Positions 1 through 64,000 of a stretch of 64,000 nt of DNA are shown here, one piece after another. Made by a program: the position numbers and the translations under genes. How positions within the stretch are numbered: position 1 is the first letter of the stretch; each line of letters opens with the position of its first letter. Origin of the DNA: Dysidea avara (taxonomy: Eukaryota > Porifera > Demospongiae > Dictyoceratida > Dysideidae); assembly GCF_963678975.1 (NCBI RefSeq), contig NC_089276.1:25217059-25281058 (forward strand), given 5' to 3'. The notes under the pieces were generated by a model that made no database searches, was not told where the DNA came from, and was given only the letters and a program-made list of their open reading frames with translations.

Positions 1-491
1 TCCCAGTCCCAAACAGAAGTTCCAATACCATATAGGCTGAAATTTGAAGGACTGAAAACTTTGTGGAAATGTGTGAATGAAAAGCTATTTTCACATAGTT
101 CCTATCAACAACAAAATCCACGATTATAATTTCACAAAGCTGTCATCACGTGCAGAACTTTGTCCCTCAAACATTTCTGCCTATATGGTATACAGACTAA
201 CAACTTAAACAACAAAATAAAATAAACTTGTAGGGTCTGCCTTTAGCAGACACCTGTAGAAGTGTTCCAGGTAAGTCTTATCATGCTGTTGCTCTGGGGA
301 AGAGACCATGTAAAGTTGTTGGTTAGACTAGAAAACATTAAAGATCTTACCCCACAAAACAGTCTTATCTAGAGAGAGTATGAATAGTTTTGGGTTGAAT
401 TATTACCCAGTAAAGATACCACAGTTACAAATGACCCCAATACAGGTTTAGTCTTCTCAAGACACACCACAATTATTATACTGTAGCTAAC

Positions 492-1984
492 CTTGAAATG
501 TTACCCCAGTACCACTCTGCATCAGTAATTGACATTGGAGAACTAGCTTGTTGTATGGATGCTGTGCTACCACGATGTTGCAAATGTGGAAGCATCCCCC
601 GTTCTGCAGAGCTACCAGATCGAGTCATCAATCTCGGCGGGAGTGGTGGGGGTTGCTGAGCATCATTGCTATTAGTTGCAGGTGGTGCTTGCTGGCCTGA
701 CCCACCAGGGTTCATCACTATGAAAAATGAAAGCTGAATAACACAATTGTTGAAGAGCTACTCACTTAGCTGATATGTTCCAGCAGGGTTTAGGTTAGTT
801 TCCGAGGGTATTTTGGGAAGCATTACACCTCCAGGTGGCCGTGCTGATAGAATAAGAAAATTTATATAAATGATGACAAACACAGAAGTGGATGTATCTT
901 TATTGGTGAGATGTATGAGGTAGGGTACTAGTAGTGGTCATTATATCACATATATAGCCACAATAACCAATTTGTTTCAGTATTATATATTCAGTCAAGG
1001 GACAAAATAATTAGTGTTTTAATCTGTATCAGTTAACTCAAATACAACAGGTTTGGTATGTACTGTATCACAAGATAACAAGCCAATACTGTAATAGTTC
1101 CTAAGTGTCCATTACAGAGAAGCTCCACTACAAATCCGCAGCCATATACATACATACAGGCCTCATTGATACACTGACTCCTTTTTCTACCATGAACTCT
1201 TGGTTACTGAGACACTGTGATGTAACATGCTGACCCTTTCCCACCAAATCTCAGTGTAGGGAATTTTGTTACCATATAACAGGCCCCCATATTATAAATA
1301 TTTAACATTAATGTAGCAGCAATTACTTACAGACAAAACATTACATTACCCTGTGTAGTAACCTAAATAATATATAGTCAAGCATGTAAAAGTAATATCA
1401 TCATCATTAGCACCTTGAGACATTTTGATTCTGTGGTTTTAATCATGTGAACCATATCGGGTTAGCCCAAGTTGAAAGTAACTTGAATGGGGCGTTAGCA
1501 TCTATCTAGAAAGAGTCTATTAATAGCATCCAAAATTTAAAAACATTGTCCCTTCCCTTCAGTAGCAAGTATCATATGCATACAAATTTTCTAGGGGTGC
1601 AATTTTCACAGATTTCACAGTTGCTTGGCTGCCCACAAATTTCATCCTCGAAAATTAACAATTACCATGGTTAGCTCTATGCTTTCTAATAGGTAACTTC
1701 AGTGAAAAGTGTTTCTCGGAAATAAAACCATGAAAATCCTGAAATTTGTCGATCTACGAAAATTATGTACTTCAAAATTTTGGACGTACATGGTACTCTA
1801 TCAACACAACAGGACTCCTATATGGATCTTTTAACCATTCATGCTTTTTTTTTTCATATTTAGCATTTGCAAGAAAAGTTTTCTGTAAATTAGGCATCAC
1901 ACACATATACAAACTAACGTGGCTTCACAGGAGGTGTTAAGTCAGAACTACTGCTTCCTCTCCGGGGAGGCAAAGGAGGAGGCC
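492..1984 (-). CDS. p85-like PI3K regulatory subunit, partial (proline-rich linker and start of first SH2 domain)
   Basis: Three exons join in phase on the minus strand: 1984-1919, 843-766 and 717-492, each with AG acceptor and GT donor. They encode a proline-rich linker with two PPPLPPR motifs (SH3-ligand type). The last exon ends in DAEWYWGNISR, the opening of the p85 N-terminal SH2 domain. That exon stops in phase 2 inside the SH2, the same point and phase as in the complete p85-like gene at 43.7-58.7 kb. The rest of the SH2, the p110-binding coiled coil and the second SH2 should lie left of base 1. No exons 5' of 1984 were recognised, so the N-terminal architecture is unknown. The DAEWYWG start is closer to vertebrate p85 than the second locus (DCGWYWG). 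The product would hold a p110 catalytic subunit and recruit it to phosphotyrosine. The family call rests on the SH2 start plus its proline-rich context. Confidence 0.72.
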
Positions 1985-2156
1985 CTGGACAAAAAAAAAC
2001 ACAAAATAAAACATTTGCATGTGTACTAGGTCCACCACTGAACATCAACTTTACATCATTGACAGTTAAGTATTAAAAGTATACGCATGCACACACACGA
2101 ATGCATACTCACTCCTGTATGCATATATCATACAACACATTAGTACTGTATATTAG

Positions 2157-2206
2157 CAAGAGTTCATAATATAAAAAGACCTCTCTTTTTATATTATGAA
2201 CTCTTG
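2157..2206. repeat. Perfect 23-bp palindrome with 4-bp loop
   Basis: The arm at 2157-2179 (begins CAAGAGTTCATAATAT) is repeated exactly in reverse complement at 2184-2206, with loop CCTC. It lies directly before a family A repeat. The words TATTATGAACTCTTG and near variants recur near 38835 and 24645, so it is probably the end of a small foldback element. Confidence 0.85.
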
Positions 2207-3640
2207 ATATTAGGGAACATGCAAAACTGGGCTCAAAATATCACCCTAAAACCAGCTTCAATTTCTTTACATGACAACTTGGCAGTATTGATTAGGCACA
2301 CAGCCAAGCCCAAAAATGTCTTCTGACCAACCCCAAACCCTTCCAAAAGGTTTCTATGGAAAATTTTTTTTATTAATTCTATTTTATTCTGACTAACTGA
2401 TGCCTTCAGCCAAGCATAACTCGACAATGGATATAGCTACGGGCTTGATTTCTTCACTGTTCAACATCGCTTTGTTATAAGATGTGCCTTTTCACCAATC
2501 GCAGTATGCACAATCATCATAGACTTGCCCTTTGTCCTCCTTTGTGTTCCAGTTCTTTTCGTTAACAATTCCGGCAAGGTGTGGATTTGTGGCTTCCCCA
2601 TGGCTGTGCTGGCCATATTTTCTGTAGCAACTGGATTGATTGCAGAGATGCTTCTCGTACTGTTCTTCATTTGTAACACTGTGTAACAGACAGAAATAGG
2701 TGAAAGCAAAGCGTAATGGCCACTGTTTAATCTTGAGTAGTTGGGGCTCATGCATCGTCTGTATTTTCGTGGTGACTTGATTAATTGCAGAGGTCCTTTT
2801 CTACTGTTCTTCGTTTATAGCACTGTATAATGGGGTGAACATAGCTGATAGTGAAGTGTAATGGCTATTTCACTTTTAAGTCAGTAATTGATATCTGGGA
2901 CATGCGTTCAGACAAAAACATTAACTCTAGCGCTATTAAGGCTGTACCAATACCACATTTTACAGCCGATACCGATATCCGATATTTATTGTCTATTTCC
3001 GATACAGGTTTTCTAATAAACTGATATTAAACATTCAGCCGATACTTAATAATTGTAACCGATATGTATTATTGTGAGATATAACGTAATTACATAGCAT
3101 AATCACTATGGCCGTGTTGAATTTACTAAACATTGCTCACAAACTAAACTTGTCTGTTTTTGGTCAGTATAATTTCAGAGTAGTATCATACAACAAAAAT
3201 GTATTACCAAAAAAATGGTACAAAAAACCCCTTAAAAACGAAAAAAAAATGCATTAACACTTGGAGAATTGAACCCAGGGCAACTCAGTGTAGTCCAGGA
3301 TCTTACCACTTGTCTCTTAAATAATTACCACTTATCTCTTACCACTTGTCTACAAAGTCACTTCAATTAGTTGGGTGCTTTTAATTAGTACATTTACTAG
3401 TACTTACACTACTCAAGTGAAGTAACTGTACTATAGACTTGTAATTGACCGATACCAGATACTCGTAATATCGGTATCGGTACAGCCCTATCCTAAACAC
3501 TATCCTTTCTTTTGATGCGGTATGTGTGGATTCACCAGTCATAATGTTACAAAAAAGTAAACAAGTATAAGGAAAAATTAACCATTTACTTTGTACATGC
3601 TTTCTAGGAAATGACATGTACAATAATTGTGTTTGTGGTT
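2207..3640 (+). repeat. Family A interspersed repeat, copy 1, interrupted by an insertion
   Basis: This copy matches copies near 6300, 8575, 21600, 23090, 25150 and (reversed) 48600. Shared landmarks are 'CCTAAAACCAGC', 'GGCAGTATTG', 'GCCTTCAGMCAAGCGTAAC', 'TGTGTCCCATTC' and 'ATTGATTGCAGAGG'. It is split by the TIR element at 2937-3497. Read on the minus strand, 2751-2461 keeps an open frame with a W-(N/D)-T-K-E-D word also seen in other copies. Confidence 0.8.
2937..3497. mobile_element. TIR element nested in family A copy 1
   Basis: The ends are TAAGGCTGTACCAATACC (2937-2954) and, inverted, GGTATCGGTACAGCCCTA (3473-3490). The interior is rich in CCGATA motifs. It interrupts family A sequence between 'AACTCTAGCGCTAT' and 'AACACTATCC', so the insertion is younger than the repeat. 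The target duplication is weak (GCGCTAT versus ACACTAT if the right end is near 3497). A hAT-like non-autonomous element is the best guess. Confidence 0.6.
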
Positions 3641-3669
3641 AAGAGCTGAGTAACACAGAGACATGCATA

Positions 3670-4861
3670 ATTACCCTTATGAAAATTTGCACACATGCAC
3701 ACGCAAACACACACGCATATTTGCATGCAAATGCATGTAATCAAATGCATGTGTGTGCATGTTAGTATTTGGCCCGATTACACACATACATTTCCAAAGT
3801 TGTTGCATGTAAACGCTTGCATGTGTGCTATTGCATGTGTGCAACTAGTGAGCAGTTTAGCAGTTGAGCGACTGCATGCATGCAGCTTGCAAACGTTGGC
3901 TATTTATTTCATATTTGTATTTCTTTTAAATTTGTAATTCACATCTACAAGAAATGCGTGCAATACAATACAAGTCAGTTACAAGCCACAAACTGTCTGT
4001 TTGACCTCACTGCACACAATTTTTTTCACAAAGATGATCTTTAGTTGAGCTTTGTCCGAAAGCAATGTAGAAATTGATACAGGTTCAAATACTCTCGATC
4101 CCACTTCTTGTCTGCTTTCAATTGTACATTTCTGTAGTCTTTAAATCAAAGGTTAAAAGTTACACTCCCTCATTTTGTTACAGAAAGCAAAGAAGCCATA
4201 ATGAACAGTAGCGGTAGTATTTTATTCATGTTTAGAAATGTTTCTCCACCTGTGACGCACAACTTTCAAGGAGACTCAAGACGCCAACCTCAGCAACTCA
4301 AGGCGCCAACCTCAGCTGTACTTGTAATGTCATGTACTGCTACAACAAGTTTTCTTGTAGAACATCCCATCCCACTAACAAAGACTACTTGTTTTCTTTG
4401 TACAGGTTGTCAATAGTAACAAACAGTTTGGGCGCAAATTTTTAACATTTGTTTGTTCTCATCTGATTGGCTATTTCGTACTGTATACTGCATGTAAGCA
4501 GAAAGAGAACAGACTGCATGTGTGTAATTTGTGAGCAAACTAACCCCCTATTACAGCTAAACTTATGAAAGCAAACTGCAAGCATGCAGTATGTAAACAA
4601 AAAGAGCACAATGCATTGCTATTGTATGAGAACAAAATGCACACGTGCAATATACAAGTAAAAGGATAGCATGAATAATGCTATTGTAAGAAAGCAAATT
4701 GCATATGTGCAATATGATAGCAAAAGAACTCACTAGGTTATTGCTACTGAACTGTATGCATGCAGCAAGTTGTGCTATTGTTTTGCAACCATCTTAAGAA
4801 CACTGCACGCGTGTAGTTGCAAACCGCATACAAGTTGCACACAAAATTTTCATAAGGGTAA
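3670..4861. mobile_element. 1.2-kb TIR element with tandem subterminal units
   Basis: The left end TTACCCTTATGAAAATTTGC (from 3671) matches the inverted right end, AAAATTTTCATAAGGGTAA (ending near 4861). Both ends are flanked by TA, giving CCC...GGG termini with a TA duplication. The interior is full of TGCA-palindromic words. Between about 4560 and 4760 there are three head-to-tail units of roughly 60-70 bp, each containing 'GCTATTGT', 'AGCAAA' and a TGCAnnnnTGCA palindrome. No transposase frame was seen, so it is likely non-autonomous. Confidence 0.65.
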
Positions 4862-6295
4862 CCAAGCAGAGCCAAAAAGCCTAGAGGGATGTCCACGGTA
4901 ACTTAGTAACCACCATCTCTAAATATAGAGACAGCTGCTGGCAAGTTGTTTATAGCATTGCAGTACTAGTAGTCAGTTTAGTTGATAAAAAAATTGTATC
5001 AAGCACCCATGTCCCTGGGCTCCTATGTATGAAGCTTTTGTGCATGTCTGTCTGCACAAGTACAAAATTGTCAGCTAAAGGAAAACTATGGGGGTATAGC
5101 ATATCTCTGTGCAGGGCTTTGCCGTGAAAACTCTTATCATTGCCAGTAGGAAGTACAGTATATGGAAAACAACAAAGTATTTTGACTTGGAATATAGATA
5201 GCAGTGGTGTAGAGGTCACAAAATACTCTGTATCTGTACTGAATCCTCCAGCAAATACTCCCTGTACAAAACTGAAGTATAGCCGCAACTGACTAATGAA
5301 CAAAACATGGTTGTTTAGGAGCCCACTATAGAAGACTCTACAGCAACCAAAAAATCAAACAGACGCTGACCAATTAGTAAGTACCAATACCACAAAGGAA
5401 TGCAAACAGAAAATGAAAACAGGATATTTGTTGCATAAATTATAGTAAGTCAACAATATTGAACTGAAACTGTTGTTCTCCACATAAATGCAAGTAAGGG
5501 GATTAATCTGGGCTGTGATATTTTCTTACAATTGTTTTGTAGTCATAAATCAAATTTCAACTATTAAAGTCATCATGATTATTTTACCATGTAAACTACT
5601 TTCTCTGAAAGACATACATATCTGAAAGACATACATAAGAAGTACAAAGTTTCTTGAAGGTTTGGTCATAATAACTGGAACATAACATTCTTAGAAAAGT
5701 CTTGCAGTACCTTCCTGCCTAAATTGTAAATTCATTTTATGTCCATGGGACATTAACTAGTTAGTATTGGAAGTTTACTATTGGGAAATTAATTAAGCTG
5801 GCTAAATTAAAAACTAAGAGGCCCTCACTGCTATGATACTGGATTGATGTTGACGTCAATATAGAGAATGCTAATGATGCTGCCACTAAGCTCAAGGGAA
5901 TTAAGTGTCCTAGCCTACTACAGAACTCTTTGTTGATATAGTCACTTTCCCAATACTGCTAACTTGGTACATCCCCACCCCCCAAGTAAACATTCTTCAT
6001 CTTTTTACAATCATCTTCTGCATGGACTCTGTGTGAAGGCTACACACGCAGTTTGCTATGAAAATTCATCATCGGTACAAACTCCTTCATCATCGGTACA
6101 AACTCCTTCATCACCACAGCATAAGCAAACCTACTTAACTCTCAAACCAATCTGTGCGCAGAGATAAAACAAAGATTTTCATGGGTATGGCAAACACAAC
6201 GATATTCAGAATTCATTGTTTGGATCTTGCATTTGTAAAGTGCTAATGAGTACTTCTCTGTGTGTATATTGATGGGTTTCTGTCACACATATATA
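4862..6295. other. Intergenic, no recognised gene
   Basis: Nothing with a recognisable product. Two short tandem duplications are present: 'TCTGAAAGACATACATA' twice near 5608-5640 and a 21-bp unit (CATCGGTACAAACTCCTTCAT) twice near 6070-6112. A 117-codon minus-strand frame at 5303-4950 has no recognisable domain. Confidence 0.5.
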
Positions 6296-6299
6296 TATA

Positions 6300-7090
6300 T
6301 AGTACTGTATATTAGGGATCATGAAGGTTTGGTTTGGACTTTTGTGGCCAAAAATATAATCCTAAAAACCAGCCTCACAATACCTTCATGGCGTCATGGC
6401 AGTATTGGTTACAAGCCTAAAAGTACCTTCAGTATGACCTGAGACACTTCCAAATAGTTGTTACTACAAAGTTTTAAAAGCAATTATTTAGTGGGATTTT
6501 CTAATAAGTGACTGCCCGACTAACTGATGCCCTCAGACAAGCGTAACACAATAAACAGCAAAAACAGGCTAGATTTTTTTCACTGTTGAGTGTTTGACAT
6601 CACTTCAGCTCAACAGGTGCCTTTTGACATACTGCAGTACATACAGTGCTACTGTATGTCCTCCCTTGTGTCCCATTTATCTTCGCAGTGTTCACTTGTG
6701 GTAGCGCCGCATGATGGCTTCCTTGTCTGATGGTAATTGTCCCAAGTTTTCCATTGCAACTGGATTGACTGCAGAGGTCATTCTCCTAGTGTTCCTTGTT
6801 TGTAACGCTATATAATGGGCTGGAAATAGCTGAAAACAAAGCGTAATAGCCACTTCAATAATTGATAGCTAGGGTACGTATTCAGACAGAAGCATAAGCC
6901 TGGCATCATTTTAATGTTCTAACTGGGATGTATGAGTTCAAAGTCATAATGATGTTACAAAAAAGAGAGTAAACAAACAAGCATAAGGAAAAATAAAGAA
7001 TTTTCAGTCCAATTAGAATATATTTTAAAAAGTAATGAAAAGGGAGGTCACCTATACCTGAAGATACACTAGCAGACATTTAATCCCTAG
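6300..7090 (+). repeat. Family A interspersed repeat, copy 2
   Basis: Starts near 'AGGGATCATGAAGGTTTGG' and runs to the block 'GGGAGGTCACCTATACCTGAAG' (7034) and 'TTTAATCCCTA' (7080). It has the same internal landmarks as copies 1, 3, 4 and 7. Read on the minus strand it keeps the word KWDTRED. Confidence 0.75.
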
Positions 7091-7685
7091 AATTCTTAAT
7101 TGACCATCCAGTCATAACTGAGATCATATATCAATACACTATTCCAATTAGATTTCCTTTATTAACCTGCAATATATTACCCTTACAGGTATAGAATTAG
7201 AATTATCAAAACCATCACCTCCTTCCTGCATTTATTTTAAGAATCAGTTCATACATGTACATTGGTACACTGGCCAATTCCATACCTATTATATACCTGT
7301 CATGCATGATGTACTATAGCACTCTCTGTCCTTGTTCACATGCACACACGCACGCACGCAAGTGTGCATGCACACACTACACCTAGGCACATTATAAATG
7401 CCTGCAAAGATACTATGCTTCCTAATATACACACAGTGATACATCACTCTAACACATCGCTCACCATTACTCATTGTGAAATACAATCAGTAGTTAAGAA
7501 TATCTCAAGGTCCCTGGTTCAATCCTGAGTTTCAGAAAACAATAGAAACAATGTCATTACCTTTATTTCAAGTACATATATGTGCATCACACATGTACAA
7601 TGCACGTGTACAGTACAACACATATTCAGAAATTTTGTAACAGTGTACAGTGCAGCATGATTTGAAACTTGCAAGTTATGTAATA

Positions 7686-7940
7686 GTTATACCATGGCTG
7701 CGAGGGATTTTGCTGATATATACACCCAAAGCGCGAGGGCCGCAGGCCCGAGGGCTGCGGGTGTATACAGTATGTCAGCAAAATCCCAAGCAGCCATGGT
7801 ACAAGTGATATATATCACTTGGGACGCACTCACCTAATAGGTGAAAGAACTAATGAGAACTCATCCCATTTGTTTTATACAGTAGCATCTGAAGATCGAT
7901 TGTGGTTTTAATAGCGTGGGCTAATAGCCATCAAAACGTT
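7686..7940. repeat. Family B foldback repeat with GC-rich core
   Basis: TACCATGGCTGCGAGGGATTTTGCTGAYATA pairs with its inverted copy ending at 7801, around a GC-rich core containing 'GAGGGCCGCAGGCCCGAGGG'. It is followed by the palindrome AGTGATATATATCACT and, near 7917, 'GCGTGGGCTAATAGCC'. A reversed copy lies at 52865-53090 in an intron of the p85-like gene. Confidence 0.75.
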
Positions 7941-8574
7941 GTCCATACGTTAAAACGTCATTAATACGTTACTATGCTTCAACACGCAATGTTAGAAAAC
8001 TTGCGATTGTGGGATGGAGTTTATATTGTTATCATTTTGTACTAAGTTAAGCCAACTAACTTCGCTATTGGGACAGTAAGTAAGTTATTATATTAAATTA
8101 AGTACTTAGAACTGTAAGTTACTAACCTGTTTCAACGTAGCAGTAGTAGCTTTGCTGTTCCATGGTCTGTTCAAAGGCTGATACGCGGTGGGTAGAAATA
8201 CGCATCCACAATCGCCCAAACAATTATCTTGTGCCTTCATTATCTTTTAGTAACAACCAACTACTCTATCTTAGCCTATGTACTAAGCTTAGCAACCTCT
8301 ACAAAACCGAGTCCCACAATACAAAGCTCTATGTCGCTCAATATAACGAGTCAAAGCGCATCGATTCTTTGAACTGGCTGGGTATCAAAGTCTTTGGCAA
8401 ACCGCTTTCCCATGATATTGCCCGGGCAATATGCGAGTTAAACACCGAGCGGCGCCTTTGAACGCCCACACTAAAGTGGTATATAATAATAATATATCAT
8501 ATCAAAGCCTTAAATATCCTCATATCCCTACAGTTCTTTATTGGAATGTTGCTGTGAAGCCCTCTGTTGATACC

Positions 8575-9240
8575 ATATTTATATACACAGATCATGAAGG
8601 TTTGGGCTTTTCTAGCCAAAAATATTGTCCTAAAACCAGCCTCACAATACCTTTGTGGTGTCTTGGCAGTATTGGTTATGTATAACCAAACCCAGAAGTG
8701 CCTTGAAACACTTCCAAAAAGTTGCTACAAAATTAAGATTTTTATTTTGTGGAATTTTCTACTGACTGCCTGTCAGACTGACTGATGTCTTCTGACAAGT
8801 GTAACTCTGTTTTATGGGGACATAACTTGGGTCCTATTTCTTTGCTGACAGCACAAGGTGTCAATTTATAGTAGCACTACATGATGACTTCCTTACATGA
8901 CAGGAAGTGTCGTTATATGGCAGAGGGTCCTTTTCCTAGTATTTTTTTGTAATGCAGGTTAAACAAAGCTGAAAACGAAGCATAATGGCCACTTTGCAAT
9001 TTCAGTGATATTTGAGTACACATTCAGGTAAAAACAATCATTCTTTCTGTTCTAATGTGACATGCATGAGTTCATACTGTTACAGAAAACAAAATCTAAG
9101 GAAAAATCAAGTTCAAAGAGAGATTACAGAAATAAAAAGCAGTGAAACAAGGGAGGTCACCTACACCTGAAGATGTACTAGTGGACGATTAATCCCTACT
9201 GCAGTCTACCCTTGTTTCACTACTTTTTACTTCTATGATC
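8575..9240 (+). repeat. Family A interspersed repeat, copy 3
   Basis: Contains 'ATCATGAAGGTTTGGGCTTTT', 'CCTAAAACCAGCCTCACAA' and a terminal foldback. GTGAAACAAGGGAGGTCACC (9144) pairs with CCCTTGTTTCACTACTTTTT (9209-9228). The fossil reading frame seen in other copies is degraded here. Confidence 0.75.
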
Positions 9241-10225
9241 CCTAATCAAACTTAAAATTCCTTATACTTGTTTAGTGATGTATTGACTATCTTTGTATAC
9301 ATATAGCTTGGCTGTTTCTGCATAGATGGTATTTGCATGGGTAAGGATTGAATTGGCATGTTATGATTTTCAGTACCATAAAAATACTTCACTTTATTAT
9401 TGTATCACTCAAACAACAATTACACAGAAATAAACATATCTATCAAGTAATTAGCATAGACAAAAATTCATTGACATACACTTATAAACATTGTGAATAT
9501 TTTAATTCAAGCTCTAAAACACTACATTTTTGTTCACATTTCAGTCGACAAAACGCAAGGCACAATAATTAACGTACATACTGTCATGAACGTGCTAAAA
9601 AAATCCGTTCTATTTAAAGCCCATTGTGCCATAGATTTTACGTAGGATCTTCCTTTTACAGCTTTAACTACCTCACCACTAATATCGTATTGCAACTGTT
9701 CAGGTTTACTACTGACATTTAACAACATGAAGAAGAAAGGTTGGCACACTCAATACAATATTCTGGCTGGCGCCATGACTTTAAAGCTATGCAACAACTC
9801 GAACAAATACATTTATCAAAACAGCATCACTTTCAGTACCTGATATGTAGACTGCAGCAAAAGTTAAATTACAACGAACGATGCCTTGTCGCCATTTTTA
9901 AATCATCACATGAGCGAGTTAGTACAAATACTGGTGACCTTACTGTTTCAAGTAAGTTGCTTGCAAATAACGAAACCGTTTGTGATTATGAGCAGTTGAT
10001 TTACTTTCGTTATCGATCGATTAGTGAAGTGTTTGTTTAACAAGGTATGAAATTGGTGCTATGCATGCCCAAGTACGCAGTATATACGTACGTGCATGCA
10101 TGGCTAGCTAGCTATCATTGTCGACTAGTCACTAGTGTACGTATAGTTTTGCACTGTAGAGTTGTTAGTGTAGTTGAGGTGTATGATCATTCATCTTCTG
10201 CATGATGCATAGTCCCACGCTTGGT
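9241..10225. other. Intergenic, no recognised gene
   Basis: No supported feature. Open frames of 71-99 codons on both strands around 9534-10040 overlap each other and have no recognisable domain. The stretch near 10070-10130 is made of short palindromic words (GCATGC, GCTAGC, GTACGTAC). Confidence 0.4.
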
Positions 10226-10229
10226 CTTG

Positions 10230-11048
10230 GCCAGCTGGCTGTTCCACATGATGCGGTAAATCGATGCTGCAATGCCGGCAGACCAAGCGGCAGACTGTAT
10301 AATGCTGTCTGATCTACCGAGCTATGAGTCCAATGCATGGCTGAGGAAATATGCTTTACTTTTCAACGGATGTTATAGCCGGAAAGACCGGTTAGGACAC
10401 TATCCAAATATATTCTCAATGACTACACAAGTAACTACAAAGAAAGGCTTTTGAGACTGAAACTTCTTCCACTGATGTATATTTACGATTTAGCTGACAT
10501 CATGTTTTTTATAAAATCAGTAAAATTTCCATCTGAAAAATTCAACATATTAAACTTTGTAGAATTTATCTCTGGACCCACAAGATCAGCAGGTTACAAA
10601 CTTAGACACATGATAGCATCTAAAAACAGTGTAATGAATTCCTATTTCTACCGTATACCCAGATTGTGGAACAGCTTACCACTAATTGACCTATCCCAAA
10701 CCCTCCTAACTATCAAATTCAAACTCAAGAATTATTTTTGGAATCATTTTGTTAACAATTTTGACAGTAATAACCTATGTACTCCGTGCCCCTGTTCCAA
10801 ATGTTTAAACATTCCAGCTCCTACAAACTATTTTATTCTTTAACTTGTACTCTTTATAGCTACCCTTTGTAATTATTATTTGTAGTTATATAGCTTATTG
10901 TAATTTGTAAGTAATTAATTATGGCTACCAGTGCAAGACACTGGTAGACCTTCAGTTCTGTAATTTAATTGTTATAAGCTCTTAAATATTGTTTAATTTT
11001 GTTTATTGATCTGTACAGTTCTGTAAAGTATTATTAATAATAATAATA
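10230..11048 (+). mobile_element. 5'-truncated non-LTR retrotransposon (LINE), 3' end of the reverse transcriptase ORF plus 3' UTR
   Basis: A frame from about 10395 to 10843 reads as the C-terminal part of a CR1/jockey-type LINE polymerase. It includes KERLLRLKLLPLMYIYDL, then a segment with FRI/YRIPRLWNSLP character, then a Cys-rich tail (CTPCPCSKC). Upstream coding (10272-10454) continues in another frame, so at least one frameshift separates it. The stop near 10841 is followed by a UTR with a perfect hairpin (10925-10933 with 10939-10947) and 'ACCTTCAG'. The element ends in an (AAT)n tail at 11034-11048. It lacks the endonuclease and most of the polymerase and is dead. Confidence 0.8.
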
Positions 11049-11182
11049 TCCGATTGTATCAGTTGCATCCGCTAGTTCTGTACCTCGACTCTGTACAGGA
11101 TGACTAAGTTTGTTCAGTTGTTTTTGTTATTGTTAGCTATTAACACTTTACAGTGAAGGTCTGACAGCAACTCCTTAGGAGT

Positions 11183-11924
11183 AAGGTAAGTGTGGGTAAT
11201 TCCGGACACTTAGATTGTTCTCAACAATGGTGGTAGAATCCCTGGGCCTATAATTTGGTATGCTACAGTGTCCTATGGCCTATCTACAAACCAAAATTGA
11301 AGCGAGTCCGTTATTCCACCTTGAAGTTTGACACGTATTTGTAGCACAATCACGGGTAATTTTGTTCAAAAACTTTGAAAATGTTTATCTAACCAGGCAG
11401 CCCAAGCTCATATTTTCGATTTTCAAAGATTTATATAAAGATCATACTCTCGTCTAATTGCATAATAAAATTCATAAGAATCCATGCAGCACAGGCGGAG
11501 TGGCAGTCGATTTTTCAGCAGCTGCTCGGTTGGAATACAAAGAAAATATTCACGAACTACATAAATTTTAAAAATACGCACTGCTGCTTTCTCCCAAAGG
11601 GTATGAACTTTCTAATTGATTTATAAGCTGCAGATGAGTGGTACTTCAGTCTCCATACTTCAAAGAGGATTGGTATAACCTGTGGAAGGTGCTACTTGCT
11701 TATTATTCGAAGTGTCCGGAATTAGCCGCATGTTGCATTTTTACACGCTGGTAAATTTTGACTCATAACTCCTCAGCAGTTGATTGTATCGAAACGAAAT
11801 ATGTACTGCAGATGCACCATAAGATAGGCTTTAAAAAGATTCCTAGAGTTTGTCTTAACTCGTTGTGAGTGCAGTGTTAGAGCGATTTTACTAAAGAGTT
11901 TCCGGAATTACCCTCATTTACCTT
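11183..11924. mobile_element. TIR element, about 0.74 kb
   Basis: The first 24 bp (11183-11206, AAGGTAAGTGTGGGTAATTC...) match the inverted last 24 bp (11901-11924) with two differences. An extra inverted copy of the left end (AAGTGTCCGGAATTA) occurs inside at 11709-11723. No coding capacity was seen. Confidence 0.6.
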
Positions 11925-14271
11925 ACCTAACCTAATTTCAAGGACTTAGATGATTTTAAAGTAGTGCCACATAATGCTTTCCACAGCCAGGTCATTACAG
12001 AGGTCTTCTGTGACAAAAGGAGAGTCATATTGAAAATAGCCATTGGGATTGCGAACCTAATAAAATTTACTGATTTTAGCAGAATTTCACATATCTACCG
12101 ACATGGTAAGGTCAAAAATGCACAAGAAACCCTCTAAAAGTTGGCTTAGGAAACATGGTCACAACTAAGCTACTCATGTGGCACTATTCTCGAAGCGGCT
12201 CTCCTTAACTTTTGTCCTTAAACTGAATGGTCCACTCTAGGGCAACAACTCTTCTTACCATTCCCTCGAATTACTGAAGTATTATTCATGTACACAATGT
12301 TCCAGACCATTTTTTGTGTTTAGACTAAATAGTTTAAGGTGAATTCCCATAGTCTTGGAACCGAGTGATTCCCACAATACATTACTCATTAGTCAAAATG
12401 ACGAACCGGGGTCAGAAACTGTGCTGGGCCCACGTATCGGTGCAGCTACAGCCATGAAAATATGGTGGAGTATTCCTTAGTATGTGAGTAATTAACAGAC
12501 CGTTTTTTGTGAGTACCACTACGTAATGTTGTGGGCACTTCAAAAATGTACCAAAATCACTATGTTTTTACACCATGTTAAGCATTGTAATGATTTTGGG
12601 GGCACGTCCCTTCCAATATTAATGTATTGATTATTAACCAAATAAATTCAATATGTGACTCAAATTGTTCTTGGTGTATAGTTAGCTACATAGAGCCATG
12701 ACCTTATGCAGCATGAAAATTTTGTGTACTGAGCCTAGCTATATGTTCACTTTAATTTGTTTAGCTACATACACTAAATTTTGTGAAACAATTAAATGTA
12801 CCTATTTATTATTCAACTGCTTTAGTTTTACCATGCATGGTATATTTTGGCTGCTTTCTACATACGTGTCCTAGCTTGTACACTACTTTGTACTGCAGCT
12901 GGTGACATGTTTACTTTTTGTTATAAGAAATACAGAAAATTATCAGTACGCAGGTTGTAATTAGGACAAAAATAAAGGAAGCAAAGGTCTTCTACCACTG
13001 AGATCTGGATAGCTTATAATCTTTTATTATGTAATAAGTGCTATCCTGGAGAAAAGGGTCTGGGGTATGACACTATGAGGTACTACAAACTATAATACAT
13101 GTTTAGCAGGCAGGAAAAGTTTTGCATGAGAAAAACATGTTTCATGCATGCAGCCAGTAGCAGTATGAGGTCTACAAAAACTAAATGCATTTTTTATCTT
13201 GTCGTCTACTGCCACAATAAAGAATGCTATGCACCAACTTATAAAAAATTCATGGTGTGGGACATGGTAAGCTACATTGCTATAGCTGCTCCATATTTAG
13301 TATGGCTATTAATTAACACTATTATGCTTCAATTCACATTTGCTTAGATACACATTATCTATAGTTTGATATGCTTCATTACAGAGAACGTTAACATGAA
13401 AGAATACTATATAGCACAATTTAACTCCCACATTTTCATTATGTCGTTAATGACAAGTGCAAAAACAACTTAAATGATGTCACTATTGCATGTTTAATGT
13501 CATTGAACAAGGCAGTGATGGTCACTAACTATTAACATATTAACAAAGTTAAAACTTTCTATATTGCAACCATGCTAGACCTGAGAATATAAAGTTTTGT
13601 GCTGCTGTGGCAAAATCAAACGCATGTACTCTTTGTATTAATAATATAAGAAGTTTATAAAACAAAATCATCCTGCCTAAGAGTAATACTAAACACTGAC
13701 TTTAAAAAAATGAAACGCTTGAAGTGTGCCGGTCTGACACACCAGAAATGTTACAATGTACACACCATTTGCACATGGTGTGTATATTGCGACATTTTTG
13801 GTGTGTCAGACACACTTTGTTTTATAGTGAACAGGTGCAAGTAAATATTCATCTCAATGTGACCATATATGTGCATTTCCTTTTAGATTACAAGAGTTAT
13901 TATGTTATCCCTTGACTGCATTGTGCATACTATATGACTATAGCTTCTACAGAATGTGGAAACTATAACAAAGTTAATAATCATCTCTACTGTAGTTGCA
14001 TGTTGTGTCATTGCTGGTTATTTTGTATCAGAGCTCATGTATTTAAACATGCATGCAGACTTAATTAACTCCATTAAATTGTCACCCAACTTGTTTCAGA
14101 TAAAATTGAAAAAGCTATGACTACACAGGTGTCACTATAGAACTAAGCATGAACAAAATAATGTAACAATGTCAAAAGTCCACATAGATTTACATTCCTA
14201 ACGGTTAATGATAGCTAACAGTTTGAGTATATGCATATAAGTATTTAGATGCTATGGTGTATCTTTTGTAG
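11925..14271. other. Intergenic, upstream of Roc-COR gene 1
   Basis: No gene recognised. It holds a 96-bp foldback at 13722-13817 (AAGTGTGCCGGTCTGACACA... against ...TGTGTCAGACACACTT). The promoter and any 5' UTR exon of the following gene should lie here, because that gene's ATG sits directly after a splice acceptor. Confidence 0.5.
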
Positions 14272-17200
14272 ATGCTTCGATTTATTAAGAAAAGGGCAGC
14301 AGTCAGTAGATCAGCTGATAAGAGTCAGTGTGAGGTTGATCATAGACAACAGTCAAAGGGACTGAAGAATAACCACCATCTTTATCGAAAACCAGAACAA
14401 TTTTCTCCATGTCCAATTTCCAATGGTAAATCTTTCAGCTGTGAAGACCTACTCCTAGTAGGTTCATTTTCACAGACCAAAAGACAACAACACAGTACAT
14501 CTGTACACACAAGCCCTAGTATATCAGATGATCAAAGTTCTCAATCTTTGTCATTATCTATAGAAGCAAATGACAATGACAATGATAACAATAACATATA
14601 TGCAACACTTGGTAGCATTCAGCATAACAGTGATCCAGTGGTACACAATCACATTAGGAAACCTACTCTGCATGCTAAGGTAGACTTTATTTTGATATAT
14701 GCGTCTTTTATATATTTTTGCTGTTATAGATTTCCAGAAAATGCAGTGATAATTTTTGTTATCAAAATGCTCTTGGATGGCGTCTCTCTGGGGAAGTTGG
14801 CTCTTTGCCTGTTCTTGATGACTTTGAATATCAGAAAGTAGACGAAGCATATGAAGAAGCTCTGAAATATGGTGCTGTGGATGTCACCTATGTCCGACTG
14901 ATGTTAATTGGTCTACCAGAAGCTGGAAAAACAACTACACGATTCTCATTGATGGGTGAAAAGGCGCCAAACAATCTCTCAAGAACAAAATTGGTGGAGC
15001 CATGTCAGAAACCAATCCGGAGACAGCTGGCTGTGACTGGTAAACATGGGTGGAGTTACATCAATCATGAGCAAGAAGATGAAGATTTGGCAGTTCTTTT
15101 AAATCGTCTCATGAACTGTGGTGAGAATGAAACTGGTAAATTCTCAATGGAAAAGAGCTGCTCTGATTCAGTATCAACCTCTAGTTATAACTTTGATCCC
15201 AATTTATCTCTTCCAGCCACACTACCCAACAGAAGTGCTTCCATGTCTCCAACAAATTCTCTACCGCTTCCTCCAAAACAACATAGTGGTAGTATGCCTC
15301 ATGGTAGAGCTAACAAGTCTGTTAATTTCATAAGACAGCCTGCTCAGTCAAAAAGCATAGAAGAAATCTATGAGGACCCTGCTGACATAATATCAGGTAG
15401 TATCAAAACGAGCGTGTCATCATACCAGTCCAGCATACAAAGTGATAGTAGCACATTTGAAAATTCATTTGTTCAATCCATCCATGCAAAAAATTTAACA
15501 ATCTCAACAACTAAAAGTAGCAGTGGTAATGCTCACTTAAATACGCCAGTCACTGTTTCATTAAGAACTCGCTTGCAATCCCTACCACTTAGTAAAAATG
15601 GGTACCCAAAACCATCAGATTCTTTGTCACACAGAAAGCCCAAAATATCGGACACCAATTGGAACCAAGACCAGTTTTTGCAACAGGGATCAAAATTTAG
15701 ACAAAAGATAAAGGAAAGCGTATTCAACAAGCTCAAAGAACATGGTGAAAATGAGTGTGCTCCTGGCTTTGACAATGAAGTCTTGATAAATATTTGGGAC
15801 TGTGGTGGCCAGTTTGTGTTCAGGGAAATTTTACCAGCATTCCTTGCACAGAAGGTTGCATATCTGCTTATTTATGATGCCAGTAAAAACCTTGAAGAAG
15901 TATATGAAGAAAATGGAAACTACCATGGCTGTTATGCAGAGGGAAACACGTTTCATCACATGCAGAAATGGATGGCCGCTATTCATGCTCATTCCACACT
16001 CCTCCTACCTTCAGCTTCACTTTATCCTCGTATGCTTGTCATTGGTACCCATGGGGATGCTCTCAAGACTGGAGAAGGCTCCTATGAGCTAGCAAAAGAA
16101 AAGATTGTTTCAAAAATTAAGTCTCACTTCAAAGGGAAAAGGTTTGCTGATCTTGTGCTTGCACATTTCATTGTAGACAACACTACGGGAGGTAAAGGCA
16201 GTAATGAAGATCCTTCTTTTGAGATGATACGGTGCCAAGTTGAGGAGTATGCAAAGCAGTCTCTTACCATTAGCACTCCCATAAGCTGGGTTCTTTTTCG
16301 ACGAGTGTTTCAAGCTACGATCACAGAAGCTGGTATTTCAATTGTTAGCATGTCAGTTGCCAAAGAGATAGCTGCTGAGTGCAAAATCGATGAGGACACC
16401 CTCTCCCAGGTTTTGGTGTTTTATCATCAAGTTGGCTTGTTGCTACACTATGCATCTGTGCCTATTCTAGATGAAGTGGTTATTGCAGATCCTCAGTGGT
16501 TGGTAAATTCCTTGTCACTATTGTTCACACTTCGCTCTTCTGAACACGAAGAGTTAGCATCATTGTGGGCCCTATTGCACGAGAAAGGTGTCTTAGAAAA
16601 AGCATTGTACGAAAGCATCTGGAGTGACTGTGGAATAGATCCCCAGGGTCTACTGAATCTATTAGAGTATTTTCTGCTTGCTGCACCCATTAAACCTGCA
16701 GTAAAACAACAGTTTTCTGATTGCGCATACTTTGTTCCATCATTGTTAAGTTCCTGGGCATCTGAAGAAGAGGGTTCAAATCTTGAAGAAGCTGTACAGA
16801 CTGCAGCACCTCTATTCTTAGTATTCAACTCCGAGTATGTTCCTCCAGGATTCTTCATTCGTCTTGCTGCATCATTTTCTAGTGTTGATGGTGTTGAAAT
16901 CATCTTTGACAGTGGTGTCTATCGAAACCGAATCACCTTTTCAATTGGAGAAGCTGACGAACTTACAATGGTTGAAAATCTTGAATCAATCAAGATTACT
17001 CTTGCGCGGTATTTTAGTTACACTGATGCATCTTCACCATTTTCACAAGCTTGTCTCAAAGCAAAACACAGCTTGTTAGCTTGTTGTTTGACAATCACCC
17101 AACAATGGATGCCTGCTGTTAAGGCTACCACAGCATTCCAGTGTACAAAAGTTCAATGCAGTGATAAGCCACTACATTTCATTCACTTTGACAACACCGT

Positions 17201-18652
17201 AAGGTCATGCCTGCGATGCTCATATTCAAAAGTCCGAGAGGAACCTTCAAAAGTTCAAAAACTTTGGCTCCAACCAACAAATACAGTAAGTAGTACAAGT
17301 GTATGCATATGCACAGTGGCAGATCTAGATGGGTTTCTGTGGTTTTGGTCAACCCCCCTATATCAGTAGCCTTCTAGCTAGTTCAGTAGTTTTGTTGTCG
17401 CTGTGTTGACAATCAGGGTTGGGGTAATTCTATATAAAGTAACTAGTACTAAATTAGTTACATCCCTAGTAACTTGTAACTAGCTACAAAATTTATCAGT
17501 AGTTACATAGTTGCTACACACTCTGCAATTTGCGCCATACATGCTATAAGCACATTCTGTGTAGTGTGCTCCATGATTCAGGCTTGTGACAGACAGAGTT
17601 TTTGCTGAAACTGAGCTAAAATAGTCACTGCTTGCAATTGTATATAAATGATTGAGATACTCTAATAGAGCAGTCAGGTAATAATAATAAAACAATCATA
17701 ATTTTTTAAAAGCAGATAAATCCATGAGCTTCTAAAATTTTTCTAGGAGCATGCCCCCAGACTCCTCATTTTTTTTATTGCAAAGCTATTGTAGCATAAA
17801 ATTTTAGAACCTCCTTCATAAATCCTACATCTGCCACTATATACAATGCATTTATGTAGAACTAATCATGAAAAAAATATTGTGATTTGATATAATAGGG
17901 AATTGATTTGAAGGACGAAGTGCAAATGATGAAACTATTCTCCAAACTTGCAATGAAACTTAATGCCAATAAGCTAGAACTGCTAGCTTGTCACTTGGGA
18001 ATCAACTCGTATGATGCCATCAAAGTTGACAACCCTAAACACCATGAAAGATCAATGGCAGTGTTGAATGAATGGTATGATATAGGGAAAGGAAGTCTAA
18101 ATGATTTGTCACATGCATTAAAAGAAACAGGACATTTTCAAGCAGCCAAACTGTAAGTATTAGTAACTATACGGTTGTTATAATATAGTAAGCAAGATGA
18201 CTTTTTATACAGAGTGCCTACAAAACAAGAGCATAGTAATTGTCACTCCATGAGCTTGCATTCTATTCCATGTTGCCATCAGTCAACATTAGGACCACTG
18301 TCAACATACTTTCATTATCGGCAACCATCTTTTCGTAAGGTGTGTAACAAGCTATATGTATCACATGTTGTAATGTGTGCTTGTATAGCCGAAGGTTTCT
18401 TCAACAAAAGAACTGACATTGCAAAGAATAGTACAAATATCATCACATATTAAAGATGAAAGCAAAGCGATTGTTTTAGCAGTTTTGCTGGGTTATTCGG
18501 AACAAGAATATTTTGATATGCAGTGTGATTATCACACAACACGTCTACTAGCTCTCCACATGATCACAAAGTGGTGGAAAAAATCTGATGGCTCTTTTAA
18601 TGAACTAGCAGAGGTTTTGAAAGCTGCAGGATTAGCTGACTCCCTCCAATAG
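14272..18652 (+). CDS. Roc-COR GTPase with two C-terminal death domains, paralogue 1
   Basis: Five exons join in phase: 14272-14679, 14730-17285, 17899-18152, 18213-18339 and 18389-18652, giving 1202 residues. Residues 197-204 are the P-loop GLPEAGKT. The G3 motif WDCGGQ is at about 492 and the G4-like THGD at about 576, the form usual in Roc domains of ROCO proteins. About 210 Ser/Pro-rich residues (with LPLPPK) interrupt the Roc fold between the switch I region and G3. A COR region follows (about 650-900, with FYHQVGLLLHYA and DPQWLVNSL). A Cys-rich stretch comes next, then death domain 1 (about 990-1073) and death domain 2 (about 1117-1202). There are no LRR, ankyrin or kinase domains, unlike LRRK, MFHAS1 or DAPK1. 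The N-terminus carries SFSCEDLLLVGSFSQ, shared with paralogue 2. The expected role is a GTP-switched scaffold that nucleates death-domain complexes. Function is inferred; domain calls are firm. Confidence 0.9.
17315..17838. repeat. TIR-flanked insertion in intron 2 of Roc-COR gene 1
   Basis: AGTGGCAGATCTAGAT (17315-17330) is matched by inverted ATCCTACATCTGCCACT (17822-17838). Inside, 17409-17500 (CAGGGTTGGGGTAATT, AGTAACTAGTAC, GTTACAT) resembles the ends of GTAACTAGTTAC-type hAT elements. A similar word set occurs at 63160-63256. Confidence 0.5.
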
Positions 18653-20879
18653 TTTCCCTGCACTGCATTCAGTTTGTACCATTATGTAACTCTACAGTCA
18701 CTTACACATATCTCTAATATGTATTTATGTGTGCCTAGTATACATAGTAATCATTTACAAAACTACCAGCCTGGTGGACATTTGGTCTGAGCACACAAGA
18801 CTACAAATAGCTATATATTTGTGAAAGAGAATCACATTAGAGGAAGTGTTTATTTTATGAAGAAACATGCATTAAAGATTATACCCATGCGGCCATGCAG
18901 TGGTATATTATGTGGCATGGAGAATCCGTACTAAAGGAGTACAATGATTTACAGTTTATCATCACCACCCATATGGTAATACCACTGTGACTTTCATGAA
19001 TCATATGTAACATGGGATTCAATTAGACAACAGTTCATCTAGGTCACCAGTTACAGTTCAATAATATAAAATTTTTAGGGTGTCTGGGGATGCAATTCTC
19101 GTCATAACATAATATTTATGCCTTGCCAGCTAGGTATATATCCTGCTACCTGTTATCAGCTGTCTATGACCTTGTATTGTAAATTTTCTAGAATGCATTG
19201 TCAAACTATAATTATGACAAATAGTATACTACTACACAAATACTATGTCTAGCATAAAGTATGTTTTCTTGAGCCATGTAGTATTGTATTGTATGGACAT
19301 GTGGATATAGATCTGCTACATGCATGCCAATACATTACATCATCGTAATTGGTAGACTGAAGCTCCCACTTAGGATTCTTAATATACGAGCACTTAGTTT
19401 TGAATATCAAGATGCTCTAATACAGCAGTCATATGGCTAGTATAATATATTTTAAAATAACTTACAGCTACATAATATAGATTATTATTAAACGTTTAAT
19501 TAGTAATTCACTTGACCAGCCAGTATCTCACAGAGAGTCTGGTTTCATGTAGAAGATGATGAGTGGTAACTACCTATAGGCGGGACTATAGAGCAAATTC
19601 TAGATCTATTCTTGTATTGAGAGTGAATGATTATGCACGTTCAACCTATGCAACATGACAAGTTTCAAACTTTATTATGAGACATTACTTTCCTCATTAT
19701 GATTTTGAATTGTAAACTGTGAACCAACTTTCCCTGACCTAATTACTACATATGCATGTATAAGAACCTCTAGAAATGATGAACAATTTAGAGTGAGTAG
19801 AAAGACTTATGGAATAATCATTCATGTGATTATTTTTGTTTGAACCTCTTGCAATTCCATTGCTAAACAGACAAATATATAATAGATGAATTTCATAATA
19901 AGGCATGAATTAAGTATAGCTATATGTAGGTTTGAATGAGCTAATTAAGCAACCTCTCCAATTTTAAGGATAGCGTACTGATGTAGGTCATGAAATATGA
20001 CATTTTCCCTCTGAAAGGGCAACAATTGCCCCTTCTGGACAATCGCATACAGAAATGTCATATCTCATGATCTACATATGCTATCTGTGAAGAGGTTGCT
20101 TTTGACTCACACCTATACAAATGATGTAAAATTGAGATGATTTTTTTTTGAATTTATGTGGTTTTTCTCATACATTATAATTTAAACATTATATCTATGT
20201 GATTGCTACAGGGGTGACAGTTATTATTATAACTAAACTATAGTTGCAAATAACATGATTGGCACCATGCAGAATCACACTTAACGACATGTTACTGTCT
20301 TATCAGGATTACACTAAGAAATGGTTTCAGCAAACTGAGAACTCACCACCTTCACATTGCATAACTTAATTGTGTCATTATGGAGATAGAGATCAACATA
20401 AAATGTATATTAAATGAATGACAGTATATAGTGAGAGTTATATTACTTGCTAATGTCAGATGAATACACCTTCAGAAGTAATAGTATGAATGTAGTTGTG
20501 AGGAAGCCAGTTGCACAAAACATCATAAATTCGTATCAATTATAGGGAGATTAATTATATTTAATTTTGTTATAATCATAATTTTGAATGCTCGATGTTG
20601 GCTCAAGGCCACACAAACCACTTCTTATTCCCTCTTGCATCACTTCAGTTTCACTGCTTTAATTCTACTATTAACCATGTGAGCATAAAATGTGCAAGTT
20701 TGATGCTGAAAAGATTGACCATTGTATTTTGTAGCACAGCAAACGTATAGGCTCTAGCTAATCTCTAGGGAGCAGGTTGCCAGAATATGCATGTCGAAGC
20801 ATTTTCTTCAATAACAAATTTAAAAATGGCCTTCTCCCACAAGCAAAACTTTGTGGATGTATGAGAAGCAAGTCATAAG
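18653..20879. other. Intergenic between the two Roc-COR genes, left part
   Basis: No gene seen. One member of the dispersed 'CTCTAATAGAGCAGTCA' motif lies near 19412. An inverted pair 'ATGACATTTTCCCTCTGAAAGG' / 'AGAAATGTCATATCTCATGA' spans 19988-20085. Confidence 0.4.
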
Positions 20880-21490
20880 CAGATCTGAGGGGGAGCCAAG
20901 GGGTGCTGTGTGCCCCCCCTTCTCTTGCCCCCCTTGGACTCACAGTACTATATCGATACCAGAAACTGGAATTATGCATTCACACTGTATTCAGAAGTAT
21001 AGAAAGGCAATGGGCAAATAGAAGACAACAGTACTTTACAGTTATTATACTGTACATTGTAAAGAAAGTGAGACAAATAAGTTTGAATTTTTGTGCCAAG
21101 ATCAAGATACTTTAAAAGAGCAGTCACTACTCTAACAGAACAGTCACTATAGCTACATCTTATTTTGATTTAGCACGCTTTACCATCAAACAGGTTTTAT
21201 CTCAGATAGGCTAACTAATCTTTATATGAATTGCAAGCATACACTCCATTAGCTAAATGCTGTCAAAACTGCTCCCAAATTCAAACCTAGGAGGTCTATT
21301 TTTTAAATCTTAAAACTATATGTCTATCATTCGTCCAGCTATACTGAATAAAGTTATGCAACTGAATATAACTTGTGTACTAGAATTCCTCTTCATAGAG
21401 TAAACACTGCTGTACACTAAAACGTCTTGCCCCTCCTCCCCCCCCCCCTCCTTGGCCCCCGCTGACAATGCCACCTAGATCTGCCTATGA
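20880..21490. repeat. G/C-tract element with inverted ends
   Basis: GCAGATCTGAGGGGGAGCCA at 20880 faces inverted TGGCCCCCGCTGACAATGCC and TAGATCTGCC near 21453-21486. C-runs occur at both ends. The interior is AT-rich without coding. It may be related to the GGCAGATCTAG-ended insertion at 17315. Confidence 0.45.
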
Positions 21491-21599
21491 AGCAAGTAAT
21501 CACGTTTGCCTGCTGCTAGCTGTGTAGGGAGCTAGGATATATATAGCAGATGATTTGGCTACTAGTAGCCATGGTATCGCATTATCAAACAGTATGATA

Positions 21600-22260
21600 G
21601 TACTGTATAGTAGGGACCATAAAGGAGTAGGCGTGGCCCACAAAATAACATCACTCAAAAACCAGCCTGCTCACTAATTTTCCCAGATGACGGTGAGGCA
21701 GTATTGGTTAGGTAAAACCAAGCTTTCAGATCGACCTGAAATGCTTTCAACAAGTTGCTATGGAATTTATTAAAAAATATTATTTAATGGAATTTTCTAC
21801 TGACTGACTGACTGATGCCTTCAGACAAGCGTAACTCGATAATGGCTAGGCTACGGGCTTGATATTTTACTGCTTGACATCGCTTCGGCCAGAGAGGTGC
21901 CTTTTGGCATATCACAGTACATACAATGCATTCTTCATGGACTTACCAGTGTCCTCCTTTGTGTCCCATTCATCTTTGCTGACAGCATAAAGTGTTGATT
22001 TGGTGGTAGCACATGATGGCTTCCCTTCATAATGGAAATCGTCCGTGTTTTTCATAGTGGCTATTTTGATTGCAGAGGTGCTTTTTACTTGATCCATAAT
22101 GCTGTATAACATAGCTGACAACAAAGCGTAATGGATAGTTCACTTTTCAGATGATAATTGATATAGCTGGGGCACGCAGCGTCATTTCAGATGTGGTATA
22201 CATGGGTTCACCAGTCATAATAATTATTTACAAAAAAGTTAACAAACAAGTACACAGAAA
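21600..22260 (+). repeat. Family A interspersed repeat, copy 4
   Basis: Begins 'TAGGGACCATAAAGGAGTAGG' and carries 'GACTGACTGATGCCTTCAGA' and the other landmarks. On the minus strand, 22124-21912 is the best-preserved version of the fossil frame, with GKPSCATTKS and DEWDTKEDTGK. Confidence 0.78.
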
Positions 22261-22275
22261 AAATTGCAACTAGCC

Positions 22276-22507
22276 ATAGAGTAGGGACCATAGCGCATTG
22301 ATAAGAAAGTACTAAAACAAGCCATAGTGCACAATATTAAATCACAATAAAACAATAACAAATGTTATATCCCTACCTATAGTGTGCGTTTTTATTATGG
22401 CATCTTGAGCACAGTAGGGATATAACACTTCTTATTGTTTAACTGTGATTTAGTATCGTGCACTTCTGTTTCAATAGTTTTTATTGATGTGCTATGGTCC
22501 CTACTCT
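22276..22507. mobile_element. MITE-like foldback element
   Basis: TAGAGTAGGGACCATAGCGC at the left end is inverted at the right end (GCTATGGTCCCTACTCTA, ending 22507). A second, inner inverted pair, 'GTTATATCCCTAC' / 'GTAGGGATATAAC', flanks 22373-22430. No coding. Confidence 0.7.
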
Positions 22508-23089
22508 AGTTGAAAACTCCAAATTTTTGCGTGTACTTGTATAGAGGCATTTACTTCAGTGGCTTCAAAGTCATGAATGATGGACAAGCTTACAAATAAT
22601 TGGAGCTGTGCTGTACAAAACAACTCTATCATTATGGAAGCCATATTGTAACCCTACTAAAAACTGTCTAGTCGTATAATCATTTTCTACACAAGTGACC
22701 AGCAGTTTACATTTGGCAAGGCAGCAGCTACACTGATTTTTTAATCTTTGAAGCACACATTCGAGTATTGATAGATAGCTACATATATATGGGCCTCTAA
22801 GCAACAATTGTATGGATCTAGAGTAATCAGAATCCTTGACCTGGTTACCTGTGTAAACATCCTGAGAGACATATATCAATAAATCATCCTATATAGTTAC
22901 AATACACATGCATGTGCAATCCAACATGCATACATAGAATATTTAGACTATCATCAAACTTCTCTGTTAAGTATACCCTACTGAAAAGTATTTCACTTTG
23001 TTTTAGCTGTACTGGGAACTTCAGTACCATATTTTGAAAATTGTGCTACAGCTATATGCATGCATGGTGACATCGCTATCAACAAGTAT

Positions 23090-23340
23090 TAAGAACGGGC
23101 ACACTTTCTTCTCACCAGTTTGGCAGTATTGGTTGGGCATAATCAAGCCCAAAACATTCCTTCAGAGTGACCCCAAACCCTCCCAACAAGTTTCTATTAA
23201 ATTTTATTAAGTAAGTTAGCATGACAGCCTGACTGACTAATGCCTTAAGCCAAGCATAACTTGACTATATGCTTAAGCTATGGGTTTGAATTCTTCACTG
23301 TTTGATGTCGCTTTGGCCCACTACAGCAGGTACAGTAAAT
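23090..23340 (+). repeat. Family A interspersed repeat, copy 5 (fragment)
   Basis: Contains 'GGCAGTATTGGTTGGGCATAA', 'CCTGACTGACTAATGCCTTAAG' and 'CAAGCATAACTTGA'. The 3' part is missing. It is followed at once by a SINE 3' end. Confidence 0.65.
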
Positions 23341-23344
23341 GAAT

Positions 23345-23465
23345 TATTTTATTCATTAAGACTTTACAGCACAAGTGCTGAAGGTCTGTAGGACACCTGG
23401 TCCTACAGCCTGTTTAAAGTTGTTACATAAAGTGTGTTTGAAAAGGTGGACAAAGGAGAAAATAT
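23345..23465 (-). mobile_element. SINE 3' end, 5'-truncated copy
   Basis: Nearly identical to the right half of the SINE at 45748-46000. It has the hairpin CTGTAGGAC/GTCCTACAG (23386-23394 with 23400-23408), ACCTTCAG, and an A/T-rich tail reading AATGAATAAAATAATTCATT on the minus strand. The tRNA-derived head is absent. Confidence 0.7.
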
Positions 23466-25149
23466 CCTGGCCAATATGGTTACAAACTATTGTATTGACT
23501 TAGACATATGTGAGTGGTTGCTTACTATGTACCAATGCATAACGGTATATATATAGCCACAGGGATAAAGTATATACTGCATGCATGTTCCTGTATGTGA
23601 CCAATATACTATCACATTTATACACCTTTATATTAATATTTACATATACAAACAGTAATTGTTTTGAATTGTGCAACCTTTGTAGTCTATTAGTTTTATG
23701 ACAGATTTGGTCATATAGTCAGTTAAGATCAAGGAGGCTACTCAGTTGCAATGTAGAACGATAAAATAGAATTTCATTTTTTGGAAAAACAATTGTATGT
23801 AGTAAATAAAGGATATACATGCAATTGTGGTCCACTTCAAAACCTTTATATTCTGGGATACATGATATAAGTCCAAACACACACTTGAAATAGTTTCACA
23901 CAGGTGGTTCTGTTTTATCAAGCTTAAAGCAACATAAGTCTGCTGTATAGATAGCTTAAGTCATCAACCACATAATAACTACTTAATTGCTAAGTTTACA
24001 AAGTAAGTCACATGGTATTTCTGCCCCCCCTTATGCATGCATGCCAAGCACTCAGCTATGTATAATATGGGCTGAAAATGTTCCATTTATAGAAGTAGAT
24101 TATTTGTCTGGTGAATGGGTTCTGATTAACGTCACTTTTCTAAGAAGTACAGAACAACTATATACTTCCTTGCCAATTCTAGACTGCTGTTTTGAAAGTT
24201 CATAGTAATAATAGAGAGGTAAAATAATCTATTATTAACCCTTGATAATATGTATACTGAGGAGAGTGCTGGTCCCACTCTCATACCTTTATAAAAGGGT
24301 ATTGACTTAACAAAAAGTGTAACAGTTGTGGTTTATAACATATGTCAAACCATGGAAGTGCAAGAATTGCTGGTATACTCGCGATGCTCAGCCATATATG
24401 TGAGTGGCCTATAAATGTCTACACACAGTTTACTAAACCCACAAAGGTATGCCAGTAGTTCAATGAGAAACAATGAGAGATCAGTTGCTATCAACATTGT
24501 TAGGTGTGCGTAGAATTGTATGTTCTATCAATTACATCATTGGGCAAACTCGGAAGTGTTACATCATCACATTACGATACATCCTTCTACATACAAAATG
24601 AGAGTAGGTTTGTCTCCTCAGTTATATATATATATATATATATTATGGACTCTTGATATATAGTGTCTGTCTGCAATCTAGAGTATACTTTTCAAGGTGC
24701 CCATGAGACCTCTCTCCTACTTTCCTATTATATCAGTAGATATATACATAAGTTTTAGACAACCAAATTTTAAATTTATATCATGTCTTAAGCATATATA
24801 AATAATGTAAAGTTCAAATAGCTATTAATTAGCACATGTACAGATGATAGTACATCATTGTAGACCTATAGTCATACATGCAGTCTCTAGCGGCTGACTA
24901 AATGGGTAAATATTGTGTGGGTCTGTATGACATAGAGAATCTGTAATTACTTATGAAGGTTACATGTAATTATACTGTAGTTAAAATCTCAATTGCATGC
25001 ATACACAATGACTGGCCTTGAACCTGCAGTCATCTGATTAATGCTTGGAACACTTACAGGAGTCTACCAGGTGGTCAGGATGTTTTCTCCTTGTTAACTT
25101 CATGCATCCATAGGAACTCTAGAGAATGACTGAAGTACCCCATGTGGAA
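23466..25149. other. Intergenic, no recognised gene
   Basis: No coding feature supported. It has a short (TA)n run near 24625-24642 and AT-rich sequence. Confidence 0.4.
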
Positions 25150-25410
25150 CCAAATGGATGTTAGTTTATTTAATAAAACTTATGGACTTACCTTTGTCCT
25201 CCTTTGTGTCCCACTTCTTTTCCACTACTGCATATATATAGTGTTGATATTCTGTAGCTAACATGTCGTGGATTTATACTGGCCATCACAAGAATCGTTC
25301 ATAATTTTATATAGTGGATTGATCACATGCTTCTCATATACTGTTCTTTATTTCTAACACTATTATAATTTATACGTAAAAACAGAGCTGAAATAAAGTG
25401 ACATGATCAC
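25150..25410 (+). repeat. Family A interspersed repeat, copy 6 (fragment)
   Basis: Retains 'TTGTCCTCCTTTGTGTCCCACTTC' style sequence and the block before 'GAGCTGAAATAAAGTG'. On the minus strand it still reads KKWDTKEDKG. Confidence 0.6.
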
Positions 25411-26268
25411 TTCACTATTTTTGACCGGATTTGACGAAACCAGGCTTCCACACACATTTAATTCTTTGACTTTAACTGCTTGTAACTTGATCATTATTGA
25501 CTGAAAAATTTCACACAATTATGCCATTGGATTGTATAACAGGGGTTGAAAGTGATAGCTTACTCCTACATTAAATTATCGTCCGTTAAAGTCATAAATG
25601 TGGAAGCCTGGTTTTGTCAAATCTGGTCACATTTAGTGATAGCTGTTGGGAGTTCACTGTAATTTGCACAATGACTGAATTGACTCGAGGCACTTCTGAT
25701 ACTGTTCTTAGTGTGAGTGTTGCTTTGTAGCCATGTACTTTTAAAAACATTTGCCCAAATGGCCATAGCCGATTGCTGGAGTCCTCAATCAATCAAATTG
25801 CTTTACTTGGGTTTAATAGCTAATTTTCTGAGATTTTTGTCTCAGTGTATGCAATAATTTCCGGATGATGGTTCCAAGTACAAATCACAGCATTGAATAT
25901 TTATTATCTCTGCATTGGGAATTTTTGCATCACTGCTGGTGACACTTCTTCTTGAGTCAATCTTGAAAGTGTATATAGCACTTTAGAACAAGTTCGGATC
26001 TTTCTACTCTCAGCTGTAGCTAGTCTATAGGACTTGTACATCTCAAGCAAACAGCAATCTATCTATTGACCATTAGTAGGCTCGCTCGACTGCTTTAGTA
26101 GCTTCATAGATCCTCCAGTCCAAGCTCCAGTCCACAGGGGTGGAAGATCTCGCGGTGCTCTGCAGGTGATATGATTGCATACGATTACAACATCTACAAC
26201 GTACAAGTGCTTTAAGAGCCTTTATTTCTGCCATAGATACTGTACTATATATGTTTCTCCCTAGCCTA

Positions 26269-26338
26269 GCGCGGCCGCCCCTTCACTTGAAGGAAGAGGC
26301 GGCCGCCCCTTTTCTACAAAATAAGGGGCGGCCGCGCC
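26269..26338. repeat. GC-rich foldback with three NotI-containing blocks
   Basis: GCGCGGCCGCCCCTT (26269-26283) is exactly inverted at 26324-26338. A third copy, GGCGGCCGCCCCTTTT (26299 on), lies between them. The surroundings are AT-rich, so this 70-bp block stands out. Confidence 0.75.
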
Positions 26339-26344
26339 AGACTA

Positions 26345-28731
26345 ATCTCGCATTGCATCATACTGCGATAATACTACGTACCCTATTATAATATCTATGA
26401 TTGTATCCAGATCTATGCGTGCATCCAGATCTATGCGGTTGCCGGTGATACGCTCGATGTGATACCCTGTAGCGAAGTGTGTCCGTTGACGGTCTGACTT
26501 GAATCCTGTGCTTACAGACCTCACGTGAATTTTAACCAAGTCTAAGCACCAGTTACACCACGAATCCGGAATCTCGCACACGTAGTCATATGTCCAACAA
26601 CTAGCTTCGTATTTGGGCCGAGATTTGGGCCGTGGAGTACCAAACTGGTAATGTCACCTTCACGTAGTTGAAAGGTATAGTAATAATGTCACTGTATGTG
26701 TAGTCTATATAAAGCTGTGCTAGGCTGTGTTTGTGATGTGCCGGTCGGCGGTTGCCAGGTATTGTCCGGCTGGCGTGTTAAGTTACCTCACCAGCAACCA
26801 TTAATTATATACTGACAAGCTCTAAAAGTCCTAGGATCTGCTTTAATACCATACTACTGCAGCAGTATAGTTGGCATTCTCTGCTAGAATAAAAAATTGG
26901 CAGTCGCTACCAAGCATATGAAATGCCATGGAAGTGCCGGTTTGTGCAAGCACCAATGTGCAAGTACCACTTAACAACAACTGCATGGGCATGCAATTTG
27001 AAATCAGTATCAGGTAGTTTCTATATTATGTGCTCTTGTCAGTACTTCCAAGTGACTAAACTCATGTGCATGTGCTAGCCATATGCAGTTGTCGAATGGT
27101 GCCAGTAGCTAGTATCTAAATACCGCAAGTTGTAGTTTCAATGCTCATTGGCTCCTGGTAGTGCAAAGTGCTATACTGGTGTTGTAAAAGTTCCACAGAA
27201 TTAATGGATCATCTATGTTTGTGTGACCTCTCAGTTGCATGTGGCCTTATTATAGCTATAAAGAAAATTTGTGTAATCATATTATATGTATAATGTATAG
27301 GGTTTATAGTAATCAGATAGCCATTCACTCCAGCCTTTAGTAACTACACGATGCATTATACAATTTCTAAAGGTGTCAATTATAATCTATGTATAATTTT
27401 AGCCTTCAATCATTGCAGTATGTGATGTATATCTTCTATACTCGATCTGCAGATAGCTGGTTTATGCACTAGAGAAGTACTATCAGTGTAAACACTTGCA
27501 TGGCTATACAGCTGGATCATGTTTCAATGACTACTTGTCAACATCCCAGCATACTGTAGTTGACTCTTTGAAGTCAATAACACTTAAGACAAGTGGTTAT
27601 TGAGTGGCTTTATATGATCATCCACTAGCAATAACATCAATCAATCAATCAAATTTATGTCAACAGACAGGGGTTACACAATATCCATATATACACTGAT
27701 AAATCACTTTGCAAAATTATTACGCATTACCCGCGAAGTAAGTACACGTGAAATAGCAAGGGTAAATAATAGAGGGAGTTGAGTCTTAGGGTAAAAGTTA
27801 TAGGGGTGATTGGAAGCAATAGTGATTTCTCAAGTGAGTCATATAGCTGTTAAGTCAGAGTAATTTCTCATGTTACAACCAAATGAATATGATGACCATG
27901 ATAACTTGGAATGCAAGTGGGATTCACAATCCCACACAAACACTATAGGTCATATCCACTTCTCTAATAGTCTCATAACTATAGGCACTTAAGTTATTAA
28001 ATGACCGTAATTGATAAAATAAAATAATCAATTACACATGCACACATGTTGTCTTACTGACTACTTGTCAAATCTTTGTTAAAAAACAAAACAAAAAAAA
28101 CATGACAGTTAAGCCGTATAATGCACATCCAGACATTCACTATATACTTATAGCTATATAGGTTCTTTCTTCCCAAATGGCCTCATGCTCAAGTGAACAC
28201 ACAAATAAACATCAGAACTGATTCAGAGAGCCATGCACGTACATACTCATAGCAGCTGTAATGCACATCATATTGCATTGAAACTGTACTTTGTATGTAT
28301 AGTGCATCTGAAGTAGGCATACTGTATTGTTATGACTTTCTTCCTGTGGATAAAGCTTTAATAACATTCCATTATATTCTGAGAAGGGCTCTGTACATGT
28401 ACTTCAAGAAATTCAAGTTGTAACTATAGCTTGACTTTTTAAGGAAATTTCACATAGCTAATGCACTTGCTCAATTACTATTTTATGGATTATATGCTTA
28501 CATTTTATGGAATACCTTTTGAGGTACACAATAATCTGTACATTACAACATCTGACAGTAACACCCCACCAGCACTAAACAATTGTAGGGGTGTATATAC
28601 TTCCTGTGAAGCTTGAGATGGACTGGTCTCATTGTTACTTCACTTTTGTAACCATTGTACTATGTATATTTAATGCTAGACCAATTTGCTTCCACGTCCA
28701 TATACTAATCTCTGTACATGTATTATAATAG
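26345..28731. other. Intergenic, upstream of Roc-COR gene 2
   Basis: No gene recognised. It has a (TCAA)n run near 27638-27652 and an A-rich run near 28080. The promoter of the following gene should lie here; no core element was identified with confidence. Confidence 0.4.
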
Positions 28732-31700
28732 ATGCTGAGATTTTTACAGAAAAGGAGAAACAGTAGATCTACTGCATCAATTGAAAAAGTGACTCATGGT
28801 TATTCTGAGATTGACCTTGGAGAAAGTGGAACTCTACCAACGTTGGTGAGAGATGATATTGATTCTGGTTTCAGTGACAAGTTGTCACAGAGCGGTCGAT
28901 CTTTCAGTTGTGAAGACTTGCTTCTGGTGGGGTCGCTTTCACAAAGCAAAAGGAGATCGAACACTCCACACACAAGCTCTAGCACATCAACTGATCAGAC
29001 TTCACACACTCCATCTGGATCTATAGATGACCATGACTACTGCGATATTGGACACAAAAACAATCCTCTATCATCTAGTGGTCGACTAAATGCTGGTAAT
29101 TTGAAGCGTATCAAGGATGCAACTAAGGTAATGTCATTGTTCAAACTATGTTGTATTCATGCACACTTTCTTTCTGCAGCTCTCCAGAAAAACAAGTGAT
29201 AGTTTTCGCTATCAAAATATCATTGGAAGACGATTCTCTGGAGAATTTGCTCCTATAGATGAGCTTGAATATCAGAAACTAGAAGATGCGTATGAAGAAG
29301 CTCTGAAATATGGTGCCGTGGATGTCACCTATGTTCGACTGATGTTAATCGGTCTACCAGAAGCTGGAAAAACAACTACACGATTCTCATTGATGGGTGA
29401 AAAAGCACCAAACAATCTGTCAAGAACAAAGTTAGTGGAGCCATGTCAGAAACCAATCCGGAGACAGTTGGCTGTGACTGGTAACCACGGGTGGAGTTAC
29501 ATCAATCATGAGCAAGAAGATGAAGATTTGGCTCTCCTTCTGAATCGTCTCATGAACTGTGGTGAAAACGATGCTGGTATATTGAGAGATTCCTCTAGCA
29601 TTACGTCAAATTTTGCTCACAATTTTCATCGTCAAAGTGATCCTGAATCATCACTGCCAATAATTGGACCAACAAACAGAAGTGCTTCTTTGTCTCCATT
29701 TACTGCTCCTCCACCACTTCCTCCCAAGCAAAATTATCTTACCATGCATAACCCATCACTGAATATGCCATACAAAGCAGATGGAAACAGAAGGGGATCG
29801 TCTCATAACACAGAGGAGGGTAATTTGATATCGCCATCAAAAGATAAACTCTTAAGTGTTTCATTACATCAGTCCAACAGCATACATAGCGACACGACAG
29901 AAGCTTCTGAAACTTCCTTGTTTGTTACGCAAACAAAACAACACAGTTTGAATACATGTTCCAGCACCCCATGCCTGTTAGATCCACAGCTGCGAATCCG
30001 AAGACTGTCAGCTCCACTTGTTAAGTATGCAGATGTATCGAATAACCACACTAGAACACTAGACACACTCCATCGCAAACTCAAACCCAGCAGTATAAAA
30101 ATACCTGACAGCAACTGGAGTCAGAATCAGTTTTTGCAACAGGGATCAAAATTTAGACAGAAGATAAAACAGAATGTGTTTAACAAGCTTAAAGAGCAAG
30201 GTGAAAATGAGTGTCCTCCTGGCTTTGATAATGAAGTCTTGATCAACATTTGGGACTGTGGTGGCCAGTTTGTGTTTAGAGAGATTTTACCAGCTTTCCT
30301 TGCACAAAAGGTTGCGTATCTGCTCATCTATGATGCCAGTAAAGATCTTGAAACGGTATACCAGGAACCTGGTACCTATCCTGGTTGTTATGCAGAGGGA
30401 AATACATTCCATCACATGCAGAAATGGATGGCCGCTATTCATGCTCATTCCACACTCCTCCTACCTTCAGCTTCGCTTTATCCTCGTATGCTTGTCATTG
30501 GCACCCATGGGGATGCTCTCAAGACTGGAGAAGGCTCCTATGAGCTAGCAAAAGAAAAGATCATATCAAAAATCAAGTCTCACTTTAAAGGAAAAAGGTT
30601 TGCTGATCTTGTGCTTGCACATTTCATTGTAGACAACACTACTGGTGGTGAAGGCAGTAATGAAGATTCTTCATTTGAGATGATACGATGTCAAGTTGAG
30701 GAGTATGCAAAGCAGTCTCTTACCATTAGCACCCCCATAAGCTGGGTGCTCTTTCGAAGAGTGTTTCAAGCTACAATCACAGAAGATGGTATCCCATTTG
30801 TCAGCATGTCCGTTGCCAAAGAGATAGCTGCTGAGTGCAAAATCGATGAGGACACCCTCTCCCAGGTTTTGGTGTTTTATCATCAAGTTGGCTTGTTGCT
30901 GCACTATGCATCTGTGCCTATTCTAGATGAAGTGGTTATTGCAGATCCTCAGTGGTTGGTAAATTCCCTTTCATTATTATTTTCACTTCACTCCTCTGAC
31001 CACGAAGAGCTGGCGTCACTTTGGACCCAATTACATGAAAAGGGAGTCTTGGAAAAAGCATTGTATGAAAGCATCTGGAGTGATTGTGGAATAGATCCCC
31101 AGGGTCTACTGAATCTGTTAGAGTATTTTCTGCTTGCTGCACCCATTAAACCTGCAGTAAAACAACAGTTTTCTGATTGCGCGTATTTTGTTCCATCTTT
31201 GTTAAGTTCCTGGGCATCTGAAGAAGAGGGTTCAAATCTTGAAGAAGCTGTACAGACTGCAGCACCTCTATTCTTAGTATTTAACACTGAGTATGTTCCT
31301 CCAGGATTCTTCATTCGTCTTGCTGCAACATTTTCTAGTGTTGATGGTGTTGAGATCATCTTTGACAGTGGTGTCTATCGAAACCGAATCACCTTTTCAA
31401 TTGGAGAAGCTGATGAACTTACGATTGTTGAAAACCTTGAATCAATCAAGATTACTCTTGCTAGGTACTTTGACTACAAGGACACATCGTGTGAATTTTC
31501 ACAAGCTTGTCTCAAAGCGAAGCATAATTTGCTAAGTTGCTGTTCAGCTATCACTCAACAATGGATGCCCGCTGTTAAAGCTACTACAGCATTTCAGTGT
31601 CAAAAGGTTCAATGCAGAAATAAACCATCACATTACATTCATTTTGACAACACTGTGAAGTCGTGCTTACGATGCTCTTATTCCAAGATCAGAGAAAAAC

Positions 31701-33346
31701 CCTCAGCAATCCAAAAGCTCTGGCTCCAACCTATTAACCCAAATACTGTAAGTGTATAAACCCAAACACTGTGAGTGGAACAAGGGAACAACAAATTTTA
31801 ATTTAGAATTTAGCAGTGGGCCAATATGCCATTATGAAGTTAGAAAAACTTTATGTTTAATGTGCTAACTACTTAGAATATTAAACCAATTTCATTACAA
31901 AGAACAAATAGGTAAACTGAATTCCAAAAGTAAACTATCAATTCACATTGTAGCGTGGCGGTGAAGAACATTGAAAAAATAAATTCATAATTTTATATGA
32001 TATTAGAAATAAAGGTAAACTCTTATGTAGCCTTGCACTACTCCAGTCAAGACTATAGTTCTAAATAACTAACATTGTACAGGTACTCTTTAGGTGATGG
32101 CATATAATAAGCAGAATATTTTAGTCTAATATATGTAAGTGTATGTATATTATATATATATACACACCAGAACTATTTATTTTCCAATTGCAAGTATGTG
32201 AAACTCAAGAGGAATAAACAAAAGCCTTTGGTTGCCTTGTTCAAGTGACAATTTACTAATCCAAACTTGAGAATAATTACCAAAGTGAAATAGCAATGCA
32301 GTGATCCCTCCATTAATTATCTGAATTGTTGAAGTGACTGTTCTATTAGAGTATTTTGACTATGTGTGTTCTATTAGACTAATTAAACAGGGCTTGTATA
32401 TAAATGAGTGGGCTTCATCAAATTTCTTATCTAAACACACTCAAGGGTTAATAGAGGGACCACTGTAAATTCTCGTTGTTGGTTGGGTCTGGAATGCATT
32501 TGCAATGATAGTATGAGACGTGCGTAGCCTATATATAAATACACAGTAGTAACCATGTATTATATTTGTACCATATAGGCACATGATATGAAGGATGAGG
32601 TTGTTACCATGAAACTGCTGTCCAAAGTTGCAACAAAACTTGATGTTCCCAAACTAGAACACCTGGCCTGTCATTTGGGAATCAACTCATATGATGCAAT
32701 CAAAGCTGACAACCACCACTATTATGAAAGGTCAATGGCAGTGTTGAAAGAATGGTATGACATGGGTAAAGGTGATATCAGTGATTTGCAACAAGCCCTG
32801 CAAGAAACAGGACATCACAAAGCTGCCCGACTGTAAGTACTATATTTTAGTATTTGATCAGTAAACCGATCCATTGTTGTATGTAGAATACCCACAAAGT
32901 ATGAGTACAGTAGTCAACTCCCACTAAGTTTTCATTCTGGTTTTCCTGCTAATGGAATTTCAATGTCCATGCCACCAACAATTCACCTTCCTTGTGGACA
33001 ACTACCCTTTCGACAGTCTTTTCGCAAGGTACTGTGTATACTTTTATGACACATTGTCTTACATAATTTTTAACAGAAAGCTATCAATACTCCTACAACG
33101 AAAGAATTGACATTGTCAAAAATAGTACAGATGTCATCACGTATTAAAGATGAAAGCAAAGTGATTGTTTTAGCAGTTTTGCTGGGTTATTCAGAACAAG
33201 AATTTTTTGACATGCAGTGTGATTATCACACAACACGTCTACTAGCTCTTCACATGATCACAGAGTGGTGGAAAAAATCTGATGGCACTTTTAGTGAATT
33301 AGCAGAGTTCTTGAAGGCCGTAGGTTTAGGTGACTGCCTTCAATAA
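28732..33346 (+). CDS. Roc-COR GTPase with two C-terminal death domains, paralogue 2
   Basis: Exons 28732-29127, 29180-31747, 32579-32832, 32887-33028 and 33077-33346 join in phase to 1209 residues. Exon number and phases equal those of paralogue 1. The P-loop GLPEAGKT is at residues 190-197, followed by the same WDCGGQ, THGD and COR segments, often identical over long stretches. The Ser/Pro-rich insertion in the Roc domain (with PPPLPPK) and the linker between the death domains differ clearly. Death domain 1 starts near 990 and death domain 2 near 1123. The start ATG again directly follows an AG acceptor (TATAATAG), as in paralogue 1. Two AATAAA signals follow the stop (33414 and 33441). It arose by tandem duplication in the same orientation, 10 kb apart. 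The predicted role is a GTP-dependent death-domain scaffold; the ligand or trigger is unknown. Confidence 0.9.
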
Positions 33347-33368
33347 CACTGTGTGGAATACAAAAATG

Positions 33369-33446
33369 TGTGTGTGTGTGTGTGTGTGTTTGCTCAATGT
33401 ACTGTACCATAATAATAAACTGCATATTTTAAAGTAGGAGAATAAA
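33369..33446 (+). terminator. 3' end region of Roc-COR gene 2 with GT repeat and poly(A) signals
   Basis: A (GT)n run at about 33369-33389 is followed by AATAAA at 33414-33419 and 33441-33446. These are the probable polyadenylation signals of the gene that stops at 33346. A 21-base A run lies further on, near 33563. Confidence 0.55.
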
Positions 33447-33944
33447 GTGAAAATGAGGACTTTGCATTTTACATTGGTCATGCAATTTCTTTTGCCAAGA
33501 ATACACGGTGTGTTTTTGCAGTTTACCTACTGGATCCACAAAAGTTGGGTGTGTACAAAATACAAAAAAAAAAAAAAAAAAAAAGCACAAGAAGGAAAAG
33601 AAAGATAGTCTTTGGTAATATTAATGTACACTACATTGTAATTTTATCACTTCGTGTTGCACATGTTCTTCATTAATTGTTACAGCCAGATGAAGGTGTT
33701 CAAACTACACACTGATACTGACATGCCAACAATACACTCAAGCGTTATTTTTACCACCACCTTGCAATGATTATTCTTCACTTGAAATTACAACCAAGGC
33801 AATGTGTTTGTCCTGGGATGTAACTTATAGAATAACACATTGATGTTTTTAACTAAACAACAACTATTCATTTCTGCTGCATAGGTATGAATACACAATT
33901 TTAGAAAAAATAAAAGATTACAAAGCAGTATGCTACTTTACAAA

Positions 33945-36900
33945 TCACTTGTTTGGTCCTAATCTATTGTCATACACTGTTTTAGCCAATGCACTTAACT
34001 TAGCAGCATCAAGAGCTGATACAACTTTATTCCAAGTCCGGTCAGCAGCAATGTTTTGTTGCCACCAAGATTGTAGCATCTTACGGAAAAATTTACTGCT
34101 GTTAGCTGGTGGGATTATGTCCAACTGTGTTTCATCAATCTCTAATTCCAGCCCTAACTCATACCAGTGCTCAGCCATTGGCACTAACACTTCATTAGAT
34201 AAATCCTTCATTGGGACTTTTTGATTAAGCCCTACAGCAAAGAGAAACTTCACATTAATCAATGATCATCACATGTACGAACTACAACTAGTCTGGATAT
34301 TAGAAACATTTCAGACACAACAAGAATTTAGTCAACTTTCAACTACCAATATTAGAACATCCAATTACTCTAATAGAACAATCATTACAGCATTCAACTG
34401 ACTGACAGAACACTCGAGCCAGTCACAAAAATAGTGTGTTATTTGGCCAAGAAAACCCAAAGTGACCACACAACACAGTAAATCAAAATTGAGTGAATTA
34501 TACAGAACTGCCTCTTACAGCAGAAAAAATGCAACCCAGCTATTCCTAATAAGATACCTGTAAATATCATATGTTCCCCAAAAATTAAGGGCACCCACAC
34601 CAAAATGCTACTATTAAAATCCATCATACAGAAACACTCTATGCAACCATAAGTACCTTTACATAAGAGTCACTCCCCAGTATTCTGTTGACAGGTTTGA
34701 GTCAATTATGTTTGCTACTTTGCTGCTTTAAAGCAATGCTCAAAAATCAAACCTATTACTTATTACAATTATACTTTTAAAATGTTTGAGAACTGACTGC
34801 TTCTACTAGAGTATACCAGTATTTCCTGTCTGCTGTATTAAAATAAGTGACTGCTCTAGAGTATCTTGATCTTATTTCTGCGAAGTGTGAATAATTAATA
34901 ACACATTATTGATAACCCTTGGGGCACCGAGGGTTATCTAGTGTGGTTGTGTTGTTACCACTTTAACTGCTGCGTATTTCATTCATAGGTTAAAAGAAGG
35001 TGCCATTAGTGATGAGTTTAACAAATGAAACATGTGGATTGCTCCACAAACACTTTATTAATCCAAAGTTATGGTGATATTTGCTGTTTGTCTTGGCCTT
35101 CCTCACTTCTTGATGAACTCTCAATGTACAGAAGTGATAGCAATAAATTCTTTTCAACCATGGTAGTGTAATACATCTAGCGATACTCAGACGAGGGATT
35201 GACAAACTCAACAAAACTAGGGACAAGATTTTGAAATCTTATAAAAATTCAAGATTCCATAAGATCGTCAACTAGTCCAGATTTTTTCAGCAATCTACAC
35301 ATTTCAGGCCAGGCTTCTTGCGGGTCCCTATGATTTAGACTAGAAATTTCTTAGCTGTTTAAACTAACAAGCCTTCATGGATCACATGGTCAGTAACCCT
35401 ACATGGTAAAAATAGAGTGTGCTATAAAAGGCTAGTGCCTAAAGGGACTAAGGTCCACGTGTTGTTCAAAGTGTTGTCACACAAAGTTTAAGTTACTACA
35501 CTGCTATTCACTGCTGCTTGGTTTGTGAACCAAAGCTATTGTAAGTTGTTCATTAGGTACAAATCGCATTTTTATACCTGGTTTGTGTGCTAATCTAGGT
35601 GATACTGTCGTGGCCATGCTATAGAAAATGGGACAAAGCAGCAAAGCCGATCCACATGTTGTCACCTGGCACTAGGGATCTGGAGATAGTACATACAGTA
35701 CATCCATATGCTTATTCAATTTCCCTGAGGGTTTTGCACAATAGTACTTCATTATAAATGCAGCAATATTGTGTAGTGTGTTCATGTTTCGCTGTCATTT
35801 TGTGCATTGTGTATTTTACTTGAAAATATGAAAAAATTGTCCTATTATGCTGGCAAAATGCTTAATACTTTTGCTGTATATCAAACACTTTTAAAACCAG
35901 TGATTACAATTGAAAACCATACAATATAGCAGAACACTGCTATCATAAATTAGTGACACACAAGTGATTACTTCTGTCCATTTTCAGACAACATGCATTT
36001 AATCCGGAAGGTGCATGTAAAGCAAATTTTGCAAAAAGTTGTCCAGTACATAGTACTGTAGCAACTCAGAATTTTCAGATTAAACAAGTATACAGTAACT
36101 TTTCAAAGTAGTGCACGTACCTCTTTCATGGTTATTTTTCAAGTCCTCGTAGAGTTGTTTGTTGAGCCTTGTACGTTTTATTGCCTCTATCAAATCATTC
36201 CAAGTTTGTTTCAGTGACTGCTGTTTCCACAACTCAAACACTTTCGACATATTCTCTTCTGGATCATCCTTGTAATCTGCTGATATTGCATCCAATTCAT
36301 ATGACTCCAAGCCAAGTTGCAGTCCAAGTTGTTTCCATTTGTGAACAGCACCTCGACTTAGATCGCCATACACTGAAGCAAAACTTTCTATTTGAATTGA
36401 TAGTTCTGTGGGTAAGGATAAGCAATAGATCTTAACCTTAGTCACTGACTGCTAAAAGTGAGTGCTCTATTAGAGTACTCTGTTATTCTATTAAACAGAG
36501 TTCTGTATGGGCTTCAGTTATAAACAAATCCACTTATCTGAACAGTTTTGAGTAAGTCTAGGAACAAAGGTGTTTGGATAACTGAGGATCTACTGTATTT
36601 AATTCTACATGTATTCACTAAGTATAGTACGTTCATGTTGAGCTGAATCCTCAAAAACATTTAATAACTCATGGATGCAATTACACATGATCTTGAAATT
36701 TGGCTCATTTGTAGTACTGCTTGATCTGCTAAAAATATTTTGAAATCCTTTTGTTCAAATGTTTGACATAATATTTACAGCCAATCAAAATTTTCACAAT
36801 ACATTTCCTATGGGGAAGCCATATAAGCACAGTGTCCATTACAGCCCTTTCCTGAACTTGTAATGGAGCCAAACCGTACATGTCTGTTGTTGACACCTTT

Positions 36901-39761
36901 GCTGTTACCAATAATCATCTAGTTGGCTGAAATGTTAACTCTGTTGAGAAAAAATCCACTTTTAATTTTTAGCTGTTTTTCAGGATTCAGCTCAACGTGA
37001 ACATACTATAGTTTAATCATTAAAACGGCACTAAATGTCAATAGTAAACTTTACACAACATACTTTCCCGAGCCAACTCTCCAACACTCTCTTCAGATTT
37101 AGGCACATCTGAAATAACAGATTGTAAGAATGCAGCAAATTTTGTACAGCATATATGTACTTTGTATCCTTGGTTTAGCTGCCTCTCCATTGCTGTCTTC
37201 TACTTTAGATGTAATTGAAATATTAATGCAATACAAAATGGTACAAAGAAATTATCATACATAACGTAAAGTCAAGTATGATTACAGTGTACATGGAGAT
37301 GTGTGTTATTTAACCAAGAAAGCCATCAGTGTGACATTAATTAATATGAAGAGAAAACAGAAAACTTCTTTATGGCTCTGTGGCACCGTTACAGTTAATG
37401 TGAAAGTCATGACTGCCACACTTTGTAAGCATAGATACTCCACAATGCAGTATTTTCCAAAAGCGAATCACACCACTGCAAACAGCAAACTAAAATATGT
37501 ATTGAGCCCTGTCACATCCCTTATCCTACATTTTGTGTACAGAGACTATTCAGCTATCATGAAATAGTTTTGCACTATTATTATTGATTAACCTGTGGAT
37601 GGATCACATACAGTTGTACAAGCATATTGCTATCATAGGAGTGTCATTTAGAAAGACATCAGAGTATGGGTACAACCAACAACAATAGAACAGTCACTCG
37701 AATACAAAATAAGTAAAAAAAGGATGTTTACAGTATATCACACTTACATACTGTAATGCCACCCACTTCCCCCCATCAACCACCACCAATCTACTAATGC
37801 CAGTTGATCACTTTTTTCTTACAAAATACACTGTATATAGAAATTCTAGAAGGTTCTAAAAAAGTGAAAATGACTGTTGTACTACTAGAGAACAAAACTA
37901 CAAGATGTTCTTTGCTATATATGCCTTCAGAAAAGAAAGTAATTGCAAGCAACAATTTTTAATGGTTTTGCAACTCTCAAGACAATAGCTTTAAAATATC
38001 ATAATTACAGTACGTATTGCAGGGGTTTTAGCAGCTATTCAGATTCAATGCATGGATATTATTTATTGAAATATTTTAAGTGCCACAAAAGATAATAGCT
38101 GTATGCGGCCTTGGTAATTAAACATCGTCCTCGGGTCTCTAAATAGTGTAGAAACTGATGTCGACCCATTCTAAGTGATTGTAAAAATTTCCTAGGCTAA
38201 GAAACAGTGAGAGAAAGTGGCAAAACTGTGTGATAGCATTGGGATTTATCCTTAAGTGAGTTGATCGTGTCAGTGGCCACTGCACAGGCATGACATTCAT
38301 AACTATAGATAGTGCCAGTATCAAGTAGTTACTATGCCAGGCTAGAAAGACGCTTGTCTTGTCCAGAAAGTAAGCTATTAATAAGCAAACTGTGAGTGCT
38401 AGCATCAAGATTTATCCTTTTGAGTTTGTTGTGGCAGCGCCACACTAACAGTAAGGACATTTTGTTTTTCTTGGCTTTGCCGATTTTCATTTGATGAATG
38501 TAGTAAACAACCACAGGCTATACCACAGGTTACTAACTATTTAGTAACCTCAGAGAATATCTCGTAAAATTTTCTAAGTAGAAGAACACCTGGACAACAA
38601 ATGTGACATTTCCTTAGTCTCCCCAAGCCAGCTAGGTGTTAACAAAACAAACCATTTGGTAATTACAGTACATTTGATTAAATCATCTCCATAAAGAATG
38701 TGTAGAAAATACACAAACACAAACTAAACACACATACCTTCTGAGGGATACCCATGACTTTGTTTGACAGAGTGAAATTCTGTAGGAGAAACAAAGTAGT
38801 AACAGTTTTACCAAGAGTTTATAGTATGCAAATATTATGAACTCTTGCTTTTTTATCATAAAACAAGTACAAGTTATTTTCCAAGGGGGAAAGTTTCGTG
38901 ATTTTCCAAGGATTGCCAGCTATCTGTGATCTAGAGTAGCGTGGCAGGCCACTTGTCACCAATTATGCACATCTTGGCTTGTTACAAGTCCATACAAGAA
39001 GTAGTTGTTTATTTGGTTGGCACATCAAGGACCTACTTTCAATGATCAAGTACTATTTAAATTAACAGCTTTTTGAACTTCAAGAGTACATTCAAGTGAT
39101 CAAAACAAGAATGTTTTTTTTTATTTTTTTTTTTTATCAAGTTCCCAGTCACAAGTCACTACCATACTGTATGTACCACTACCAATAGTTACATAGAACC
39201 ATCTGTGACCAGGATCAAGATTTTTGATCGATGAAAGTGCACCTTGATTTTGCCTAAAGGGTTTTTGAATGCTCGACAATTTAACATATTTTGGTGAATT
39301 CTTGTGATCTAGCTTAATGGTCACTTTCTAGGACTTCTTGATTGCTTGATTCAGTGCAAATTTAACCCTTGGCTGCTTGATTCGACTTGATCCTGGTTGC
39401 AGATGGTTATAATTTTTTTGACTATTCCTTGTGGCGAGAGTTAATAACTCTTGCTTGTGAGGTACACTGTACCTTTCTGCAACTCCTGAACTACATGGTC
39501 CTGTGTTCTTGACCTTTTTAGTACTTCACAAAATTCCTTAAGAAATCCAGGGGGACTCCTTTCGAGTTCATCCACTATGATTCGGACCTTAGCGTTGGTA
39601 TCGGTTACAAGGAGTCCAAACTGCTGTTTAGCATAATTTCCTACTAGCTTTTGTGAAATGAGGTCATCAATGATATCTTCAGGCTTAACAGTTTTCACTA
39701 GATAGTGTCGTTTGTTCTTTAACACTTCTTGTTCTATTTCTTGCAATTTAAGAGGATCCAT
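33945..39761 (-). CDS. CARD-death-death adaptor protein
   Basis: Exons 39761-39473, 38779-38738, 37108-37064, 36405-36121 and 34231-33945 join in phase on the minus strand to 315 residues. Residues about 8-95 form a CARD: helical, with DIIDDLISQKLV, then a helix pattern ending in FLKEFCEVLKRS. Two tiny linker exons follow. Residues about 127-220 are a death domain (WKQLGLQLGLESYELDAI, then TWNDLIEAIK). Residues about 222-305 are a second one (HWYELGLELEIDETQLDII, TWNKVVSALDAAKL). Vertebrate RAIDD/CRADD has a CARD plus one death domain, so this protein has one extra. Expected role: cytosolic adaptor linking death-domain receptors or scaffolds to a CARD-bearing caspase or kinase. It is convergent with the Roc-COR death-domain gene, with 600 bp between stops, and head-to-head with the Dab-like gene. 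Domain identity is read from motif patterns and the partners are inferred. Confidence 0.85.
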
Positions 39762-39982
39762 ATCGATATCACTGCCCTAAGTACCGCGCAGGTGCTTATG
39801 AATGCGGATAACGTGATCTTCCTTAAAGAGCTCCACCCTTCAGACACGTGACTGATAAGACTCTACAACACTTGAGGTATTCTTGTCATTAAAAGTTAGC
39901 TGTTACATTTTATAAGGATTTGTTGTCTGCTAAAAGGCTAGCGTTATTCAGTATCATTTTGCTACAGGCTCACCAACCCAAC
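39762..39982. promoter_or_regulatory. Shared divergent promoter region (CARD adaptor / Dab-like gene)
   Basis: Only 221 bp separate the two divergent start codons, so the core promoters must lie here or in the 5' exons. The interval has a CACGTG E-box at 39844-39849 and no clear TATA box. Co-regulation is possible but not shown. Confidence 0.55.
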
Positions 39983-42900
39983 ATGGCTGCGCGCGCCTCG
40001 AGGAGTCAAACTATGAACCTCCAAACGCGTTTTGGTAAGTATGAAATGCGCAAGACAGTATTGTATTAGAATTGTGTCATATCTGTATGTATTCGCCGAG
40101 GTATTCGCAACATATGTTGGTAACTAAGGAGCCACGCCCCTATGGCATAAATAAATTCTCTGTATCTCGCCCACCGCCCTCTGTCAGCACTGAAAAGTTT
40201 GTACATTACTGTATTCTTCCATTAATCTTGCAGGCTCTTCATTCCTGGAGCTTAAAAGTAAAGGTACAAGCTTGCATAGCCGACCTTATTTGTAGCCATT
40301 GATGTGATACATCTTGATTTTCTGCTTGAGGAAGTAAATGCTGTTTATGCTAAAGCAAAAATCACAATATTACCACTCTTGTTTTAGTCTATGTAGCCTT
40401 CTGTTTGTGCATAATATTATGTACATTACTGTAGAAACATTGGCAACCAATCAAATTATGTAGGTCTGCATACATAATTATCACAAGCCGCCTTCAGCAA
40501 ATGTAGCTACATGTGTTGTAAACCGTTTTCTAAAAGCTTAACCATATTTCCTGAAGTATACAACACGCAAGCTAATGTGAAGTACAGTACTAAACACAAT
40601 TTACTCCATTTTGTAAAATTTGCGTTGATATTGTTTTGTGTTTTATAAGGCTAAACTACTTGGCTGCTAGATGTGTTATAGCTACTCTGATCACACATTT
40701 TATGATCTCTTTGCCATAATTATGTAGAAAATGGTGGAGACTACTGTCTCATGATAAGTTAATTGTATAGAATATTGTAATGAAACTGTCTGTGTAGGGA
40801 TTAAGGTTGACCCAAAGGTGAAGTTTGGTGGAGATGGACTTACCTACAAGGCTAGAGTAAGTTGCTTGATCTTGTACATAATAAATTATATGAAATCACA
40901 ATGCAATAATGATACTGCTAATTGTTTATAAGTACAGAGTTTGCTGGTATTCTTTTCTTGCAGACAAGCCGTCACACTTAGCTAGCAAATATAAATTTAT
41001 TGATGCACTTTTAGTTTGTAGGTAGTGAAGAAATAATGGACAAGTCAGGGGATAAGATAGCACAGGCTGCAATAGGAAGGATAAGGGTGAGCACTATTCA
41101 CATATAGCTGATGCAGATGTCAAATTGTATTGCTGCCATACATTACAGGCAGCTTGTCGAGAAGCAGGCGGTACAAAGCCTAAAGTGTTGATCAACCTGT
41201 CCCTCAATGGCATCAAAGTTGCTGATCTGAAGACAAAGGTATGGCTACATACTATAAGAGATTCTGAGGGGTTTAATTAAAACAATTAAGGATATATCAA
41301 TATGCTTTAGAAATTGCCTTTTAAGACTCAACACAGATTTATTGTTCTACAACTAGTAGTTATAACTTCAATGTCCAGATATTTAATTTCAGCAACTTTT
41401 TCTTGCAGGTATGGGCAGTCAGTGTACCAATACCACGACTGACATACGTTGCCAGAGACGCAGAAGATAGCTGTGTATTTTGTATTATCGTTGCACGAAA
41501 GAAAGCCGGATTCAAGTTGCTTGTGTACAAAGCTGATGCAAGAATCGTGAGTGTACCCTCAAAGTTATATGCATGCATCAATTCATACCTGTACTTATTT
41601 AGACGGCTCAAGTAGTACAGTCTGTTAGAGAGCTCTTTCAAGTGGTGTACAAGATGTATCAAGAAAAGAAGAGCAAATCAAAGCCAGCAGAGCCAAAGAC
41701 TACATCAGCCACAACCTTACCAAGGAATAACACATCAAACACTGAGCTTGTAAAGGCCATGTCAGACTCAAAGCTACTAGATGCACCACCACATTATCAT
41801 GATGCTATAGATCGTGAGTGTTTCAAACCTTTATGTACTGTTAAATCATTTCTACCCTCACAGCAACATATACAGAAATTGATTTTCCACCACCTGCAGC
41901 AGGTTAAGTGTTTATTGAAATACATGTATATACAACACTGTCTCCTTCAGGTGGTAAGCAGAGTAATCAGCCAACAGCTGCTGCTACTACACAATCAGAG
42001 GTAAGGATACATCAGAAATGCTACCAATTTAAGCAAATTGTCAATAATCTCATTATATAGAGTAATGATCAAGGGTTTTTGGTTGACTTGGGTTCACCAG
42101 AATATACAGTGAGTGTTGTGAATTGTCCATGGCCATGGTATGATGTATGCTATCCAACAGGAGCAGTCTCCTGAACAGACTCAATGGAGTTATCCGTCAA
42201 AGCAATACCAAGTCCCAACATCAAACAAACCTGCTTTCCCTGTTAACCAGTACCAAGTTTCAACTCCAAACAAGCCAGCCTTTCCTGTACAAACAAATGT
42301 AAGCCATTAGTTATAAAATATTGTACTTTAACTCTAGCTGTCTGTAGAAGGCACAACAAGAATGGAGTGCTTTGGATGCAGAGCTTGCTGACATTGCAAA
42401 GGTAGGGAAATGTTGTCACTGAATACATGGTACGTAGCTTGATATGATGTAGGAGTTGAGCTTGGTTGGCGGCGATATCAGCACTCCTGAACAACCAGTG
42501 CAGCAGCAGCCACAACTACTACGAAAACAGTCCAATATACGGCAATCAGCAACTGACCCATTTACAAATGATTTTTTCAACCAACCATTTACACCTGGAA
42601 ACAATGAATTTGGTCAATTCACTATACAAGATGATAGCATTGTCGAGCTTAGCAGTGCCGATCCATTCTCCTCTCCAGAAAAATCTGCAGTAAATGACGA
42701 ACAGGAGACAACTGATGACCCATTTACGGCTTTTGAGTTTGACAATGCCAACAAAGACAGCACTAACAAAGAAACTACTACAAATGAATTCGATGCATAT
42801 GATGCTTTTGCTTCAATAAGACACAGAGATAGCGCATACATCAGTAGTGCACTTGAACAATCACAATCAAATATTGAAACACCTACAGTGGCTGATCTGA

Positions 42901-43463
42901 TCGAAGACACTGGTCCAGAAAATATCATGCCTCTGGATAATTCTCAACCAGAGTCACCACCAAGTCTCCTATCTACAAGTACAGATCCATTCAGTGCATC
43001 ATTTACCAGTAGTGCAGTGGAGGAAAAGGAAGTATTAAGCTGGACTACTTTTGATGATGGTGTAAAAACATCAGAACCAATATATGCTGTCCCTGATAAA
43101 ACAAAGAAGAAAAAACGCTCCAGTATTGCATCACCAGTAGGTGCATTTGATGAGACATTGAGCTCGGTAAAGTCCACTGATAATCCACCTCCTTCGACTA
43201 CCAAAGTAAGCCAAACTGTGTCACCTTTGCAGCCTCCTCCGAAAAACCGTCGCAGCACAAATAGGAAAAATTCCAGACCCTACACTGTGTATGGTGACAG
43301 TGCACAAGTGAACACAACTCCCAAAGCAAATAAACCATTTGATTTGTCATCCATCAAGCCAAAAGCAGCTACTACCGACCAACTTGAAAACAAAACTAGT
43401 CAAGATCCTTTCATGGACTTATTTCAACGAACTGATGGTAACATGGACACAACATTCTTTTAA
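39983..43463 (+). CDS. Dab-like PTB-domain endocytic adaptor
   Basis: Twelve exons join in phase to 653 residues: 39983-40034, 40798-40856, 41015-41086, 41149-41238, 41409-41546, 41603-41813, 41864-41902, 41951-42000, 42061-42108, 42161-42298, 42348-42401 and 42453-43463. Residues about 25-165 are a PTB domain of the Disabled type (GLTYKARFVGSEEI, GDKIAQ, VLINLSLNGIKV, SVRELFQVVYKM). Such domains bind NPxY tails of receptors and phosphoinositides. The C-terminal half is unstructured and carries five DPF motifs (TDPF, ADPF, DDPF, TDPF, QDPF), the AP-2 alpha-ear ligand, as in Dab2. It also has proline-rich stretches (PPPKNRR). The predicted role is a cargo adaptor for clathrin-mediated endocytosis at the plasma membrane. 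Exon 3 uses the acceptor TTTTAG at 41009-41014; the later AG at 41020 would hit a stop. The Dab call over GULP rests on the block near LFQVVY. Confidence 0.87.
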
Positions 43464-43712
43464 CCACATGGGAAATGGAGTGCATAAATACTGACAGTTA
43501 TAACATTATAGGCTAACACTTAGTATATGTACCACTGTTATGTATTGTGTTTACTTTATGGTTTAAAATATATATTGTGTTGTACTATTACATACATCAA
43601 CATTCCTAGTACAAAACATAGCATTAAAAAGTTTTCACGAAGTGATATAAAACTAATTCGCCACCCAAAATATTGAAAACAAATTATTGAAAACAAGTTG
43701 TGCAACGTTTTA
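43464..43712. other. Tail-to-tail spacer between Dab-like and p85-like genes
   Basis: The 249-bp interval between two convergent stops holds both 3' UTRs. On the minus strand AATAAA (43714-43709) overlaps the p85-like stop codon. On the plus strand ATTAAA lies near 43623. No other gene is present. Confidence 0.5.
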
Positions 43713-46700
43713 TTAGTGTGAACTAGCTTTAACGGGAAATTTCAATGTGGTTGTAAGTAGTGGACTATGCTTGGTTAATTGGTTCTTCGAGTAGTGTACT
43801 ATCATATCTTTCAATGAGTCAAATTCACAGGGTTCAGCAAATCCATATTTCCCGCCTATCTTAAACACCTTCATGTGTTTAATATCTGTGTACCTATAAT
43901 ATTTTAGTATACGTAATTTCAATTTGTTTAATTTTACACACTGTGGTACAACAGTATTCAGTGTGAAACTTACTTGATATCTACTGTGTATACATGATTA
44001 GGGACCTTTGGTCTGTTTGTAGGCCTAACCAAGAATGTTCCATCCTTAGCATTCTTTAGCATGTCAGTTGACATTTCTCTGCATAGGATAAAAGCAACAA
44101 TTGCATGCACGCACATGCACACATACATACACACACTAACACATACATTTTATGATTCAGTACTTTAACAAAGTTATATAATATAAAATTGCCATACCTG
44201 CTAATATCCAAAAACCAATTTTTCTGGTCTAAAAATGCATCTGAACTACTAGTATGCTACAAAAAGGGAAAAAAAACAACTTGTATGAAATATACGTAAA
44301 CATTATTTATGTGAACAGCAGTACATAAATAAAGTAATACACACACTCTCGATTTGTATGATATTATATTTTCAAACATTCTTACATCTTTTTCTTGCTT
44401 GCCCGGACCAAACTGAGCAGAGTTAGATCGTGAAGGAGCACTACCTCCACTAGCTGACTGCGGTCGTGCATGTCGTGGCTGTACAGCAGGAGGACTAGGC
44501 TGTTCTCGTTGTTGTTGTTGTGGTATATGAGGAAGTGGTACTCGGCCCATGTGGATAGGTGATGTCATTGTTGAAGATCCATGTCGAGGTGGAGGTAGGG
44601 GTGGGTTTTCTATTGGTTGAGGTGGCAAACTGCCTCGTCCTCCATCACCTCTTGGACGAACAGCTACCACTGGTGGCATGGCTGAGAATGGCAAAGGTGA
44701 AATTGGTATTGTATCTTCATCATCATCTTCACTAAAAAAAACAAAACAAACAATAGTCTCATACATGTACATGCATGCTACACAAAACTAGCTTTGTATG
44801 TGGCTCAATCACATTTTTATATTCTCAACTTACACTTCATCATCACCAAGTGTATCCATGTTGCCATAAATCTCTCCATAAATGTCTTCTGTTTCTGTGT
44901 AGCTTTTCTCACTGACCTTCTGTGATATCTCTTGTTTGGTCATTCCCATATGTTGTAGAACACTACACAATGGGATACACATGATCATAGAGTACAGCCA
45001 GTACTGATCTCATGATGATGAAATGAAGTCTCACTGAGTGCTAATATACCTCAGTGCACATATGCTATAGTTATATCCTGTTACGAGTGTAATAACAAAG
45101 ATATTGTCTGAGTATACAGGATATAACTATATGAAATCCCAGTGTGCGGGAGTGTGCAGGAGTTTACGGATAGTAAATTAAGTTCCAGTTTGAGTTGACC
45201 GAGTTCCTGTTGCAGTGCTCAAGGTTTTGTCCGAATTATGTAGATTCAACTTCATAGCTACTGGAGAGACTGGCTATACACTGTAGTGAAGGGCTATACA
45301 CTGTAGTGAAGGGCGATTTTACGAAGCATCAGTTCCAGGTATGATTCTCCTTTGTCAGAACTTGGTATAGTAGTGTAGCATGGTGTGCAAGGGATAAAAA
45401 GACCAGCAAGTGGCTATTATTAGTCCTAGATATAAGTATGAAGCTAGAGGTTATTGAAAGAAGTTAGTTCTATCTTCACTATAGTGACCGCTGGGAAGTG
45501 AAAATCGACACTAGACTGTTCTTTGACATTAACTTTGTTGAACTATCACATTGGTAACTTACACTAGTGTTACTCTGTGTAAAGGATTGCTTGTTTTCTT
45601 GTAAGATTTAGAAGGTGTAAGTGCTGTACTGGTGTGTTTTAGCATTAATACTTCCATATTTGGCTCTTTGCTCCATTGGTAAACAATACGATCCGCGGTT
45701 GTTATGACGTCACAAACAAATTTTAGTGGCTCCACCACAGGGTGATAAGTTTTTTAAAATTTATTTATTTATTAAGGCTTTACAACACAAGTGCTGAAGG
45801 TCTGTAGGACACCTGGTCCTACAGCCTGTTTAAAGTTGTTACAGAAAGTGTGTTTGAAAAGGTGGAGAAAGGAGAAAAAAACCCATGACTGGACCTGGGC
45901 AGCCTCGAACCTGCAAGTTAGTTATCACTGGGAGATAACTAACTTATCGTACAGTAGCAGAGTCGCTCTGTCTAGCTGTATGGTAGTTATCGCCCAGCAT
46001 GGCACTCTGACACTCCCACACAATGGGATTTAAATACACACATACACCTCATGTACCTCAGTATACCTCATGTTAATAGTGTACATGCATACATACACAC
46101 AGACAGATACATGGAGTCTAGAACTGGAAGACTGAATAAGAAGCACAGTATTTGGTTACAAGAATCATCTAAGCCGGCATTTGCCATATAATTAAGAAAG
46201 CCATCACCAGAAGACAAAAGTGGTTTCTATATAGAAGCCCTTTTAAAAATACTTAGCCACCTGACCAATTCAAGATTGGCTCTTTTGACACATATCTGTG
46301 CTACATGGGCATGGCTGGCTATTAAGCAGTTAATGTTTTCAAGTACTCAAACTCTTGAACTCCCAAACTGGGGTGTACTCAATCAAACACAGATTGTTTT
46401 AGTCCTAATACACAAGTAAAATACATGCAATGCCAATATATATGGAGCCATTACTCTGTGAGATGTTGTTTTTCTCTTTGTAACTGCATGATCTCTGGCC
46501 GGAGTGTGTTCACCTCACGGTCCAGCTTCCTGTAGCTATTATTGGCCTCATTAAGACTAGCACTCAGTAGCCGAGATGTGTTATCAGCCTCTTCTACCTT
46601 CTGCAATAACCTACTCTTGTTAGCAAGTACCCTATATTAACAAAACATACAGCACTACTGCTATGAATCCTTACATAGTTAACATCAACAGAACACAGTA

Positions 46701-47879
46701 ACACTAATGAGTTGAACTTGTATACACCATTAGGTTTTCATTCATATTGGCTGTATAATAGAGGCTATATACATGGGGTTTTAATACCAGACCATCAGAC
46801 TTTAACAGAATAGTTACAGACGGAAACCAAAGTTAGGTAAAGTAATTCCTAGTGTTGTAACTTCATAACTTTTAAACAAATTTCAATACTTATTCTTAGT
46901 ATCCTATATATGTGATCATTAATATTCTTTACTTCATGAGTTCATGGCAAACAGATTAAGTTTGTGATTTTGCTATATATCAAAGCAATCAAGCAATATC
47001 CAACCCTTGTACACAGCAAGTTACGCATTTGACTCATACTTACGCGTTTTCCTCTCTCTGTGAAAGTCCTGGTAATTGTCTATCTACTATGGCAATCTGT
47101 TCTCTGAGTAGCTCTAGTATGTTATCTTGAGCAATAATTTTGGTGCGAAACTCAGCGATTGCCTGTAGTGTACACAATACATGTTGTATTAGTACAACAT
47201 CAGCTGGATTCCATTATTTGTGGCGCACACATGTGTATGCATGTACACTCGTGTGTGCATGTGTACAAACTTTAGTTGCTTCAGCATATTCTCTCTCTGT
47301 GTTCATGTAGTAATCATTTTTCTCCTCAAATGAAGTAGTCACATCAACCAACTCCTGCAGGATAGTGTCCTGGTTACGGCTTTCTGCAGTCTCTCCTTCC
47401 TCTTCATCCTAAATGAAGCACACCGTGGTTAATACAACACACGATACAACTACACAATACTTACCACAAATCGTGATATAGGACTTAGGAGGTGGGTATT
47501 AACTCTAGGGTTGTATTTGCCTAGTGATGTATGGTGGTAATAGTCTATTAATTCCATCACAGATGAAAATGTGTAGGGCTCAGAAAATCCATATTTGCCA
47601 TTGTTGTGGATGATACGTATAAGTCTGTTCTGGCCACCAATCCTAAAAATATCATATGATAATGTGACCATACATACATATATTCTATTTGCTCGCTTGC
47701 TCGCTCACTCACTCAAAGAGTAAGTGACAAACACATTTCACACATATAGTGTTACCTGACAGTGAGGGTATAGCCCTGACCATCTTGTGAATTACGCACC
47801 AAATATGTTCCATCATTGGTATCCTTTAACTTGGCAGTAACCTCATCTCTAAAAAATCATTATGTCAAAAACATTAACA

Positions 47880-47948
<69 letters not shown>

Positions 47949-50900
47949 CATCCATTACCTCTTAATGTCCCCCCAGTACCAACCACAGTCTTCTAATTTG
48001 GTTGGTTTCTTTTTTTCTAAAATAAGAAACACAATATCAGTCCAGTATGTGTGTAAGTGTGTAGCATATAGAGTAAATGCATGTAAGCCAATACAACATA
48101 AACACAGCTTCTCACTAGAGGATCTAATGGGATCAGCACTGCCTGAATCATGTCCTTCTTGAACTGCTAAACACATACCATATCATTAACTAAACTTTCA
48201 AGTTAAAGGTGACCACTTACATCTCTCTTTCTTCTTCCACGGTCCTTTTCTTAACAACAAATCAATTATACGATTGTGAAACTCAGCATTGGCTACAACT
48301 TGTCTATGAGTTGCATACGTATATCATATACTTGTAGTACTTTATACTCACATAACATCATCTGGCTTTGGCCTAACAAGTGAAGGGCCGAACACAACAG
48401 CCAAATTGTAAGTACCCATCCTAGTTTGTTTCTCAAATCCTGCCACACTAAGTGAAACACAGAAAACATAACACATGTATGAGCTTGCATGAAGGCATGT
48501 GAGATTTTACTCACTGACTACATGTGCATAGAACTTGAAATCATATGACAAGTTTCGCCAGGACAAGTACTAGGAATTTTAAGCTTGATTAAGAAATAAG
48601 TAGTAAAATAAGGGAGGTCATCTACACCTGAAGATATACTAGTGGACATTTAATCCCTAAACCCATGACTGAATTGGGATGTCCACTAGTTATCTTTAAG
48701 TATAGCAATCTCCCTTGTTTCACATTATGACTGGTGAACCCGCACATCCCACATTAGAAGAAAGAATGGTGCCAGGCTTATTGTTTTCATCTGAATGCTC
48801 GTCCCAACTATATATCAATTATTGAAATAGCAAAGTGGCCATCATGCTTTGTTTTCAGTTATGTTCAGCCTGTACGTTCCACAGCATCACAAATAAAGAA
48901 CCCTAGGAGAAGGACCTCTGCAATCAATCCAGTCACAACGGAAAGCCTTCCTGTTACAAGCATAGGAAATTAGCCATCATACAGCACTACTGCAAATCAA
49001 CACCTTGCACTGTCAGCAAAGATAAATGGGACACAAAAGAGGACACAGGCAAGCCAAATAAAGCATGCATCATACGTACTGCGGTATATCAAAAGGCACT
49101 TGTCTGGCTGGAGTGATGTCAAATACAAACCCATAGCATTAGCTGTTATCAAGTTACGCTTGCCGAAGGCATCAGTTAGTCAGTCAGGCAGTCAACATAA
49201 ATACACTTTTTTTTTAAACTTCATTGTAGTACCCTAAAATCTAGTTACTGATAATAATCAATCATAGAAATTTAATGGCATTTTAAGGATTGCTAAAATA
49301 TTACATCTACAGCTGCAGTTGTTTGCATGCATCAGTACACCAACGTACAGACACAGATGAGTCATCAACACTTCCAAGGTGCTTTTGTTAGGAGCTGGTA
49401 ACTGTTCTATCAACTTTAATAGTAGCTTTATACACTGATCCTCGTTTTGGTTAAGTTCTACATAATGAAAAAGATACAAACACACAATGTACAACAAAAA
49501 CATCAGAAAGGTCCACATACACATTTAGCAACATGCGTATGATGCATATGCAGGTAGTATAAGTGTATCATGCAGAGTACTATGTATTGTGAGCGATAGT
49601 AAAATTTTTACTATCATGATAGTTACTCCTTAAATATCGCGATAGTGAATACTATCACAATAGTTTATGAAACACTTTGCTCTTAACAAAGTCTTAGTTG
49701 TATAGCTATGATTTGCAGTCATAAAGAGAGTTATTTTGCATGCACAGGACATTTGTTAATTAACTGCGTGGGCAGCCGATGAGTATGGACTTTTGGTATA
49801 GCTTTTACAGGCCACTCCTTTGTAAGAAAACTGACTGTAAAATAGTTAGTAGGCTTGTTAATGCAGATCTGAATCATCTGAGCTTATCATAACTATTGCA
49901 ATAATCATATCACTACTATTGTTTTCGCGATTTATCACACTATCGATACAATTGCTCAGCCCCATGTACTAGTATATTTTTAAAATGAAGTAGGGATCTC
50001 CAAGTGATAAAAGTAGTGAAATATAATTACGAGATGAATGTTGGTATTACAGCATAGCTCTGCGAGAAAATTCCTACATTGGTATGTTATAATTTTAAAT
50101 ACCACAGTAGGGATTTTCCCACCGAGCTATGCTGTAACCATTATTCATCTCTTGTTTCACTACTTCTTATCGTTTGGATCCATTTATTAATTTTTAAACA
50201 TACTAGCTTGTTTAGGTTTTTTTTTGTCATAGCATACAGTTATACACATGCATAACTTAGTGGTGTGCGATACGATAATAGGGTAAATATCGAAATTTCG
50301 ATTTGATTTTCAATTGTGTGGGTGGAGTAATTGCGTGGGCGGCCGATATTTATAAATATGCTTTAAATACAAGTTACACTCCAAAACTATTGCATAATAA
50401 GCCTAGACAAGCTTTTAAAGTGGCTAGATTGTACAGAATCAACCTTAATTTCTAGCGTGATTATGCAATCACACACTAAAGTGCTGTTGATTTATTGGAA
50501 TATTCTTCAATATTTCGATAATTATCGAAATCTGCTAAAGTGGTATAGAAATCAATACGATAACGATATTGACAAATTATCGCGATATCGATATTTTTGC
50601 GATATATCGCACACCACTAGTATAACTGTTCTATTAGGATGACTACTGTATTAGAGTATCTTGACTCAGTCAATGTTCCATATTTTCATCACGTAACATG
50701 TCTCTAGGATGATTTTTAAAGGTAACATTTTAGGTGGCATGTGTCACTTTAGGGCCGATCCGTACTTAAACAGTACTACCATACTGTTTGACACATAATA
50801 CAAAGTTATTGACTTACTGATAACATCAATGAACTGGGAGTACATGTGATATGTAAACAGTGGTTCGGGTAGCTCCTGAAAATACATCTTGAGACATCCT

Positions 50901-53900
50901 GCAAATAAGTTGACATCAGCCCACTGAGAATCATATACATTGAGGCTTGTTCCCTCTACAGTGACAGATGTATTTTGTAGTAACACTGTTAAGTCGATCC
51001 TCTTTTAGCAAACACTTTTAGATACAATAACAATATGGGCTTTGGTCAAACAGCATAAAAATTTCCTGCAACAATGATTTTACACAAATGTATGGCCAAA
51101 AACTCTTGATTCTGGCCAACATTTCCATTATATAGATACAGAAGTCCCAAAAACACAATTCTACTTAAAGCACCATTCATACAACACAAGAACATTGAGC
51201 ACCTTTATCTAGAGCTTCCTTCAGCAATTTCCGCTGCATATGAGAGGGACTAACACGATATATCCCCTGAGATTGCAGCCCGTGAGTCTCCACAGCTTCA
51301 ATACACTTCAACACTACAGCTGGTGCCAGCATGTCTCCTACTATTGCCGGTGTAAGTTCTTTACCAAATGTACCTATAGCAAGATAGAAAACATTTATTG
51401 TTACATTCAGTGATTTCTGCCTGATAAAGTTAGCTGGCACAGAAATCTGCTTTACATAATTATAGACTTTCAACAAACAGGCATATATAACCCACTAAGT
51501 GAAAACCCAACTTGTTTACATAATTTTTTTACACGCTAATATAACACACAGGTTATCAGTTCAAGTTTACTGTAGGCCACCACTCAGGAATTCCTGGACA
51601 CAACCTTGCACACAATTTTAATCACTTTAGTAAATGAAAGAAGATTGACTCAAATTAAAACATCTAATACATTAATGCATTCACCTCTTCATGGACTGTC
51701 AGAATATCTTTTTGTTTCTGTGCCACAAAGCAAACATAAGTTATGTGTGTTTGTCTACACGCAGTAAAACGTAACTTTTTCTAAGCTTGAACAGCTTGAT
51801 AGCATGGGTTATCTTGATGAATGCCCCAGTTTTATGGTGAACACAAGTCCCAACTCCATAGCCTGTTGCATTTGTGACTTATAATTACATATACCACTTT
51901 AGCATTGCCGTTGGGGTTTAACTCGCATTCTTTCCCAGGCAATATCATGGGAACATGGTTTGCTGATGGCTTTGATTCCCAACCAATTCAAGATACGATA
52001 TGTTTTAACTTTTTATATTGAGCAACATGGAGCATTAAACTGTGGGTTTGGGTTTAACTAAATGTATTAACTTACTTACTGTCCCAATAGCCAAGTTAGT
52101 AGGTTTAATGTAGTACAAAATGGTAAAAACTAAAAATCTAGATCCCACAATCACAATTTTCTGGCTTTGTATGAATGACATACCGTATAACGGGAATGAT
52201 TTGCGGAAGAAAACATTCGCGAATGATCTACTATTTCCTCATTCACGAGAAAATGTTCGTGATTTATTGCATAAAGTAATTTAATTATTGGGCGTGCGCC
52301 TACAACGGATAGAGAACGCTCGACTCTGACATGATGCACACCAGGTAGCCATGCATGATTGCTGCTTCGCTGGAGAAGTAGGCATTCACGATAACGAGTG
52401 TGGGCGATAGGCACACCTAGTCTTGGGGGCGGAACTAAAACCGAGGCTAAGGCACGCCATTCTGGCACAGTGAATCGCTAGTCTTGCGTAGCCAGATCGC
52501 TTTTTTCCATGACACACAAAAAGGAAAAAAGCCATCTGGCTACGCGAGACTAGTAAATCGCTGGGCTGCAATTATATTTGCACCATTTCTCTTGCATGAG
52601 TAGCACTGATTGTTTTTTTTTCACTGTCACTGAAATTTGCATCTCTGTTCGAATGGTCTTACGGTCACGCATATATAGCAGTTTAGCGATTAGAAAGGCG
52701 AGTAGCTACCCGCTTATGTACTCGTTATATAAATGCTGCATCAACTGATTCATTTTAATTGTAGGAAAAATTTAGCAAGAAAATCTTCGTGAATGCATCT
52801 AAAATCGCGAAATTCGCAAACATTTTCTTCCATGAATCATTCCCGTTATACGGTATTCTAAAGGCTATTAGCCCACATTATTAAAACCATTATTGATCAT
52901 CAGACACTGATGTATAAAAGGAACAGGGTGAGTGCTCTGTAGTTCTTTCACCTAACAGGTGAGTGTGCCTAGAGTGATATATCACTTATAACACAACTGC
53001 ATCAGGTTTTGAACTTTTGAACCTTCCTGTGGTCCTCAGGCTTTTGGGTATATATATCAGCAAAATTCCTTTCAGCCGTGATAGGTGCTGTATAAATTGA
53101 TCGTTTTGCTCTTCTTGCTGCCTATTGCTATAACTCCTAAACTATTCGCCGAAACTTTCACAACCCATTGGTTTTTTCCCCTAGACAACAAAGAAGTCAT
53201 AAAATGAAGTTCAAAAAAATTACCAACTAGTTGGGTTTTTGCTCAACTGGTCACATCTGCAGACACGGCTTTAAACAAGATCAAATTTTTTCAGCACATG
53301 TCATAGCCGCTACAATTGAAAATATACACATGACCTATAGACTACACCATACAAATTACCTGCATGTTTAAATGATATAAAGCCAGTACTGTATACTGAA
53401 GTATACACATGACCTATACCTTTCTGTTTCTGTATTGTACTCTCTTTCTTTCTAAATTGTTCACAAGTGGTAATCTCCAGTGAGAGACATGCTCGATGGA
53501 GGTTCATACTGCACACTAAATGATAATTGTAGTGGTTATTACAAAATCTCAACACTTTATGATGTAGGCTGGAATTCCAATACATACACAGTACACAAAG
53601 TAAAGCTTACCTTTACATTTTATTCCTTGTCTACGGAGCCCCCACAGAAATTTTCCACACTTGTCACACCAAGTGGGACCATTGTAACTATGTGTGGCAA
53701 ACCAGTGACCTCCAACTTCAAAATCCTCTGTAATGTGCAGTAATAGCAATAATCATCCACATCACAAAGTCAAAGATAAATAGCATATCAACCTACATAT
53801 CTATTTTTTTGCATTGGTTAAAATCTATACCACCAAATATGGATATGCTAATTGATCTTTCAACAGTACACAAGTACCTGATTTGGCTCCAGCAACAAAT

Positions 53901-56900
53901 TTGGTTACTGAAGAGATACTAAGTAATTTGCTAAATCTCTTTCCTCCAGGTGTGGCATCATCTCGACTATTTCCATCAGGTTCTGCTACTCCTGGTGTTA
54001 CCTACATGAGGATGTAGAAAAGAATAATATAATTAGTGAACAAGTCTAGGAAGATTAATGCTGCTATACTCACTGTTGTTGAATGTCCTGTGCACAGTTC
54101 ATTCAGACACTCCATGACAACATCAACATGGTAACTATCAATGATGCCCATTGCCTAGAGTATTAGAGAAGAAGACATTATGTTAAAAGTGTGGCTGTGT
54201 GCACATGTATGTATGTGAGTATGTGTATAATGCACGCACGCATACGACACGCATACGCACGCATACGCACGCATATGCACTCAAAGCGTAATACTATAGT
54301 GCTGTATATACCTGTAAGGAATCACTATTCAAAGTTTTCAAGTCAGCTCCAGTAACATTTTTCTTAGCAAAGAGTTCATAATATATGTCAATGTTACATG
54401 CTTCCATCCACAATCGTACATCATCACTTGACCATTCCTCATACGACTACATTGATAAGATTACATTAACGTAAGCAGATTATATATTCTTATTACATTA
54501 ATGCAATACTACACAAGTTTACATATTCCTTCATGAGTATTCTAAAAGCTTACAAACAAACATCAAAACCACGGACAAACACACACACACACACATACAC
54601 ATACAAGCATATAATCACTGTATAAATACATTACATGAATGTGAGCATGGTTATCAAAACATTCACAGTACTAGCACATTATTTTAGCCACTGTAAGTAA
54701 TCAGTTTACAAACATACAGTACACAAACAACTTACACTAACAACTTCTGTATATGACTATATAAAAAAGAAATAAAACACATAACATCTGTACACAGAAC
54801 AATTGATTTCATACACTATTGTATGCTTGCTACTCAGTCACTGATTGGAACAGTGCTAAAGAAATCGAAAATTTAATTTTAATTTAATTTTTACCTTGCA
54901 AAGATGCCAAGCCAGTGTATTGCATGTACTTTTGAAGCAACAATTGGGGGTTTCCACACTGCATGCAATCAGTGAAACATAAAACAATTTTGCCATTCCC
55001 AAAAGGCCACTCCAGTATTTTAAAGCAATGTGTTACCCATCAAGGACAGTATTTATTTAAAAACTAAAATTGCTATTTTGCATATGTAGCAATTCAACAA
55101 TGGCATTAATAATTATCAGGTTAGGGAGAAATTGGTGCTGTGGGTCATCCTGATTGGGAGCAGTGATTGCGCAGCTCCATAAAAAATACCCTTATAGTAT
55201 AGTGGCACAACGTAAAAATCGTGTACTTTTTCATAAAACCATGAAACTTTCCAAATAAGTAGTACTCCTCATGACATACTATTTTTTTTTGATATAATGC
55301 TATCACAGATTTGACCTTTATGACCATTTTTTCCTAGAAATTTGTCTTTATCTTCCTGAAGCATTAATTAACTTGTTAAAAAATGGTACAAAAATAAAGT
55401 ATCTTGTTGAACAAAACAACTTAGTTTTTATTGAAGTTAATAGGTGAATTCATTCCAAAGTTATGATCATTTATATTACCCATGAGTTTTGAGATAATTT
55501 ACCTCCCCATAGGTAATTTATACCCCAAGGCTAGGTAAACTCAAAGAATTTTACAGTTAATAAAAGCAATTATAACTTCAAAACGTAAATACCTATTAAC
55601 TTCAAATAAAAGCAAAGTTGTTTCTTTCAACAAGACCTTTACTTTGGTACCATGTTTTAATGTGTCAATTAATGCCTCAGGGAGATAGACAGAAATGACC
55701 AAATTTCCGTGCAAAGGGGGCCACAAAGGTCACTGGCACTATATCAAAACATACATATCACGAGGAGTACTATTTATGTGGAAAGTTTCGTGGTTTTATG
55801 GAAAAGTGCACAATTTGGCTAATTTTGGGGGCTACGCCACTATACTATTAGGTTACATGTGACACTTTCACACCTCAGATCAAAGGAGCCGCCCGGGCTA
55901 CATTTCATAAACTGGGCTACATACGAAATGTAGACTGGGCAGTGATTATATAGACGTTGATGTTGAAATCAATTGTGGGGATTGATCAACACTCATGTGA
56001 TTAGGATGCACGACTTGGATTTTGCTATGAAAAGCACTCAGATGGAGAGCATTTTGTTATCCTCGTCATCCTACGAGTTGAAAAATGTTGGGCTAAGGTG
56101 AAAACTAGTGCTATAACTCTTATTTATTTGATTGTTTCCGCACTTTTTTTAATATGGACACGTCCCCATCACGAAGCTACCACTCTGCATGGAGTAACCA
56201 CTCTACAAGCAAGCTTACCTGTCTAGGCCTTTCGTGAACTGCATAGTTTTCCCATAAATGATTCAATAGCACTGATTAAAACATTAAACTCGCGTAACCG
56301 AAATTCTTTGTGATATCTCTAGGATATGTCCGTTTATCATAACTGAACATAACTAGAATGTACTAGCTGCTGACCCATAATCGAAAATTTTAGGTATACA
56401 TATATAATACATCCAGTGGCTGCACTTGTATTGGCTTGGGTGATTGATTGCCCTGTACAGGCTATCAGCCTAATAAGTGTTACATATTAGCTATAACACG
56501 GGGCATTCGGGCTTTGCCTGATATGTATGCCCTCGGGCAGTCGGGCATACAAATCAGGCTGTCCATGTTACAACTATTACATGTATCACCTTTGATTGTT
56601 TGTGAAAATTCGCGAATAAAAAAATAAATGGAAATCACCTTTTACACATAGTCTTGAAATTTTTGTATCCTTTGAAAATTTTCATCTATAAGGAGCATGC
56701 ACAACTATTTGACAGTGTGTCAGTGTCTACTACAGGAAGTATACAAAATGTGCTTCATCACCAAATAGCTTTTGCATAAAGAGCAGACATCCAATGCAAT
56801 GTGAAATGATGGCTAACAATACAATTAATTATTCAACAGCAAACAGTGGGGCTTTGTCCAATTGTACTCACTGGAAGCAATGATTTAAATTTGGTTGGTG

Positions 56901-58683
56901 ATCAATTCATGGAAATCAATGTAATAATCAATAGCTTGTTTGCCTCCCAAAATCCAAATATGGATAGCAAAAAATTGAATAATTGCACACATTGTTGCTA
57001 CATATATACAAACTATCACCACACAGACACACAGAGAGTTATACACACCCTATCAGCACCATCATCTTCATCCTCATCAGCCTACAGGGTAGCCACATTA
57101 GATAATGTTATTCAATAAATTACTTGTATGAAAACATACTGGGTAAGTGCATGGATACAACACTGTCCATAAATGGAATAACACTATTATATATAGTGTG
57201 GGTTGAGAGGGAAATATGTGTAATAACTAATATAAACATTTCAGGATATAAGAATACTATGAATTATAATTGAAGAGTGTATATAGCTCCTTATGTGGAA
57301 ATGAAAGTATATCTGAATAATATAGATTCTCTAAGAATGCCATGGTTACGCCTGTCATTGCAATTTAATACGTATGTTCAAAAGAGAATGTGAGCTGTGC
57401 AATGTATCCACTCTACAATGACATGTTCGGTCTATATTTTTTTGGTAAATTTTTTGGTAAATTTTAATACACTAGTTTCCTTTTTGTGAGGTTAAAAAAG
57501 CATTGAGTCACACCTGTTGGGACCAAAACATAATGCAGTGAGCTCTTAATATGGAGCATTTGTCAAGGTCTAGAGTAGGCATCTGATCTCATATACATCA
57601 GTAAAGTGTCATAATTCACAATCTTATTGTACAGTAGACACAGTCATGTATGCTTGTCTATTAGTATAATAATAACTCACAGGTTCACATGGGACTGCTG
57701 CCATTAAAGTTCTACATAGCGTGTGACAAATCTTGAAACAATCTAAGCAAACCATAAACCACATAAATTATAGCTATAGAATACTTTGTGTGCTGTTGAA
57801 GTAGCAAATTAAAAATCATCTAGAAAGGAACCTGTGCATTAACTAGGACATTATGAAAAGTCCTGGTATCCTACCATTCCATGTAATTTATTTGCTATAA
57901 AAGTGCTGCTTGTGATGCAAGCACCGTCATTTTAAAGTGCCCACACGAACAGGTTTTACTTGTAACTATAAAATATATTTTCACAAGTATGGTCCACATG
58001 CAGTAAGTAGGTGTGTGTGCAGTGTGCATGCATGTAGCAGGGGCATCAAACAATACTACAATATATTCTGTTGTGTACACAATATAAATGTAATGGCTAC
58101 AACTGACCTAAACAGAAGAGACACTTGACTCCTTGACCCCACAAGAAGTCGCTACCTAACAAAACAATGCAATATGAACCAAGTGATGCATAACAATATC
58201 AACAGTATAACACATTACAGTCAAAGTCTATAGGACATAATACTGCATATAATATTACTTACATGTAACACACTTTACAGGACGGGTGCAATCTTGTTCT
58301 ACTAGATTATGGGTGTGGCCTTTAGGTTCTGTTGACATTGAGTGTCGTGGGGATACAGGGGGTGGATGGTTGGCGTGTGATGTGCGAAGGTGAGGTTCAC
58401 CACGTGCTGGTACTGGAGGTGGACTGGGTCCATTCTGCTCTGTTCTAACTGGTAGAGGTGGAGGCACATCCTCTAGGTCAACCTCCTCTACAAACTCAGT
58501 GTAGTTTCCAGGAAATTCACCTTTCTGCTTTGTTCTTTCACTTTCTCCGCTCACCCAGTTATCCATATCAGGCCACTGGCCATTGGCAGTCTTCCATACT
58601 CGAATAATGTCTCCTTTTTTGAGTGTTAGCTCGGCCGAACTGCGAGCTTCAAATTTATGCTTAGCTCTTTGTCGTCTATACAT
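43713..58683 (-). CDS. PI3K regulatory subunit (p85 type) with added C1 and SAM domains
   Basis: 26 coding exons join in phase to 1118 residues: 58683-58263, 58155-58108, 57742-57681, 57081-57049, 54446-54312, 54154-54074, 54001-53878, 53727-53611, 53515-53441, 51373-51203, 50985-50818, 49457-49349, 48447-48352, 48303-48221, 48166-48116, 48016-47959, 47848-47756, 47642-47465, 47408-47271, 47162-47044, 46631-46455, 44962-44834, 44731-44386, 44256-44198, 44078-43974, 43893-43713. Order: SH3 (9-67), proline-rich (PPPLPVR), C1 (125-173, HX12CX2CX13CX2CX4HX2C), acidic micro-exon, SAM (189-260), C1 (309-358, canonical HX12CX2CX13CX2CX4HX2CX7C), RhoGAP (366-545), nSH2 (about 600-700, YLVR), iSH2 coiled coil (702-885), proline-rich (889-1003), cSH2 (1010-1118, FLVR). 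The iSH2 keeps the Asp and Asn (YRKLDREVNTLRPEI) that in human p85 are D560 and N564 and touch p110. Role: binds and restrains p110 and recruits it to phosphotyrosine; C1 and SAM suggest extra lipid or protein inputs. The start is uncertain: the exon may open at 58765 after an intron, but no in-frame ATG was found upstream of 58683. Confidence 0.9.
45748..46000 (-). mobile_element. tRNA-derived SINE in p85-like intron
   Basis: On the minus strand the head contains a pol III B-box-like GGTTCGAGGCT (near 45904) and an A-box-like region upstream. Then come a body, a hairpin CTGTAGGAC/GTCCTACAG (45802-45810 with 45816-45824), ACCTTCAG and a (AATA)n tail at 45755-45775. A shortened copy lies at 23345-23465. 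Confidence 0.72.
47879..47946. repeat. (AC)n microsatellite filling a short intron
   Basis: About 33 AC dinucleotides, read as (GT)n in the sense of the p85-like gene. They make up most of the 110-bp intron between 47959 and 47848, which splits the nSH2 domain. Confidence 0.95.
48595..49200 (-). repeat. Family A interspersed repeat, copy 7, in p85-like intron
   Basis: Reversed relative to copies 1-6. It includes 'GGGAGGTCATCTACACCTGAAG' and its foldback partner 'CCCTTGTTTCACATTATGACTGG', then the landmarks in reverse order, ending near 'GGCATCAGTTAGTCAGTCAGG'. On the plus strand it reads TVSKDKWDTKEDTGK. Confidence 0.78.
50002..50174. mobile_element. Foldback element in p85-like intron
   Basis: AAGTGATAAAAGTAGTGAAA at the left pairs with inverted TTTCACTACTTCTTATCGTTT at the right, and the pairing continues through 'GAGATGAAT' and 'ACAGCATAGCTC' towards the centre. 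It is a non-coding MITE of about 173 bp. Confidence 0.75.
50258..50619. mobile_element. hAT-like MITE with 8-bp target duplication
   Basis: The TIR TAGTGGTGTGCGATA at 50258-50272 is exactly inverted at 50605-50619. The flanks GCATAACT (50250-50257) and GTATAACT (50620-50627) match at 7 of 8 bases, the size expected for hAT insertion. The interior is rich in CGATA and has no transposase. Confidence 0.8.
52183..52853. mobile_element. MITE with long TIRs and TA target duplication
   Basis: The left end CCGTATAACGGGAATGATT (52183 on) is matched inverted at the right end (52835-52853). The similarity continues for about 42 bp with a few differences. TA flanks both ends, as in Tc1/mariner-type insertion. 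A second foldback is nested inside at 52470-52558 (GCTAGTCTTGCGTAGCCAGA versus TCTGGCTACGCGAGACTAG). Confidence 0.78.
52865..53090. repeat. Family B repeat, reversed copy
   Basis: Matches the reverse complement of 7690-7940 through 'GGCTATTAGCCCAC', 'TTCTTTCACCTAACAGGTGAGTG' and 'TATATATCAGCAAAATTCC'. The GC-rich hairpin core has decayed here. Confidence 0.7.
56478..56575. repeat. Hairpin repeat with GC-rich core
   Basis: TAACACGG...GCCTGATATGTATGCCC pairs with inverted GGGCATACAAATCAGGC...CCATGTTA around 'TCGGGCAGTC'. It resembles family B in plan (palindromic end, GC-rich centre) but not in sequence. Confidence 0.6.
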
Positions 58684-59046
58684 GACTTGGTTCCTCAATG
58701 TGTGCCTTCGAAACGAAGTTTGCTCCAAATAGTTGACTACAACGTACGACGTACTATCTTCACTTCTGCACACGAAAACACCTCACTGAACTTGTCACAT
58801 TAACGCCACCTTACCGTTGTCCCAGGTAGTCTAAAATGTCATGTGCGCCATTTTTACAAAGCTCCGTAAACGGAAGCAACCTACTCTAATAAACGCGCTC
58901 AAACTGACACGTGATTTCCTTTTTTGTAGGCTCGTTTCTCCTAACACACAAATGCATTGTAGCATCAAATACAAATTAAAATATCATCCTAAAAGAACCA
59001 TTATTCAAATGTTAATGTATAGTTCTTGTAGCTAACACCAGGGCCC
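58684..59046. other. 5' region of p85-like gene and 3' flank of calreticulin
   Basis: On the minus strand a possible non-coding first exon ends at the donor at 58815/58814 (CAACG|GTAAGG) and splices to the acceptor at 58766 (CAG|AAGTGAAG). The ATGs near 58861 in that exon are followed at once by an in-frame stop. The calreticulin stop is only about 360 bp upstream of the p85-like ATG, in the same orientation. Confidence 0.5.
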
Positions 59047-61121
59047 CTATAACTCGTCTCTCTGGGCTTCATCATCAGACTCATCATCCTATGAGTAAAC
59101 ACAGAACAGTAACAGATACTCAGTTATACATGGCAATTTGTTATAGAATTATTCTGAATAAAGACCTATCTGGTGGATCTCTCACCTCTTCATAGTCGGT
59201 GTCATCTTCTCCATCATCTTCTTCAAGATCTTCTTCCTCTTCCTCCTCCCCCTCTTCTTCTTCTTGTTCCTTTCTCAGTTTCTCTGCTTCCTCACGAGCT
59301 TTCCTCTCCTCTTCATCTTGCTGTAGTTGTTAACCATTCAGTACAGTATTTCTGAGTTAATATGGACACACACACACCTTTTCTTTCATCTTCTTTTCTC
59401 CATCCTTAGTAACTGAGAAAGTCTCCTCAGCAAATTGGCTTGCTAGGTCTTCATCATCTGTGATCAAAACGTTGTCAAAAATAGTACCAGATTTAACCTG
59501 TAGAGAGGACCCAACACTAACACATTCTTGTTCACCCCAAATATGTAACAACATTTACCTGCCATAAATCAAATCCAATGTAGCCAGAATCTTCATATCT
59601 GTACAGGTTCTCATCAGGGGAATACTCAGGGTTATCAATTTGTGGGTGTACCCATTCTCCCTTGTAATCTGGGTTATCAATCTGACGAGGTTTCCATGCT
59701 CCCTGTAGGAATACAAAATGAGTGAACATTGCTCATTGGAGATGTGAAGTCACCTTGTATTCAGGGTTGGGGATGGATGGGGGTTCCCATTCTCCATCAG
59801 TTTCATCATCCCAATCCTCTGGTTTCTCAGCATCAGGGTCAGCAATGTACTCTGGCTTGTCCCAGTCCTATAAATACATATTGGAAACTGTTGTTTACAA
59901 TAAAATATGTGAAATCTCATACTTCTGGTTTTGTGTCTTCAGGGTCATCCATCTTAGGGCTGTCTACCCAGTCCTCAGGCTTTTTAGCATCAGGGTCATT
60001 GATCTGTTTTGGAGGTAGAAAGTCCCAGTCATCTTCCAAACTGCCGCTCTGTGCTTCCTTGTTGTCAATCTTCACCACATAAGTGTTGTCAGGTCGTACG
60101 ATCAATGTGTACAAGTGAGTAAACTCATCGTCCTGAAAGGTACATCAAATGTGAACTGAACAAGTGTCTAAATGTTGTGTTGGTGGTGTATTAGATGTGG
60201 TACTTGCCTTGCAAGTGATGTCTCTTTTGATCAAAAGATTTTTGTCGTTGTAGTTGAAGATGACATGCACTTTCTTAGTCCCAGGGCCACAAATGTCAGG
60301 TCCTAAAATAAATTCAGGGTTACTATTGACTGAACACACATGCAGCATATGCACTTGTACACTTAAGTGTAGATACCCTTAACATGCAAGAATGTAGAAA
60401 TCAATCCCTGGAACTATTAGATAACAGATAGATAATGCATCACTCACCAAACATGATGTTGTACTTGCTCTCTCCTTCCATTTCAGTTGGTTCTAGTGTG
60501 CTAGGAAAGACCTATGTAAAACAGTAATTATGTCATAAAAACAGAGTGACCACTACTAATCTATAACAACCAAGCACACATCTGTTACTTGCCTTTACAT
60601 ATCCTCCACCACAGTCTATCTTTTGTTCATGCTTAACAGAGAACTGAACGACTAGACTCTTTCCTTCATTGTTGAACACTTCATTGAACTTTGCGGTCCT
60701 GGCGTAGAAATGGGCATCCTGGCTTGTCTGAATTCCTGTAGTGTATATGTAGAGGACTCTCAATATGTTTACACTGTGATAACACACCTTTGTCTTTCTC
60801 TGCATCACCGTAAAACTTTCCAGCTGACAATTTGAATGCTCCATAATCCGACCTTTTCGTGGATTGTACCCATCTGTCCGACCACGCTTCTACAAACAAA
60901 ATAACTTAAGGTTACTCTCCGTCTTTCAGTTCAGTCACACACAATGCAGTGGACACGAATAACACCCAGTGCACTTCCAATTAGACATACAAAATGTCCT
61001 CCATTTTGGGCGACGGCTGGTAGTGATCTAACTTACCGCCATCCTCAAAAGTGTCCTTAAAATAAACAGTAGAGCTGGCCAGGGCCAGGAAACAGGAGAA
61101 CAATACGATCGAGACCTTCAT
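59047..61121 (-). CDS. CALR: Calreticulin
   Basis: Eleven exons join in phase to 417 residues, the usual family length: 61121-61037, 60889-60788, 60735-60593, 60511-60448, 60302-60208, 60132-59923, 59867-59754, 59702-59559, 59497-59378, 59320-59186, 59088-59047. It starts with a signal peptide ([17 protein letters not shown]). The globular lectin domain has the three conserved Cys (DCGGGY, DICGPG, ITCK) and the family signature [14 protein letters not shown]. The P-domain arm has the PEDWD-type and GEWEPP-type repeats. An acidic, calcium-binding tail ends in RDEL, an ER retrieval signal variant of KDEL. The product is the ER-lumen lectin chaperone for monoglucosylated glycoproteins and a calcium buffer. 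Introns after exons 3 and 5 use GC instead of GT donors (AAG|GCAAGT); family alignment requires both. The promoter has an ER-stress element (separate entry). Confidence 0.97.
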
Positions 61122-61302
61122 CGCGACTGGGAACTGACGGCTCGTTCGCACGAGGTTGCTACAACGGCATGCGCATGAACAGGAAAGAGCGTGGAGCGAT
61201 CTGATTGGATGAAAGTTCCTGCAATAGTCCGCGAATTGTACAAATGATCCGTGTTGCTACTCCGTAAACTAATCTTGTAAAACTGATCTGTTAGCAAATC
61301 AA
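61122..61302. promoter_or_regulatory. Bidirectional promoter interval (calreticulin / XPB)
   Basis: The divergent start codons are 181 bp apart. The interval is richer in G+C and CpG than the surrounding DNA and lacks a clear TATA box. It holds one CCAAT box, inside the ERSE. Confidence 0.65.
61190..61208 (-). promoter_or_regulatory. ER-stress response element (CCAAT-N9-CCACG)
   Basis: Read on the calreticulin strand, 61208-61190 is CCAATCAGATCGCTCCACG. This is CCAAT, nine bases, CCACG, an exact match to the mammalian ERSE bound by NF-Y and ATF6/XBP1. It lies 69-87 bp upstream of the calreticulin ATG, in the 181-bp interval shared with the divergent XPB gene. Confidence 0.75.
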
Positions 61303-62039
61303 ATGTCCAAAAAGCAAAAGAAAAGAAAGAGGGCCCGAGGTATGGTTATTTTATTACTGTTTCTTCCTTGTATTGACAATGAAAATAAATATCGTGATAT
61401 TGGGCATTATTTAGAGTACACTAGCTAAATGCATGTTAATCACGTACAGGAGATGATGACGTCTCAGCAGCTAAATATGCAGCATTGGAGGTAACTCTTA
61501 TTGTACCATACCATTTTATATTATTCAATAAATTACTACAGGATAGTTTAATGGAGACCTCAGACAATGTGTCATATGAGAGTGAGTTGTGTGTGTTGAG
61601 GTAGTACACTGTGTATTGTGTGTATTGTTGGTAGTGGACCTGCCAAGCTCTGCCTCTATGCAGACTGAATCAATGACTGCTGATATGGTAAGCTTAAGCC
61701 TATCCTGTTTAGACTATTTATACATTGTATTAAATCTACTATGTTTTAGGATGAATTTGGTGCTAAAGATTATTCCAAGTTGTTGGATTTACGTTTAGAT
61801 CATGCTTCACGGCCATTATGGATAGTGAGTATTTCTCCATCTGCTTATCAACTTGAATGGCATGTTCTCTACAGGCACCTGATGGTCACATATTTTTGGA
61901 GGCATTTTCTCCTGTTTATAAACATGCTAGGGACTTTCTCATTGCCATAGCTGAGGTGATTATGATCGTGATAGTAGTAGTGTTTTATGTGTGACGTTGT
62001 GTAGCCGGTGTGTAGACCAGAACACATCCACGAGTTTCA
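61303..62039 (+). CDS. ERCC3: XPB/ERCC3, TFIIH helicase subunit, N-terminal part
   Basis: Seven exons join in phase: 61303-61339, 61450-61490, 61542-61581, 61635-61687, 61750-61824, 61875-61955 and 62005-62039. After a basic N-terminus ([12 protein letters not shown]) the protein reads [10 protein letters not shown], then [20 protein letters not shown], then [15 protein letters not shown]. This is the conserved N-terminal domain of XPB. The last exon ends in phase 2 and the next was not found before base 64000, so an intron of more than 1.9 kb follows. The helicase motifs lie outside the window. XPB is the 3'-5' DNA translocase of TFIIH, which opens promoters and DNA damage sites in nucleotide excision repair. 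Confidence 0.92.
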
Positions 62040-62296
62040 GTAAGTAATTGAATGTGTCTTGTATTAATATGTACCGTACACATACACTTAGAAAATCGTG
62101 AATGCACTTGTAAGACACAGTATGACTGTATTATACGCTGTGTGTTGTTGTTCTGGCATGATGTATAGTAGGTGCCATGTTGATTGACTATTAAAAGTTG
62201 TTATTGTATAGTGATTACTTCCTTGTACAGCTTGTTCACTTTGTTTTAACACATATTCCTAATTTATTCACTGAATTCCTTGGCAATAGTTCTTCG

Positions 62297-62633
62297 TAGG
62301 GGTGGGCAATATTTCAATAAGATGGATAAATTCAATATATTGATGCGCAAAAATAATATCGAGATACACTGTAACAGGTACAATGTGTTATAGTTGCTAT
62401 TTCCTTGGTAAGTATGATGCAACATCTTGTACAAAAAAATCATGGCTATAGCTCAGGCATACAACACTAGGTATTGACAACCAGCTACTATGCAATAAAT
62501 CAGCATTCTTGAAATTGGCAGGTCAGTTGATATGGATGAGTTATTCAAGAGACATATTGCAATATTAGTAGTTATCAAGATAATGTGCTTAAAAAATGTC
62601 GATATTTGTTTTTGAAGATATCGCCCATCCCTA
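62297..62633. mobile_element. hAT-like MITE with 8-bp target duplication in XPB intron
   Basis: TAGGGGTGGGCAATAT at the left is matched by inverted ATATCGCCCATCCCTA at the right. The flanks GTTCTTCG (62289-62296) and GTTCTTTG (62634-62641) agree at 7 of 8 bases. No coding capacity. Confidence 0.8.
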
Positions 62634-62641
62634 GTTCTTTG

Positions 62642-64000
62642 GTAGTTTTCCTGTTCATAGTCTTGGTTTAAAGGCCACAATGTGGTTACTATATCTGCCT
62701 TGGTTACTATTTGTACTACAGCTTTAGCCGTTGAAGAATGTTGTCATTAGTTTGTTTATCTTGAATCAGTAATATTGTACATGTATATATGTTGGCCAGT
62801 ACATAATTCTGATGTGGTATTATCTCAATTGTAACGTTTCGTTGAATATCAATTAAGCTGCATTTATAAGGGCTCACAAAATATTTTATTGAACAAATTA
62901 TATGTTCCATTACACATGAATAGTCATCTTCCTATCTGCATGGCCATATCTGCATGGCTTTATTTGAACAGTCGAAATAGGAATCTTAAATTCAATGTAC
63001 GCAAATCAAGCTACTTGGCTTGTATTGATGTCAGTGTTGTGAATCACCATCCCTATTACTTCTTGTTTACGCGGTTTTTTTTTCAGAATCACAACTTTGA
63101 TCCCTATTCTACTTGTTTATAAATTTACAATCCCCCCCCCCCCTAGTGGTTACTTTATTTTTTAGGTAATATATAACTGTAACTAAATAGTTCTTTTGCA
63201 AGTAATATGTAATATGTAACTAGTTACTTCAAAAAGTAACCGTCCCAACACTGCTAATCATCATAGGGGTACTTACTTCTGTGAATGCCAATTTCATATA
63301 CAGTATGCACACTTAACTGTGTTTGGACCACCTACAGGTAGAAACCAAGTACTGATTGGCTAATTCACTGCCCTGGTTGACTGACATATGCTGTGGTCTT
63401 GAATAAGGCTCACAAGTTTTGAGTACTATTCTGTGTAATCTTTTTAGGTTGCATGTGTAAGCCACTCCTGTCGGTGTATATAAAATTAAATTCTTAAGAA
63501 GGCTTTCAACACAGTAATTATTGTGTGGTGATCACCTAAGGAGTTTACTTAGTCTTGCAGCTAAACAGGTACTTGAAATTGGTTTTGGAGGAAGACAATG
63601 GTTGGCATACTACACAGTGAATAAATGCCATACTTTGCAAACCAGAACAGCATGGTTCAGAACTGTTGCCAATGTATGTGATATACTTGATTTTGGTTTA
63701 AGTTGAGCAGATAACCATTTGTTAAGGCAGTAAAGTGTGCTGCTTTGTAACACAAAGTGCAAGCTATATTAAAGCTATACTAACCCAGTGGAAAACTTTT
63801 AAACTAAGTATTGATATCCAACGGGTAGTTTGTCAGAGAAACTAAGTGTAGAGTTTAGTTTGGAAGGGCTGTTAATCAAGATGGTGAGGAGTTTCTGTTG
63901 TATTTAGTAAACACATCAGTGATAAATGACTCGGACTGCAGTATAATGGTATACATGAGAAGTAAACAAAAAATTATTTCAACACTTGTCTGTTTATTGT
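62642..64000. other. XPB intron sequence to window end
   Basis: No exon of XPB or other gene recognised. 63160-63256 has paired words 'TAACTGTAACTA' and 'GTAACTAGTTACTTCAAAAAGTAACCGTCCCAACACTG' style, typical of the end of a GTAACTAGTTAC-type hAT element. A C10 run is near 63131. Confidence 0.5.

Follow-up and report, generated by a model that had tools for sequence, protein, structure and literature searches.

A p85-type PI3K regulatory subunit gene with predicted C1 and SAM domains in the sponge Dysidea avara

Gene model and surroundings

The window analysed here, a stretch of 64,000 nucleotides of Dysidea avara DNA, carries a gene for a p85-type PI3K regulatory subunit on its minus strand. 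We assembled the gene model manually from splice sites and frame, reading the minus strand of 43500-60500. The predicted 27 coding exons run from a start codon at 58683 to a stop codon ending at 43713 and join into a coding sequence of 3369 nt; all of the introns (26/26) are GT-AG, and an in-frame stop is located at 58785, upstream of the start codon.

43713..58683, minus strand: p85-type PI3K regulatory subunit gene; 27 coding exons, 1122 a.a., single open frame with GT-AG introns
58683-58263, 58155-58108, 57742-57681, 57081-57049, 54756-54736, 54446-54312, 54154-54074, 54001-53878, 53727-53611, minus strand: exons 1-9
53515-53420, 51373-51203, 50955-50818, 49457-49349, 48447-48352, 48303-48221, 48166-48116, 48016-47959, 47848-47756, minus strand: exons 10-18
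47642-47465, 47408-47271, 47162-47044, 46631-46455, 44962-44834, 44731-44386, 44256-44198, 44078-43974, 43893-43713, minus strand: exons 19-27

The first-pass annotation had placed 26 in-frame exons here; its end points and single frame were borne out, and the exon number was corrected to 27. Since the exon boundaries were picked by hand, the open frame by itself is not independent proof of the model. Fourteen of the 26 splice junctions lie within a domain match (Pfam ranges, with the range of the last SH2 taken from the p85-alpha alignment), and homology extends across 17 once an alignment to a chimaerin and another to p85-alpha are included. At the other nine (3/4, 4/5, 5/6, 7/8, 8/9, 15/16, 16/17, 23/24 and 24/25), which lack homology support, phase and splice consensus were the sole guides, and the first five of these flank the SAM exons. 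Exons 4 (11 a.a.) and 5 (7 a.a.) have phase 0 at both ends, and skipping or mis-calling them would leave the domain order intact. Intron 17 carries a CA/GT dinucleotide run (~47885-47946) right after the exon 17 donor.

The following neighbouring features were observed in the window.

59047-60500, minus strand: calreticulin-like gene (repeats, acidic tail; named by eye), ending ~360 bp upstream of the p85 start codon, on the same strand
42453-43463, plus strand: 336-a.a. open frame, convergent with the p85 gene, with several DPF tripeptides
14730-17369 and 29132-31759, plus strand: pair of similar long open frames, each with Roc and COR-A domains (COR-A 47.9 and 50.5 bits)

The Roc and COR-A frames are apparently a local duplicate pair of a Roc-COR GTPase gene. 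The 336-a.a. frame had no Pfam match at E ≤ 0.01; DPF tripeptides occur in endocytic adaptors. A scan of 51000-53500 for bacterial-type signals (8 promoter-like sites versus 8.0 expected; 4 terminator-like sites versus 1.5) was discarded, as such signals are not meaningful in an animal.

N-terminal modules and the RhoGAP domain

The Pfam profile check recovered the domain order proposed initially, SH3-C1-SAM-C1-RhoGAP-SH2-iSH2-SH2, in the predicted 1122-a.a. protein. All of the families exceeded their cut-offs for the whole protein: RhoGAP (PF00620) scored 148 bits, iSH2 (PF16454) 70.8 bits (cut-off 31.5), SH3_9 32.9 bits and SAM_1 26.7 bits, while the scores summed over two stretches each were 88 bits for SH2 and 61.6 bits for C1.

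58495..58668, minus strand: SH3 domain, a.a. 6-63, exon 1; Pfam SH3_9 38.9 bits as an isolated piece
57684..58317, minus strand: first C1 domain, atypical, a.a. 123-176 (Pfam match a.a. 125-171), exons 1-3; Pfam C1_1
54104..54443, minus strand: SAM domain, a.a. ~197-257 (Pfam SAM_2 match a.a. 197-255), exons 6-7
53460..53707, minus strand: second C1 domain, typical, a.a. 316-366, exons 9-10; Pfam C1_1
48366..51323, minus strand: RhoGAP domain, a.a. 397-546, exons 11-14; Pfam 148 bits; upstream of the N-terminal SH2 (nSH2)

The top whole-sequence match of the SH3 domain was SORBS1 (E 3.2e-8), to which two SH3 copies contribute, followed by the p85-beta SH3 (E 1.5e-6). The order was reversed for the best single domain (p85-beta 29.9 bits, SORBS1 22.6 bits), and the pattern ERT.Q.G.FPG.Y.EF is common to the p85-beta SH3 and the one found here. 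The SAM domain, which as an isolated piece scored 32.4 bits with SAM_1 and 31.8 bits with SAM_2, matched the neurabin-1 SAM (E 1.8e-5).

The two C1 domains differ in how closely they resemble lipid-binding C1 domains. The first, as an isolated piece, scored 25.9 bits with C1_1, slightly below the cut-off of 26.5 (E 8.8e-6). Among solved structures, Unc-13 homolog A (Munc13-1) provided its best C1 match (E 1.7e-5), and gap-free alignments were obtained with this C1 and with those of RasGRP1 and PKC-gamma. Eight zinc-ligand candidates are present (H125, C138, C141, C155, C158, H163, C166, C175), with a final gap of X8, not X7; P135 and G147 of the lipid site are kept and K151 replaces the glutamine. 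The domain thus departs from a typical DAG-binding C1 in the final ligand spacing and the glutamine. The second C1 matched PKC-beta (E 4.8e-23, both C1 copies combined), PKC-delta (E 9.7e-17) and also PKC-theta. It has all eight zinc ligands (H316, C329, C332, C346, C349, H354, C357, C365) in the canonical spacing H-X12-C-X2-C-X13-C-X2-C-X4-H-X2-C-X7-C, and retains P326, W337, G338 and Q342, positions that we take to form the DAG/lipid site of C1, just as we assume the eight-ligand rule; its sequence is that of a typical DAG-binding C1. Recruitment by diacylglycerol (DAG) or phorbol ester, as suggested in the first-pass annotation, is therefore plausible through the second C1, where the lipid-site residues are kept, and weak through the first, because its glutamine position is occupied by lysine.

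We considered whether neither C1 is a lipid sensor, so that C1 and SAM would serve as protein-protein modules in a gene that works like vertebrate p85. The glutamine-less first C1 would fit such a role, and passages of PMC8258685 describe certain highly similar C1 domains that do not bind lipid, as well as C1 domains that serve protein contacts. The second C1, however, has the DAG-site residues Pro, Gly and Gln in place and resembles the C1 domains of PKCs and chimaerins, and we regard this reading as unlikely.

A single beta2-chimaerin alignment runs continuously from the second C1 through the RhoGAP domain (E 6.7e-48), with linker gaps of 6 residues on the chimaerin side and 1 residue here, confirming the chimaerin likeness of the C1-RhoGAP unit that had been pointed out earlier. 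In the RhoGAP domain, identity was 39.4% to ARHGAP12, 38.7% to ARHGAP15, 35.3 and 34.1% to the chimaerins and 27.1% to human p85-alpha. This greater likeness to ARHGAP12/15 and the chimaerins, like the SORBS1 match of the SH3, weighs against the p85 reading favoured below. Taking R85 (the Arg finger), K122, R126 and N194 of p50RhoGAP as the catalytic positions, we found the arginine finger (R419), K459 and N533 kept, and Q463 at the R126 position. The same four positions are R, K, L, V in human p85-alpha, R, K, R, N in the chimaerins, and R, K, R, S in ARHGAP12 and ARHGAP15. GAP activity of the domain is uncertain, because the R126 position carries Q.

The p85 core

Among solved structures, human p85-alpha was the best match of the SH2-iSH2-SH2 half (E 4.8e-58).

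47537..47981, minus strand: nSH2 domain, a.a. 608-681, exons 17-19; Pfam and p85-alpha alignment; FLVR-type arginine R633
44920..47402, minus strand: inter-SH2 (iSH2) p110-binding coiled coil, a.a. 708-864, exons 20-23; PF16454 70.8 bits
44866..44880, minus strand: Y878 and Y882 in YGEIYGNM (YxxM); p85-alpha alignment; near the position of human Tyr607
43722..44232, minus strand: C-terminal SH2 (cSH2) domain, a.a. 1017-1120, exons 25-27; range from the p85-alpha alignment; R1046

The p110-contact residues of human p85, D560 and N564, have their counterparts in D828 and N832. The iSH2 between two SH2 domains, the RhoGAP upstream of nSH2 and the D560/N564 equivalents mark the predicted protein as a class IA regulatory subunit; the iSH2 and the second SH2 separate it from the chimaerin plan (SH2-C1-RhoGAP, no iSH2).

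The linker between iSH2 and cSH2 contains EDIYGEIYGNM, in which Y878 falls about at human Tyr607. YxxM is the motif recognised by p85 SH2 domains. The predicted protein contains one YxxM, versus 0.79 expected from its composition, which is not significant alone. When phosphorylated, Tyr607 of human p85 binds the nSH2 of another p85, according to passages of PMC7458397. The position of YGNM hints at a possible self-docking site, which we treat as a lead only, because a single YxxM is close to the expectation from composition.

Copy number, p110 candidates and a partial duplicate

An exon-by-exon iSH2 search of the assembly (550.8 Mb, 108 contigs), in which the best candidates were scored (9/9), produced one match at E ≤ 0.001, at this locus; no second p85 gene was found at that threshold by this procedure, which might miss a divergent one. 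The same search in 14 control genomes gave one match, below the cut-off. For the p85-binding domain (PF02192), two loci in the assembly were above the cut-off (E 2.9e-21 and 4.9e-20), one of which also encodes a Ras-binding domain in frame. Both are candidate p110 partners, as judged from their N-terminal domains. Passages of PMC4617754 state one regulatory and two catalytic class IA subunits for Mollusca and Annelida, and we counted the match of the present set, one regulatory and two catalytic loci, for class IA orthology.

Contig C9 (11992725-12002000) carries a duplicate with a calreticulin-like 3' end, separated by ~4.9 kb of extra sequence from exon 1, and p85 exons 1-3 and 7b-10; exons 4-6, the first part of exon 7 and the exons past intron 10 had no match there. 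Relative to the main gene, we counted 10 synonymous and 15 non-synonymous codon differences in exons 1, 3, 8, 9 and 10, a count that leaves out intron-split codons, exon 2 and part of exon 7. Divergence in exon versus non-exon sequence was 4.1 versus 5.8% in one block and 1.9 versus 3.0% in the other. The C9 copy appears to be a segmental duplicate of part of the locus, with little constraint on it, and tells little about the main gene.

The absence of any recognisable exon past intron 10 in the C9 copy, together with the length of that intron (2046 bp), would suit a model in which two adjacent genes were wrongly joined across it; exons 1-10 would then form an SH3-C1-SAM-C1 adaptor and exons 11-27 a shorter p85 (RhoGAP-SH2-iSH2-SH2). 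However, junction 10/11 is phase-matched and lies inside the continuous chimaerin alignment, the p85 plan itself has an SH3 upstream of RhoGAP, and other animals have C1 and SAM N-terminal to rhoGAP according to PMC4617754 and PMC12817958. A single gene is also supported by exon 1 (58683-58263), shared by the SH3 and the beginning of the first C1, and by one human p85-alpha alignment that spans nSH2 to iSH2. We consider the two-gene model very unlikely and treat the locus as one gene.

Discussion

C1 and SAM domains in p85-type proteins have precedents. According to Philippon 2015 (PMC4617754), an N-terminal C1 occurs in class IA regulatory copies from Mollusca, Cnidaria and Ichthyosporea, and a SAM in copies from Mollusca, Arthropoda and Choanoflagellida; a 2025 paper (PMC12817958) reports two C1 domains and a SAM in a shrimp p85. 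The C1 and SAM module set is thus already known, and the suggested novelty does not hold; the gene is nothing new in kind, because its modules were already reported in other invertebrates. The first-pass annotation had stated that an architecture already common in bilaterian p85 proteins would count against its proposal, and for the module set this is largely so. The available text of PMC4617754 and PMC12817958 names no sponge regulatory subunit, and that of PMC4617754 has one passage on Amphimedon, concerning catalytic class IB. Among the papers listed in a literature search, none pointed by title or beginning of abstract to a sponge p85 with C1 and SAM, which does not prove absence. The present gene extends the list by one animal, retains an SH3 and shows its modules in an explicit order, in which the two C1 domains enclose the SAM.

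The origin of these modules had been left between an ancestral plan and a sponge-specific gain. An ancestral layout, reduced in vertebrates, is the most likely, because in print the modules are spread over several distant groups (molluscs, arthropods, cnidarians and protist relatives); a sponge-specific gain is disfavoured. Shuffled modules are often bounded by the same intron phase on both sides, and here both ends have phase 0 for the SAM exons 6-7 and phase 1 for the C1 exons 9-10, as would be expected if C1 and SAM had been shuffled by exons into a vertebrate-like p85 in this lineage. Such a gain appears highly improbable, since C1 and SAM domains are described for class IA regulatory subunits across several distant groups, unicellular relatives among them (PMC4617754), and two C1 domains with a SAM for the shrimp p85 (PMC12817958).

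Taken together, the gene is probably a p85 orthologue, the sole one found in the assembly, that keeps old C1 and SAM modules lost in vertebrates and would act in a two-signal complex responsive to phosphotyrosine and DAG. Judging from the predicted domains, it would likely function as a p85 adaptor that carries, next to RhoGAP, an additional anchor for sensing DAG. Tyrosine-phosphorylated receptors or adaptors would bind the SH2 domains, relieving p110, and nearby DAG, for example from PLC-gamma, would be bound by the second C1, which might then keep RhoGAP and the PI3K complex at one membrane patch, as in chimaerins. As a zinc module, the first C1 may have a structural role or bind proteins, and oligomerisation or a partner may come with the SAM. 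The two coincident membrane signals would drive the response of the PI3K complex, and Rac/Cdc42 could be turned down locally during PIP3 production. With SH2 reading phosphotyrosine and C1 reading DAG, PI3K and Rac would become the meeting point of receptor and PLC signals. More tentatively, and with rather less chance than not of being right in full, the PI3K adaptor of the first animals may have been a two-input switch (phosphotyrosine via SH2, DAG via a chimaerin-like C1-RhoGAP) that coupled PLC, Rac and PI3K and was dimer-locked through the YxxM tail near the human Tyr607 position, with vertebrates having removed the lipid and SAM inputs.

A working C1 would mean that DAG could directly recruit PI3K in Dysidea avara and perhaps in other invertebrates, a link that could not show in mammalian p85, because the module is absent there. 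The gene fits a view of vertebrate p85 as a trimmed form. Weak GAP activity is reported for human p85 in passages of PMC7458397, and the better kept RhoGAP residues found here suggest that this activity may be a decayed function.

Comparison with known systems

A close likeness exists to class IA regulatory subunits known from invertebrates and from holozoan protists, which, according to passages of PMC4617754, combine RhoGAP and SH2 with N-terminal C1 and/or SAM, as here, where a C1 lies upstream of RhoGAP and a SAM is present. The shrimp p85 shares the two C1 domains and the SAM, which is described as N-terminal in PMC12817958. Unlike the description of those proteins, for which the available published text gives no full order, the present one also has an SH3 and places the SAM between the C1 domains.

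Vertebrate p85-alpha and p85-beta have in common with this protein the SH3, proline motifs, RhoGAP, nSH2, iSH2 and cSH2, as well as D560/N564 and the SH2 arginines. They lack the C1 and SAM that Pfam detects here, and the contrast drawn at the outset is thereby upheld. In human p85-alpha, the RhoGAP residues at the N194 and R126 positions are V and L, whereas N and Q are found here, and the iSH2-cSH2 linker, short in p85-alpha, is ~150 residues long in the present protein. Chimaerins share the typical C1 closely followed by RhoGAP; built as SH2-C1-RhoGAP, they have one SH2, no iSH2 and no p110 binding.
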